In this document: piece after piece, positions 1 through 64,000 of the stretch
How the letters are laid out: each line of letters starts with the position of its first letter
Position numbering within the stretch: the stretch's first letter is position 1
Source of the DNA: Orbilia blumenaviensis
Taxonomy: Eukaryota; Ascomycota; Orbiliomycetes; Orbiliales; Orbiliaceae
Direction of reading: 5' to 3'
Length of the DNA: 64,000 nucleotides
Assembly: GCA_036872755.1 (NCBI GenBank)
Contig: JAVHNS010000001.1
Span: 2,852,001 to 2,916,000, forward strand
Notes under the pieces: generated by a model
The model's database searches: none
Seen by the model: only the letters and a program-made list of their open reading frames with translations
Told to the model about the DNA's origin: nothing
Translations under genes and position numbers: made by a program

Positions 1-630
1 AAATTATTATATTATTTTTATTATTAAATATATTAAATATAAATATATTGAAAATTAAAAATAATTTTTTTTTAAAAAATATTAAAATATTTTTTTTTAT
101 ATTAATAATAATTTTTATAAAGTTGATTTTATAAAAAATTAAGAAATTTATTATAAAAAAATTAAAAATATTAATTTTTTTATTATTTATAAATAAATTA
201 ATAAAATTAAATATATTATTTTAAAATATTAAAAAATTATTTTTAATTATTATTTATGTAAAAATTAATTTTTAAATATAAAATTTTATAATTATATTTT
301 TTATTTTTATAATTTTTATTATAATAAATAAAATTTATATATTAAATATTTTAATTTTATTTAATTTATTTTTTATAATTTTAATATTTTTTTTAATTAT
401 AAAAAATATTTTTATTAATATTTTTTTTAAATTATTATTTAATTTTTAATTTATTAAAATATTTATATTATTTAATTTAATATTAATTATAAAAAAAAAA
501 TTATAAAATATTATAAAAAAAATAAATATTATTATATAATTAATATTAAATATATTATTAAATATAATTTAATTAAAAAAAAAAATTATTAATATTAATT
601 TTATAAAAAATTAGTTATTTATTTATTTTA

Positions 631-700
631 TAAAAATATAATTTTTATATTAATTATATTTAAAAATATAATTTTTATATTAATTATATTTAAAAATATA
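631..700. repeat. 30-bp tandem repeat, about 2.3 copies
   Basis: The 30-bp unit at 631-660 is repeated exactly at 661-690 and partly again to about 700. It lies inside the AT-rich island. It is an ordinary low-complexity tandem repeat with no coding content. Confidence 0.75.
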
Positions 701-3700
701 TTATTTTTATTAAAAATTTTTATATTTTAAAAATTAAATTAAATATTTAAAATATAAAATAATAATATATATATTATTAAAATTTTATTTTTAATATTTA
801 ATTTAATTTTAAATATTATTTTTAAAAAAATTATTTTAATTATAAATAAAATAATTTTATTTTATTTTATTATTAATTTAAAATTATTAATTTTAAATAA
901 AATTATTTTAAATTAAAATTTAATAAATTTTTTTATATTAACAAAATTAAATTTATTAATATTTATAAAAAAATAAATATAAAAAAAAAAAATTAAAAAA
1001 ATTTTAAAATTTAATATTATTTAAAAAATCCAAATTATATATTATTAAAAATAAATTATTTAAATAATTTTTTTTATAGTTAACCAAAAATTATTTTTTT
1101 TTATTAATCAACATTAACAAAAACTTTAGCATATTTTTATTAAATTATAAAATAGAAAATTTATTTATTTATTTTAAAATTATTAAATAATTTAATTTAT
1201 TTTATATTTAAAAATTTTAAAAGATATATATTATTATTTTTAATAATAATTTTTTTAAAATAATTATTTATAAAATTATTTTTATATTTTTAATAAATAA
1301 ATATTTAAAAATAATTATAATAAATATTTTAAAAATTTTTTATAAATTAATTTTTAAATTTTTTTAATTAAAAAAATATAATTTAAATATTAATTAAAAA
1401 ATTTATTATATTAAATTTTTAAAATATAATTATAAAAAAATTTATTTTAAAATTTGATTAAATAATTAATTTTTAAAAAAAATTTATTATTAATTTATTT
1501 AATATATATTATAAAAAAAAATTAATAATTGTTTTTAAAATAAATTTTATTTAATAAAATATATTTTTTTTAAAATATAAAAAATTAATAAAAAAAAAAA
1601 GAAAATTTTAAAATAAATTCTTAAAAATAATAAATTAATTTTTTAATTTTTAAATAAAAAAATTTTTTACTAAAAATTAATTAATTTATATATTATATTT
1701 TTTTAAAAAAAAAATTTAATTAAAATTTTTATTTATATATATATATATAAAAAAAAAAATTATAATTTTATAAAATATATTAATAAAAATTTTTATAATA
1801 AATTTATTTAATTTTTTAATTTATTTATAAAATATTTTATATTATTTATATTAAAATTTAATAAAAAATTATAAATATATATTAATTATAAAAATTTAAA
1901 TAATATTATAATTAAAAATATTAAATCTCTATTATTAATAAATAAATTTTTTAATTATTTAATAAATATAAATTACTTTATTAAATTAAATATTATCAAT
2001 ATTTATTATAATATTAGAATAAATTTAAAAAAAGAATAAAAAATAGTTTTTTAATATTATTATAATCTATTTAAATATTTAATTATATTATTTAAATTAA
2101 TTAATGTATTAATTTTTTTTTAAATTTTTATAAATTATATATTTTAAAAGCATATAAATATTATTTATATTATTTATTTAAATAATATTTTAATTTTTAA
2201 TAAAATATTAAAAAAATATAAAGAAAATATTAATATAATATTAAAATTTTTTTAAAATTATAATTTATATATAATGTTAAATAAATTAAAATTTATTATT
2301 ATTAAATATAAATTTTTAAAAATTATAATTATTTTAAATGAAATTAAAATGGATTTTAAAAAAATTTAAATTATTTAAGATTAATTTTTTTTTAAGAATA
2401 TTAAAAAAATATAATTATTTTTTAAATTTTATAATTATTATTAATAATTTATTTAAAAATATAATTTTATATTAATAATATTTTTTAAATTTATTAAAAA
2501 ATAATTAAAATTTAAAATAATATTTAAAAAAATTTAAATTTTTAAAATTTTTAAAAAATTTTTTATTTTTGTTTTTATTTTTAAATTTTATAATTTAAAA
2601 TTATTTATTAAAATTAAAATTAATATTTTTATAATAATATTAAAAATTTGTTTATTTTAATTTTATAAAAATAAATAATAATATTTTATTATTTATATTT
2701 TTTATAAATTTAATATAATATAATTATAATATACTATTCATAATAAAAAATTAATAATTATTATAAAAATTTATTAAAAATAATATATTTACCTCTAAAA
2801 TAAAAATTTTTTATAATTCTATTTAATTATAAAAATTTTATTTATTTTTTAATTATAAAAAAATTTAGTAAATAGTAAATTTAATAATAGAAATTTTTTA
2901 ATAAATATAATATAAAAATAATATATTTTAAAAAAAAAGAAAATATTTTTGTAAATATAATAAATAGAAGATTAGATTTTATTAAAAATATTAAATTTAA
3001 TAAAAAAATAATTTTTAAATATAGTAATATTAAAAATTAGATTTTTATTAATAAATTTTTAAATTTAACAAAATATAATATTAAAAATAATTTTTAATAA
3101 AAAATTTTTAAAATTTATAAATAAAATTTTATTATATAATAAATTTTAAAAAAAAAAAATATATTATTTTATTTTAAATTAATTGATAAAATTATTATAT
3201 TTTAAAATTTGTTTTATATTTTAATTAAAAAATTTTAAAAAAAATTTATCTTTTTATATTATAATCATTTAATTTATAGTTATTTAAAAATTAATTATAT
3301 TTAAAAACTTATTACAAAAATTTATTTTTAACTTTAAATAAAAAAGCAAATTAAAAAATATATTAAAATTTATAATTTTTATTATAAAAATAAATTTAAT
3401 TAATATAAATTTTATGGAATTTTTTAATTATATAATATATTAAATATATTTTTTAAAATTATTATTTATAATTTTATATAAAAAATATTTTTAATATAAA
3501 ATTTTTTTATTAATAAATTATATAATAAAATATTAATTATTATAAATAAATTGATAAAAATTATTATTTTTATTTTATAAAATAATTAATAAAAAATTAA
3601 AAAATTATAATAAATTTATTATAATTATATTTTTTTTAAATATAAAATTTAATAAAAATATATTTTTAATTATAATTTTTTTTTTATAAATAAATATTAA

Positions 3701-4956
3701 CAATTAATTATAAATTAAATTGGTATTAAATTAAACATTATAATCAAAAATTATATTTAAATAAATAAAATTTTTAAAAAACTTATCCAAATTTTTGAAA
3801 TTTATTTTTAAAATTTTTTTAATTATATTTAAAATAATTAAATATTTTTTTTATTTATAATAAAATTTATTTATAATATTTCTCAACATTCAACTACTAA
3901 ATATATTTTATATAAAATATTAAGAAAATAAATACTTAAAATTATTTTTTTTTTTTTTATATTAAAAAAAATTATTCTTAAAATTAAAAAACATATAAAA
4001 TTAATAAAAAATACTTATAATATTTTTATAAAAAATTTTTAATTCTTATAAAAAAAAATAAACTATTATTATAATAAATAATAAAAAAAAATTTTAAATT
4101 TTAAAAAAAAAAATAAAATATATTTATTTATATAAAATTTAAAAATTAAATAATTTAATAAAAAATTTAATTTTTAGAAATTTAATTTATATATAATTAA
4201 AAAAAAATTTGGAAAATATTATTTTAAATTTAATATACTTAAATTAATATAAATATATAAAATATTTTATGTTTTAGTTTTAGAAAAAGTTTTTTTAAAA
4301 TTTAAAAAAGATTTAAATAAAATTAAAATTAAATATAATAATTATATAAAATATAAAATTAAAAAAATTTTTAATAAATTTAATAATAATAATAAATATT
4401 TTATTTATTAAATTATTTCTTACAAACCAAAAAATAATTTTTAATAATTAAAAAAAAATATTTTATTATAAATTATATAGAATTATTTTAAAAATAAAAA
4501 TTTATTTTATTAATTTAATATTTTTATATTTAAATAAAAATAAAAAAGATTTAAGAAAAATAAAAATTAATATATTTTATAGATTTTTAATTTATAAGGA
4601 TATAATTTTTTTATTTAATTAATTTTTATATTTATAAATTTTTTTTATAAATATTTATTTTTATAAATATATAATTTAAATAAATATTTATAATATTATT
4701 TATTTAATTATTTTTTAATTTTTTTTAGATATTTTATTTTTTTAATTAATAAAATTTTATATTCTGATAATATTAATAAATAATTATGTAAAAGTTATAT
4801 TAATAAAATAATATTATAAATTATTAAAATTAATAATTTAATATAAATTATAATAAAATAATAAAATATAATTTAATTTAAAAATAAAAAATTATAAATA
4901 TATAATAGGAAATTAATTAAATTTTAAATAATATTTTAAAGAAAATTTTTTATAAA

Positions 4957-6513
4957 AAATATAAAATAATTTTTATTTTACTTAATAAAAAAATTTATTA
5001 TATTTATTAAAATATTATAAAAAAAGTTAAATATTTTACTAAATATTAATAAACTTTTATTAATTTTTTTTTTAATAATTAAATCATTTTTAAATATTAT
5101 ATCATTTTTTATAATTTTTTATTTTTTATAAAAAAAAAATTTTTAATATTTCTATATAATTATTAAAATTTTAATAAATTAATATTTTAATTTAATTATA
5201 ATAGTATTAAATTTAATTAAAAATTTTATAAATTTTATTTAATTTTTAATAATTTTTTAATATATTATTTTATATTAAGTAAAAGTTTCTTTTAATTTTT
5301 TAAATTTTTTATTTTAAATTTTCATAATATAATTTATTAAAAATTTTAAATTAAAAACATTTTATAGAATGGAGAAAAATAAAAATTATTTATAAGAAAT
5401 TATATTATATTTTTTTATTTTATTTTATTTATAATAAATTTCATATTTAATATTTTTTTCTAATATAATATAAATATAACTATTCATAATATAATATAAA
5501 TATAAAATTATAATTTTTAAATTTTTTGATTTAAATTATTTAAGAAAAATAGTTTTTTTTTATTTTATTTAAATATAATTTTCTAATTTTTTTTTAAGTT
5601 TTTGAATTATATTTTATTATATAATTAAAATAAAAGATTTAATATTATTTTATATATATAAAAAAATATTTTATAATTTAAATTTTAAAATTTAGTTATA
5701 ATATAAATTATAATTATTTATATTTAATTTTATTTATATAAATATATAATATAATTATAAAAAATTATATTTTTAAATATATAATTTCTTATATATAAAT
5801 TTCTTTTAAATAATTTTTCTATATAATAAAATTTTATAAATAAATTTTATATAAAAACTTTTTATTTAATTTTATTATATTTTTTATATATAAAAAAATT
5901 TTATATAAAAATTTTTTTTTTAAAAGTTTTTTTTTAAAAAAAAAATAATATTATAATTAATTAAATTAAATATATTTTAACATATTAAATATAAATTTAT
6001 TTAATTTTAGATTTAATTTATAAATCAAATTTATAATATAAATATTTAAATTATAAATTTGGAAATAAATTAAATTAAAATTAAATTATTTGTAAATATA
6101 TTGTATTAATAATATATTTTTAAAATAAATTATATATAAAATATTATATATAACTTAATATATTATATATACATAACACCTACCTAAATATATAATATTT
6201 AAAATTTATAAATAATTTATATTTATATAAATAATATTTATATATATAAAAATTTTTAAATAATAATAATTTTAAGATTTTTTTTTAAACTTCATTAATC
6301 AATTTATTAATACTTAATATATTTTGTTTATTATTTTTATTTATTAAATTTAATATATTTTTATTAAGAGTTATATTATTTAATATTTTTATATTTAATC
6401 CAGTTTATCTTAAGAAAATAATCTAAATATTTTAAATTGAGAATACGATTAGCCAAAAAACGCTAGGCTGTTTTAGGAATTTCCTATTTAGGAAATACCC
6501 AGGACAGGTGTAA
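4957..6513. repeat. RIP-mutated repeat, copy 1 of tandem pair
   Basis: This 1,557-bp unit is directly followed by a second copy of the same length. The copies align over their whole length with very few length changes. Mismatches are C/T or G/A and go in both directions, so each copy was mutated independently. The right end (6,462-6,513) keeps a 52-bp normal-composition strip. On the minus strand that strip starts near TGTTACACCTGTCC or a close variant, which resembles the end of a retroelement LTR. No internal coding sequence or terminal duplication can be shown. Confidence 0.75.
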
Positions 6514-8070
6514 TATATAAAATAATTTTTATCTTATTTAATAGAAAAATTTACTACATTTACTAAAATATTATAAAAAAAATTAAATATTTTATTAAAT
6601 ATTAATAAATTTTTACTAATTTTTTTTTTAATAATCAAATTATTTTTAAATATTATATCATTTTCTATAATTCTTTATTTTTTATAAAAAAAAAAATTTT
6701 AATATTTCTATATAATTACTAAAATTTTAATAAATTAATATTTTAATTTAATTATAATAATATTAAATTTAATTAGAAGTTTTATAAACTTTATTTAACT
6801 TTTAATAATTTTTTAATATATTATTTTATATTAAATAAAAATTTCTTCTAATTTTTTAAATTTTTTATTTTAAATTTTTGTAATATAATTTATTAAAAAT
6901 TTTAAATTAAAAATATTTTACAAAATAAAAAAAAATAAAAATTATTTATAAAGAATTATATTATATTTTTTTATTTTACTTTATTTATAATAAATTTTAT
7001 ATTTAATATTTTTTTTAATATAATATAAATATAATTATTTATAATATAATATAAATATAAAATTACAATTTTTAAATTTTTTAATTTAAATTATTTAAAA
7101 AAAATAATCTTTTTTTATTTTATTTAAATATAATTTTTTAATTTTTTTTTAAATTTTTAAATAATATTTTATTATATAATTAAAATAAAAAATTTAATAT
7201 TATTTTTTTATATATATAAAAAAATATTTTATAATTTAAGTTTTGAAATTTAATTATAATATAAATTGTAATTATTTATATTTAATTTTAATTATATAAT
7301 TATATAACATAATTATAAAAAATTATATTTTTAAATATATAATTTTTTATATATAAATTTTTTTTAAATAAATTTTTTATATAATAGAATTTTATAAATA
7401 AATTTTATATAAAAATTTTTTATTAAATTTTATTATATCTTCTTTTAATAAGAAAATTTTATATAGGAATTTTTTTTTTAAAATTTTTTTTTAAAAAAGA
7501 AGATAGTATTATAATTAATTATATTAAATATATTTTAATATATTAAATATAAATTTATTTAATTTTGGATTTAATTTATAAATTAGATTTATAATATAAA
7601 TATTTAAATTACAAATTTAAAAATAAATTAAATTAAAATTAAATTATTTATAAATATATTATATTAATAATATATTTTTAAAATAAATTATATAGGAAAT
7701 ATTATATGTAGTTTAGTGTATTATATATATATAATATTTATTTAAATATATAATATCTAAATTTATAAATAATTTATATTTATATAAATAATATTTATAT
7801 ATATAAGGATTTTTAAATAATAGTAATTTTAAAATTCTTTCTCAAACTCCATTAATTAATTTATTAATATTTAATACATTTTGTTTATTATTTTTATTTA
7901 TTAAATTTAGTATACTTTTACTAGGAATTACATTATTTAATATTTCTATATTTAACTTAATTTATTTTGAGAGAATAATTTAAATATTTTAAATTAAGAA
8001 TATGATTAATTAAAAAATGCTAGGCTGTTTTAGGAATTTCCTATTTAGGAAATACCCAGGACAGGTGTAA
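6514..8070. repeat. RIP-mutated repeat, copy 2 of tandem pair
   Basis: This is the second direct copy of the 1,557-bp unit, abutting copy 1 with no spacer. It ends with the same 52-bp strip (8,019-8,070), identical to that of copy 1 although the other ~1.5 kb has been heavily mutated in both. The strip holds a hairpin: arms TTTCCTA and TAGGAAA around two bases. Tandem duplication is the simplest description. Two adjacent LTRs of a lost element is an alternative. Confidence 0.75.
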
Positions 8071-11040
8071 CATTTTTATTTTTAAATTTAATTATATATT
8101 TAATATTTAATTTCTTAAAATTATAAATTGTTTAACTTTTTAACTTTATTAAAGATCATATTCAATTAAAATTAAAATTTTTAATTTTTTTAAATTAAAA
8201 AAGATATTTTTTTCTTAATTCAAATTTTTTATTATTTTAATTTTTATTTTGTTATATATTTTATATAAGATAATATTTTTTTTAATATAATTTAAAAATA
8301 TAATTAATATAATTCTATTATTAAATTTATTATATTTTAATTCTTTTAATATTTTATATTAGCAAAAATAATTAAAAAATTTTAAATATAAAAAATTTAA
8401 TTTTTTTTTATTTATAACTTCCCAAAATAACACTCCATTAAATACCCTTTTTAAAGAAAATTTATTTTTAATATATACAGTTATAATTATAACTTCCCCC
8501 TAAAAAATAACTAATAATTTTAATTAATATAATATTATAATTATAATTATTATTAATATATTAATTTATTATTCTAAAATATTATTAAAATTTTAATTAT
8601 ATAAAAATAATAATTTAAAATTAATACTTTTTATTCCTAATAAATTTTTAAATTTCCTACTATTATAAATTAAATCATTATTATTTTTAAATTTTTTTAC
8701 TCTTAAAAATTTATTATATTATTTTATAATAATTATTTTAACTAATAATAAATTAAAATAATTATATATTTTAATTATAAATTTAATTATTTTAACTCAA
8801 ACTTATTAAAAATAATTATTAACAAAAACTATAAAATATTTAATTTCTTTTATAATAATTAATAATATACTTAAATAATCAAAATAAATCATTTTCTAAA
8901 ATTAATTATTTTTGATTATTTCTTTATTTTAATAATATTTTCTTTTTTTTTTTACTATTATACAAATTTAATATTATAATACTTTTTTTAAATTTATTTT
9001 TAAAATTAAATTTGTTAAAATTAATAAATTAATTAAAATTTAATAATTTATATAATTTAAAATATTATATTACTACATAAATTTTATGATTATAATAAAT
9101 TTTTTTAAAATTGTTTTTAAATTTTTTAAATTTTTTAATATAAATAAGTTAAAATTTGGGTTATTAATTTTATTTAATTAATTAATTAATGTTTTAATTA
9201 TATATAAAATCTGAATTCTATTATTTACTAAATATATTTTAATTATTAAATTATTTTTAGAGTTTATAATTTATAAGATTTTATTAAAGATGATTATATA
9301 TTTTTTTTAAATTAAAATTATAATTAATAGTAATTTTTAAATTAATTTAAATATTTAATATATTTTTATTTTTAAATTTAATATAATTTATGTTTTGTTT
9401 TGATTGTAAGTATTTATTGTTAAATTATTGATTATAATTATAATTATAAAATTTTTAAATAAAATATATTTTATTAAATTTTTTTTATTTATAATAAAGT
9501 ATATAAAGGTTTTTAAATTTAGTATTTAAAAAATTAAATTAATTAATTAATTAATAATTATTATATTAATTAATAAATTATTTATTTTATTATTATTAAA
9601 AAAGTTTTTAAAAAAATCATTTTTTGAATTTAAGGTATTATTTTGAGTATTATTTGTTTTTATGAGTGTTATATTTATTTAATAATTTTATTTTAATTTT
9701 CTTAATTATTTAATTATTTTTTTAAATTTATATTTTTTTATAATATGTTTAGGTTTAATATAATAATAATAATTTTTAATTATTTTTAATTATGTATTAT
9801 TTTTAATTATTAATTATTATTTATTATTTTTATTTTTATTTTTATTATTTTTTTCTTATTTGTTTTTTTTATTATTTTTTTTTTTATTTCTGCCTTTACC
9901 CCTACTTTTACTACCACCTCATTTAAAATTTTTAATTAATTGATAGCTAGTAAAAGTCAAATTAATTAAAATATTAAAAACATTATTATTAGAATATAAC
10001 TTAATATTTATCTAAAATAATTAATTTATTATTTTTTTAATAATATATTTTAATTATTTTGCTAATTAAATCTAGATTGATTTAATAATTATATTATAAT
10101 AATTTTAAATTCTATTAAATAATTTATTTTTAAAGATTTTATCATTAATAATATATAATATATTTTTTAATTATTTTTAAATAAGTTTAAATTTATTAAT
10201 TTATTATTAAATACTTTTTTTTTTCTTTATTTAGAAATTTATAAAATAAAAATATAAATTATTGGCTATATCATAATTAACTTTTAATCCATAAAAATTA
10301 TAAATTATTTTTTAAATTATTTTTGTTATGTTATAATAATTTAAAATTTATTAAACTATTTAACTTAAATTATTTATAAAAATTATATATATTTCATTAA
10401 TTTATTTTATTTAGGCTTGGTGCTTAGAGTTAAATTCTTCTAATTAAATCCTTTATTTAATATTAATTTTTATAATTATATTTTATATTAAATTATTTTT
10501 TTTATTAACCATATATAGTTTATTGTTGGGTTCAATTTTAATTCCCACACCTAATCATATTTATTTTTTAATATAAATAATTCTGAAAATAATTATATTA
10601 ATTTACAATTTATAATCATATTCATTATTAATTATTAATTTATATAAATTAGTAGTTTTTAATATTTTGATTATTTAAAATTTTTAAATTAAATAATTAA
10701 TTTTATTTAATTAAATATAGTTTCTATATTTATTATAAATATAAATTTTATTATAATTAATATTTATTTAAAATTATAATTTTTATATTTTTATATAAAA
10801 AAAAATTTTTGAAAAAAAGGAGTTTTTATATAAATATATAAAAATATTAATTTTATTATATATTTACTTCATAATTTAATAAATTAAATCAAATTTATAA
10901 TTTATTAAAATCTAATTATATATTTATAAATTAATAATTTAATTATTTTCTCAAACCATAATATGGTTTTAATCCTATTTATTATATATATAGAGATAAT
11001 TAGTATTCTTTTAACAAAGGTTTAATCTTTTACAAAATTT

Positions 11041-12428
11041 TCACTCTAACTGATAAGTTCTTGCAAATATGAAACTAGTGATCATGTGCCACCGGACCCA
11101 CCGTATGAGGCTTTCGGTGGTGGCTAGTGACCTCTATATTTTGACAGCATTTGGTAGAACAGCATGTGGTTTGTTGCATTCTGTGGGAAACAACACATTT
11201 TGGCGGTGTTCTAGTGTTCTGAACAACACCGTGTTGTCTGGTTCCAACGAGACTAGGGTGTTCTGGGTTTCTCTAGTCTCGTTGGTTTCCATAAATTCAA
11301 TTCCATCTTAGCCGCAATGATTTGTGTAACGTTCCACATTCTTTTCCTAGAGAATAGCAACGACATCATTCTTTTTAATTATTCCTTCATGCTTCTCTCT
11401 TCTATTCACTCATTATACCCACAGTTTTTATCCTTTAACCTTAGTCACGAACGCATTTTTTTCTATATTAATGAACCCAGTCTATTTATATTTGGGTGCC
11501 TCTCAGAATGATTGTGATGTTCCAAATCATTCATTCTATCCTCTGTATTATAGATGAGCCGTTTCGTTAACTAATAATCTCGTTGAGACTATCATGATCC
11601 TATAGTTTCACGATAAGATTAAAATTAATATCTTAACTTACAATACGTTTTAGTAATAAGAATCTATGTCGCGTTGCCAACTAGCCTGTTGCAACCCATC
11701 GGAAGTGGAATGCGAAGGGGATCTCGTTTTAGTTTCTCGAATGGTGTTGGCTAATGGGGTTTGGTAACCACCCGCCTTGAGATTCCTGATAAATATTTCT
11801 GAGTAAATAGGGGAACGAAACAGATTCTCTAGCCAAGCGATTCTGAGTATGAGCAGGCATGGCAATTTTAAAGACCTCTACAAAATATAGAAGTAGCTGA
11901 TTGGATAAACACGACGTTGTTTCGATGGCCTTAACCTTGTGTTGCAGCCTTGGAAATCTATCTGTCCATGCGGGGTCGACCTTTCAAGTTCAGGGTTGAG
12001 GTAAAGGGTACGGAGGTGGCATGCATGAAGCAACCCCATTCAGCCTTGTCTACAGATGTCTATAAGGTGGTCCCTATGGCGTGCCGTACAAAGGAAGGCT
12101 TTGCTATTGTGCGCTGCGAAAGTTGGCCATCCACCAATCCCAATCTGCCTCACCGCGTCGTTTGACCCAGTTTCCGATGCCAAGCTGGGAAATCGAAATG
12201 GTGTAGCCTTGCTGCGGAGCCATCATATAGCTTGCGAATTTCAAAGATCCCCATCGCTGAACTTTCCGGACTTTCGCCATCTCCGATACTTCTGGTTCGT
12301 CGTGCACTGACCAAGGAAGGTGTTAATCTCCTACACCGTTAACTTCGCATCTCCAGCTCTTATTAGTCAATCGCGGTCTTAAACTACCCTTATATCGCTG
12401 CCGAAAGTATCTATTATTGCTGTGCAGA
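11041..12428. other. Intergenic transition zone, no supported gene
   Basis: Normal-composition DNA between the AT island and the gasdermin-like gene. Open frames here are short (at most 84 codons), overlap one another on both strands and resemble nothing I recognise. The stretch 11,220-11,285 is rich in inverted repeats (listed separately). The segment 11,650-12,310 might be an old gene remnant, but no motif supports that. Confidence 0.5.
11244..11285. repeat. Perfect 13-bp inverted repeat (hairpin)
   Basis: CCAACGAGACTAG at 11,244-11,256 is the exact reverse complement of 11,273-11,285, with a 16-base loop. Immediately upstream, 11,223-11,237 is another perfect inverted repeat (ACAACAC, one base, GTGTTGT). 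The pair sits just inside the GC boundary of the AT island. It may be the end of a small inverted-repeat transposon or a transcribed hairpin. Confidence 0.7.
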
Positions 12429-13602
12429 ATGGATAACTGTTGGTTCGTCCTGAAGCAGACTCACTACACTGCTCCAGATGTCGATAGCATGCGCAAAGGC
12501 AAACCCACGGGCCCAATATCCCTCGGACATATTATCCCCGACTTAAAACATCTCGACCAAGTCGTCAACGCGGAAACTATTGAGCCTTTCACAAGAGGCA
12601 TGCAAATCTGGCCAACAAGGCTGTTAGATTTCAAGTGGGGCAATACAACGGAAAGAGAGAACGCGGTTTTGGGCCATGCCGGGGTTCCGATAGCCGCTGC
12701 CGTAGGCTTGACAGTGGGTGCGGATGCTAGTTTCGCGTTCCGCCAGTCTGTCAAAAACTACTGGGAGTTTCGGCATTTGGACCGCTATATTGTTCAACCT
12801 ACTTCGGCATATGTGAACGATTGTCTGGAATCTGAAGAGGTCGCCAAATATGTTGAAACAATCAAGACACTAGGCTTCTGGTCTATATACATGATCACCG
12901 GCATCATTGTGGCCCGGGGAGGTGGTAGGAACACCGTAACTGAGAGTCATGGCCGCGAGGTTTCTAGTGGAGTAAACGTGTAAGTTTATATATTTTCGCA
13001 TCTGCATCGATTAGTTCATCTTGATCTGTCACAAGACTTGTAAGGTATGAGGGTGTTTAGTTCCCTGCTGGTTCTGCGTGGTTACTAGGAATTTTATATA
13101 TGGTTACTATGTACGCGCTGAAGGGACTGTTGACTTAGTCGTGATAGAGGGTGGACCATATAGCTCGGTACCGGATGATCTTATAATTGCTTCTTGAATT
13201 TCACGATCGCAAGATTCGTCCTAATAGTCGAGTATTTGCTAACACCTTTCAAGGTCATTCCTAGAAGCAGTGGGGGCAGGGCCTGAGGTGGTAGTCTCTA
13301 ACTCCAAGAAACTTGAAGTAGAGGCAACTCATGCTACTGACTTTGTCTGGGCGATAAGACTTGCAAAGATTTCCAAGAATGGTCTCCAACGGGATTGGTC
13401 TATAAAGACAGTCTTTGACCGAGTGTCTTTTGGTGGGCAAAGAGCCCTTTTTTCTGATAAGCAGGACGAAATCGATGTTGAAGCCGTAGTAGCTGCTGAG
13501 GGCTCACGTTCGGATAAGTTTCAAGTTGTTGAAGATGGGAGCTTAGAGTCCGCTTTCGTTCTCTTTGGCCCAGATACTACTGATCCCGATTGCGACGGCT
13601 AG
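12429..13602 (+). CDS. Gasdermin-like pore-forming protein (HET-Q1/RCD-1 type), putative
   Basis: I read two exons, 12,429-12,979 and 13,254-13,602, giving 299 residues. The intron has a GTAAGT donor, a TGCTAAC branch site and a CAAG acceptor, and the phase joins exactly. The start is the ATG at 12,429, followed by a Trp-Phe-Val segment and a PTGPISLGHIIPDL motif near residues 27-40. Later come an aromatic stretch (NYWEF, ~residue 112), a WSIYMITGIIVARGGG strand (~157-172) and FVWAIRLAKI in exon 2. These resemble the fungal gasdermin-like proteins HET-Q1 and RCD-1, which are 250-300 residues, bind membranes and form lytic pores after release of a short C-terminal piece. The frame is intact with no disabling mutation seen. 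The next gene is a convergent subtilase, the partner type expected for HET-Q1. The assignment rests on memory of family motifs and on context, not on an alignment. Confidence 0.65.
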
Positions 13603-14098
13603 GATGCTATGCCTGTGATAGTTCTTTTTTTTTTTGAACCTTTTCTTCTTTATTTTCTTCTTTCTGACTCATTTCTGTCTTCTATTAAAATGCAGGTCTT
13701 ACCAATTGACCAACATTGCATAGTCATGGTGGTGCTTATTAGGGCTACGAGACTTATTAAATTGAGTGCAGCCATCGAGCTGGCTATCTCCTGGGATTAG
13801 TCTCGGTTCTACTGGGAGTATTAAATTCACTTTAAACCTATAGAGTAAGTAATTAGTCATGCATGAACATGTCCAACTCGGTTTAGCACTCAGATCGTAA
13901 AATAAAGAATCAGAAGGAAAATAGCATGGGCACAATGGAATCTTTCTCCAGTCTCTATCATAGTCATATAAATTCTAAGGTCAGAGATTAAGGCCATCAT
14001 AATTTCCCCTTGTAAAGCAGAACCTCGTTAGTTCTTAGTCTAGTAGTTTTACTGTACTATGGGTTTTACAAAGCTCATTTCGGATTCATTTCAAATAT
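13603..14098. other. Convergent intergenic gap between pore-former and subtilase
   Basis: About 500 bp separate the 3' ends of the two genes. The sequence holds pyrimidine runs (13,625-13,680) and AT-rich stretches typical of fungal 3' flanks. I see no gene, tRNA or repeat. Confidence 0.6.
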
Positions 14099-17000
14099 TT
14101 ATCTACAGTTTTTCAGTACTCTTGATAAATGGTCTCGAATCTCGATCCTCTGTGATTCACGGTCCCGGATATCCCAGGTACACTTTAGCAGACTCCAGGG
14201 GGCGATACAATAATATTCACCATCCTTGAAAGCCTTTGACAAGTCTTCAAATATTGCACTCATCTCGCGCTTTCGTTTAAGGTCATGAATATGATCACGG
14301 CAAATGGGCTGCCGCGAGAAATCAAGCAAACTGCCAGCTAACCCTGCAGCTATGGCACAAGAAATCGATGTTCCTTCAATAGTCCGCTGCGGGTGCCCAG
14401 ATGGTGCGGGCATTTTTACTTCTGCTCCTAGAATAGCAAAATTGTGCGTTTTCTGTCGATCGGGTGGGGGGTTTATGTGACTCGAATTCTTGTTCCCTGG
14501 AGTTGTTGAGAACATGCACATGACATTTTCCAGCCTGGCAGGGAATGCGACACTTTCTTGTCCGCCCCAATTTCCCGCTGCCGCAAAGATAAGGATCTGG
14601 TTAGCAGTGGCGGTATCTACGGCATCTCTTATTGGCCCATGCCACTGGGAGAAACCAAGGGCCATGACGATGATATCGACTCCATTTTCCAGGGCCCAAT
14701 TGATACTCTATATGTGTATAGGGAATTAGTGTTAGCGTTTTGACCAAAGAAAAGATCATCTACCACGTGGCCACACAAGGCTCTTACCTTCGCTACTAGT
14801 TTTGGTGTATTATCCTCTGCTCTTTTCGTCTTAAAAACTCGAGCAACGTAGACGTCAGGGGCATCAAAAACCCTAAAGATAAGGTTTACTGTGTCCGTAC
14901 CATGGCCATCGGTATCCCGCTTTTCCAAATCTTCATCATCTACAAAGTCCTTGTACATGCCCATCCCCATGTCCTTGGCGTAAGGGTCTTGTGGGGAAAT
15001 TCCGGTGTCTATTACAGCGATCTTAACTTTTTTTTTGTCATAATAGATGTCTCTTTCAGTCCTCCTTGCACGCAGCAGACCACTTAGTTGATCTACTTTC
15101 TCAAACCAACCCTCAGATGAGCGTTCGCTAGGCCTAATAATGGTTAACACCGCACGCAGAACTAGGCTAATCTCGGTGAACGTACTCATATAGCATAGTT
15201 GATCCGTCTACTCGAGAGTCGCTTCGGGTCTGGATTTCGGCGTCGACCCTCACAGTGTTTGTATCCAGTCGCAGAAGGGAGTGGACACTGTTTTGTATTT
15301 TTTGTATACCAACCTGTTGTTCTGGCGGCGGGCAAAATCTTTCCTGGAACAATTGATTGTTCGAGCGGTATTCAACCGTCCTGAATGTGAGACCAGTTAA
15401 TAATTTTAGAGATATGTAGCATTTAGTGCAGGGAATACCGCTTCAGTCGACACATACTGTAGAATATCTGGCCGGCCGCATAGTCCGCCCTTCGATGCTC
15501 GGGGCACTTCAGCGTGTAGTGAGATATGGGTGGTTTCTGGAGTGGTTACAGTCACGACAGGTGGGCTATTTGTTTGTGGAAAGCAGCGTCCCTTTGAGTT
15601 TTTTAAGTCTTCGTCCTGTATACACTGGTCAGCCATAGCCTTAACGCCCACGTTTGTGTGGACTGGAAGCACCTTAGGTTTTGCCTTGCGGGCCTCGTAT
15701 TCCCATTCGAGGAGGTCAGCCGCGGCTCCTTTAAACTTTTTCGCCAGCAACTGCAGAAGAGGTGAAAATATAAGGTTGTGAATTGCGACTAATTCCCGTA
15801 TACTGGTCTCAATATCCCGGAATCTTTTCTGTTTCAAGTTGTTATGAAATTCTAGACAGGCCTTAGCGATGTTGTAGTAATCATCTTCTACCTCCCCTGT
15901 ACCATCTAGATCATCTAAGGCCCGCTGTAGGGTCAGAAACGGGAGGGTGCCCTTTTCGTCATCTTCAGGATCTAGATCTTCATCGGTAGGAGGGAAGCGC
16001 CTCCCACTCTCGATTTCTAGTAGTCGCAAGCCGAACCCTAAGACGAGCGTATGGCGGTACAAGGGGTCGCAATCCTCCTCCTCGGTCATGAAGATACACT
16101 CAGCAGCAGCACAGGTACTCTCATCCATAGAGAGAGCACTAGCTAAGTACGGATGTTGATCTTGCGGTGCTTTCTGCGGTCCAGTCCACAAGATCAGTCG
16201 GTCCATGTCCCAAAGGTGCTGGAACCATCGAGTTTTGTGAAGGCAGAGCATCGAATGTGCGAGAAGCACTGGAATTTCCGCACGGCTTTGTTTTGTGGAG
16301 GTTACGGAGTTGGCGCCCTCCCCGTGTTCGTTATGGCCCCATATAAAGCTCGAAAGAGAGCCTTTCTTGAATTGGGCACACCGTTTAAAGTCAGAATCAC
16401 GCTCCCAGAGGCACTCGTCTTTGAAGTGAATGACCAACTTCTGTCGCCGTTTGTTTGATCTCCAGATGCTTTCGCAAATAATTTTATTTCCGCCTTGACT
16501 TGAATCTAGTTGTAGGCTTTTGTCCGGTTCCGAAGGCCTGTAAAGTGCCTAAGATTAGACTAGGAACCGAGAGTCTCGGAGGGTATCGGAGGAAGTTACG
16601 TACGCGGAAAGAAAACAAGAAATGGGATGCAACTCGTCCTTTTTCCGGCATACAGGTAAAAACATGTCAACCTGCGATTTGCCTGTAACCGCTACTCTTA
16701 TGAATCCGTCACGTCTTCTCTTACAATGTTCATCCATTTGCCTGACAACACTGGTGAAAAGTGTCTCAGCAACTTTGGCAAAATCTTGAGCATGTCGTGC
16801 TACAGTGATGCTTTCTTCGAGTGGAGTTGGATGCGACTCGTGTAAAATTGCCGGGAATGCCGCCGACACCGTTTTGTTCAGAGCCTCCAATCGCGTGTAG
16901 AGAACGGACAGGGCCTCTTCGTTCAAACTCGGATAGACGTAATCCCTTGTCCGAAGAGGACGCCCCGAAGGCTGGTGAACGAGTACCTGCAGTATTGACA

Positions 17001-17400
17001 GCCGAGGGAATATCTTTTGGTATTGTTAAATGAGTCAATGAGTGATAGAACTCAAAGAATATACACCTACTGTTTTTTTTTGATCCACCTGTAGCTCATT
17101 GTCAAGATTTAGGATATCCTCACTAACGGAACTCTCGAGTTTCTCAAGTGCTCCGCAGAATACTTCATGGATTTCTGATTCTTTCTCCTGAGATATTTCC
17201 GGGAGATGCGGGAGGTATAACTGTGGCTCAAGGTTGGCTCCAATCAATTCTAGCACACCGCGGATCAACGCCACAAGCCTGTTAATACTGCCATTTTTAC
17301 GTGTGGAGTCGTGAAGAGGGAGATTGTCGATAAACGGTGACAGCACTGATCCAAGTAGCTCCCAGTATACCCGGATGCATGGCCCAACGTCTAGGCTCAT
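14099..17400 (-). CDS. DUF7580-like / subtilisin-like (S8) serine protease, HET-Q2-like
   Basis: Best exon model on the minus strand: 17,400-17,071, 16,986-16,604, 16,537-15,458, 15,380-15,254, 15,171-14,788 and 14,707-14,099, about 970 residues. Donors include GTAGGT, GTACGT, GTATGT, GTGAGG and GTAAGA, and all phases agree. The fourth junction (15,253 to 15,172) uses a weak GAG acceptor and is the least certain. Residues ~1-560 look like the helical DUF7580-type region found in fungal immune-like proteins. The C-terminal third is an S8 peptidase: catalytic Asp in VKIAVIDTGIS, His in DTDGHGTDT and Ser in EGTSISCAIAAG are all present. In Podospora, a subtilase of this kind (HET-Q2) cleaves the gasdermin HET-Q1. 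The adjacent gasdermin-like gene makes that role likely here. It shares a 637-bp divergent promoter region with the NACHT gene. Confidence 0.8.
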
Positions 17401-18037
17401 CGCGAGCGTATGCCAGCAGGTGGAAAGAGCAAAGAATTCGAGCTTAACAAGAGCTGCACAGCTGTAAGAGGTTACCTAGGTAGTGACGGATCTCGAAAGG
17501 CTAGCATCGAAGACCGCCGTAGCTGAAGAGCGAATCTAAATAGCCTGGTCATGAATTTGGTCGGATGGAAACTTATTCAGCTGCCATTCGCCGCGGGGTA
17601 ACTACCCGCCGGACCATCATGCGCCGTGGATTTCCATTGGCTGTCTCTCACGTGACACAAATTTCGAGGCTGGTATAATTTGATACCAATCTTTGTATGG
17701 CACTCAAGTAGGCATATTTGTACCTGCATGTATATGGGAGAGGAGTGTATTTTCGCTCCGCATTTCGGCGATGGGGAATGCATAACAAAAAGACCCGCTC
17801 CTATTATCCTTCATACACTTACATCGTCGGAACAGTGTGGAATTCTACCACTACTATTAAACTACCTGTTGGAGGTTCAAGGCGGCACTAGCTGAGTTCA
17901 AGGGCAATTAGGTTCGTTACTAGTAGTTAAGCTCTAGAAAATGATATGTCAGAGACGAAATTCACGCTCGCCTCGTCAACGCGGCGTAATGGCTAGGGTG
18001 GAGCATGAATTTTTGCTGACAGCTAAAAGCACTTAAC
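17401..18037. promoter_or_regulatory. Shared divergent promoter region (subtilase / NACHT gene)
   Basis: These 637 bp separate the start codons of two genes reading away from each other, so both promoters must lie here. No specific operator or TATA box can be defended. Head-to-head placement would allow co-expression of the protease and the NLR-like receptor. Confidence 0.5.
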
Positions 18038-21000
18038 ATGATGACAGATACGCAAGACCAAATTTACGAACTTACAAAGGAGTGCAGTACCAATTTTCAG
18101 CGGGTCCTAATAACAACCACTGAAGGGTCATGCCACGAGTTTGTCAGTATACAACATCAGAGCTTTAGGGTTTGGATAACGACTATCGGGGCTTTGGCGC
18201 CACTGCGAGCGTCGCTTGACCATCGACTAAGGCAACATGGCCATATTAAACTTGCTGTAGTAGAATTGCTTCTTTTGATCAAAGATTGCCTTGATAATGG
18301 TGAGAACACTTTCTATCGTGTCAGCTCGCTCATTGTTTTCCATGCCTCTACGTTGTGGGAACCAGTTTGTGAGGCCAGTCTAGATACTTCGGAAGCAGAC
18401 TTCCATAGCTCATGGATACAGACTATTCCATCCTACATTTTTAGGATTCTAACCCCGACTTCTGCTTTTTAAGACGAAATAACGTTCTAACGCCTACAGG
18501 GACCGTGCTGATAAATAAACAACAGAGCCTTGTCTAGCCGGGCCCGAGAATGAGGTCGATAGTGCCCATCAAAATAAACCTGAGGATCCCCAGAGCTTCA
18601 TCAGCCAACATATGGCCCTGGAAAAAGCCGTTGAATCTCTCCATCAGTTGGCATCGTCTATCCGACGTGCATCAGTGCCAAACTCTAATTTCGACCTTTC
18701 AGCACGATTTTCTGAGGGGAATAAAATATATAACCAGGAGTTTAATTCTTTGGCAAAGATCTTGCTGAAATACAGATTCCCTGCAGCCAGTGAGTCCTTA
18801 CTCGACCAACTTGCGAAGTCAATGTCGCGCCGGCGCAATTTACTGCTATATATCCACCGACATGCTCAGAAATTAGGCCAGAATCGCGACCATGTAGCGC
18901 CACTAGTTGCCAACCAACCAAACCCGGCCCGAGAAGCGATCAGTTCGGGCCAACCTACAGGGTCTGCGATGCTCACCACGGCATTATCCGGCACCGCTAT
19001 GTTGCCACAGCACTCTCCATTCTCGGCCTATTCGCAGACCGAGGCTTCCAGATTTAGTGCTACCAAAAATATTGTGAAGTGGCAAGCTCAATCTTCTATC
19101 AACAGCAGCAAAACGGGGATGTGGCTACTTAATGACCAGGCGGCTTATCCGCCCGTTCCAAAATTCAACCCAGGTGACAAATTCTGTCCTTGTCCGTATT
19201 GTCTGCAACCACTTCCGACGGAAAAATTAGAACTGCGATATTGGAGGTTTGTCCTATATAGAATTACTTATTCCATCTTTACCCCTTAAAAGCACTAACA
19301 TAGGTCTAGGAGACATTACAATGACGATATCAAGCCCTTCATCTGTCTGTCTGAAGAATGTTGTGACCCTCTCCGGTTTTTTTCCCACATTGAAACTTGG
19401 AAAGAACACATGATCGGTCAGCATTCCGCGGACTGGACTCGGACGATTCACTCTACTGTATGGTACTGCGATATCGATGGGTGCAACCCCGACGAAAAGA
19501 TCTTCTATTCGCGAACGGGGTTCGAGAAGCATATAAAAGCGAAGCCTAAACGCATCTATTCAACGAACCAAATATCTGCGCTTGTCGTACGCAAGCAAAG
19601 GGGGCTTCTAAGGAATGCTATTGCTTGTCCCTTATGCGAAATGGAGGTCCATATAGGCTCTACAAGTAACATACCGTTGGAGGACCATATCGCGGGTCAT
19701 TTGCATTACATAGCTAGCCTTTGCGATCCCCAAATGGATGCATCCGCTCAGGAATCCAGCTATGGGAGTCAGTCTGCCGAGAAGAGAACGGAGAGAGGCT
19801 CGCAGACTGACCCAAAAACCGATTTGTTTACCAACGTCGAAAAAACCGAGCTCTTATTCCAAGACGAAGACCGGGCGCCAGAGCCAGGTGCAAGTGTAGC
19901 GGCTACTTACTATACATCTCCAGAGTGGGTGGATACTAGTGTCACAGTTGATCGCTCATATTTCATGGCTCGGGACTACGACCCTTCGCAAGATGTTATA
20001 TTACAGAGCATTGCCAGAGACCAGTCACCGGGGTTTTCTAATCCAAGTGCCTCATCCTCTGTAACATCTACGCAGATGGTTACCAATCTAAGATCCCGCA
20101 ATGAATATACTGTAGGATGGATCTGTGCACTATCAAAGGAGAAAACCGCAGCAATGGCGATGCTAGACCAGATACATTCTGATGCCTCCTTCCCATGGGA
20201 CAAAAACTTATACGCTTTGGGGTCTATGAGCAAGCGCAACATCGTTATAAGATGCCAATCAACTGGCCAGTACGGCATTCATTCGTCAGCCGCGGCCGCG
20301 AATGAAATGTTGCACAGCTTTCCTTCTATTAAAGTGATTCTGCTGGTTGGGATAGGCAGCGGCATTCCACCAAAAGTTAGACCTGGTGATGTTGTTGTCG
20401 GTACGCCAACGCAGGAATATCCTGGAGTAGTGCAGTGGGATTATGGGAAAGTGGTAATGGATGGCGGTTTTAAACGAACTGGCACTATAAATAACCCCCC
20501 AGGAGCACTGCTGGAAGCCTTATCTAGTCTAAAGACAATGCATGATTCAGGAAGAACCAAATTACCTCAGTATTTGGACAATATGAAAAAAATGCCAAGG
20601 TTTGCTCCAGAGCACACAGGGCCCGAATCCCTTACAGACCCTTTGTTTTCACCAAATAGCTCCTATCGCAGCCAGAGCAGCGAATTTGACCAGTTTACGA
20701 GACAGAGCAAGACAGGGAACACCCAGCCTAACAAGACTCAAAAAAAACCTGGAGAAATGCGCATTCATTACGTTCTAATCGCATCTGGCAATACGATCGT
20801 GAGAAATGCCGAGGTCCGTGATGAAATCAATGACACTCTCGGCGGGAATCTATTATGCATCGAGATGGAAGCAGCAGGGCTGATGGAATTCCCGTGCCTG
20901 GTTATTCGAGGCATCTGCGATTATGCCGATTCACATAAGAATAACAACTGGCAGGAATACGCTGCAGCTGTGGCCGCGGCGTATGCAAAAGAACTTTTGG

Positions 21001-22137
21001 AGTTTTTACCACCGGATGGCGTCAACACCGAACGCCCAATGAAAAGCATACTAGATCAACGTTAGTAGCCATTCCAACCCTTTATTTATCCAGACGTTCT
21101 CGAGTTTTCTAATTTGTATTGATGATATTGTATTAATAATATTGTATTAGTGCAAGCCGCTCCCACCACCATCGAAATATTGAAGCCCAAACTAAACAAA
21201 CAGGAGGACCTTGAAATCCTCAATTGGCTCACTCTGGTTGACTACGACGACCATCAAACTGACTACTTTGACGTGCGACATCAGGGAACGGGACAGCGGT
21301 TTTTAGAATCCATTGGGTATCGGAGATGGTTAGAGACAAGCGAACAGATATTATTTTGCTTCGGCACTCCTGGAGCAGGCAAAACAATTCTTACATCAGC
21401 AGTCGTTGACAATTTGCGTACCCGGTTTTCCGGCAGATCGGAAATCGCAATTGTATACATCTACTGCCACATCGGATGGAAAGACGAACAAGACGCGCAA
21501 AGCTTACTGGCAAGCATACTAAAGCAACTAGCGCGAGGTCGGTACTCTCTGCCAAGGGCTGTGAAAGAGCTACATGAGCGTCATAGTAAAGAGCGATGGA
21601 CACGGCCATCAATCGACGAGATTGTTATAGCTCTCGAGTCTGTGTCCAAAGAATACGAGAGAGTCTTCATTATCGTGGATGCACTTGATGAATTAAACTG
21701 TCGGCAGGCTTTTCTCTCATTACTTTTCCAACTCCATGCCAAATGTGATGCAAATATATTTGCCACTTCCAGATATATCCCGGGAGTCACAGAAGAACTT
21801 GGGAACAGTACAAAATTCGAGATTTCTGCCTCTAGATCTGATGAGGATATGCAAAAATATTTAGACGCTCAAATATCAAATTCGGGGGAGAAGTTGTTGA
21901 TGGACAACCGCGAAAAAGTCAAAACTCGGATCACAACAGTCGCCAACGGGATGTATGTTTCGTCCTTGCCCTACAATTGACAATCTAATTAATTAACATC
22001 TGTCTAGGTTCCTCCTCGCGAAGCTTTATTTTGAAGCAATAAAAAACAAAAAAACACTCACGGAGTTGGGGGACGCGTTAAGATTCCTTCCAACAGGGGC
22101 AAATACCCACATCTTGTCAGGCATTAGTAGAGATTAG
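18038..22137 (+). CDS. C2H2 zinc finger / PNP-UDP / NACHT protein, truncated NLR-like receptor
   Basis: Exons 18,038-18,299, 18,526-19,246, 19,304-21,060, 21,151-21,952 and 22,008-22,137 join in phase to about 1,223 residues. The first junction is less sure, because a better branch site (18,486) precedes an acceptor that would lead to a stop. An N-terminal helical domain (~1-300) is followed by a Cys/His zinc-finger block (~315-480, pairs such as CPCPYC and CPLCEMEVH). Next is a nucleoside-phosphorylase-like domain (~595-893, VGWICALSKEK, VGIGSGIPP, CIEMEAAGL). Then a NACHT NTPase (~914-1,200) carries Walker A GTPGAGKT near 983 and Walker B FIIVDALDEL near 1,086. In this family ankyrin, TPR or WD repeats normally follow NACHT as the sensor. 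Here a stop at 22,135 ends the frame and the repeat part is decayed downstream. It could still act as a receptor-less NTPase or be a dying gene. Confidence 0.8.
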
Positions 22138-22605
22138 TTCAGGCATATACAAAAACTACAAACAGCCTTTTGGCTTGACACATCTACGCTTAAAAAGAAG
22201 CTATGGCCAAGATTCGGGGCTAGAGCTCGGATTCTAAGGGTCGAGCAGATGGGACTCTGTTGTAAATCACCCACACACAAAGACCGCTTACTAGTTTAGA
22301 GCTCCAACATATGCAGGAGAAATCAATTGGTCTAACCCTTACCGAAATAGTATTTCTAATAATATTTCTCACGATACAAATATAATATTTGCATATATTA
22401 AATTAAATTATAATTGATAAAAAACAATATTACCCATACATTATATAAGACAAGAAATTTTTAACTAAAGAGAAAAATGATGGTCTTAGTATTAAAAGTA
22501 GTATCGCAGAAACATACATTACATATTTATTATGTATCATTCTTAAATAATTTCTGAGCACAAACAGCAGATATTTTATGGCTGGATTATGATCAAGCGC
22601 TCTGT
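22138..22605 (+). pseudogene. Decayed NACHT-to-ankyrin linker
   Basis: The gap between the NACHT stop and the ankyrin fossil is about 470 bp, close to the length of the winged-helix linker in intact fungal NLRs. Every frame is interrupted and 22,370-22,470 is AT-rich. No recognisable linker motif survives. I infer decay in place rather than a clean truncation. Confidence 0.45.
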
Positions 22606-23019
22606 ATGATTATGCAGCAAAAAGATTGGGGACACCATGCTCGACTCCCTGCAGTGGAGGGAGGGAGGTCGATTCTAGGACCTCTTGAGAGTGAGGCGAA
22701 AGCCTTCGCCTATAGCCAGGATGTAACAGATTCTAGACACTCCTCCTCTTACAATCAAAAGCAGGGCGTCGTAGATATTACGTTGAAGTTTCTTATGGAC
22801 AACACGAAGACTTTAACCTCGGCCAAGGTCTTATTCAACAATCCCCAGTGGCAATGTTATGAAATAAATCTTGCTGCTTATTGGGGCTTACAGCATACTA
22901 TGATAACGCTTGTTTGGGAAAGGTGTCCAGATTTTAAGGATACCAGGGAGATATTAGAAGACATAAATTATGTTTTATTCATGTTAAACAAAAGTGGGCT
23001 CGTTGGTAAGCTCGTGTGA
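22606..23019 (+). pseudogene. Ankyrin-repeat end of NLR, frameshifted fossil
   Basis: The 137-codon frame contains DWGHHAR near its start and NLAAYWGLQHTMITLVWERC later. In fungal NACHT-ankyrin proteins the repeats are introduced by a YAA-x-x-WGHHAR-type linker and by LHLAAYFG-type helices. The preceding residues LYDYAAK are found in another frame just upstream. Removing one base from the A run at 22,619-22,623 would place both pieces in one frame, so this is a single-base frameshift in a former coding sequence. Stops follow quickly and no complete ankyrin repeat remains. It is collinear with and downstream of the truncated NLR gene, so it is best read as its lost sensor domain. Confidence 0.65.
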
Positions 23020-24326
23020 CCAATTAAATGTAGGCGATATCATGATATCTAAATGATAAGTTACTGTTGATTTTTAGCAGGCGCCTAAAATAAAACCAGT
23101 TGCATAGATGTTGAGCTCGGGCTATACTATGCTGCTCACTAGACTACGATGTTTTATTACTACGACCTTTTGAGTATGTCCCTCTAACGGAGTATCATAT
23201 ATATAGCCTTTAAACAATTCTCTCGCTTTACGAGACCTATATGCAGAAACTTTCTAAGGCATCCAAATATTTACGTAATTATCTAACCTAGAACGCGAGC
23301 CTGTTGTGACCGAACAATTACCTTTTGCCAGCGTCCTGCTCATTCTGGAGATGTGTTGACCGTGTGGTATCCCGCCCACCATTGCGTTTGTTCGGTTCGG
23401 CCTAACCACTTAATATATAGGTAATATATTAAAATATCATTGTATTACTAGTAGCGGTATATTAATCAGGTTGGAAAGGATAAACGTACTGGTAACATGC
23501 GGCGTAGTAGGTCTACCCGAGTTTATCGAAATTCCAGGCTTGAACTTAATCAAAATCGAGGTTTCAGGGTAATTTATAATTTCACACAGGCTCAGCGTTT
23601 TGTCGAGTACCTTGAACTCCTGGTTATTTAAATCTAACTGCTTTTGGAGAGCTAAACAATGAGAAATACGGTAGTGGACTAGCTGTGATATAAGTCAGCA
23701 AGTAGGTAATTAAGTAGCAAATCAGGTTGCGTGGGTACCTACCGTAGGGGGTTTGGGTACTTTTCTGGGACTGCTTTCGGATATTAAAACATTTTAAAAG
23801 GAAAGCAAGCCGTCTTATCCTCTTTCGAATCGCTATTTATACTGTTTTAAGTTCCCTGTTTTCTATAAATCGTCTTGAGAAACCAGCTAAAGCCCTGTAC
23901 GGTAGGTACTTTGGAACTGTCTATTCGGTGGGTGATTGAACAGGTGACCCTATATCTACTAGGTAGTTAGACCTCCGTATCCAGGACATTGATTACCCAG
24001 TTGCCAATTTATAAGATACCTAGTGCTGGAAATATAACTTAGAAATAGCCATCGACCTTTCGTTAGTAGTTCATCTTCACGAAGTTTCATATCCTCTGTC
24101 TCCATCGTCGCTATCGATATCGTCATCACGCTTATCTCCTCAAGTACAAGTACGGCGACCAGTTTGCATTAGCTACAAAAGTGGATACCTCCTCCATTAT
24201 AATCATCTAAAAAATTTCTCTCCCAGCTGCCAATGTCAACTCAAGCAGTCCCTAAACGAAGACTATATAGATAACTACATTATATATTGCCACACATCCA
24301 CACGCACACCGCATAAACTGGCCACT
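23020..24326. other. Intergenic, nothing recognised
   Basis: About 1.3 kb without a credible frame. It contains several TACCTACC/GGTAGGTA-type short motifs, which recur in gene-free parts of this window, and may include further eroded remains of the NLR. The last ~150 bp carry the upstream region of the RING gene. Confidence 0.5.
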
Positions 24327-25725
24327 ATGGATATCAACTTGCGATGCAACTCTATTCCATGCAGGGCAGTCCTGGATCATTTCGCCGTCGTTACAACATG
24401 CAGTCATATATTTTGCACTACCTGCGCCGATAGCCACCTCACTGCACAAGCACCGTCCTCTCGTCGTCCTAACTCGGTCGCTCCAACTTGTCCAGCCTGT
24501 CGGGCAGTATTGGAAAACCCTGACGATATCGTCAAGACCAACTTAAATCCACCTGATGACTATAAAACATCAGTTCTCAGCGGCATGAGTCCGACCCTGA
24601 TCCTCGAAATTGCCGGCCGTGCAATAAGCTTTTGGACCTACCAGACCAACCAGGAGATGTATGTGGCCACTATATGTATTCTATCAAATTAATTTCAGGC
24701 AGGATATTGGCAGAAGAGGTGCTAATCTTATGAAGTTTCTACCAAGAACATTTATTGAAGGAGTCGACACGAAAGTTTGGCATTCTCAGCTCTCAGCTCG
24801 ATGTAGTTCTCCGTGAGGCCAATGCCAAAATTGCTGATCTAGAAAACAGTCTTCAAGGTATGTATGCTCCAATCAAGCCTGAAATGGAAAACCCGCAGGA
24901 AAGATATCTAACGCTGCCTACTCGTTTAGCGCTTACAATCGAAAACGAGACAATCTCTCGCAAAAATCGCGAACTAGGTGATGCACTTCGCGAGAGATCA
25001 CGAAGGCAACTGGAGCTCCAAGACAAATATGATAAGTTCAGACGTAAGTCTTTGATGACCCATGTGCAAGCAGTTACAGGTTCCGCGAATAGGCCACCCA
25101 ATATGGCCAATCAGCCCTTTGGGCCACCACCACCACCACCACCACCGCCTCCGCCATTAGGTTTATCGAATAATAACGTTCGGTTAGACGAGTTGAATCC
25201 CGCCCTCGGTCGCCAGAACTACCAGGGAAATGGTGGCGCCGGCCCATTGCCATTTACCGAAAGGGAGAGATTGACTATTCCAAGCGGTGCGGGGAACATC
25301 GAGCGGAGAGAAGGCAGTATTAGCGATGGGAATAGCGACGGTGGGAGAGGAGTTAGCTCACGATCGCGTATCCCCATGCATGGAAGGATTGGAAGCGCCG
25401 GTGGTAGACCATGGAACACTGGGATTCCTCGAGAAAATATAGGTATGTTTGGAAATTCTCATACCATAATGGCGCATTCTCTTATGCTAACACCCGTGTA
25501 TCTCTAGATGGCATCACGACACCTATGCCTGGGCAAGCCCATCGGCAGCGGCTCGTACAAATCCACAGTAACATGAATAACTCAAATAACGGATATGCTG
25601 GAGCGCAGAACTTGGAGCTGAAACAAGCTCAATCTAGGGTTGGAGGTGTTCCTAGGCCGATGAGTTCTCAACGGCAGGCATTAAATGGAATGACGCCAAA
25701 TATTGGGTGGTCCCCATTTTGTTGA
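24327..25725 (+). CDS. HEI10/CCNB1IP1-like meiotic RING protein
   Basis: Exons 24,327-24,658, 24,736-25,442 and 25,508-25,725 join in phase to 418 residues. Introns have GTATGT donors and GCTAAT/GCTAACA branch sites. Residues ~7-65 form a RING-like Cys/His pattern (CSHIFCTTCAD, then CPACRAVL). This is followed by the family signature NPPDDYKTSVLSGMSP and by FWTYQTNQE-I-FYQEHL across the first junction. A coiled coil follows (~115-200), then a low-complexity tail with a polyproline run near residue 240. HEI10 proteins are SUMO/ubiquitin E3 ligases on the synaptonemal complex that mark crossover sites. The match to the family's N-terminal architecture is strong. Its presence implies a meiotic life cycle, but says nothing about the neighbouring immune cluster. 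Confidence 0.88.
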
Positions 25726-26497
25726 CTTGGCCTTCTAAACTGTAAAAACATTTAGATATTTATCATAGCCTTACTGCCAAGGGCGTTTATAATGCGTTTC
25801 TTTCAAATAGCAAGGTTCAATACGTATAACTTTTACCGAATGCCCTGTGCGCGTGGATCATACATACCTTGGCCTAGCTAGTTTTACATGATAGTGCCTT
25901 GATAGTTTAAACAGTGGTAACATGGCAATAAGGCCTACCATGCGTCTGGTCTACGAGACAAGATAAAGTTAGGTTCACAGATTATATCGAAGCTTTGATA
26001 ACTACAATTATCTTCTCTTGCTACGGCTCCCCCTAATAAGTATATACTCTACGTGAAAAGGAAAAAGACGTTATCGATTTGAATTCCGAATGAGTTAAGT
26101 TTGTAGACCCCAGTAATTTAATTTATTTTTATTTAGCTGGTTCCATTCCGAGAAAGGGAGAGAGATACCTTTGGGTCGGATTTATTGGTGATAGGCTTAT
26201 AAGCTTAGTAAAACCTTTGTCATTTTTAACATACATGATACAATTAGTGATGAATATATCACGGCAAATACGGAGTAGTATATGCAGAGAGAATCGCGAA
26301 AGAAACCGCAGTTGGTATTATATCTATTGAAATTAAGTAAGCACTTAGTTTAAATTTAGTGTAATATTTACAGCGATACCTATGAAACTATGACACTATT
26401 ATACCATTGATACTAGAATAGAAAAAGGAGAAGAAGATATAAATAGTATTAGAAAAATAGCCAATGGACTAGAGCAAACTGTGGGAGCAGCACTCAT
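25726..26497. other. Convergent intergenic gap, no gene seen
   Basis: These 770 bp lie between the 3' ends of the RING gene and the secreted-protein gene. The sequence is moderately AT-rich with short A and T runs and no frame of note. Confidence 0.55.
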
Positions 26498-29166
26498 TTA
26501 CCCTCTCAGGGTATCGCCAGGTATCATATTCCAGTACAAAATACGACTTTCGTATGTGGCACCAGTGCTACCATACAGTACGCAGGGTCCAATACCATCT
26601 AGATTGCGATTCAACATCTGCAGCAAATAATCCCCGACACCTACCGAGGTGCATCCGTACAAATCAAAATTCGTCATGGCTGCCTGGTATACAATGGTAT
26701 CGGTTGCCCATTGGGTATCAAACCAAACATAAGTGGCTACCGGGTTCGTTGAAGTGAATAGGTCCCACTCGAGGTAAATATACTTGTCTTCCGCGTCGGT
26801 TATACCATCGTTTATAGCCTCTAACTTGGTTGGTGTGACGAAATATATACCACGAAACCTCGGGCTGAGGACGGCATAATGGGGCTCTGTACCGTACCAG
26901 GTGTTGGGGTCGCTCTTTTTTAAGTGAGTGATAACCAGATACTTATCGATCAAGGTGAAAAGACTCTCATAGGCGTTAGATGGTAGCTCGGTAAGATCAG
27001 GGTTGTACCCGAGGAGACGAACGCCGATTTCGGGTTCGGTCAAGACGGCTTTAAAGGGATGCTTTGCATAGTCGTAAATGGAAACAACGGGTGCTGATAG
27101 TGGATATGGGGATTCAGTCCTGATTGTCTTTGTCAAAGCATCGGGTCCGATGGTGGTAGTTATTACATCTCCGGCGGTTCGACCCCAAACGCTGGTCGTT
27201 TCGCTGACTACGTACTGGTTCAAAGTCACTGTCGCTGTTGCATCTGTTGATTCGGTACCGACTGTGGTATATCCGGCATCACCCTCAGTGATAGTGATAG
27301 TTTCTGTGATTATAACCTTGGAGAAAATTCTTTTCACTGTGACGGTGGGACCTACGCCGATAGTCTCTGAGTAGGTGGTTGCAGTCGGGACGAAATCGTA
27401 GAAAGTTCCATCGGCTGTGACTGTCTCCTGGAGACCCCTCATCTGGATGTTTGTGATCTTTCCGAGTCGACAGGCACCAGTACCGTCCGTGAATCCCAAG
27501 ACCTCAGCGTTAGGGGCGCAAACCCATGGGGAATTCCCAGCTGTGGAATTTGCAGATAACTTGGGGATAAGTGTTCCATCTTCTTGGACCTCAAATGTTA
27601 AGACCTGACCATTGCTAGAAGCAATAACAGCCATGGTATCAAGACTGAGTTTTGGGTATGTAACCCCCGCTTCCGTCGTCTCTTCGGCAACGAATATATA
27701 ACGTGGGTCACTTAGATACGTCAAAGGTGCCCCATCCCACACGTCATCAGTGATCTTGGGGCCAGAGATCGGATTCATAACCCAACCTTCCGAGGTCAGG
27801 ACGAATGCTCGATAGTCAGTTCTCTGTGCGTCCCCTCCCAAAACTGGCGCAAGAAATTGTTCGAGATATGCATTGAGGAACCCCGCGTATATATCTTCAT
27901 TGTCATAAGCCAAAACTTTGAGTGATGATGGGTAGGGCAGATACAAGGAAATAGTTACAGAAGCTCCGTTCGTAGTGGCAGTTGTCGAAGAGCTTCCGGG
28001 CATGACGGCCTCGGTGTAGAGAGTTACTGTCGTCGATGCATACGAGGCTGCTGACCCACCACTTGAGGTGCTCGTACCGCTTGATGTGCTACTGCCTGAC
28101 TCAGTGGTTGAGCCACTAGTGGTTTCACTTGATGACGAGCTATCTTTTGTGGTACTGCTTAGAGTAGTTCCCGTCCGCGTTTGTGTGGTTGTTATCAACT
28201 GTGAGGACGAGCCTGTATTTGTAAACCCACCACTGGTTTTTGTCGTCGACAGCAAATCTATACAAGATCCACCACGTAGTTTGGTTAGTGGGGAAGGGCA
28301 CAAAAAATAAGATTGACTATTAGTACTAGTCATGACTACATACCTGTGCCTGTCGATGCCCCAGCACTCGTCCTGGTTCCAGTTCTAGTTCCAGTTCCAG
28401 TCACCGAAGAAGTCACTTCTCCATCTGTGACAAAGAAAGAATCTGCTGCGTAACACTCGGAGGGGTATGCAACACCGACTTCATGCATATAAACCTGGCT
28501 AGAAAGCAGCCCCCCAACCTTACAAAGGGCAATCTCGTAGATAAGAAGAGACCCAGTCTCATTTTGATATCGCAGATTTACTTTCCCTTCATCGTTGATA
28601 AAGAAATCGCTAGTCGTCGTATCATCACCAGGTATACCCCAATAGACGGGGTAGAAACCATAGATATCCTGACGTCGTTGAATATTTGCAGAGGATAAAT
28701 CTCTCCGAGTTCCTGGTGCCGAGACAGAACTTCCAAGGTATAGATATAGCAGATTGTTCAAATTCTCTGCTTCCGCAATTTGGAAGTTATCGTTGTAGTA
28801 AACCAGAATTGGGGCAACAGCTGCTATTGCCTGATTTCCATCGATATTTAAAAAAAGATTTTCAGCGTCTATTCCATCGGTTGGAGCGATATTGATTTGT
28901 AATGAAACGGCGCTGGCAGATGGCACAGAGGATGGCACAACTGTTGATGTGAAAATAGAACCCGTGGCCAAAGTCGACAATGGACATGGGCACCATGGTA
29001 AAACGATAGTTGTAGTGGAGAATATCACTTCAGTGGCAGTGATTGTCCTCGTCGTGGAGGTCGTCTCGATGGTCACAGACTGTCCAGAGATATACTTGTA
29101 GTTTAATATAGAGTATAAAGAGGAGGACCACAGGAGAGCCCTGGAGATCCTTTGAGAACAAAGCAT
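26498..29166 (-). CDS. Ser/Thr-rich secreted or cell-wall protein
   Basis: Two minus-strand exons, 29,166-28,344 and 28,257-26,498, give 860 residues. The intron has a GTATGT donor, a CTAAC branch site and a TATAG acceptor. The ATG at 29,166 was preferred to the upstream TTG. It starts a peptide with a hydrophobic stretch (residues ~8-20) that suits a signal peptide. Thr/Ser-rich linkers (TTTTS-type, SSSETTSGSTTESGSST around 310-340) alternate with globular parts, including repeated Tyr- and Asp-rich segments (LLYLYLG, PYPSSLKVLAYDNEDIY). Such linkers are heavily O-glycosylated in fungal surface proteins. The layout resembles DUF7908-type secreted proteins, but I am not sure of that assignment. 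No GPI or transmembrane end is visible. Function unknown. Confidence 0.75.
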
Positions 29167-30297
29167 CTTCAAGTCTGTAACTAGAGAGGACAGCTATACA
29201 AAAACGCAATTGTGGGATGAAACTGCAGTATCTTCTAAACGATACTGTGGCTCGTGAAGTTTTGACTGGAGATCCTAGATCTGGCCAGGGTTTTATCTAC
29301 ACCGGTGCCTCTACAGGGTATACGCTTCCAGGCTAATCCCATGATCTACAGTCATGAGGGTATTAGGATCCCATGGCATATGGCCGCAAGATGGCCACTA
29401 TTGATGTTCGGATAGCAGGATGTTGTGACTACGTAGGCGGGTACGATATCTAGATATCAACACCTTTTGCCACGAGGTTTGTGGTATTTAGAATCATAAG
29501 CGATATCGAAAGTCTATTCATAGCAACCCTGATCCGCGAGGATGAAGATGTATTACTGGAGCAGGTAAAGAATCTACGCCAGTTATACCCAGACCACTCG
29601 CCTCTGAGCTGTATTCTATTTTCCCATGTTTTTTATTCTACCTCATTAGCAGGATACGGATTAACTTTTAATAAAGTTCCTATTTTCTGGTGAGTTCATT
29701 TAATGTTGAACACACTCTATCTATATACCTGGGTAAGTGTATGTCTACCATCTAACAATTCTTATACTGGAAAAATAGTAATATTACTAAGTTTTCCTTT
29801 AGATGCTTCCGCCCACCCCAATAAAAAGACAGGAGGCTGCTCCGCGGGCTATGCAGTACCGCACGTGCGCACCCGACTGCTTTATTCCAAAAATCTGAAT
29901 TACTACCGGTTCCAAGTTACTTACTTTCAAACCACAATATAAATATAAATATATATTTCTTTCTTCGAGTTTTCTGTTTCTTTTAAACATATAGATAACA
30001 ATAAAAGCAAAAAACAGTTCTTTCTTCCATTTGTTTTTTGTTGCAAACTCTCTCTACTTTAAATCTTTTTTCAAAGGATTCTCAGTACGAAATTAATTTA
30101 TTTGTTTCATGAAATATAAATTTTCGGTATTTTAGAACCTTCGAACTAAATCCTCAGTTTTATTTGAATAAGATATAGACACAATATAACGTATTATTAG
30201 ACGGGAGTTACTAAAGATTCCCCCTTGCAGCCAGGCATACTAGCTCTTTGCCTCAAAATCCACTTCGATACAATAAAAATGGACTCAGTTATATGGT
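29167..30297. other. Intergenic, no gene seen
   Basis: About 1.1 kb. The first part is the probable promoter of the secreted-protein gene. The rest is AT-rich (29,940-30,200) and forms the 3' flank of the dynamin gene. Small frames of up to 79 codons have no recognisable content. Confidence 0.55.
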
Positions 30298-32554
30298 TCA
30301 GATTAGAATAGCCAACCCAGACTCAAGCGTCTCCTTCAGTCCTCGAAGATCCTCCCTCCTTTGGCGGCTTTCTTCGGATTCTTCTGCCAGCATTCTGACT
30401 TTCTCGTCAGAATACTTTAAAATTTCTGGAGCCCAAAACAGCTTGGTCAGATCTCTGAGAATATGCCGTTCAATTACCTGACGGCAGACATTGTCAACAA
30501 AGGTTTTCAAAGCAACCTTTTGACAAAAAAATAAAAATTTGTTCGTTAGCTGCTTGAACAGAAGGATGGACCAAAGTACAAGGGGATAAGTTGGTACTCG
30601 CCTTATAATACGCCTTTAAGGAAATTATTGCGTCTTTGCAGGCTTGAACCTCCATATTAGGTTCAATTTTGGAAGAATTAATGCGGTTTTCAATTTCGCT
30701 GGCATAGAAGGGACCGGTGCTCTGATTCCTAAGTTGCGACACCCCAACCACCTCCGTAATTTTGTCTTTTAGTTCTTCTCTCCTAGCTTTTTGTACATTA
30801 TCTGTATAATAATGATTATACGTCATTGGAGAATCCTTTTCATCCTGCCATAACTTCTTTAACTCCAGTTTTGCTGTTTCAAGACGTGCCTGAAGCAGCA
30901 TTTCGACCTCTTTGAAGAGGTTCCTCTGAACACGCTCTTCAGGAACGATGAAAGCAAACAGCTTGTAGATGAAAGATTTTGCATGGCTATAAACTTTTTC
31001 CACGTGTGCTTCCGCCATGCAATACCATTTTGAAGACTGTTCGTGATATAACTCCGTTAAGAAGTTTGGGTTGGTGGTCCCTGGCAGTTCTGAGCCGCGA
31101 GTTCTCCGGTAAATCTATATTAAAAAATAAAATTAGTATAATCTGGCCCTTAGATTTACCATAAATGCATATAAATTACTTTCCTTCCTAACCCAGTCAT
31201 TTGCCTCCTCAGTTACGCCTTTTTCAGACTCGGCAACTTGACCCCCATTCGTTTCATCTTCGACTCTTGCAAAATACTTTCGCTTGGCCCCTTTCAACCG
31301 CATGGTACCTGCAAAATTGTAGTTGAATAGTTGAACTTGGGCTCTGAGCCGTGTTTCATCCTCCTTGAAAAATGAATCACCGAGGTCTTCATAATTCCCC
31401 CTGAGGGCATCTCTGCAGATAGTATGGTATTTCATACTGATATTTATAAGATATGCTCTCATATCGGCCAATTCATGGCGCTCTGGTCCGACCAGTTGGA
31501 GGGATTCGCCGACTGACTCTGACATGCGGCGGATATCTAGTATAACTTTTGGCAGCTCCTTTTCAATATGTTCTTCGAGATAACTCTGCAAATATTTGAA
31601 GAGATTTGGCATGCCGACTCTTGATTTTTCCAGCTGGGGTCCCGCTTGTTTCCAACGACTTTCAGCGAAAAAGTTTGCCTCAAGTTTGGCCCTCTTCACG
31701 GCATCGAGGTCCCCACTCTTTAGGTCCGTTGGTGCAGGGTTCTTGACGATGAAGAAGCCACGCTTGAGCTTGACAGTGTCTTCGTTTCTTGATAATTTCG
31801 CAATCCTCCCCTCCGTGCCTGTATTGATTAGGTCGGGTTTGGTGACAACCCCTACTGTCCTATCGCCGGAAGGATCGACTTTTTGGGCCATTTTGATAAT
31901 TTTTTGCGTGGCAGTGTCATTCCCCGCTTGGATTATGGCAGCAATAATTGTTCGGGAGCTTTTTATATAGGACTCAACCAACCCCGTAACAATATCAACG
32001 TCGCCCTCGGTTTGGTCATCCCCTGAAACAGCAATCAATCCAGGAAGATCCACGACTGTTAAGTGGCGACCTTTATTGCTAATCTCATGGATGCTCAATA
32101 CATCTTCTCCGAATGCGGGACCTGATTTATTGTTCTCTCCAAAACCGCGGAGGCCCATGATCTCGCCGACTTCTTTAATGATCGCTGGGAGTTCATCGTA
32201 GTTATTTAGCTGACGTCTGAAGGCTAATAGTTTAGCCTTTTCATCGTCTGAGCGACCTGCATGTGGGATGATAGTTGCAGTGATCTCAGCCGATGTATGG
32301 GTGTTACTGTGGGTTAAGGTAATTTCGGTTGCGAATTTGGTGCATACGCCGTCCGCGCGAGGGAATGGGATCTCTGTGATCCCTTCTAGAACTGAACTCT
32401 TTCCAGCAGACTGGTCGCCACAGACGACTAGCTGTGGGAGAGAGATATGGTCACCAACGCCGACAGCACGGAGTTCAGCGATCTTCTGGAGGAGTGATTT
32501 AGACCGGCTAGGGGTATCTTGAGTGAGAGTTTTGAGGTCGCTCGTATTCGTCAT
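30298..32554 (-). CDS. Dynamin-like GTPase (Mx/Vps1-like family)
   Basis: Minus-strand exons 32,554-31,160, 31,114-30,602 and 30,516-30,298 join in phase to 708 residues. The chosen start at 32,554 lies 50 codons inside a longer open frame, because the GTPase core follows closely and the extra residues are not family-like. G1 is GDQSAGKSSVLEG (~45-57), G3 is DLPGL (~167) and G4 is TKPD (~239), all intact. The middle domain carries RTRGSELPGTTNPNF and the C-terminal GED begins near VALKTFVDNVCRQVIERH. The second intron needs a GC donor (see findings). Dynamin family members assemble into helices that remodel membranes. Fungal paralogues of this type are often annotated as Mx-like, but an antiviral role is not established. 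No PH or transmembrane segment is visible, so it is a soluble form. Confidence 0.88.
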
Positions 32555-33625
32555 GGCTGTTATTAGGCCTCTTTTTTTGTAATAAAAATCTTTTAAAGAG
32601 AGTGTTTGTGGGGGCGTGTGTAAAACTTTTCTCAGTGAATAGACGGACTTCAGATTTATTGAAACATTAGTCTTGGTCCCAGACGCTGTTGACCATGGAA
32701 ACATGAAGTTCAGAGCAAGGTATGCGTAATGTGAAATATTATTATTATCAGTATTGTAAACTAGATTTTGCGAAATGGCATATTGGCCATTTGACTATTC
32801 TGAGTAGCGATAAGCCTCTGGCAAGATGTTGCTTCATAAATTCAGAGGTCCTATGAAAACATTTATATTGATCCTTCTCCCGATCCTGGCACTATCAAGC
32901 TCTAGAAGCAAGGCGAAGCCACAGGAATACCTAGTCTCGTAGTATAGGAATACCTACATACAGCAAAGCCGTTGTTTCCTTCTTTGTAGCAGGCACCTTT
33001 TGTGGCAGGCACCTTTTGAGTGATCGGCCAGCCGCATGCAGAATAGCCTTGTTAGCGCTTCCGCTCTTAATTCTTTTCTTAGTTCACACAACCAGGGTTG
33101 GCCAAACCAGTGATGTAATGCAATAAATATGCTAGCGGGTTTTCAAAGTACTACGGCTGTTGGAACCCGGTGGCTCGTGTTGTAAGAAAGAACGTACGTA
33201 GGGCAACTCTGCCAAGACCCCATCATCGCAACCAATGCAATACACACGGTCATGCATGACATAAGCTTTCCCACAGGTTCTGAACCCCTTGTATATACGT
33301 AGCCTACCTGGGATTTGCAACCCCTGTCGTTAAGATGTAACTCCCCGATGACACCGGAATAGTACCTCCTGTGTGTATATATCACAAAGCGGGTGCAGCC
33401 GGCCTGAAATAATATAATGTACATAGAAGTGAAGTATCAAGAACGACGTTCTGCAAACGTCGTCTATGCTAGAGAGCATTTATATACAGCTATACCAATA
33501 GCGGCCAGTTACCTGCCGCCACCACAATATACCTCCTCTTCATCTCATAACCACAGCCGTGAGTAGTTTTAACATCCCTGTAATCCACATCTCCCAAAGG
33601 ATAGCATCACCAAGCCGGACCACAA
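32555..33625. other. Intergenic, no gene seen
   Basis: About 1.07 kb between the dynamin start and the uL11m stop. The part next to 32,555 is the dynamin promoter region and includes an open but non-family-like extension to 32,704. A near-duplicate motif (GGCACCTTTTG) occurs twice at 32,994-33,018. Confidence 0.5.
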
Positions 33626-34179
33626 TCACGGCACAACCTTTATCCCCATAGTCTTCGCCGTCCCACAAACGGACCTACAAATCGCCTCCAAAGACAGTCC
33701 CTTCATCCGTTCATCCGACTGTTTAATCTTCCCAATCTCATATACATGTTTCAAACTAACCGTCCCCACAACTTCATGTCCCGGATTTTTCGCTCCCTTG
33801 ATTTTCCCCTTCCTCGGCTCTACACCCGCGGCTTTTAGAAGTAGATAACTTGTGGTGGCGGTACGGACGTCGAACATGTAGGAACGGTCAGGACGAACGG
33901 TGACTTTTACGGGGATCGGAGTGCCGGTTTCGAGGTGTGCTGTTCGGGCGTTGAATTCCTGGATTTTTTTGTGAGAATTAATTAGTAAACTTTTTTTAAA
34001 AATTTGATTATTGGTGCTGGTGATTTCCTTACACGACAGAAGTCCATAGACTTAACACCTCTTGAACCGAGTGCAGGACCGATAGGTGGTGCGGGAGAAG
34101 CTTGACCGGCGCCGACGATGAGCTTTACGACTTGGTTGGTCAGGACCTTTGCGCCGGCTGAGGCGGCGTGTTTCGACAT
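33626..34179 (-). CDS. MRPL19: Mitochondrial large-subunit ribosomal protein uL11m
   Basis: Exons 34,179-34,033 and 33,958-33,626 give 159 residues. The intron has a GTAAGG donor and CCAG acceptor and is read in phase zero. The bacterial L11 signature is clear: [20 protein letters not shown] near the start and, across the junction, MDFC followed by [17 protein letters not shown]. The C-terminal RNA-binding part includes a [17 protein letters not shown] segment. Length matches mitochondrial rather than cytosolic L11 (about 160 residues), and the GPALG motif is of bacterial type. The protein forms the stalk base of the mitoribosome. The symbol follows the yeast name for the orthologue. Confidence 0.93.
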
Positions 34180-36022
34180 TGTTTTATAACGGAAAGGTAG
34201 AACCGGGCTTTATGGCTTTTTTGTTTTTTGAATTGTATCCTCCCGTAGCCCCCCCGGAATGGTTGTGTATTTCGTCGGAATGGTTCGGGGTCAATTGATG
34301 GGCGGAGGTTGGGCCGGTGGTCGAAAACTGGAAAGCGGTCAAGTCGTCCGGGTGAGTTGAGTAGGTTGGATTTCGGAATTTGAAGATCGCTAAAAGTATC
34401 AATTGACCCCGGGCAACGCTATCGTATGGCTTGCTTATGTCAGCTACTTAGCCACATATTCTTGCCAAGGCTATATTACTACTTGAGGAAATACAACAGA
34501 TCAACGCATCTCTGAGATACGATCGAAAGATGACCAATGACATCAGAAAATCATGAGTAGAAAGAAAGACAGGTAGAAAAATAAGATACCAGACCATCCA
34601 TCTTCCCCAAAATAGGCTTTGCTAGCCACTATAGAGTTTTGACTACCCTATATATCTTCAACCTCATCATACAAACTGGTTTTGTGACGGTATCGCCCGC
34701 CACAGTGAGCATGCGTAGACCACCTCTGAATTTCACCTCCAAAACCATCTATCTTGTCCAACAGTACCGGCATTTGAGATATATTATAGGGCGAAATTTC
34801 GCAATATATGGGAATTCTAAGAACGGTGCATGCCAGTTTACTATCATTGTAAATAAAGTTCTGTAAACGATTATATCTCATACGTGCACCCGCACCGCCT
34901 CTATAATATAATCCTAATATATTTCCGTAGATCTTCGTGTCCTGCCCGGAGGGCCGGCCTTAGATTGTCCCCTCCACTAATGAACGTTCTTAAGATCGCT
35001 GTACCATCAACTGTCTTACTCTCGGGGGTTACGGTACACAATCATGCACATGCAAACCCCCGTGGATTTCCACGAACCTAAATCACCGATGACCTGCCCG
35101 ATTAATACTCCTTGCACAAATGATAAGATAAGATCTTCTCCAATCGATCCAGATCTATCATCAACAACAAAATTACAACATGATGCATATACACATCTCC
35201 CCCACGATCTAACACAGGAGTGGTCACTTCACACACGAATAATAATTATTAAGACAGCCGTTTTTCATTCTCATTCCCATATTCATATTCTCTTTCAACA
35301 AGCCCCTCTCCCGCTAACTATACTGACTGGCCTATGTACTTAAACCCCCCCCTCGTTCCAAAAAAAAAGAATATACACGTATCTACACATATTCACACCA
35401 ATCCGTGCCATAGCAGACTTAATCCATAAAAACAGAGAGAGAGAAAGGCATTAAAAGAACTGAAAAACCCCCACCAATCCGGCCATCCCACCTTATGAAA
35501 AAAAAAGGATGAAAAAAGCATAATAATAATCCACTCTGCAAAAGGGCTCTAAACTTCAAACGCGGGCAAAAAAGGGAACAGGTATTTACTAGTAAAGAGG
35601 AAAAGAAACTGAACGCCGCAAGTTCTCAGGGTGTATAAATAATTCAAGAAAACGCAGGAGGACCCCAGGGAAAAGGAAAGAAAGAAGTTAAAAAAAAAAG
35701 GAAGAACCAAACGTCTAATTGATGAAAAGGGATGTGGGGGGGGGTGGGGAAATAAGCATGTACGCGAAAGGAAGGAATAGTAAAAAAATATTCACAGTTG
35801 AAATCAAAACAAGTTCTGGGAGGGAATAATAATGATAAAAACTCCCGAGGGCAAAAAAGCTGTGGGTGTTGAATATTCCCGCCTGATGCTCTCGGGAAGG
35901 CGAAAGGATATATTCAAGTCGTAGTGAAGAAAAAGTCGCACCCAGTCGAAAAGGACTAAAAAAACTTTTTTTTCATCCCATTATCGTCATCTTCATCGCC
36001 GTCGTTTGTAGTCGACTTAGAA
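34180..36022. other. Intergenic and probable 3' flank of kinase gene
   Basis: About 1.8 kb. The first few hundred bases are the uL11m promoter region. From 35,340 the sequence becomes purine-rich with many A runs and a G run (35,737-35,749), typical of a long 3' UTR seen from the opposite strand. No frame is convincing. Confidence 0.55.
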
Positions 36023-36379
36023 CTACTCGTCGTTCTTCTTCTTAATTAAGAGCCCCGCGCTACTGGAACCCTTCCACCCTCCCAATAAACCACCAAAAAA
36101 AGACCTTTTCTTCTCCCCACCGGAGGGCTTATTCGCCTTCTCCGAGTCTCTAGCCTCCTTCTCTTCCTTGGCCTTCTGTTTTTCCTCCTTCTCTCTCTTC
36201 CTATCCTCCTCATACCGCTTCATACGAGCTTCAACCTTCTCCATCACCTGATTCTTCCTCTCCACCTTCGGAAGGCGGCTTAGATCCCGCTCAGGAATCT
36301 CTAATGGCGCTCCCTGAAACCGCCTCCGACTAGCTAGCCCTCCACAACCTCCGACAACCCTACCCGCGCCGCCGGCCTC
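36023..36379 (-). other. In-frame coding-like continuation beyond the kinase stop
   Basis: Immediately after the kinase TAG the same frame stays open for 118 codons to a stop at 36,023. The translation is not random: a Gly-rich start, then EIPERDLSRLPKVERKNQ, a long Lys/Glu coiled coil and a SFFGGLLGGWKG end. A 48-nt in-frame intron (GTGGAT to CTTAG, 36,430-36,383) would remove the stop and fuse it to the kinase. Stop readthrough or a separate small gene are alternatives. The coding-like composition supports translation in some form. Confidence 0.5.
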
Positions 36380-38561
36380 CTAAGTCGGCTTCGCAGCAGA
36401 ATTCCTGGTGTTGGATTGCGTATCCACCGGCTTTTCCAAGACATGGTCGTGGCCGATACCATGGTACACAGGTCCTCTTCCATGCGTGCTAGGATCTCCT
36501 AGGTGGCTATCCTGCTGACTGCACACCTTACCCTCATCAAGCGCGTTCTTGACCCATGGGTCATTATAGATATCTTGCAGGGTAGCGCGAGCTTTAGGAT
36601 CCAGCTTGAGCATGTTGTTGATGATAAGGCGGCTTTCACGGGGTAGGAGTCTTAATAACCTCCAGGGGCCCTTAATGACCTGGTTGGCTTGCGTAGCACC
36701 TTCCTTCTTCTCAGACGACTTATCGGCGGTGGGTGTTGTCGGGGCGGCAGCAGGGGCGGCAGCAGCAGTAGCAGCGGGAGCAGAAGAACCTTCGCCATTA
36801 CTACCTTCGCCACCTCCGAGCCCACTGGCGGCGCTCTCCCTTTCAGCTTCTGGGGTTGGTGCGGCACAGAACAGCTTGAACGAATTATCGGACATCCGTG
36901 GTGCCTTCCATGGGAAGCGGCGGAGAGACATGCAGCAGAAAATGATCGCAAGGGACCAGATGTCTGCTGGCTGGGGGTCATACTTCAGGTCATTGCAAAC
37001 TTCCGGGGCTAAGTATGGATCAGATCCAACGATGCCTAATTCAACAAAGAAAGAAAAATTCGTTAGCAAGTTTTTTTTTTTTTTTTTTTTTGCCACCTTG
37101 TGTAGCCACACCCAAACGAAAACTAAGTGTTCCGGGCGTCACGCTTCCGTAGGCTGAGAACCCAAGGAAAGGGAAAAAAAGCTTACCATGTGCCATGACT
37201 ATGTCGCTTTCGAACGGATACCTAAAGACCACCGCACTTCCGAAGTCGATAATTTTCAGAACTCCGAATTCGTTGATAACCACGTTATCCAATTTCAAAT
37301 CCCGATGAGCGAGACCCATATCGTGCAAAAACTTCACACCGTTCAAAATTTGCATGAAACAGCAAGAAATCTCCTCTCGTCCCATTTTACCGGTCATGAC
37401 AGTAGCAAAAAGATCGTAAGGCGCATATTCCATAACTTCGTACCATTTTCCACGTTCATGAATAATATCAAGGGTTTCGATGATGTTTCCATGGTGTAAT
37501 GTGCTGCCGATGCAGAATTCTGCGGTGACCTTTTTGGCATAGTCTTTGTCGGATTCGTATTGGTGTTTGGCTCTGAATTCCTTGACCGCAAAAGTCACGC
37601 CATCGGTCGGTCGCTTCATCAGCCGGACGGACCCGCCAGCACCCTGACCCAGGACCTTTCCGAATTTTCCATACTTTTTCGTTAGACCGTTATCGTCGGC
37701 GAAAGGCATTGGTGTGTTGACGCTCAGGCGAGAGCTGGTTCTCGCCACAGCTTTTGGTGTTGTGCTGCCGGCTGGGGTTTTGCTGGGGGAAGATGATCGC
37801 TTGGAGCCCTTGAAGAAGCGTTTGAGGTCGGCGAAGGAACTTTGACGGCTGCCTGCTGGAGAATCGTTGTCGCCGAGATAGCGGCCGTGTTTTTTGTCTT
37901 CCTTGTGATGATGGTGATGGTGGTGGTGATGTCTTTCGAATTTGAATCGGGGTTCGATGTCGTCGATACTCTTGCTCTGGGGAGGTCGTTTACTGCGGGC
38001 GTACGGATCGTCTTTGTCGCCAGTAGGTGTGAACGGCCGAGAGGACGGATAGCTTGGAGTTACGGCGCCAGAGCGAGGGGAGCTGTCTCTTGATCGATGT
38101 TCTTGGTCGGACCCAGATCCAATGCTAAATCTCGGCACTCTAGGCGGTTGTTCTGTTGTCAACGTTGGAAGGACGGTTGATTGTTTATCCTGCTTCTGGC
38201 TATGGGCAGCTGGCGATATCTCTGGGGTCATAACATTCGCGGTTGCAGAGGTATCCTCTTCTCTTTTCAGCGATGCGACCTTGGCTTCACCTTTCTGTCC
38301 CTGGTCGTGCGATGCCGCTGGCGTAAGCGGATCAGCTGGAACGGAGCGAGGTAAGGGAGGCTCCGAGGTCTTGATCTGGGGGATATCGATGCTGGAGAGG
38401 GAGGAATTGCGCTGGGGGGTAGGGGATCGGTGTTCCTGGGATCCAGGGCGGGAGAGGGATTTGGTTGATACATTGCCGTCAGCTGAAGGGACCTGCAGTT
38501 GAGTCGATGATGACGACTTTGTTAGCATCATTGGAGTGGTGATGAATTTGAGGAGGCCCAT
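36380..38561 (-). CDS. HAL/SAT4-type serine/threonine protein kinase
   Basis: Exons 38,561-37,187 and 37,035-36,380 give 676 residues with the annotated stop; a longer form is possible (previous entry). The 151-nt intron (GTAAGC to ATTAG) contains a homopolymer of 21. Residues 1-290 are a disordered Ser/Pro-rich leader with a nine-His run near 209. The kinase domain follows: glycine loop [12 protein letters not shown] (~305), catalytic Lys in [14 protein letters not shown] (~417), DFGSAV (~440) and YLAPEV. The family, typified by yeast Sat4/Hal4 and Hal5, stabilises nutrient and potassium transporters at the plasma membrane, usually through a basic disordered N-terminus like this one. A long acidic/Ala insert sits in the C-lobe. 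All catalytic residues are present. The exact orthologue is not resolved. Confidence 0.88.
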
Positions 38562-39363
38562 AATATTATAAAATCATCCGACAAAGCAGAAAATGAATAT
38601 GATGGTACAATATGATATGAAGCTGGGCCGACAAAAGGAGAGATAGAGCTAGATAGGAGAGATCGATTGATTGATGATCCCCCCCAAGAGATGGTTTTCT
38701 TTTTTTAACTGAGTGAGTGCTCTCTCTCTCTTCGAGCACACAAACACACACTCTCTCTTCTCCTGTCTCTTCTTCTCTTTCTTCTTCTTCTTCTTCTTGG
38801 ATTCTTCTTCTGCTTCCCCTTCTTCTGCTTGTTCCAGAATTTCTTCTTGATCGTACAGCTCAAATGGCCAGGAGTAGTAATAATCAAAAAAGAATTACTG
38901 CTTTTGTCCTTTAGAGCTCTCCAACAGAAAAGAAGAAAAAAACCAACAGCGACTAGCAGTAAAAAATAAAAATAAAATAAAAAAGTTGGGCAGAAGTATG
39001 TAATCGAAGGTAAAATAAAATAGGATAAAAGCAACAGTAAGGTTAGGAATAAGAAAAGATCGATAATTGGAATAGAAGCCTAGCAAAATGGCAATCTAAA
39101 AAATCCAAAAGCCGAACAAAGGGGAACCAGAACAGAGGGGAGGCCTGTACATATAGGAAGAAGAACAGAACAGAAGAAGAAGAAGAATGAATATGTGTAG
39201 AAGAAGAACAAGACAACAATCTAAAAGAAGGAAGGAAGCAGAAGAAGAAGCAGAAGAATTCGAAAAAGAAAATAAAGAGCAGAAAGGAAAGAAAATAAAA
39301 GGGAAGGAAAACGAGTGAAAGAGGAAAAAGGGAAAAAAAGAAAAGAAAAAAGAGAACGTACCC
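38562..39363. other. Pyrimidine/purine-biased 5' region of kinase gene
   Basis: The plus strand is strongly pyrimidine-rich at 38,725-38,840 and purine-rich at 39,150-39,350, with (GAA)n-like runs. Such biased tracts are common in fungal promoters and 5' UTRs. Several long frames arise from the bias alone and are not credible genes. Confidence 0.55.
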
Positions 39364-39820
39364 TCGACACCGGAATGGAACCACAATGCTGGAAAGGACA
39401 GGAGCCAAAGCCCCTGGTGGGCAGACCGGCCTTCTTGAGCCTCTCCGCCATCTCCTGGACCTCGAGCTGGTGGTCCTGTCGGCTGATAGAGCGAGAATGT
39501 TTGTTGGCGGCGGCAGTGGCAGTAGCGGTGGCAGGAGGCGAAGCGACGGCGGAGGATTTCGGATTCGATTGGCCGATGACAATGCCGTCGTCTTCTTCTT
39601 CCTCAGATGAATTCGAAGGAGAGGAATTCAGATTCGAATCCGAATTCGAAATTTCCTTATAGTTAGAGTCCCTGGAAGGTGACAGTGGTTGAATTGTCTG
39701 AACTTGGTTTGCTTGGGTGTCGAAGTGAACGATTCGGGTTGACGGCGACTGCTGGGACTGGTCCGGGGCGGCGACAGCAGCGGCCACGGTGGGCGGCGTC
39801 ACGGGTGACGACGACGACAT
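39364..39820 (-). CDS. Possible first exon of an unidentified protein
   Basis: From the ATG at 39,820 a frame of about 152 codons runs to a good GTACGT donor near 39,363. It is Ser/Thr/Ala-rich at first. It ends with a more structured segment, LEVQEMAERLKKAGLPT, then a Cys-containing SCPFQHCGSIPVSR, which looks conserved. The frame beyond the donor is a pyrimidine-driven artefact. I could not find a phase-matched downstream exon before the kinase start. It may be an alternative 5' exon, the start of a gene with a distal exon, or a small separate gene. The product is not recognised. Confidence 0.4.
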
Positions 39821-42800
39821 GATATATATATACACTCGAGTATCTACTGATACTCTCACTCTCGCACCCTCCGGATATGTTGTGCTCCCAAGCCCGAGGA
39901 GGCTAATATGTACTCTTGTCAGGAGCAAAATGTAATGTCGTACGTACCCAGGTAATCCTTAGTCTTAGTGTGTGTATCGGGTAGCAGTCGACGGGGGGGA
40001 AGTTAAGTACGGTAGCTGGTTAGGTAGTGGGGGGACAAGAAAAGAACAAAGAAGAAAGTCCGGCAGGTGGGAACGTGTTTTCGGGATAAATTAAAAACAG
40101 CGAACGAGCTCGTCCGAGAAAATTCGAAAATAGAGATGATACGATATGATTCAAATCAATTGCAATGCAGAATCCAATCAATAGGGAAAAATAGACAGAT
40201 GAGATCGATCGAATTCGAACTCGAACTTAACTCAACTTAACTTAACTCTGACAAGCAAGAGAGTGAGAAAAGGACCAGAGCGGGATGCCGGTCGGTTTTA
40301 AAAGCTTGGCTTTGTTAACGTTCGATTACGTTCCGGGAAGGACCAAATGAACGAACGTGAAATGACCGAATGGAACACTCTGAAACACAGATGATGATTG
40401 GGGGCAAATTCTAAAAGAACTTCCCGGAATGGTATTCTACTCTTCCTATAGTACTATCTTAATAATAGTATGGGTTTTATTTTTTGAATTTATTTTATTT
40501 TATCAGATCGAGTAGAGAGTATTTGAATCCAACTGCGATTGATTAATTGCGAATCGACTCGAACGGTGCACAAAACAAACAAACAGACAATAGAACAGCA
40601 CAGTACAGCTGACGGGACAGACAGAACCGAGAGATGGATAGAGAGATGGATAGATAGATATCCGGCAGATACGATGGGGGGGATGATTGAATGATCGAAT
40701 GAAAGGTAGATTGATTGATTGATTGCTTGAATCGATTATGGGGGCGCGCGGTTTTTTTTTTTTTTTTTTTTTAGCCGGAAAACATAGGTTCCGGAAGCTA
40801 CGGATGCGGGTTTTGGGCGGAGGATGAGCTAAGCATCGATGACGGATTCGCTCCCTCCAAAAAGGAAACATTCAACAGGGCCCCACCAGCCAAATCGATC
40901 CGGTATCTCAAATAAGTCACTTCTAAGTATACTTTTTTTACTAGTAATAGCATATTACTCCATATTACTAGCACTCTGAGAATAGACTATATGGACTGGA
41001 TGCCGTGCTACTTGCCGAGGGAGGGTCCAGTCCACGTCCTCTCGTATCGTATCGTATCATTTGTATCTGATATCTGATACTTAATTGGTATTTGGAAACG
41101 GAAAGCTGGCTGGCCAGGCGAAGTTCAGTACATGTAAATAAGTAAAATAATGTAAGCAAGCTAAAGCTAAGGATCCGGACTGTCCAGCTTCCGCGGGCGC
41201 ATCGAGCACGATTTTCGATCCCCGGTCCAAATTTCGAACTGGGAAGCGGAAAACCCTGTTCGCTGGCAGCCTGACCCAAATCTCGGAGGGTTCAGTCGAT
41301 TTTTTGCTCCGAACTCCGATATCACATTATTACTAGTACTATTGTTTCCATTTCTACCTATTTAAGCCATGCAGCTTGTCCCGCCGATGTTAATTGCACT
41401 TTGGTTTGAGTCATAGCTGGCTTAGAACGTAACGTATGTATCTGTGGCATAGCATAACAACATAGTGACCCAAACGTGCCATGATCGCATGTGCATGTTG
41501 CTCGCTATAAAGGGCTCGTGCATCCCGCAGCCTTCCATAGGTACGACAGAATCTGGAAAAGCATACTACGGAGTACTTGATAACCGTACGAATCGGAGAA
41601 GCTGTTGGGGTAACTGCTTAAGTAGCCAACAGAGCTAAATAGCTGGCTTTGCTAGCTCGGCCGGATTGCTTGCCTTGTACTTGCTTCTGTCAGGTCGAAC
41701 CAGGTCGATCGGGTGCTGGAATCCCTCCGAGCCGCGTGTAGATGCATGTCACTTATTTTTGACTTACATAACACCCCTCCATTCATTCACACATGAAAAA
41801 AAAAAAAAAAAAAAAAAACGTGAGTCGAGATAGATCGAAAAGTAAAAAGGGACCCACCCGGTACAACTCCATGCGCTATTCCAAGAGCTCTGCATCTTCT
41901 TTATCTTTTTGCATGTTAATCCATTGGATTGGGCGCTGAGTCGGCCCAATCGCTTCCTCTACCGTTTGCAGCAGGATCCCCTTACAACCGACTTTGGACC
42001 CGAGGTCGGCCCCGCGGAAGTTCCTTACCACCCGTCCCCTTTCTTTTCTTCTTCCTCTTCCAAGAACCCGAGAATTGGCGGCTAGGCAAAGCAAGATCTT
42101 AAGAAAGGGAACCATGATTCATACATCCAACTCATCTATACGCTTGGCTTCTAGTAAAACGAGACCAGGTAATACTTGTAGTATGTATTTGAAACCTCTG
42201 TGTTGAATGTTTCTGCGTCACAACGCATGTTCCAACACAGCAGTGCTCTCTAACATCTGTCCCCATGGCCCAAGAGCCCGGACATTGGGGAAGTTATCGG
42301 ACGAGACGGTTATCATGGATGTGTGTCAGTTGCGGATAATAATAATACCCATCTGATCTGATTGTTACAACCCCTCCCTTGCCGCAGTACTGCCATGCAC
42401 ATACAATCAAAGGCCATGTTACATGTTACATGTCGTGCGCACACCACATACGCGGATACTCGCAGGCCTGGTCCCCGATCAAAAAATCGATTTCGCAATC
42501 TCACCCTTTTTTTATGCTTGCTCCCCCGTGCCACATACTACTACTACGTATGCGGTGCACAGGCCAGATCAGACCAGACCAGGTATCATTTCGTCTTTCC
42601 CCGGAAATTAACCACCAAACGGTATATTACATAACCCAAGGCCGGCCCAGGTGAAAAGCTATTAAAAGCAAACACCGATCTGCCGACCGCGAATAATGCT
42701 AAAACCTCCACATCGCTGTCAGCATGAGTTTGCTGCTACATTAGTTAGCAAGCAAGCAGGGAGGCGAAGCTCGGACCCGACGGGAAACCGTTTTTAAATT

Positions 42801-45800
42801 CTAATACAATTTCACCTACTAACCAATTAAGCAAGTACTTAATTAGGCGCTCCATATCTTACCTATATATAGTCAACATTTCCTTGTGGAGTTACGTAGC
42901 TAGCTAATAATTAAACGGCGTCTCCGTTTGGTAACACAAACTCCAATTTTATAAAGAATGTAGCTGCGAAAATAGATATAAATATATTAATTTGCCAGAT
43001 CGTATTAACACTAGAAAGAGAAATATTCTACTTCCCAAGAAGGAAGTTGTCCCTTTCAACCTTTCGGTATGCACAGTAATTGTAATATGCCACGTGAGTG
43101 TGGGGTATTTCACAGACCCTTCGCTTTTTTCTTTTTTTTGTGTTTAGGATATAGAATCCTGAGGATCGTGTTCAAGTTGAGGATCCAATATAGTATTATC
43201 TGTTTTAGATATCAATAGACTACTAACCAAATAGCTAGCTGTAGCACTTCTTTACCGCTTTATCAAAAAGGATATACTCGTACTTAACTATCGTAGGGGG
43301 GTGCGTTTTCCCGGCCATCTAGTAAAATTATACACAAGCCAATCTAAAACCAGGCCCGAGAGCAATAAAGACATACGAAAGAGCTAGTTTCGCTCTTCTA
43401 AAGTGTTTTAAGATGTTTTCAAAGCACAAGAGGTCCACGCGAAATTCCCTACAGTATATATATATACTACGGGAAATTTTAAAATGGTGCTTTTCCTGGG
43501 TCGTCTACCAAAACGTAAGCCAGTCTTAGGTTGGGCTTCATACCTGTGGTAAAGATATATTAAAGGGATCTTAAAACGTTTATTTGGATTTCTTGAGAAG
43601 GCCTAAGTACTGACTTATTTATGCATTGATTCATGGTGCTAGAACTGTGGGATTTTTGAACACCGTTGCAACCCAGCTATCTGGCGATAATACCGATCCA
43701 CACTATAATACCGTACTAATACCGTAGTAGGTATTTGAAAAACTCTTTGTAGAGCTCTACCCCTTATTATGTCTATTATCGAGCTCCATTGTGAAAGAAT
43801 CAAGGTAAGTAATTATAATTATGATTTATGTAAATATTAGTCTAATGAATTAAAGATCGCGAAGAATCACTTAGCAACAAATCCCAACTTCACAAGATTG
43901 CTGTGTTGGGGAATCGTGACCAACAATCCACTTTAGATAGATCTATAGACCAGACGAATCAATACGTAACTACTCTAGCTACGTCCTCCTCCTTCCAGCG
44001 CACGTGCCTAGGATCTGCAGTTTTCACATATGACATTGTGCACGCTGCGCCGGGTGTTCCTACATCCGGATCGTCACGCATTTTTATGGATCAGTAAAAA
44101 AAAGGGTAAGCTTATTATGCTGATATGTATTATAGCTACCTACCTATACTATAAATTCCCTAGCTCCGCTATTATTATAGCAAAAATCGTCATATAGATG
44201 TATGTATGCAGCAATGACATGTACGGTCCCTTGGTGTAACGGTTATATTATGGCTATACGCGTATCCGGGATCTTGGGGTCCGAAGATGGGATGACTAAG
44301 CATAACACGCGACAACGCAGTTTATTTAATAGATGGGTGGGTTGTTTTGACGAGCTTGTGATTGTGGATGGATGGATGGATGGGTTTGGTGGGCGATTTG
44401 GTAGGTACCACGGTCCGGAAGGTGTTAAGATTTTGGCCATAAAACCTGATGATGCTTGGTACTCGGTGCTGCTTCAATGGGAAGAGGTTTGTTAGGGCTT
44501 TTCCACGGAGTTGCACTTCCCCGGAAATGCATGTCGTCGTCGGCAGCTGGGTAACTAGATACCTACCTAGGTACTTATAAGGCGGTATACACATCCGCAA
44601 GTCATGAAGCCCAAAATCAAGATTTTTTCTTGAATTTTCCTGAATATCAGATCCTATCCCCCCAACAAGTCAAGAAACACCGTGCATTGTGATTATACAG
44701 AAACCTCGGACCCCCGCCTTCCGGTCCTCTGTCAACGCATAAGCTATCCGACGTTCCGCTTCCGGTCGCTTACCCTGGCACCTCGCCTCGTTTTCCAGCT
44801 GAGGTATATGCATATCTCGCTTTCTTCCTAGCTCTAAAGTGTAGGCTCCCATTTCCGTCCGTGGAATTAATGGGGGGGCTATATGATATACGATGCGTGC
44901 GTGCGCATGCAGCTACTGTTTCGTGTAACGTAACAATATATTGGCTAGATTGCTTGCTAGATTTGAAGATACTGTTGAGGCCTATGGTGTCACACGACCG
45001 CTTTCACTTTGCAATAGCTTTAATTTTCTTTGTTTAACTTGGTCTCGTTGGTTGATTGGAGCTTACTGAATGACACTCTTTTAAAGCTTTTCAGAATTGA
45101 TTAATTTTGAAATAATATTATATAACAAACCGGACCGAGACGATAACAAACCCTACCCGGCATACACTCCCGGGGTATTACAGCTTCGTGTTTAGCAAAC
45201 TTGGAATGGATGCCGTATAAACCCTTTGACATTGTGCGTGTCTGGGCTCCCGAGTCCATGTAAAATCCATGTTTCATTTCCCCGCCGGTTTAGCAGCTGG
45301 CCAAGCCTGCCCCGTGCTTGATTTTAGACAAGTCTAGCTCCCCGAGAGGCTGTACCATGGCACCGGCTAACTTAAGAATCTCTTAGGATCGGGGATCATG
45401 CTGTATTTTTAATTGCTATTTCATTTGTCGTACATAAACATCTTATACTCCAGTGCCGAATACCACACTTAACCACCATGTATGTACGAATATGCTCGGC
45501 ACTGTGAAAGAGCATGACCAATGCCAATGATGTTATCTCCCCGCACCGTTGAGTTAGTATATTATGGTATTATATATCTCTTCGGTCCCAGCTGACCGGT
45601 GGCGTCTGTGCAAGCGAATCACAATGCAATGGGACTTTTGGCTAGCATACTTCGGTTCTAAAAATATATATGACTGTTGTCTTTTTAGAGGTTTTACCAA
45701 TTCGCCCGCGGTATAGATAGAATATCGGTCCAAAGTTCGGGTGGATATGGCGACCCGCTTGGTGTTTAATTTACGTAAGGCCGGTGCAAGAATAATCTTG

Positions 45801-46358
45801 GCCTTGTATGCATACTTGTAGATGTGGATATGTAGATATCTTGAGCGAGCTTAAACTTCTAAACTGAGTATCCTAGGTGATACTTATAAATGGTCTTATA
45901 AGCCAGCCCTTCACGAAGTGGCGCGACTTTGAGTTTGCGCTGTTTAAATAGCTGTTTAGAAAGCTATACTATTGGAAATTAGTTCTTTCAAGCGTCGGGT
46001 CTGACTAGATTAGATGTTAAACTGTAGTTATTAATTAAATTGAGGGCCTTTTTTTTGAAAGCTTTGAGTTAATAAGTTATCATGATGGGGGAACATTAAT
46101 TTGTGTTAGATTTAAGGTAATAGAACCTATCATCGTGAAAATTGACTGTAAGAATTGAATCGCGGGGCGAATGTTACTGGTTACCTCGGATATCTCATAT
46201 CAGGCCATAGTGGCGTCCTATCACCGCCACACATCGATAAACTTCTCCCGCACCGCCACTTCAAACATCCCAAAAACTTCAAACAACCAAAACCAACCAA
46301 GTAAAAAAGAAGAAAGAGGGGTGCAACTGCATATGATGTTGACGATAAGTAATCCATC
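39821..46358. other. 6.5-kb gene-poor region with simple repeats
   Basis: No frame here has recognisable content. The visible elements are microsatellites and homopolymers: (GATA/GATG)n near 40,635-40,660, T21 at 40,752-40,772, A23 at 41,796-41,818, (ATGG)n at 44,365-44,385, and a run of TACCTACC/TAGGTA-type motifs around 44,130 and 44,560. There is also an inverted AT dinucleotide run at 43,455-43,468. A long noncoding transcript, an untranslated leader or a gene with many tiny exons cannot be excluded. Confidence 0.55.
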
Positions 46359-47735
46359 ATGAACGCCTCTTCTCTCGGTCTGCGATTGGCTTCGCAGCTC
46401 GTTTCTCGCCCGTGTCTTTGTGCCGGCGCAACCATCCGTTCCGTGCCCCTCTATACCGGTACCCCGCTGTCCTCATGTGTCCGAATAGCTACGACCACGA
46501 CTACAAAGATATCGATATCTCGAACGATATGGACATCTACGTTTTCCAAACCCTCAATTGAATCATCGTCACTACCTCCAAAGAATGCATCCTCACCACT
46601 CAGCTTCATCCGCTCCGTCTCCTTCAACCGCCGTGCCCGCGCCAGCCCACGAGTCCGCCAACCCCCACCATCCCTCCCCGCCCCTCGAGAACCCACGATA
46701 GCAAAACCTGCCACAATAACAGGAGCCGAACAAGAAGCCATCCGCTATACGGACTACATCCGGCCAGAAGGCTCTTCGTCCGAAGACCCACTTCCACCAC
46801 CACCATTATCACCAACCCAAAAGGCAACCTCACGGTACATCTCCCTCCTAGGCGTAATCTTCGCGGTAGTACATATCCTGTGGTGGGCTCCCAACCTCTC
46901 GGGGGCAGCACATCAAGACACAAAAGCTACGATCGGAGAAACCGGCTGGTTTAACAAATATGTTTTACCATGGCGTGAATTCAATGAAAGATGGTTAACC
47001 TTTGATCCGGCTACTGCTTTTGAACGGTTATCGCTTACACCCGGGCCGACTACTGTTCCTTCCGAAGTACGAAAGGAGGAAGCTATGTTCACACGGTTTA
47101 CGCAGTTTTTGTTACCAGCGGTGTCGCATGCGCAGCTGTGGCATTTATCGTTTAATTTCTTTGCTATGCAGGCTTTATCACCGACCATTGTGCGCTACTA
47201 CGGGTTTTCGAGGGCATTGATCGCGTATCCTATCATCAGTATCCTGGACTTTGCGTTGGTACTGGCGTTTGATAGGTTTATGAATCCGTATACGAACCTG
47301 GATAATACAACCTCTATGGTACGATACCGCGAAACAGATCCCAGGGTAGTAAAACTCCGAACCGGAAAACCGCCGACTAGGGAGGTTGAAGAGGAACATT
47401 GGTGGTTAGGACAGCATTGTAGACCTGCTGTCGGGGCTTCTGGTGTTCTTGTGGGGTTTTTAGCTATCACTGCTATTGTTAACCCTATGGCGAAGTTTGA
47501 GTTGATGTTTATACCAGTGGGGATCAGTGTTAGGACGCTGTTTATGGGGTTTGCGGGGATGGATCTTGTAGGTGTGGGATTGGGATGGGAGCAGGTGGGG
47601 AATTTGGGACATTTGATGGGGGCTGTTGGTGGAGTTTTGGTATGGGCACTTTGGTTGAGGAGAGTTAGGTTGCCGGATGAGGTTAGGAGGCAGTTGATGA
47701 TGGGGTTGAGAAGGAAGAAGATGGGGTTGGACTAA
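46359..47735 (+). CDS. PCP1: Mitochondrial rhomboid protease (PCP1/PARL type)
   Basis: A single-exon gene of 458 residues starting at the ATG at 46,359. The first ~60 residues are rich in Arg, Ser and Thr and poor in acidic residues, as expected of a mitochondrial presequence. A membrane segment lies near 160-178 (LGVIFAVVHILWW). The rhomboid core follows: a WHLSFNFFAM helix (~262), the catalytic serine in VGASGVLVG (~357) and the partner histidine in GNLGHLMGAVGG (~416). PCP1 family members cleave proteins within the inner membrane, such as Mgm1/OPA1 and Ccp1 in yeast. The serine-histidine dyad is intact. A ~70-residue loop between helices (300-350) is acidic and probably family-specific. 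Convergent with the HSP10 gene, 302 bp away. Confidence 0.9.
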   Translation: MNASSLGLRLASQLVSRPCLCAGATIRSVPLYTGTPLSSCVRIATTTTTKISISRTIWTSTFSKPSIESSSLPPKNASSPLSFIRSVSFNRRARASPRVRQPPPSLPAPREPTIAKPATITGAEQEAIRYTDYIRPEGSSSEDPLPPPPLSPTQKATSRYISLLGVIFAVVHILWWAPNLSGAAHQDTKATIGETGWFNKYVLPWREFNERWLTFDPATAFERLSLTPGPTTVPSEVRKEEAMFTRFTQFLLPAVSHAQLWHLSFNFFAMQALSPTIVRYYGFSRALIAYPIISILDFALVLAFDRFMNPYTNLDNTTSMVRYRETDPRVVKLRTGKPPTREVEEEHWWLGQHCRPAVGASGVLVGFLAITAIVNPMAKFELMFIPVGISVRTLFMGFAGMDLVGVGLGWEQVGNLGHLMGAVGGVLVWALWLRRVRLPDEVRRQLMMGLRRKKMGLD

Positions 47736-48037
47736 ACCATACTTCTTATCATGATAAAATTGAGTAGTATTATTGTATATAGCGCGTGTAAGATAGCTTG
47801 ATGATTGAGGATTATATCATCTATATATGGAAAATCTGGAATGAATGGAAGATTGTATCATGACATGCGTATGTGTGATATATGTGCGGAGATGGGATGA
47901 TTTCCACATTCTTTTTTTCCCTTTTGAAGGTCTTCATGCAATGGCTATAATAAGTAGTAGTATATGTACAGTACTAGTAATAGTAGTAATAGTAATAAGA
48001 TTTCCTCCTCCCTTCCTTTCTTCGAGCTTAAACCAGT
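47736..48037. other. Convergent spacer between rhomboid and HSP10
   Basis: About 300 bp joining two 3' ends. Short AT-rich stretches and a pyrimidine run (48,001-48,020) are present. No gene is seen. Confidence 0.6.
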
Positions 48038-48615
48038 TTACTCGTTGATCTTAGCCAGCAGCCTGTCACCAACAGTTAGTACTTTACTATAATCAAAACC
48101 ACAATACACCTAACTCCGAAGCAAAAGAGAGAAAAAAAAGGTCTATAAAAAAATATGGGGAAATGGAACGTACTCATGATCCCTAAACAAAGTAAACTCC
48201 TCATCTCCAACCTTCACAGGGCTACCTCCAAACTGTGGGATGAGCACCCTATCACCAGGCTTAACGCTGACCTCCAGCCTCTTTCCATCTCTATCGAATC
48301 CACCGGGACCGACGGCGAGAACTTTGGCTTCGGATAGCTTTTCGACGGAGGATTCTGGGAGGAAGATTCCTGAGGCGGTTTTTGTTTCGGCACGGATCCG
48401 CTGGACGAGGATGCGGTCGAGAAGAGGGGAGAGAGCTTTGATTGTGCGGATTGAGGTGGCCTGTATTTATTTTATATCTTAGGTTAGTTTTGATGTTGTA
48501 GCGCTTTGGTTTGGTGGGGGGGTTCTATGGATCGGTAGGTATGGAAGGCATAGCATATATATCCGGATAGTGGATAATTGAACGGAAAGAAGGAGGGAGG
48601 GATAGCGCCTACCAT
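48038..48615 (-). CDS. HSP10: Mitochondrial co-chaperonin HSP10 (GroES family)
   Basis: Exons 48,615-48,613 (start codon only), 48,460-48,174 and 48,062-48,038 give 104 residues, exactly the usual length. The first intron begins directly after ATG (GTAGGC) and has a CTAAC branch site and TACAG acceptor. The second uses GTACGT and GACAG. Family marks are IRTIKALSPLLDRILVQR, TASGIFLPE (mobile loop), VLAVGPGG and the C-terminal FTLFRDHE plus LLAKINE across the last junction. HSP10 caps HSP60 in the mitochondrial matrix and acts in protein folding. Recovering the expected N- and C-termini supports both tiny exons. The start-codon-only exon is unusual but the phase fits. Confidence 0.93.
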
Positions 48616-50045
48616 TGCTGCAGATATAAAACCCTGAGTGTTATATTTTTAAAGAAATGACTTCGCTAACAACTGTAACAAGGAAGGGAGATGAAGTAAA
48701 TATGAATTGAATTGCAGGATGGTGTATGCAATTAAGTGCTGGGTCGGTACAGGTTATAGTCTTATATTCAGGAAGAAGGAAAGAAAAGTTTTCCGGGGTT
48801 GTTTTTGCATTTGCAATTGGCGGGCGGGATGTTGGAACAGTCTCGAAGTGCCAAGCCCTTTTTTTCCCCTTTTAGCTCTACCGATTGATGTGTTGGTGTG
48901 TTGCTGGTGTGTTGCCGAAGATGAAAATGAAGACGGAGGATGTTTGCTGGTTTGATGGGTTACTGAATGTGGTATAATGTGTTGGGCAGGGACGCGCACC
49001 TTGATTTGGAAGGAAGACGCGTTAGGTAAGATATGGATGTAGTCAGAGACAGACTGCAGGGTGATATCACCATGGGAGATGCTCGAAAGAAGAAGGCTCA
49101 AAGAGGAAGAGCAAGAAGAGGAAGAAGATATTGGACGGTGCTCCACTCTGCTGGCTTACCTCCTCTACATCTACTACTACATCTCTACATCTACACTTCC
49201 TACATCTGGCTACCTAGCTAATCACTCTTCTTCCTCCCCAGGCGTGACTACACCCACGGTTGAACTCATATTGAAGTTGGTTTCTGAACGCGAACGAACA
49301 AACTAGACTAACGTCGTGCCTCATTGGCTTTCTCTCCATCCTGGTCCCTTCGTGTTTTTCAAGGCTCGCTCGGATCCTGTTTGAATGAAACACGCCCTGC
49401 CTGCCTGACCGCTTGTCATCCGTCACCATAAGACCGGTTACAACAGCCAGCCAGCCAGCCAGCCAACCAGACCAGCAGTTAGTCAGACCGGAAGGCTCCC
49501 TTTTTTTTCTCGATCGAACCAAAAACCGTTGAACGAATCTGGGAAAGGTTAGGCTGGGTTATTATTAAACCAAAGGGAGGGAAACTTAAGGGACGGAAAA
49601 GACCAAAACAGAAAGACAAGCAGCGTCGTCTTCGTCTTTGGGAATCCGACCTCATTCTGACGTTTTTGGTCCGTCTCGCCTGCTGCAGCTTGTTATAAAC
49701 TAAATTTAAATTGATTGAAGGAGAGGAAGAGCAAGGAGAAGAGAAAGAAGAAGAAGTCACTCCACAGCCACACCCTCCTGGACTGACTGACTGACTGATT
49801 GCCTGCCTGGATCTCGGGTTGGTGCTCAATTACACTGTACTGCGCTGCACGGTACTGTACTGTACTGTACTGGACTTGACCTGACTGGACCTCCCTCCCG
49901 TCCGACATTCCTACATTTCCGCTAACCCCCCCTCCTCCTCCTTGAGCTTTTACTCCGATTCCTACTCACCCCTCCCTCCTTTCTTCTCCTCTCTCCCTTT
50001 CCCTTCTTCCCTTTCCTTTTTTCTCCCCTCTTCTTCTTTCTCGAG
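48616..50045. promoter_or_regulatory. Divergent promoter region (HSP10 / DCN1-like)
   Basis: About 1.4 kb between two divergent start codons. It contains several short tandem arrays: (CCAG)n at 49,447-49,466, (GACT)n at 49,784-49,800 and (GTACT)n at 49,853-49,872. A C/T-rich leader (49,940-50,040) lies directly before the DCN1 start. I cannot define a heat-shock element confidently. Confidence 0.5.
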
Positions 50046-51443
50046 ATGCCGCCGAAGAAGAAGCCTGTTGTGCCCGTCGATCCAACTGCTATTAATAACA
50101 CTACCGCACAAACAACCAGACGCTTTACCCGTTCCTCATCATCCAGTACTACCACTACCACTACCACTACCACTACCACCACTGCCGCCATCGCTTCCAA
50201 CGCTAGGGCTAAACACACCGTAGACACCGACATGGGCAGCGCCGTCTCGAAAGCAAAAGCGATTAAAGCCCGGAAATCGCGTAAATCCAACGGCACGGAG
50301 GTTGCACCCACCGACAGTACTGCTACCACCAACGGCCACACCAACGATCCGTCGTCACCCTCATCATCGTCAAAACAGGACCAGACAGTCGAAGAGTCGT
50401 CATCAGCCACTCCTAACGGGAAAGGGAAACGAAAGACGACAACAGCCGCCGAGCCGAAGGCTGCTACTGCCAAGAAACACAAGGTCTCGAAATCGGCTGA
50501 TGACGAGAATGCGATTGTCGTGCCGAAGGTCGTGTCTAAACCAATGAAACCCGCGAAGAAATCCCAACCGAAGAATGCGGAGGAGTGGTTTGAATTATAC
50601 GCCAGTACGTCATTTATTTTCTATATCAAATTTTTTATTTTTATTATTTTAATTTAATAGTAATGTTATACTAACTAACGGGGTTCTGATTTTAAACAGG
50701 CGAAGAAGACCCGAGCCAAATCGATGTCCCGGGGATCATCCGACTGCTCGAAGACCTCTCCGTAAAGTTTGAGTCCGCTGCGATCTATATTCTCTGCTGG
50801 AAACTCGGTCTGCCTACCATGGGCTCGATCCCCCGCGAAAAATGGATTGATGGCATGAAGAAGTTCGGCGTAACCAACAATGCACAGCTACTAAAAACTC
50901 TCGGCACCTGGCTCGACCAGACAAAGCCCGTCTCGCCGGCGTCTGACAACTTTCTCGCATTCTTCAAATACATGTTCCAGTTCTCGAAAAACGTACCGGA
51001 GGCACGGACAGTCGCTTTAGATAGTGCTATTGCGGTTTTGGCGTTCGTACTGGACCCACTGACGTACGACCTGAAATACGATCCGGAGACGGCAGTTCCG
51101 CTGAAGTGGGAGAATCATCCGTACCCACATGCGGTACCATTCGTGGAATTTTTGACGGAGAAACAGCCGGTGAAGGTGATTAATAAGGATCAGTGGGAGA
51201 GCTTTTTGCCGTTCAATCGGTCGGTGGAGTACATGCTCGGGAATTACGATCCGGATGGTGCCTGTAAGTCTTTCCCCCCAACACTTCCTTTTAAGGCGAG
51301 ATCTATGTTGTATATTGAGTTGGAGACTAATGTGGGGTTTTTGTGATTAAGGGCCTGCTCTGTACGACCAGTACGTCGACTGGCGGAAGGAAAGGGATGG
51401 GTTGACCGCGGGACCAAAGGACGGCCCGGACACGGAAAGCTAA
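50046..51443 (+). CDS. DCN1: DCN1-like protein, cullin neddylation factor
   Basis: Exons 50,046-50,604, 50,700-51,263 and 51,352-51,443 join in phase to 404 residues. Donors are GTACGT and GTAAGT. The PONY domain (~195-395) contains the expected helices: WKLGLPTMGSIPREKWIDGM, LLKTLGTWLDQT, DNFLAFFKYMFQFSK and, across the last junction, DPDGA then W and PALYDQYVDW. DCN1 scaffolds the cullin-NEDD8 transfer together with Ubc12. The first ~190 residues are a Ser/Thr/Lys-rich extension that starts with PKKKP and includes a run of about a dozen Thr from an ACC/ACT microsatellite (50,145-50,180). This makes the protein longer than the usual ~260 residues. A UBA domain is not visible at the N-terminus. 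Confidence 0.88.
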
Positions 51444-52690
51444 ACAGATCGAAAACGACACAAGCCAGTGGAATTTTCCTTTCTTTTTTCCTTTTTTTTT
51501 TTGGAAGGGGACCTTCATTCTAGTTTTCTTTTCCTTTCCTTCCTTTTCTTAATACAAAAACTCGGCTTTTTTAGTACACGGGGGTTGTTTTTTACACGAT
51601 TCTCTCCTTCCTCCCTCCTCTCGCATCTACTCTTTTTTAACTAACTCTTAGGTGTGCTGGTATCTTATTTCGTTTTTTATCCTTATACTGTTACTGCATT
51701 GCGGGATTCCTGGGAGAGAAACAAAAAACCGGTGTTTACTGCTCGTCCTTTTTTTATCGTTCCAAAACTAGTATATTAAACCCGCCTTCCTTTTTTTCAT
51801 CCTTGTTCAATCAATCTTGTCATTTAGGGGTTTCTTTTTTATTTTTATTGTTATTTTTTTTGTATCTCTGTTTTTCCTTTCCCCTTTGTAATACCGGGAT
51901 TTTGGATGGTGTTTTCTTCTTTACTAGTGTACCCCTCGCGCTCGGGACTTTGGGGGGAAGAGAGACTGTGTGTAGATGCATGTATGCCGGGAAAATGGTG
52001 GAGTTGAGGGGCATATGCAGATATATTATAACTACTAGCTACTTAAATAGTGGATTATCTCAAAAGAACTATCTACCTCTCTTACTTATCTTCATTTATT
52101 TTCTTTATTTATTAGTACATGGTAGTTTTTCGATGGTATGATGTCACGACCTGGGGAAGAAGCGCTAGTCGCGGCTAAATTTATAAATCTTAGCGAGGGA
52201 GTATCGACGGCCGCTAGTCTTGGTAGATCCTTACTAATTTGTATAATGTTCTTTGGGGGGACAACGCCCGAGACTATCGAAAAAATTCCAACATGCAACA
52301 AAAAACACAAAGTTAAAACTTTGTTCCATCATTCCTAGCTTAAAAACTGTGAGGCTCCACGGTGTTATGCATTATGTGAGGTTACATCTTTTATTTCTTA
52401 GATTACGGTACGTCCCTTATTATTATAAGAACTTGGATTGGTAAGTTCTAAATATAAAGATGATTGCATGCATACATCAACTCTCCAGAACTGAATTTAA
52501 CGCAAGAAACGAATATTTGATATCCAGATATCGCTACAGGCTATCGGCATCCTCAATGGCCTTTTAGCCAGCTGAAGCGTCCTTCTAGTCTTTGACCAAT
52601 CCTTCTTGCCTATTACCTGAGACGGGGGGCATCTACAACCTATAAGAATACCCGGAGACGGAATATATACATCCTTCAGAATAGAAGAAT
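51444..52690. other. Intergenic, 3' flank and promoter, no gene seen
   Basis: About 1.25 kb. The first half is T-rich, as in a 3' UTR. The second half (52,140-52,690) contains the upstream region of the lysidine synthetase gene. No frame is convincing. Confidence 0.55.
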
Positions 52691-54941
52691 ATGGCACTAA
52701 GCCTCCCCATCAAGAAAGGTCCCGTCGCGGCCTCCGAGTTTGCATCCCTCCTCCGTGGAGTAATAGAGCAAGCATGCGCTTCACAGTATCAGCCGGTCTC
52801 AATACCTACTAAAATCGGTAAGTCCCCCTCATCCCTTCATTAATCCAGCACGTCGCGCATAAAACTAATTCATACCTATCAAATTATTTTTGATATAAAA
52901 ATAGGCCTAGCAGTATCAGGCGGTATTGATTCAATGGCACTCGCACATCTAGTGCATAAACTCTCATCATTCAAAAATGAGTTTGAGAATACTACGTTTA
53001 GGGCTATGGTTGTTGACCATGGACTTCGGCCTGGTAGTCGTGAGGAGGCGGAGAGTGTCTGTGGGAGCTTGGAAGGGATGGGTTCGTACACCCTTTCGGT
53101 TCCCCTTTTCCCGTATATGTTACGTGATAGTCGGAATTAAGTAGCTGATATATTGATATCTGGTATACAGGTCTCCCAGCATCCCTCCTCTCGATCCCCG
53201 ATGACTCCTTCATCCCCTCCCCCTCTCCCTCACCAACAACAGCAAGATTAAACCGCGGCGTTTCCTTCTTACCTACCCTCTCCCCGCTTCCACCTCCACC
53301 TCCACCAGCTAGACCATCATCCTCAAAACTAGAGTCAATAGCCCGCCGCCACCGCTACCGTCTCTTTGCTAAAACATGCCAAGAACACAATATAACACAT
53401 TTAATAACCGCACATCATGCAAATGATCAAGCTGAGACGGTGTTGATGCGGTTATTGGCCGGTAGTGGAACTGCCGGGTTGGCGGGGATCGCACCGGCTA
53501 GGATTGGACTGCCGGAGTGTGAGGATTTGTTTGGGGCGGATGAAGTGGTTGTTTTGAGGCCCTTTTTGGGGGTGTTTAAGGTATGTATTTTCTTGAAAAA
53601 CTTTTATGCTTATATTATATATGGGTCTATGCTAATGGGGCTGGGCATCGATAGGAACGACTCAGAGAGACACTAACCAGCCAGAATATACCATGGCACG
53701 AAGATCCCACAAACGCAGACACAAGCCTAACCACCCGTAACGCCATCCGCGCCTTCCTCTCCCCCCCTCCAACAACAACATCAGAACCACCGTCACCAAC
53801 TTCAAAACAAAAATCAAAACCACCCCAACCCACACTCCCAAAAGCCCTAACCCCATCCTCCCTCCTCCTCCTCTCCACAACCATCACTTCTTCAAACCTC
53901 AAAACTCAAGAATTAGTAGACTGGTACCTCTCCCGCTGCATCCTCCGCCACATCCACGTCTCAAACGTAATCGAAGCCTTCATCCCCCTCGAACTGCTCT
54001 GCATGCCCTTAAAACTCCTAACCCGGGTTCTAGCACGTCTCGCAGCAGTAGTATCCCCGCTTGACCGTATCGATCTGGTACAAATGTCCCGCGTGGCGAA
54101 GAATATAATGGAAAAAACCGATCCTGCCGGTGAAGCTTACTCTTACGTCGGTAATTCCGACCCTGATGGGGTTGGATGGGATGGACGGGAGGTTATTCCG
54201 AAGTCTAAGACTAAACGAAAGGATTTTAGAGAGTTTTTTGAAAAGCCGATGTATTCCGGTACCGCTATTACTGAAAATAATGTTTTTTGGGAGGCGGTTT
54301 ATTGTAGACCTATCGCTCGACGGCCTGAGGGGGTGCTAGTGTCGTGTTTTAGACAGCCGTATATAAGGCAGTCGAAGAAGAGGGAGACGGATACGCCGGA
54401 GGTGGATATTCATCATGATGATACTGAGAAATGGTATCTGTTCGATGGAAGGTTTTGGTTGAAGTATGCGGGGGATTATGAAAGACCTAAGAGTAAGAGT
54501 GAGAACAAAAAGAAGGTAGAAGAGGAAGAAATCCCACGACAAACGATCTTCACCCGTCTTTCAAACGAAAAGGCAAGGCGGATATTCATCACCGGCGCGA
54601 GAAAGGAGGTAATGTACCGCGCTGATAACGATGGAATACGATACGACGATACTACGGATGTTGATGGTAAGAAGATGATGAGTATGCTACGGATGAGGTT
54701 CAAAAGTGAGGCGCCGGGGAAGAGTAGGACTGTGGTGCCTGTTTTATGTGAGGAAGGTTGGCAAAGCGCGGTGAAGACTTGGAAGGTACCGTATTCGGTA
54801 CTCGGGTTTCCTACATTTGGGATTGGAGGGGAGATGATGGGGAGGTGGGAGTGGAAGGTTAAGAAGAAGTTGGTGGTTAAGGGGGTGGAGATTGGGAATG
54901 TGCCGGTGACACTGGTGAGCGGCAAGGCGGTTCCGCTGTAA
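52691..54941 (+). CDS. tRNA(Ile)-lysidine synthetase, TilS/MesJ family
   Basis: Exons 52,691-52,817, 52,905-53,081, 53,171-53,580 and 53,655-54,941 join in phase to 666 residues. Donors are GTAAGT, GTTCGT and GTATGT. The PP-loop ATP-pyrophosphatase signature VSGGIDSMAL lies at ~46-55. The second signature ITAHHANDQAETVLMRLLAGSG follows in exon three, and IPWHEDPTN, typical of TilS, appears early in exon four. The enzyme converts C34 of the AUA-reading isoleucine tRNA to lysidine using ATP and lysine. In fungi it serves the mitochondrial tRNA. Pro-rich inserts at ~110-140 and ~265-295 and a long C-terminal region of unclear fold make it longer than bacterial TilS. The 3' end is convergent with the next gene, 110 bp away. 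Confidence 0.9.
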
Positions 54942-55051
54942 TATATATATCGCGATCTCTACTTTATATTTCATATTTGTATTATATATTGATCCTGGGA
55001 CCGAGACTAATATTGATCATAGCAAGATGCACAATGCTATTATAGACAACT

Positions 55052-55957
55052 TCAAACAAGCATATCTTCTTCAGCATCATCCATAATTTCATCCATCTCA
55101 ACAACCTTAAACCACCGCTGAACCACATCCCTAACCGTGCCTATAAATCTCATATCCTCCTCCTCCTCTTCTTCATCTCCCTCTTCATCACCATGATCAA
55201 TAGTACCGCCAAACCCGCTCTCATCATCTTCAAACCCCTCCCCACCATAAAACGCCCTCTCCTTTTTCTTCTTCTTCTTCATAATAAGATTTTTATTATT
55301 CTTATTCATCATCCTCGAATTCACCAACGGTAGTTTGGCGTCTATTCCAAAGACTGAGTCACTGCCGGGGAGTGAAATGACTAACTCTCGCGGCGTTTGT
55401 GTTGAAGAGGAAACTGCAGCTATGATTGTAGCTAAAGAACGCGATAGACCCTGGGCAGACCATTCGGTTGAAATCGCGTGAAGCAGGAGGAGACCGTGAA
55501 TTGCGATGTATCCACCGCCGCTGCCATTCTTATTCCCATCATTGTAATCTTTGGGAGAATTATTAGAAGCAGAAGCAGCAGTTGAAGCAGAATTAGAAGA
55601 AATAGTATTAAGATTAGAAGGAGAAGCGAAGAATGCGCGTAAATGATGTATGGTAGGACAATACACCACGGAGATAGAGTCGGTAGTCAACAGTGCCGAA
55701 ATGGGCGTGTGGAGGACTAGTTGCTGGGATGCAGTGAGTTGATCTTGGCTTTCTTCGTTTCCTTCATCTTTGATATTGTTGGTGTCGAGGGGAACGTGTA
55801 GGTCTGTTAGGATCTCGCGGAGGAAGGTGGTGCGCGTTGAGCAGATTATTAGGATGTCCTTCTCTGATGATGATGGTGGAGAGTGGCTTGTTCGGGTGAT
55901 ACAGTAGGTGAGGAAGTTGCTGGGGGATGGAGTTTTTATAGCGAGTGGTGGGGCCAT
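55052..55957 (-). CDS. Unknown protein, probably conserved
   Basis: A single-exon frame of 301 residues from the ATG at 55,957. I do not recognise the family with confidence. An alternating hydrophobic pattern in the first half (ILIICSTRTTFLREIL, ISVVYCPTIHHLRAFFA, YIAIHGLLLLHAISTEW) suggests a Rossmann or RecA-like alpha/beta core without a visible Walker motif. The middle contains Ser/Asn low-complexity inserts (~125-150). The C-terminal third is strongly acidic (DEEGDEEEEEED), followed by a helix with a paired Trp-Phe (VQRWFKVVEMDEIM). The composition resembles divergent fungal recombination-accessory or scaffold proteins, but no function can be claimed. Its start is 546 bp from the TPR-CHAT 3' end. 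Confidence 0.65.
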   Translation of the reverse strand: MAPPLAIKTPSPSNFLTYCITRTSHSPPSSSEKDILIICSTRTTFLREILTDLHVPLDTNNIKDEGNEESQDQLTASQQLVLHTPISALLTTDSISVVYCPTIHHLRAFFASPSNLNTISSNSASTAASASNNSPKDYNDGNKNGSGGGYIAIHGLLLLHAISTEWSAQGLSRSLATIIAAVSSSTQTPRELVISLPGSDSVFGIDAKLPLVNSRMMNKNNKNLIMKKKKKKERAFYGGEGFEDDESGFGGTIDHGDEEGDEEEEEEDMRFIGTVRDVVQRWFKVVEMDEIMDDAEEDMLV

Positions 55958-56503
55958 GTTATGTGCTACCTACCTACTTAAGTGGGTATACGCATATGCC
56001 TTATTAGGGTTGTATTACAAGGAGGTGAAAAGGAAGTGGAGAGTAACTAGAATTTGTTAGTTACGAGTGGATCGGGAAGGAGAAAACGCGTTGTCGGAGT
56101 AAAATGCAACGTGTAAAATACAACAGGCCTCATGAAACTGGTGCCCGGAGTTTTGACAGTGACGTTTGTATATCAAGTAAATTTATCGGACGTTTCGCAC
56201 CCGCTAACATGAGAATATGAATAAGAAAACAGTAAAACACGCTCAGAGACAAAAAATTTCGTAAATCCATAATCGTATTCCAAACAATATGCTATCGAGG
56301 TGCCACTCCCACACCCAACCCAACAGAATCTTGTCACGGATACGTGCCCTTCACATGGTGACTTTACAAATATTAAATTATTCCTCAGCATGAGTGCTAT
56401 ACATGTGCTTGCCTAGATTGGACCTACGTCAGATTAGAAAATGATATTAAAGGGTACTGGCGTTCTTGACTCACATCTTGGCAAACCTAAAAGTGACCTC
56501 TAG
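55958..56503. other. Intergenic, no gene seen
   Basis: About 550 bp containing the promoter of the 301-residue gene and the 3' flank of the TPR-CHAT gene. No frame or repeat is supported. Confidence 0.55.
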
Positions 56504-59500
56504 TTATGCCCCAACATGGACGTAGGGTGCCCAAATAAGCGGGTTGCTCAAACCATTATTAGTCTCGTCTTTTTCAATATATCCTGCAGGCCTAACGCCC
56601 CTCGGTCCTCGGCCCATTAATTCCTCATCGTCTTGTACTTCGCATCCCGCAAGCCGCGGAACGCCACTCCTACCACTTGTAATATCTCGCAGGAGTCTCG
56701 TGGCTCTGTGAACACCTAGCGAAACTTTGTCGGCATTTATAGTACCGTCTTCCACTATCGTTTTATATACCTCTTCCGCCGCGGCAACGGAATACATGTC
56801 GGAAACCTCCCATAGTGATCCTACTACATGTTTGAAGCCAGCCAATTGGCACGCAGTTACCAAGTGTATGGCTTCGTCTTGTAGTTTATCTTCGCTATTA
56901 TTACTTGTCGAGCAAGCGGAAAGATATGCCAAAACCGGAGACTTCTCTCTAAAGTTCAATTCAATAAGATTTTGAACGGTTAAAGGATTTTGTTGCCAAT
57001 CACTAACAAGTAGCGAGCTTTGTGAAGGGTCCAAAGGGTCCAGTTCGCCGTGTCCAGCAAAGTGGAAGATTGAACATGAGTTTAAATGGTTCAACACAGC
57101 TTCCTTGCATGGCCGTTCCAATTTCACCGTTTTAATTTGGTTTGGGAAGAGCCTTTCTAAAGCGTTTACTTCTTCGGCTGCATATTTAAGATCTGGATTT
57201 TTTGGTGTTTTGTCCATTGACACAAGCAGAGCTTCGCCAGACTGAAATTCCGAAGCACGCGAGTTTTGTCGGCTGTAGAGGAGCGCTTTGATGGACGAGC
57301 TGTAGGATGAGATGACCCTGTCAATCGTCGTGTTGGGTGTTGGACAAGTTCCGTTTGTAGGAGAAGTTTCCCCAAGGCTAACATTGATAGAAGTTCGAGA
57401 ATGATAGCCTGCAGCATGCAGAGGCAGCAAACTTAGCTGGCCGGTTGGGATCCACCAGACATGAGGCCATTCACCATTGGCCGGGGGAGCGGTAAATCCC
57501 AATTCGTTCAAGACCGGGTTGACGATTGTGTCCCACAGCCATTCTAACATGCGAAAAATTTGACTTGAGACATTTGGTTCGTGGGTAGGATGTATTGACT
57601 TTATGAACTCGACGTTCTTCGCAATATCTCTCTCATACAGATCAGGGAGGCGCACCGATCTAATGGCGTGACTTTCAATGAGAAATGCATCGCAACGAAA
57701 AAGACCGGCGTTGATAAGAGCAATGGGCCCTTGAGATGCAGCAGCCATTAACTCATTAGCATCCGGAGGAAGCAAGAAATTCTTAAAGTTGGGTAGTTGA
57801 CGGATTTGGTCGATGATTTTTTCGAATTCGAGATTAGCATCATTGCGTACATTTATTCTCTCAAGAGAAACCAGACCACCAGCCGCGGTCCCAGAACCAA
57901 GTACATCTCGAAGTCGTTCAAAGTTTTCTGCCATCTCCGGATGATGCACTCTGAGTTCAGATAAGTCGGTCCGAGCCCCAAATTGTAGGCCCGTAATAAC
58001 ACCTCGACCTAATTCAAGCAACCGCACTGCTTTATATGCACTTTTCCCAGCTTCTAAAACAATAGAAGCAGCTATTGAAGCTTCGCCATTGTTATTTTTT
58101 AAAATATGCTGTTGATCTCGCTGTTTTAATTGACGTGGCGTAAGTAGCGGATGAAGCTCAACAGCAACTTCTGCCATGAAGCTAGCCTCAGCCCACCTTT
58201 TTTTCTCGGCTAGTCTATAGAATGCAAAAGCTGCTGCCATGTTCCGTCTTTCTGGCGGAGAGTTAACACATTCTGTCGCCTTTTTGCAGAGATCTATGGC
58301 CTTCTCGAAGTCGTCGGGTGCTCCAGTTACGTGAAATCTAGCTATGAGATTATTAGACAGATCGAATAACGCATTTGCCCTCAATGGGTGATCATAGTCC
58401 GTGTCCAATGCAACAAGATTTTGTTCGCCAATTTGAATAGCAGACTGGAGATCATCAAGGTTGTGAGCTTTTGAGAATCGTAAAGCGAACCCGTAACTTA
58501 GGTTTTGTAATATGAAGGGTCTTTTTGGATGGTCGGAAGGCGTCATCGCAACAAGATCCTCATATACTTTAATGGCCTTCTGTAAATCGTCGAAATTACC
58601 ATTATTTTTGGCTCGGTCATTGAGGGCGCCGCCGAGGTTGTGAAGGGCATCAATTTTATTTGAAGGTGTAGTTGTTATTGAGACCGATTCCTCGGCCGCA
58701 TCGACAGCCGCATCTAAGTCCTGAGGGTCGCCTATCCGCCCAAATCTTTCAGAAAGGAAGCCGGAGAGATTTATCAAGTTGGCGTGTTTGTGTTGCTGAT
58801 CATTGGATATCGATTTTCTATTCTCTTCGCATATCTTGATAGCCATTTGTAAATCATCAAGATCACCCAATAGTTCAAATCTGGTTGAAAGTGCCCAGGA
58901 TAAATTCTCTGTAATGGCTAGGTTTTTAGGTATTTTTTTTGAATATTCTTGGTTTAGTTTAATAATCGTCTGTAAATCACTGATATTTCCGGTTTGTTCG
59001 AATTTGGTTGTCAGAAGGGCGTCTATACGGTTTGAGAGCACGGCCCAACAGGGATCATCATGGTGTGTTGTTGCTAGAGCCTCTTCACTGGCCTTGATAA
59101 GGATATTCAAATCGGCGAGATCAAGACCGTTGATATTGCCAGAACCATGGAGAATATTGGCGATTTTGGTCAATATAGTCACCTTTCCTCGAGAGCTCTG
59201 GGCTTCTGCCAGGGCTTCTCCGCTTGCTCTAATAGCTGTCTGCAAGTCGTTGATGTCACCTGTCCCTTTGAATTTGTCGATATATTGATCGGCCCGGTTC
59301 TGGGCATCGTTGGAAGGTGCGGCCATCTCCTTCATGATACACAGTTCTTCTAATTCCTCTGCCGAGCCTGTCTGCAGACATTTTATGGCCTTCATCTTAA
59401 ACAAATCCTTGTATTGATGCGGTTGATGAAAGTGTACTAAGGTTATCATCTCTTCGGCACGAAGAATGGCCTGATCGAGGTCCGCCAATAAATTCGTGCA

Positions 59501-60370
59501 GTTGTGTTTCTTTATCAACATTGTGATGAGGTTTTTCAAGCAGGAAGCATATCTTGGGTGGTTAATATTCGAAGCCCCTTCCTGTAACGCTTTCTCAGTG
59601 TTCTCTATGGCGTTGCGAAGGTCGTCTACAGAACCCGTTCTCGAAAAAATGAAGTAGTGAATGCTACCGAGAAGGCTGAGTTGTTGGATTTTGGTTTCTA
59701 GGGCCAATGATTGCTGCTCCGATTCCAGTGTCGCTTCCACTTCCCCTACGGTCTCGTAAAGTTGTTCCAGATCCATGTCAAGGAATTGTAACTCAATTCC
59801 ATCGTCAGGCAGGTCTAGATCTTGGTAATATTCTAATTCTAGGTATGATAAGTCACCCCCTATCTCGCCGTTCCTAACGAAAACAGAGGCGGGAGTTGTC
59901 TGGTCGGCGATACCAGTGCAAGTTGAGGGGGGTGCGCATGCTGCTTGCAACATTTGAATGTGATGTGCTTCTTCGTCTGCCTCCGTGGGGGGCTCCGTAA
60001 TTGCGGTGTCCACATCCTGATTCTGACCAAGGGAGTCAACAATGTGGGGAAGACCCGCGGGGGGATCCAAAACACATGTCTCTCCCGAAGAGTCAGTCTC
60101 TTGGGCTTCTTGGGTACTTTCGATTGGCATGGCTGGGGGCTCCAAATCCATGAATGTTTCAGTGCTCTTCAAAACTTCTAAATCATACTCGATTTCTTTG
60201 ATCTTCCATGCCGCTCGTAACATTTCTACCTGGTGCTCCAACTCTTTTATTTGTTTTGCCGTTTTTGCACCCTCTAACTTATGTTCTAGTTCCCTCTCCC
60301 GCTTTCTAGACACATGTGCGTCCATCCCTTCTTCGAGCTCCCCTTTATCTGAGCGTTGAGCTACTGACAT
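56504..60370 (-). CDS. TPR-CHAT protein (caspase-like CHAT protease)
   Basis: A single-exon gene of 1,288 residues from the ATG at 60,370. An N-terminal coiled coil (~10-75, heptads of Leu/Glu/Lys) precedes an acidic spacer. About ten to twelve TPR-like repeats follow (~225-760), each carrying a DLDDLQTAI-type motif and Asp/Leu helices. The CHAT domain occupies ~950-1,288. Its candidate catalytic dyad is histidine in HFAGHGELDP (~1,100) and cysteine in AYLSACSTSNN (~1,152). CHAT is a caspase-clan fold. TPR-CHAT proteins act in bacteria as proteases that cleave gasdermins or other targets, and they are frequent in filamentous fungi next to cell-death genes. Both catalytic residues are present, so activity is plausible. 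The gene is head-to-head with a caspase-fold gene across 1.84 kb. Confidence 0.87.
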   Translation of the reverse strand: MSVAQRSDKGELEEGMDAHVSRKRERELEHKLEGAKTAKQIKELEHQVEMLRAAWKIKEIEYDLEVLKSTETFMDLEPPAMPIESTQEAQETDSSGETCVLDPPAGLPHIVDSLGQNQDVDTAITEPPTEADEEAHHIQMLQAACAPPSTCTGIADQTTPASVFVRNGEIGGDLSYLELEYYQDLDLPDDGIELQFLDMDLEQLYETVGEVEATLESEQQSLALETKIQQLSLLGSIHYFIFSRTGSVDDLRNAIENTEKALQEGASNINHPRYASCLKNLITMLIKKHNCTNLLADLDQAILRAEEMITLVHFHQPHQYKDLFKMKAIKCLQTGSAEELEELCIMKEMAAPSNDAQNRADQYIDKFKGTGDINDLQTAIRASGEALAEAQSSRGKVTILTKIANILHGSGNINGLDLADLNILIKASEEALATTHHDDPCWAVLSNRIDALLTTKFEQTGNISDLQTIIKLNQEYSKKIPKNLAITENLSWALSTRFELLGDLDDLQMAIKICEENRKSISNDQQHKHANLINLSGFLSERFGRIGDPQDLDAAVDAAEESVSITTTPSNKIDALHNLGGALNDRAKNNGNFDDLQKAIKVYEDLVAMTPSDHPKRPFILQNLSYGFALRFSKAHNLDDLQSAIQIGEQNLVALDTDYDHPLRANALFDLSNNLIARFHVTGAPDDFEKAIDLCKKATECVNSPPERRNMAAAFAFYRLAEKKRWAEASFMAEVAVELHPLLTPRQLKQRDQQHILKNNNGEASIAASIVLEAGKSAYKAVRLLELGRGVITGLQFGARTDLSELRVHHPEMAENFERLRDVLGSGTAAGGLVSLERINVRNDANLEFEKIIDQIRQLPNFKNFLLPPDANELMAAASQGPIALINAGLFRCDAFLIESHAIRSVRLPDLYERDIAKNVEFIKSIHPTHEPNVSSQIFRMLEWLWDTIVNPVLNELGFTAPPANGEWPHVWWIPTGQLSLLPLHAAGYHSRTSINVSLGETSPTNGTCPTPNTTIDRVISSYSSSIKALLYSRQNSRASEFQSGEALLVSMDKTPKNPDLKYAAEEVNALERLFPNQIKTVKLERPCKEAVLNHLNSCSIFHFAGHGELDPLDPSQSSLLVSDWQQNPLTVQNLIELNFREKSPVLAYLSACSTSNNSEDKLQDEAIHLVTACQLAGFKHVVGSLWEVSDMYSVAAAEEVYKTIVEDGTINADKVSLGVHRATRLLRDITSGRSGVPRLAGCEVQDDEELMGRGPRGVRPAGYIEKDETNNGLSNPLIWAPYVHVGA

Positions 60371-62212
60371 GGCTAGTGTACGGAGATTTGGCTATTCGGT
60401 ATACCCTTCCCGTTGCACTACAGGTAGTTCGGCGGGTGTTTTGAGTCTTTCACTCGGCTACTCGCCCATCCGACACTTGTCTCGTGCGTCTTAGCGTTCT
60501 AATTGAAACATCAAATTAACGCAAGCTAAGCTTAGAAGGGTCTCAGCTCCGCTGGGGATGAGAGATGTAAATAAATCGACGCGCGTGTTGGTAAAATTTG
60601 GGATCGAGGGATGACAGATATATAAGTGAAGAATAGTCTGGATCACGAGCTCGCACGTGTATATAAAGAGGTTGCCTTGAAATTTAGACGGTGAGCTGAA
60701 TCAATTGAGAACAGTAGAATTTAGAGGAATAGACAGCCGCTACCTACAAAAAGAGGTGCGGGATGGCCATGGTTTAATTCAGGTTGGGTTTCGGAATTTT
60801 TGTGGGGAGTTTGGTGCTCCTTTTAGGATCAATTTGAGCCTTAAGGTCGTCTTGGAGTCCCTTTAATATCTTTTTTTCTTTTACTGTAAAGATAGTCTCG
60901 CTGTGTGGAGCCCAATTTAAGACTAACTTTCGCTCCGTATACGGCTCACTCACACCTTTTCTACTCATGGTAATATATATTAGGCAGGGTAGTTTATTTG
61001 TGTAACACCACGACGTGTCAGCCCATATGCTCACTGTCATAGAGAATCTAATTTATAAACGTGTAAGCTTGAATGTTTCAAACTGAATGGAACATCGAAA
61101 ATTTGGCGCATGCAGCCTGATCCAACGAAAAATATACCAACGCCAGGTACACATATATATGCAGAGATATATCTGTAAATGTATATATCCAGCCCCCGAA
61201 CAGAAAATCTTGCATAACAGCGGCCTGATTGGAGGTCTATATGAGCTGAAATTTCGATCCCTAGGATCGATTCCTTGCGCTTCGCGATTTGCACGGTCCC
61301 TGCAGGCGCCTAGGCTGGGACTAAGTATCTCTTTTAATATATTTCGGAACCTATGGGAAACATCGGCTGTGGCATACAGCTCAAAACTTGGAAAATGCAG
61401 AGTTCCATGCGAGCATTTGTGTGGTCTATAGATCTAATTGGCTGATCGTCGGGATGGTGCATGCAATCCTGCAAGGTTGGTTTTTTTTTGATGAGTTGTT
61501 GCTTTAATGGAAGTATCGAGGTGAGGATATCTGGATACATCCAACGAGGCCAAATAGATCCACTATGTCGCATGAGATATCAACCTGCTCTAGCTGATTC
61601 TATGCAGGATAGAGTTAGGATCAGGATCCAAACTTCGAGGAAAAAGATGCATGCAAGTCAGGCCACTGCTGTAGTGCAATGCACTACTGCCGAACACTAT
61701 TTGAATTCTGCCTCGACGGCCTCCTTGCATGGCCCAAAAGTGCTCCTGAGCGACTTTGTTTTGATATTCCTTGAACAAGGATTAAGCGATTATGATCCTG
61801 ATTGATACAGCTTTACCGGAGCGACTGTAGGCTTTTAGGGATCAGCCTCATGTATGCGTTTGGGCTGCCAGCTGGTGTCTTTCTGCAGGGCTCTATACTT
61901 CGCTGGATTTTTTCCCGAGACGGCTATATAGGAAATATCTAGTCTCGGTCCCAGGGAAATATCTAGAAATATAAGTTAAAAGTAGTTTCAGCGGGCGGCT
62001 GTTAATCAAGTGAAGCTATGGAAGTTTTGATTTATTTACGGGTACTTTGCTGAATTTGCACTCATCTCAGTTTCTATCTATCTCCCCACCTGGCCAAGTG
62101 CCGAGACTGTCTTCCCTTTTATCTCCCTCTTCATCTGCCTTTCTTTTCGTTCTCTTGTGAGAATTGGAAACGTTTAGACTATTGTACCTTCAAGCTCTTA
62201 CAGGCAGCAGAA
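60371..62212. promoter_or_regulatory. Divergent spacer between TPR-CHAT and caspase-fold genes
   Basis: These 1.84 kb contain both promoters. A direct repeat GGAAATATCTAG occurs at 61,931-61,942 and 61,955-61,966, about 250 bp before the caspase-fold start codon, and could be a paired factor site. A minus frame at 60,774-61,040 has a coding-like C-terminal half but no recognisable family. No other gene is supported. Confidence 0.5.
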
Positions 62213-64000
62213 ATGGAAGCAAAAAAATGGGCTATTTTAATCGGAATCGATCACTATATCAGCGGCACTTCGAGACCAGAAATCGATTTTCATAACCTTG
62301 AGGGTGCGGTGGAGGATGTACGCCAAGTCGAGGATTTACTTCGTACGTCTTTTGGCGTGGAGGATTCTTACATCTATCGACTGACGGCTACAAATCCTGG
62401 TCGCAACCTGAAGGAACCTCTAGAACCTCCGTCTGAGTGGCCCACCTACGAAAACATCGTCGCGGCTTTTGAAGAAGTAACAGAAAAAGCCGAACAAAAT
62501 GATTTAGTCTATATCCATTATTCGGGGCATGGCGCACGCGTTAGTACAGTATTTCATGATCTAAAACCCAACAATATCGATGAGGCTCTGGTGCCAACGG
62601 ATATATGCTCTGGAGGGCGGTATATTCGAGACGTGGAAATCGCTTATCTGCTCGAAAAAATGGCGGATAAAGGTCTTATAGCCACACTTGTGCTTGATTG
62701 CTGCCACTCTGGTGGTGCAAATCGTGGTCCTTATCAGGATTGGAATCGTACCAGGGGAATTGCGGATGTGGACACCGCTCAGCTCGAATCTGACCCATCA
62801 ACACTGGCTTCACGAGACGAGCTCGATGAAACTTGGAGGAGATCTAAAATAGGATGTGAGCGCACTGTTAGGATTGAGAACCATTGGTTGCTAGGAACCC
62901 GCAGGTACACATTTATCGCTGCGTGCCGAACGGACGAATACGCAAAGGAAGATACCTTTAATGGAAAGGTGCAAGGATTGCTTACACACACACTAATCAA
63001 AACCCTCAAAACCGGCTTCTCGAGCTCAAATTTCACATACTACGAATTATGGAATCAGGTCGCTATGAATGTTCGCAAGCACAATGCAGAACAGAATGTG
63101 ATAATGAGTGGGGAGGCTGATCGTATATTCTTTGGCTCCGACCGCCGCGAGATTTTTTACATGGTGCCTATAACGGACGTTACAAAGACGGAGGGTAGAA
63201 TCATTGTTAAAATGAACATAGGAGAAGCACAGGGTATCCATGAAGGCACCGGAATTGATGTATGGCCTTCATCGCGCTACGACTTTAAACCCTCAGAAAG
63301 AGTAGCATTACTGCGGGTAACAAAAATAGAAGATTGCACACTGGAAGCTGAGGTGGAATGGTCCGATGCTTCAAAAGGCGACTTAGAAGCTGGATTTCTT
63401 GCCAGGCCACACGCTGTGCCACGGAGGTCGGTACAGCTCGTCGACCCACTCAGTACCTACCAAGATGCGATGGCCGAAGCGCGGAAAGCGCTGAATCAGC
63501 ATAAAATTCCCATATCAGACGGCGCAGCAGCACCTGCATTCTTCCGGGTTCATGTTAAAGATGAGAGTTACGTGATATTAGGCGATGATGACAAAGAACT
63601 TCGAAACTCTGTACCACCACTAGATGTACGCGTCGAAGGCGCTGCCGAAAATCTAGCACGCCGTATCACACACCTGACACAGTACTATAATATACTCGAC
63701 TTAAGGAATGCAGAAAGAGACGAATCGAACGAGTGGCTCTCTGTAAGCCTAAAAAACAAACCACGAGGTTTCCCAGTTAAGCCACGAATCGCTAGGGATC
63801 AGCCTGGCCCAATAGCCCTTCTACCATCTATGCGCTGCGAGACCGCAGCTGGCGAGTGGTTATTACTTAAGGTGAAGAACATGTCAGGGGTGGCATTGTA
63901 TATTATAATCGTGGACCTCGACTCGACTTGGGCTATAGATCAAATATATCCCTACGAACCTGGAACGGTCTATCAAATTCTAGAACCGGATCAGACTCTC
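62213..64000 (+). CDS. Caspase-fold (peptidase C14/metacaspase-like) protein, 3' truncated by window
   Basis: The ATG at 62,213 opens a frame that stays open for all 596 codons to the window end, so the protein is incomplete here. It begins KKWAILIGIDHYI, the first strand of the caspase fold. The catalytic histidine lies in VYIHYSGHGARV (~105) and the catalytic cysteine in LVLDCCHSGGANRG (~164), both intact. A regulatory or beta-rich part follows from ~300. Near the window end ALYIIIVDLDSTWAIDQIYP resembles a DUF4384-type domain that often follows bacterial and fungal caspase modules. Without an N-terminal prodomain it is not a classical type I metacaspase. It is probably a multi-domain defence or cell-death protease. 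The neighbouring CHAT gene suggests a shared pathway, but that is an inference. Confidence 0.85.
   Translation, partial: MEAKKWAILIGIDHYISGTSRPEIDFHNLEGAVEDVRQVEDLLRTSFGVEDSYIYRLTATNPGRNLKEPLEPPSEWPTYENIVAAFEEVTEKAEQNDLVYIHYSGHGARVSTVFHDLKPNNIDEALVPTDICSGGRYIRDVEIAYLLEKMADKGLIATLVLDCCHSGGANRGPYQDWNRTRGIADVDTAQLESDPSTLASRDELDETWRRSKIGCERTVRIENHWLLGTRRYTFIAACRTDEYAKEDTFNGKVQGLLTHTLIKTLKTGFSSSNFTYYELWNQVAMNVRKHNAEQNVIMSGEADRIFFGSDRREIFYMVPITDVTKTEGRIIVKMNIGEAQGIHEGTGIDVWPSSRYDFKPSERVALLRVTKIEDCTLEAEVEWSDASKGDLEAGFLARPHAVPRRSVQLVDPLSTYQDAMAEARKALNQHKIPISDGAAAPAFFRVHVKDESYVILGDDDKELRNSVPPLDVRVEGAAENLARRITHLTQYYNILDLRNAERDESNEWLSVSLKNKPRGFPVKPRIARDQPGPIALLPSMRCETAAGEWLLLKVKNMSGVALYIIIVDLDSTWAIDQIYPYEPGTVYQILEPDQTL

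Follow-up and report, generated by a model that had tools for sequence, protein, structure and literature searches.

Fungal gasdermins encoded beside an S8 protease have already been published (reviews PMC10197012, PMC10989679, and PMC12881547), and what controls and stimulates the proteases that activate fungal gasdermins is described as an open question in PMC12881547. The locus studied here lies in a 64,000-nucleotide stretch of Orbilia blumenaviensis DNA, hereafter the window. It places a third gene next to such a pair and raises the question of whether that gene encodes the controller. We read the cluster as a three-gene regulated-cell-death module consisting of a sensor, a protease, and a gasdermin, with a rough probability of 0.62; the linkage of the genes is observed, and from it we infer their joint function.

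Gene content and layout of the locus

The window contains the gasdermin gene TWF730_000810 (+), the DUF7580-subtilase gene TWF730_000811 (−), and the C2H2-PNP-NACHT gene TWF730_000812 (+), as named by NCBI. The protease gene is tail-to-tail with the gasdermin gene and head-to-head with the third gene, and the spliced gene models agreed with the strand arrangement given in the first-pass annotation of this DNA. The divergent start codons of the protease and the third gene are separated by 637 bp (17401..18037), an interval that may act as a shared promoter. On the gasdermin side of the cluster there is an AT-rich block at least about 17 kb long. A search for phage DNA gave no match, as expected for a fungus.

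The gasdermin and its tail

The gasdermin gene (12429..13602, +) has two exons (12429-12979 and 13254-13602) joined across a GT-AG intron, and its 299-aa product is identical to TWF730_000810 (P0001). The product matched no Pfam family. Its residues 1-250 aligned with RCD-1-1 (8jyz) at a phmmer E-value of 8.9e-69. The structure model (pLDDT 67, pTM 0.64) matched RCD-1 pore chains in Foldseek with E-values of 2.6e-22 and 2.9e-22 and target TM-scores of 0.81 and 0.87, and it also matched the bacterial gasdermin, the Trichoplax gasdermin, and the GSDMD pores. The first-pass annotation had proposed a gasdermin here and had staked the proposal on a match in sequence and predicted fold; the match is unambiguous on both counts and rules out chance resemblance. 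Judged by its homology and modelled fold, the product is an RCD-1/HET-Q1-type gasdermin.

The residues after the RCD-1 match, 251-299 (13453..13599, +), form a C-terminal tail of 49 aa and 5.19 kDa with 14 acidic residues. A short tail of this kind marks the HET-Q1-type gasdermins, which are controlled by proteolysis; HET-Q1 is reported to lose about 5 kDa, or 40 residues, on cleavage (reviews PMC10197012, PMC10989679, and PMC12881547). The tail is presumably an inhibitory piece that is removed by the protease at a putative cleavage site.

The DUF7580-subtilase

The protease gene (14099..17400, −) was modelled with six exons (17400-17071, 16986-16604, 16537-15458, 15380-15186, 15133-14788, and 14707-14099), all with GT-AG introns, and encodes 980 aa. 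The NCBI product is 970 aa long and departs from this model at two splice choices. Pfam recognised both domains that had been expected of it, DUF7580 (E 1.4e-32) and Peptidase_S8 (E 2e-20), and the triad motifs DTG, GHGT, and GTS are present in the translation. An alignment profile of the protease found subtilisins with a best E-value of 6e-27, and subtilisin-type proteases alone made up the best 60 of 139 matches. An S8 domain with its triad, encoded next to a gasdermin, is what characterises a Q2-like protease. The S8 and NACHT domains lie on separate divergent genes, which differs from the contracted NLR-protease architecture.

Structure prediction of the DUF7580 part gave a pLDDT of 27-44, too low to yield a fold. 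A weak DUF7580 match and a kinase domain share one open frame elsewhere in the genome (C6:1327659), at most a hint that DUF7580 has a kinase-like fold.

The third gene

The third gene (+) begins with a helical region (18038..19246) that the gene models place on exons 18038-18299 and 18526 or 18538-19246. We considered whether the gene is broken at its N-terminus, in the frames between 18300 and 18526, and rejected this, as the NCBI intron bridges the gap and the O. oligospora orthologues align across it. The helical region is followed by a C2H2-type zinc-finger region (19304..19999, approximate bounds), in which the Cys/His columns are kept across 9 sequences and no Pfam zinc-finger family scored above the cut-off. 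The PNP and NACHT parts announced by the first-pass annotation were both found. The purine-nucleoside-phosphorylase-like domain PNP_UDP_1 covers 20208..20996 (Pfam E 1.8e-10, profile positions 33-224 of 233). The exons of the NACHT-type NTPase span 21151..22137 (21151-21952 and 22008-22137), with NPHP3_N at 21285-21773 (E 1.1e-32) and the motifs GTPGAGKT and VFIIVDALDEL in their translation; the NACHT model itself stayed below the cut-off. The NCBI protein (1183 aa) ends directly past NACHT at about 21980, and our spliced model extends to 22137.

The C-terminal repeats of a fungal NLR are missing from this gene: the protein ends past NACHT, and no Pfam family scored above the cut-off in 22558-23016. 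A paralogue at C11 does carry ANK repeats (Pfam). In a two-sequence search, its post-NACHT region matched two short segments within 22266..23019 (+), at E-values of 0.002 and 3e-5, which may be decayed remnants of the corresponding region. Similarity of the O. oligospora and O. javanica orthologues to the third protein is limited to about its first 560-590 residues, and no Pfam domain, NACHT included, scored above the cut-off in the two O. oligospora and one O. javanica orthologues scanned. Since the orthologues have only the N-terminus in common and NACHT was found in none of the three scanned, the third gene is not inherently an NLR; by sequence comparison it is a constant helical/C2H2 N-terminus with a swapped C-terminal receptor part.

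This gene structure bears on the possibility, which we put at about one chance in four, that the module is decaying in the window strain, with the receptor pseudogenised near the AT-rich block and the remaining pair perhaps an allorecognition-type leftover. The stop past NACHT, the possible remnants downstream, and the extent of the AT-rich block on the gasdermin side would fit such decay, and pseudogenisation routes to allorecognition are described in PMC10197012. However, the gasdermin and the protease retain open frames and canonical splicing, and both PNP and NACHT fit their domain profiles.

Recurrence within the O. blumenaviensis genome

Genome-wide searches found 4 gasdermins, and all 4 adjoin a subtilase (S8). 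The odds of such adjacency are about 3e-10 if 30 S8 loci and independence are assumed, a figure to be read as a rough guide since the paralogues are not independent. The full trio, with a DUF7580-S8 gene and a C2H2 gene divergent from the protease, occurs at three of these gasdermins. Identity between the matched gasdermin paralogues is just 23-34%, which marks these units as old. At the fourth gasdermin (C8), the S8 neighbour is short and the C2H2 gene is absent from the 9.4 kb read; the third gene is therefore not universal. Two pieces of the C6 trio's third gene were scanned, and Pfam recognised no domain in either. Together with the three Orbilia orthologues, this means that an NLR is not a constant feature of the unit.

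The N-terminal/C2H2 part of the third gene was found at 10 places in the genome with four queries, and at every one it is divergent from a DUF7580 gene; the query 18519-19286 alone matched 6 places with this arrangement. These linked copies may share ancestry and do not count as ten independent events. The two weaker places, C14 (E 0.001) and C12 (E 1e-6), were matched by the finger part alone, and the C12 N-terminus, used as a genome query, matched only itself. A HeLo-type N-terminus on the C12 and C14 DUF7580 genes was considered and dropped, as Pfam found none. Conversely, 3 of the 13 DUF7580 places in the genome lack a C2H2 match. The DUF7580 partners differ in their second domain, which is S8 at 3 places (all with a gasdermin), PNP at 5, and not recognised at 2. 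The C-termini of the third-gene relatives elsewhere are NACHT-ANK, NACHT-WD40-ANK, or unclassified.

The same pairing would arise if the third protein were a restrainer, a guardee or an antidote that holds the DUF7580-effector in check until its loss or modification frees the protease, as in a toxin-antidote or guard-like pair. An inhibitor of a common DUF7580 chassis would equally give 10/10 divergent pairs with swapped effector domains, and an intact-looking protease coexists with a truncated third gene, so the strain lives without the full receptor. Against this, NACHT, ANK, and WD40 C-terminal parts are typical of sensors. The N-terminus of the third gene is also fused to CHAT in 2 proteins of other fungi, one from Conoideocrella luteorostrata (QQS21_002505) and one from Fusarium acutatum, which is equally compatible with an activator, a scaffold, or an inhibitor. 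We regard a restrainer as unlikely, somewhat more so than decay.

Other species

The first-pass annotation had looked to recurrence of the trio as a unit for its test, and the trio was found again both elsewhere in the O. blumenaviensis genome and, judging by locus tags, in O. javanica. Gasdermin and protease locus tags are consecutive in the three strains that list both (TWF730, TWF281, and TWF718). Protease and C2H2 locus tags are one or two numbers apart in all 4 Orbilia strains that list both, and in Purpureocillium lavendulum the two proteins lie on contigs of equal size. The matches listed included no C2H2 protein from A. megalospora. Outside the O. blumenaviensis genome, synteny was read from locus tags and contig sizes in a protein search rather than from mapped coordinates, and at this resolution a protease/C2H2 pair is indicated in other Orbilia and in Purpureocillium.

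These pairs reduce the appeal of a unit formed only by gasdermin and protease, in which sensing falls to the N-terminal/DUF7580 part of the protease itself and the C2H2 gene is a functionally unrelated neighbour. Clusters of two genes in which a multidomain protease acts as the sensor are described (PMC12881547 and PMC10197012), and the C8 gasdermin has only its short S8 neighbour. However, besides the pairing in other species, the N-terminal/C2H2 part was found solely divergent from DUF7580 genes with all four queries, and we consider a two-gene unit improbable. Less probable still is a C2H2 transcription factor that acts on the shared promoter and sets only the protease dose, which the zinc-finger-like Cys/His pattern and the divergent arrangement would suit, but the PNP, NACHT, ANK, WD40, and CHAT C-termini are those of intracellular receptors.

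Proposed mechanism

In the three-gene module, the gasdermin would be the executioner, kept inactive by its acidic C-terminal tail of about 49 residues. Once the tail was cut off, the gasdermin would oligomerise and form pores in the plasma membrane. The DUF7580-subtilase would be the dedicated activating protease, similar to HET-Q2. The third protein would act upstream as a receptor that senses a trigger and controls the protease. Its constant helical/zinc-finger N-terminus may bind the protease directly through DUF7580, and the trigger may be detected by its swappable C-terminus, which is PNP-NACHT in the window. The first-pass annotation had cast an NLR as the sensor of a three-part module; the three genes did prove to recur as a unit, but the NLR label needs correcting on two counts, since the third gene is not inherently an NLR and its NLR part in the window breaks off just after NACHT. 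The receptor of the window strain may accordingly be dead, deregulated, or acting through its PNP and zinc-finger parts.

Comparison with known systems

The nearest known system is HET-Q1/HET-Q2 of Podospora anserina with the Q2-like clusters, in which a short-tailed gasdermin also adjoins an S8 subtilase and the tail is also about 5 kDa (PMC10197012, PMC10989679, and PMC12881547). HET-Q2 is an S8 protease of 388 aa, whereas the Orbilia protease is a DUF7580-S8 protein of 970-980 aa whose C2H2-(PNP-NACHT) partner is encoded by a gene of its own in divergent orientation. RCD-1 of Neurospora crassa shares homology over residues 1-250 and the fold, but it acts through two allelic variants and not by proteolysis (PMC12881547), whereas the Orbilia gasdermin has a tail and a protease neighbour. 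Contracted fungal NLRs with built-in S8 or CHAT beside a gasdermin likewise encode NLR, protease, and gasdermin together (PMC10197012); they fuse receptor and protease, whereas Orbilia keeps separate genes, an arrangement that the review attributes to mammals.

Plant head-to-head sensor/helper NLR pairs resemble the Orbilia pair in combining a variable receptor with a divergent signalling partner (PMC12258605). Plant pairs consist of two NLRs, whereas in Orbilia the helper's place is taken by a DUF7580 protein that carries S8 or PNP. In Sordariales, head-to-head NLR pairs are reported to be rare (13 of 225 two-NLR clusters; PMC12258605). The mammalian inflammasome/caspase-1/GSDMD pathway also has a separate receptor, protease, and gasdermin (PMC12881547), a likeness by analogy only; Orbilia has a subtilase instead of a caspase, another receptor N-terminus, and a short gasdermin tail.

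The divergent third gene looks like a new element of the gasdermin/protease cluster. Our literature search found no C2H2 third gene described with gasdermin clusters, and Clave et al. 2022 may go further than what the reviews cite from it. The search also found nothing joining "gasdermin" with "nematode-trapping" and nothing mentioning "DUF7580".

Significance

The C2H2 receptor gene encoded divergently from DUF7580-subtilases is a named candidate for the controller of the protease. Ten related pairs in one genome, with swapped effector and receptor parts, make the control step directly testable. CHAT is the other reported, caspase-like protease class that controls gasdermins (PMC10197012), and the C2H2 N-terminus on CHAT proteases ties the subtilase-type to the caspase-like-type pathway through one common upstream domain. 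There is perhaps an even chance that the Orbiliaceae hold a family of divergent helper/receptor pairs, in which a DUF7580 chassis carries an interchangeable death-linked enzyme, either subtilase or nucleoside phosphorylase, a helical/C2H2 N-terminus carries interchangeable receptor modules, and a gasdermin is added as a third gene if the effector is a subtilase. If so, these fungi would have a pyroptosis pathway of the uncontracted kind, in which sensor, protease, and executioner are separate and whose layout is analogous to that of the mammalian inflammasome and of the paired NLRs of plants.

The gasdermin cluster in the window

The first-pass annotation had claimed a gasdermin, a DUF7580-subtilase and an NLR-like gene in one cluster. 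Gene models, Pfam and NCBI proteins showed that all three are present in the window, with the order and orientation claimed. The gasdermin gene (plus strand in that annotation) has two exons and encodes 299 aa, with the same sequence as NCBI TWF730_000810 from Orbilia blumenaviensis, an Orbiliomycete whose relatives are nematode-trapping fungi. The DUF7580-subtilase gene on the minus strand was modelled with six GT-AG exons and 980 aa, and matched DUF7580 (1.4e-32) and Peptidase_S8 (2e-20); NCBI TWF730_000811 has 970 aa and differs in two splice choices. The third gene, on the plus strand and divergent from the protease, matched PNP_UDP_1 (1.8e-10) and the NACHT-type NPHP3_N (1.1e-32). NACHT is the last domain of its NCBI protein TWF730_000812 (1183 aa), which stops directly behind it; two weak matches downstream of this end suggest the loss of a longer receptor in the window.

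A RING-finger-like frame adjoins the cluster (window 24024-24689, plus strand; zf-C3HC4 E 1.6e-4, barely above the cut-off) and is apparently unrelated to it. A very AT-rich block (GC 1.5-8% in 2-kb bins, window 1-10000) fades between 10 and 12 kb of the window, just short of the gasdermin gene. It continues leftward through the 7 kb of C1:2845001-2852000 (GC 2-11% in 1-kb bins), C1 being the contig on which the window occupies 2852001-2916000. The block spans at least 17 kb, its left end lying beyond the stretch read, and may be either the core of a centromere or a repeat-mutated block.

Gasdermin identity and tail

In Pfam, the gasdermin matched no model with an E of 1 or less. Among solved structures, phmmer recovered RCD-1-1 (E 8.9e-69) and RCD-1-2 (8.3e-57) of Neurospora. 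The AlphaFold model, built from 29 sequences (mean pLDDT 67, pTM 0.64), matched the RCD-1 pore (E 2.6e-22) with target TM-scores of 0.81 and 0.87 for its two chains, followed by bacterial, Trichoplax and GSDMD gasdermin pores. Sequence and predicted fold both bear out the identification of the 299-residue product as a gasdermin. We found 51 homologues, and those with an organism named in the source are, we take it, all Ascomycota.

The RCD-1 match stops at residue 250 and lacks the last 49 residues, an acidic tail (14 D/E, 3 K/R) of 5.19 kDa. According to the available text of PMC10989679, HET-Q1 of Podospora anserina has 278 aa and the protease HET-Q2 removes about 5 kDa from it (40 residues after F238). 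The tail is therefore as expected for a protease-controlled gasdermin.

Domain structure of the third protein

Three O. oligospora proteins align with the third protein only up to residue 558-592 (48-52% identity), and relatives from O. javanica, P. lavendulum and Hypoxylon up to residues 562 (51%), 560 (46%) and 472 (46%). The C-terminus is PNP-NACHT in the window, NACHT-WD40-ANK in Purpureocillium and bears a kinase match in Hypoxylon; two O. oligospora proteins and one from O. javanica gave no Pfam family above the cut-off when scanned. In Conoideocrella luteorostrata and Fusarium acutatum, a C2H2 N-terminus homologous to that of the third protein is fused to TPR-CHAT and CHAT (caspase-like), respectively. 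At least seven of nine aligned sequences, both CHAT fusions being in the alignment, keep fifteen Cys/His columns, and all but one of these 15 belong to the finger region. Because the relatives match only N-terminally and differ C-terminally, the constant part is the zinc-finger N-terminus, the NLR being one of several exchangeable C-termini. The earlier reading of this gene as an NLR thus describes its C-terminus in the window, not a constant feature of the gene.

Gasdermin loci elsewhere in the genome

Gasdermin queries from four loci found four loci in the genome (42.46 Mb, 23 contigs): the window, C6:770.8k, C8:283.4k and C11:1119k. The paralogues share 23-34% identity over matched stretches, and the C1 and C8 gasdermins did not recover each other as queries. 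An S8 match adjoins the gasdermin at all four, and the trio occurs at three, so that within this genome it is a recurring unit. The C11 locus has the layout of the window: the gasdermin and a C2H2 gene are on the minus strand and the DUF7580 and S8 frames on the plus strand, and the C2H2 gene, divergent from these frames, has NPHP3_N (NACHT-type, 5.8e-15) and ankyrin repeats. The C6 locus has gasdermin (+), DUF7580 and S8 as consecutive same-strand frames (+) in an unspliced reading, and a divergent C2H2 gene (-), two scanned pieces of which gave no Pfam domain. C8:280152-284211 is a simple two-gene cluster of gasdermin and a short S8 gene without a DUF7580 match; no C2H2 gene was seen within the 9.4 kb read. 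An upstream frame there bears a short hydrophobic stretch.

The divergent DUF7580/C2H2 pair

As the genome search scores only the best candidates, place counts are lower bounds. DUF7580 matched at least 16 stretches at 13 or more places, and the N-terminal/C2H2 region (queries from the window, C5, C11 and C12) at least 10: C1, C3, C4, C5, C6:765k, C6:1866k, C10, C11, C12 and C14:272k. In eight of these the match lies in the helical N-terminus. The finger part alone is matched at C12 (E 1e-6) and C14 (E 0.001), and the C12 N-terminus as query matched only itself. All 10 lie upstream of a DUF7580 gene on the opposite strand, with 1.5-3.6 kb between match edges. The naive chance of this is 7e-32, its assumption of independence being false owing to shared ancestry. 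That the divergent arrangement is kept despite such sequence divergence is itself informative. Three DUF7580 places gave no C2H2 match (C17, C14:907k and C6:1329k, the last a weak DUF7580 match).

S8 is the second domain of the DUF7580 gene at C1, C6:767k and C11, which are also the three places with gasdermin. At C4, C5, C6:1864k, C10 and, in an unspliced adjoining frame, C3, this domain is PNP; at C12 and C14 none was recognised. The seven pairs without S8 gave no gasdermin match with the four queries. At C6:1862377-1872579, a DUF7580-PNP gene and a C2H2 gene are divergent, and NACHT and ANK frames follow the latter; neither gasdermin nor S8 matched there, and this receptor is fuller in length than that of the window. 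At C6:1327659-1329851, one open frame combines a weak match to DUF7580 with a protein kinase domain, a hint that DUF7580 may accompany kinase-type proteins.

Indications of linkage in other species

Linkage was judged from locus tags and printed contig sizes rather than mapped coordinates. Gasdermin and protease have consecutive tags in all three strains with both listed: TWF730 (000810/000811), A. megalospora TWF281 (011051/011052) and O. javanica TWF718 (009856/009857). The printed contig size is 2,210,310 bp for both TWF281 genes and 2,686,109 bp for both TWF718 genes. Protease and C2H2 protein have consecutive tags in TWF730 (811/812) and agree in printed contig size in TWF718 (009857/009859; again 2,686,109 bp), O. 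oligospora TWF970 (006908/006906; 356,667 bp) and Purpureocillium lavendulum (886,084 bp). The tags are also adjacent in O. oligospora TWF192 (005132/005131), where the two printed contig sizes are unequal because each is that of the longest member of a cluster. For four of the nine listed proteases (TWF281, TWF569, Cercophora, Fusarium falciforme), the list of 29 contains no same-strain C2H2 protein; that list is of limited sensitivity and collapses clusters.

Comparison with known systems and proposed mechanism

According to the available text of PMC10197012, PMC12881547 and PMC10989679, about 80% of gasdermin genes in fungi have a protease gene nearby, usually S8 and in some cases CHAT, with two or three genes per cluster. 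The proteases are described there as multidomain putative sensors, which include NLRs ('contracted' pathways) and fusions with kinase-like domains. The accessible part of PMC9815663 likewise reports gasdermin genes next to NLRs whose N-terminal domain is CHAT or S8. The available text of the first three papers describes no C2H2 receptor encoded by a gene of its own and divergent from the protease, the primary work of Clave et al. lying outside this comparison. In the portion of PMC12258605 available, head-to-head NLR pairs are rare in Sordariales, and 57 NLRs have zinc fingers, which are mostly C-terminal and in 34 of the NLRs of C2H2 type. No mention of DUF7580 was found in the literature searched, and we claim novelty for the divergent C2H2 receptor gene within that literature only.

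The protease very probably cleaves the gasdermin, and we put the probability that all three genes are linked in one module at about 0.85. The third protein is somewhat better read as an activating sensor than as a restrainer; the DUF7580 domain model (pLDDT 27-44) is too low in confidence to show contacts with either partner. The most likely order of action is receptor, subtilase, gasdermin: the triggered receptor would activate the DUF7580-subtilase, which would trim the gasdermin tail and release the pore.
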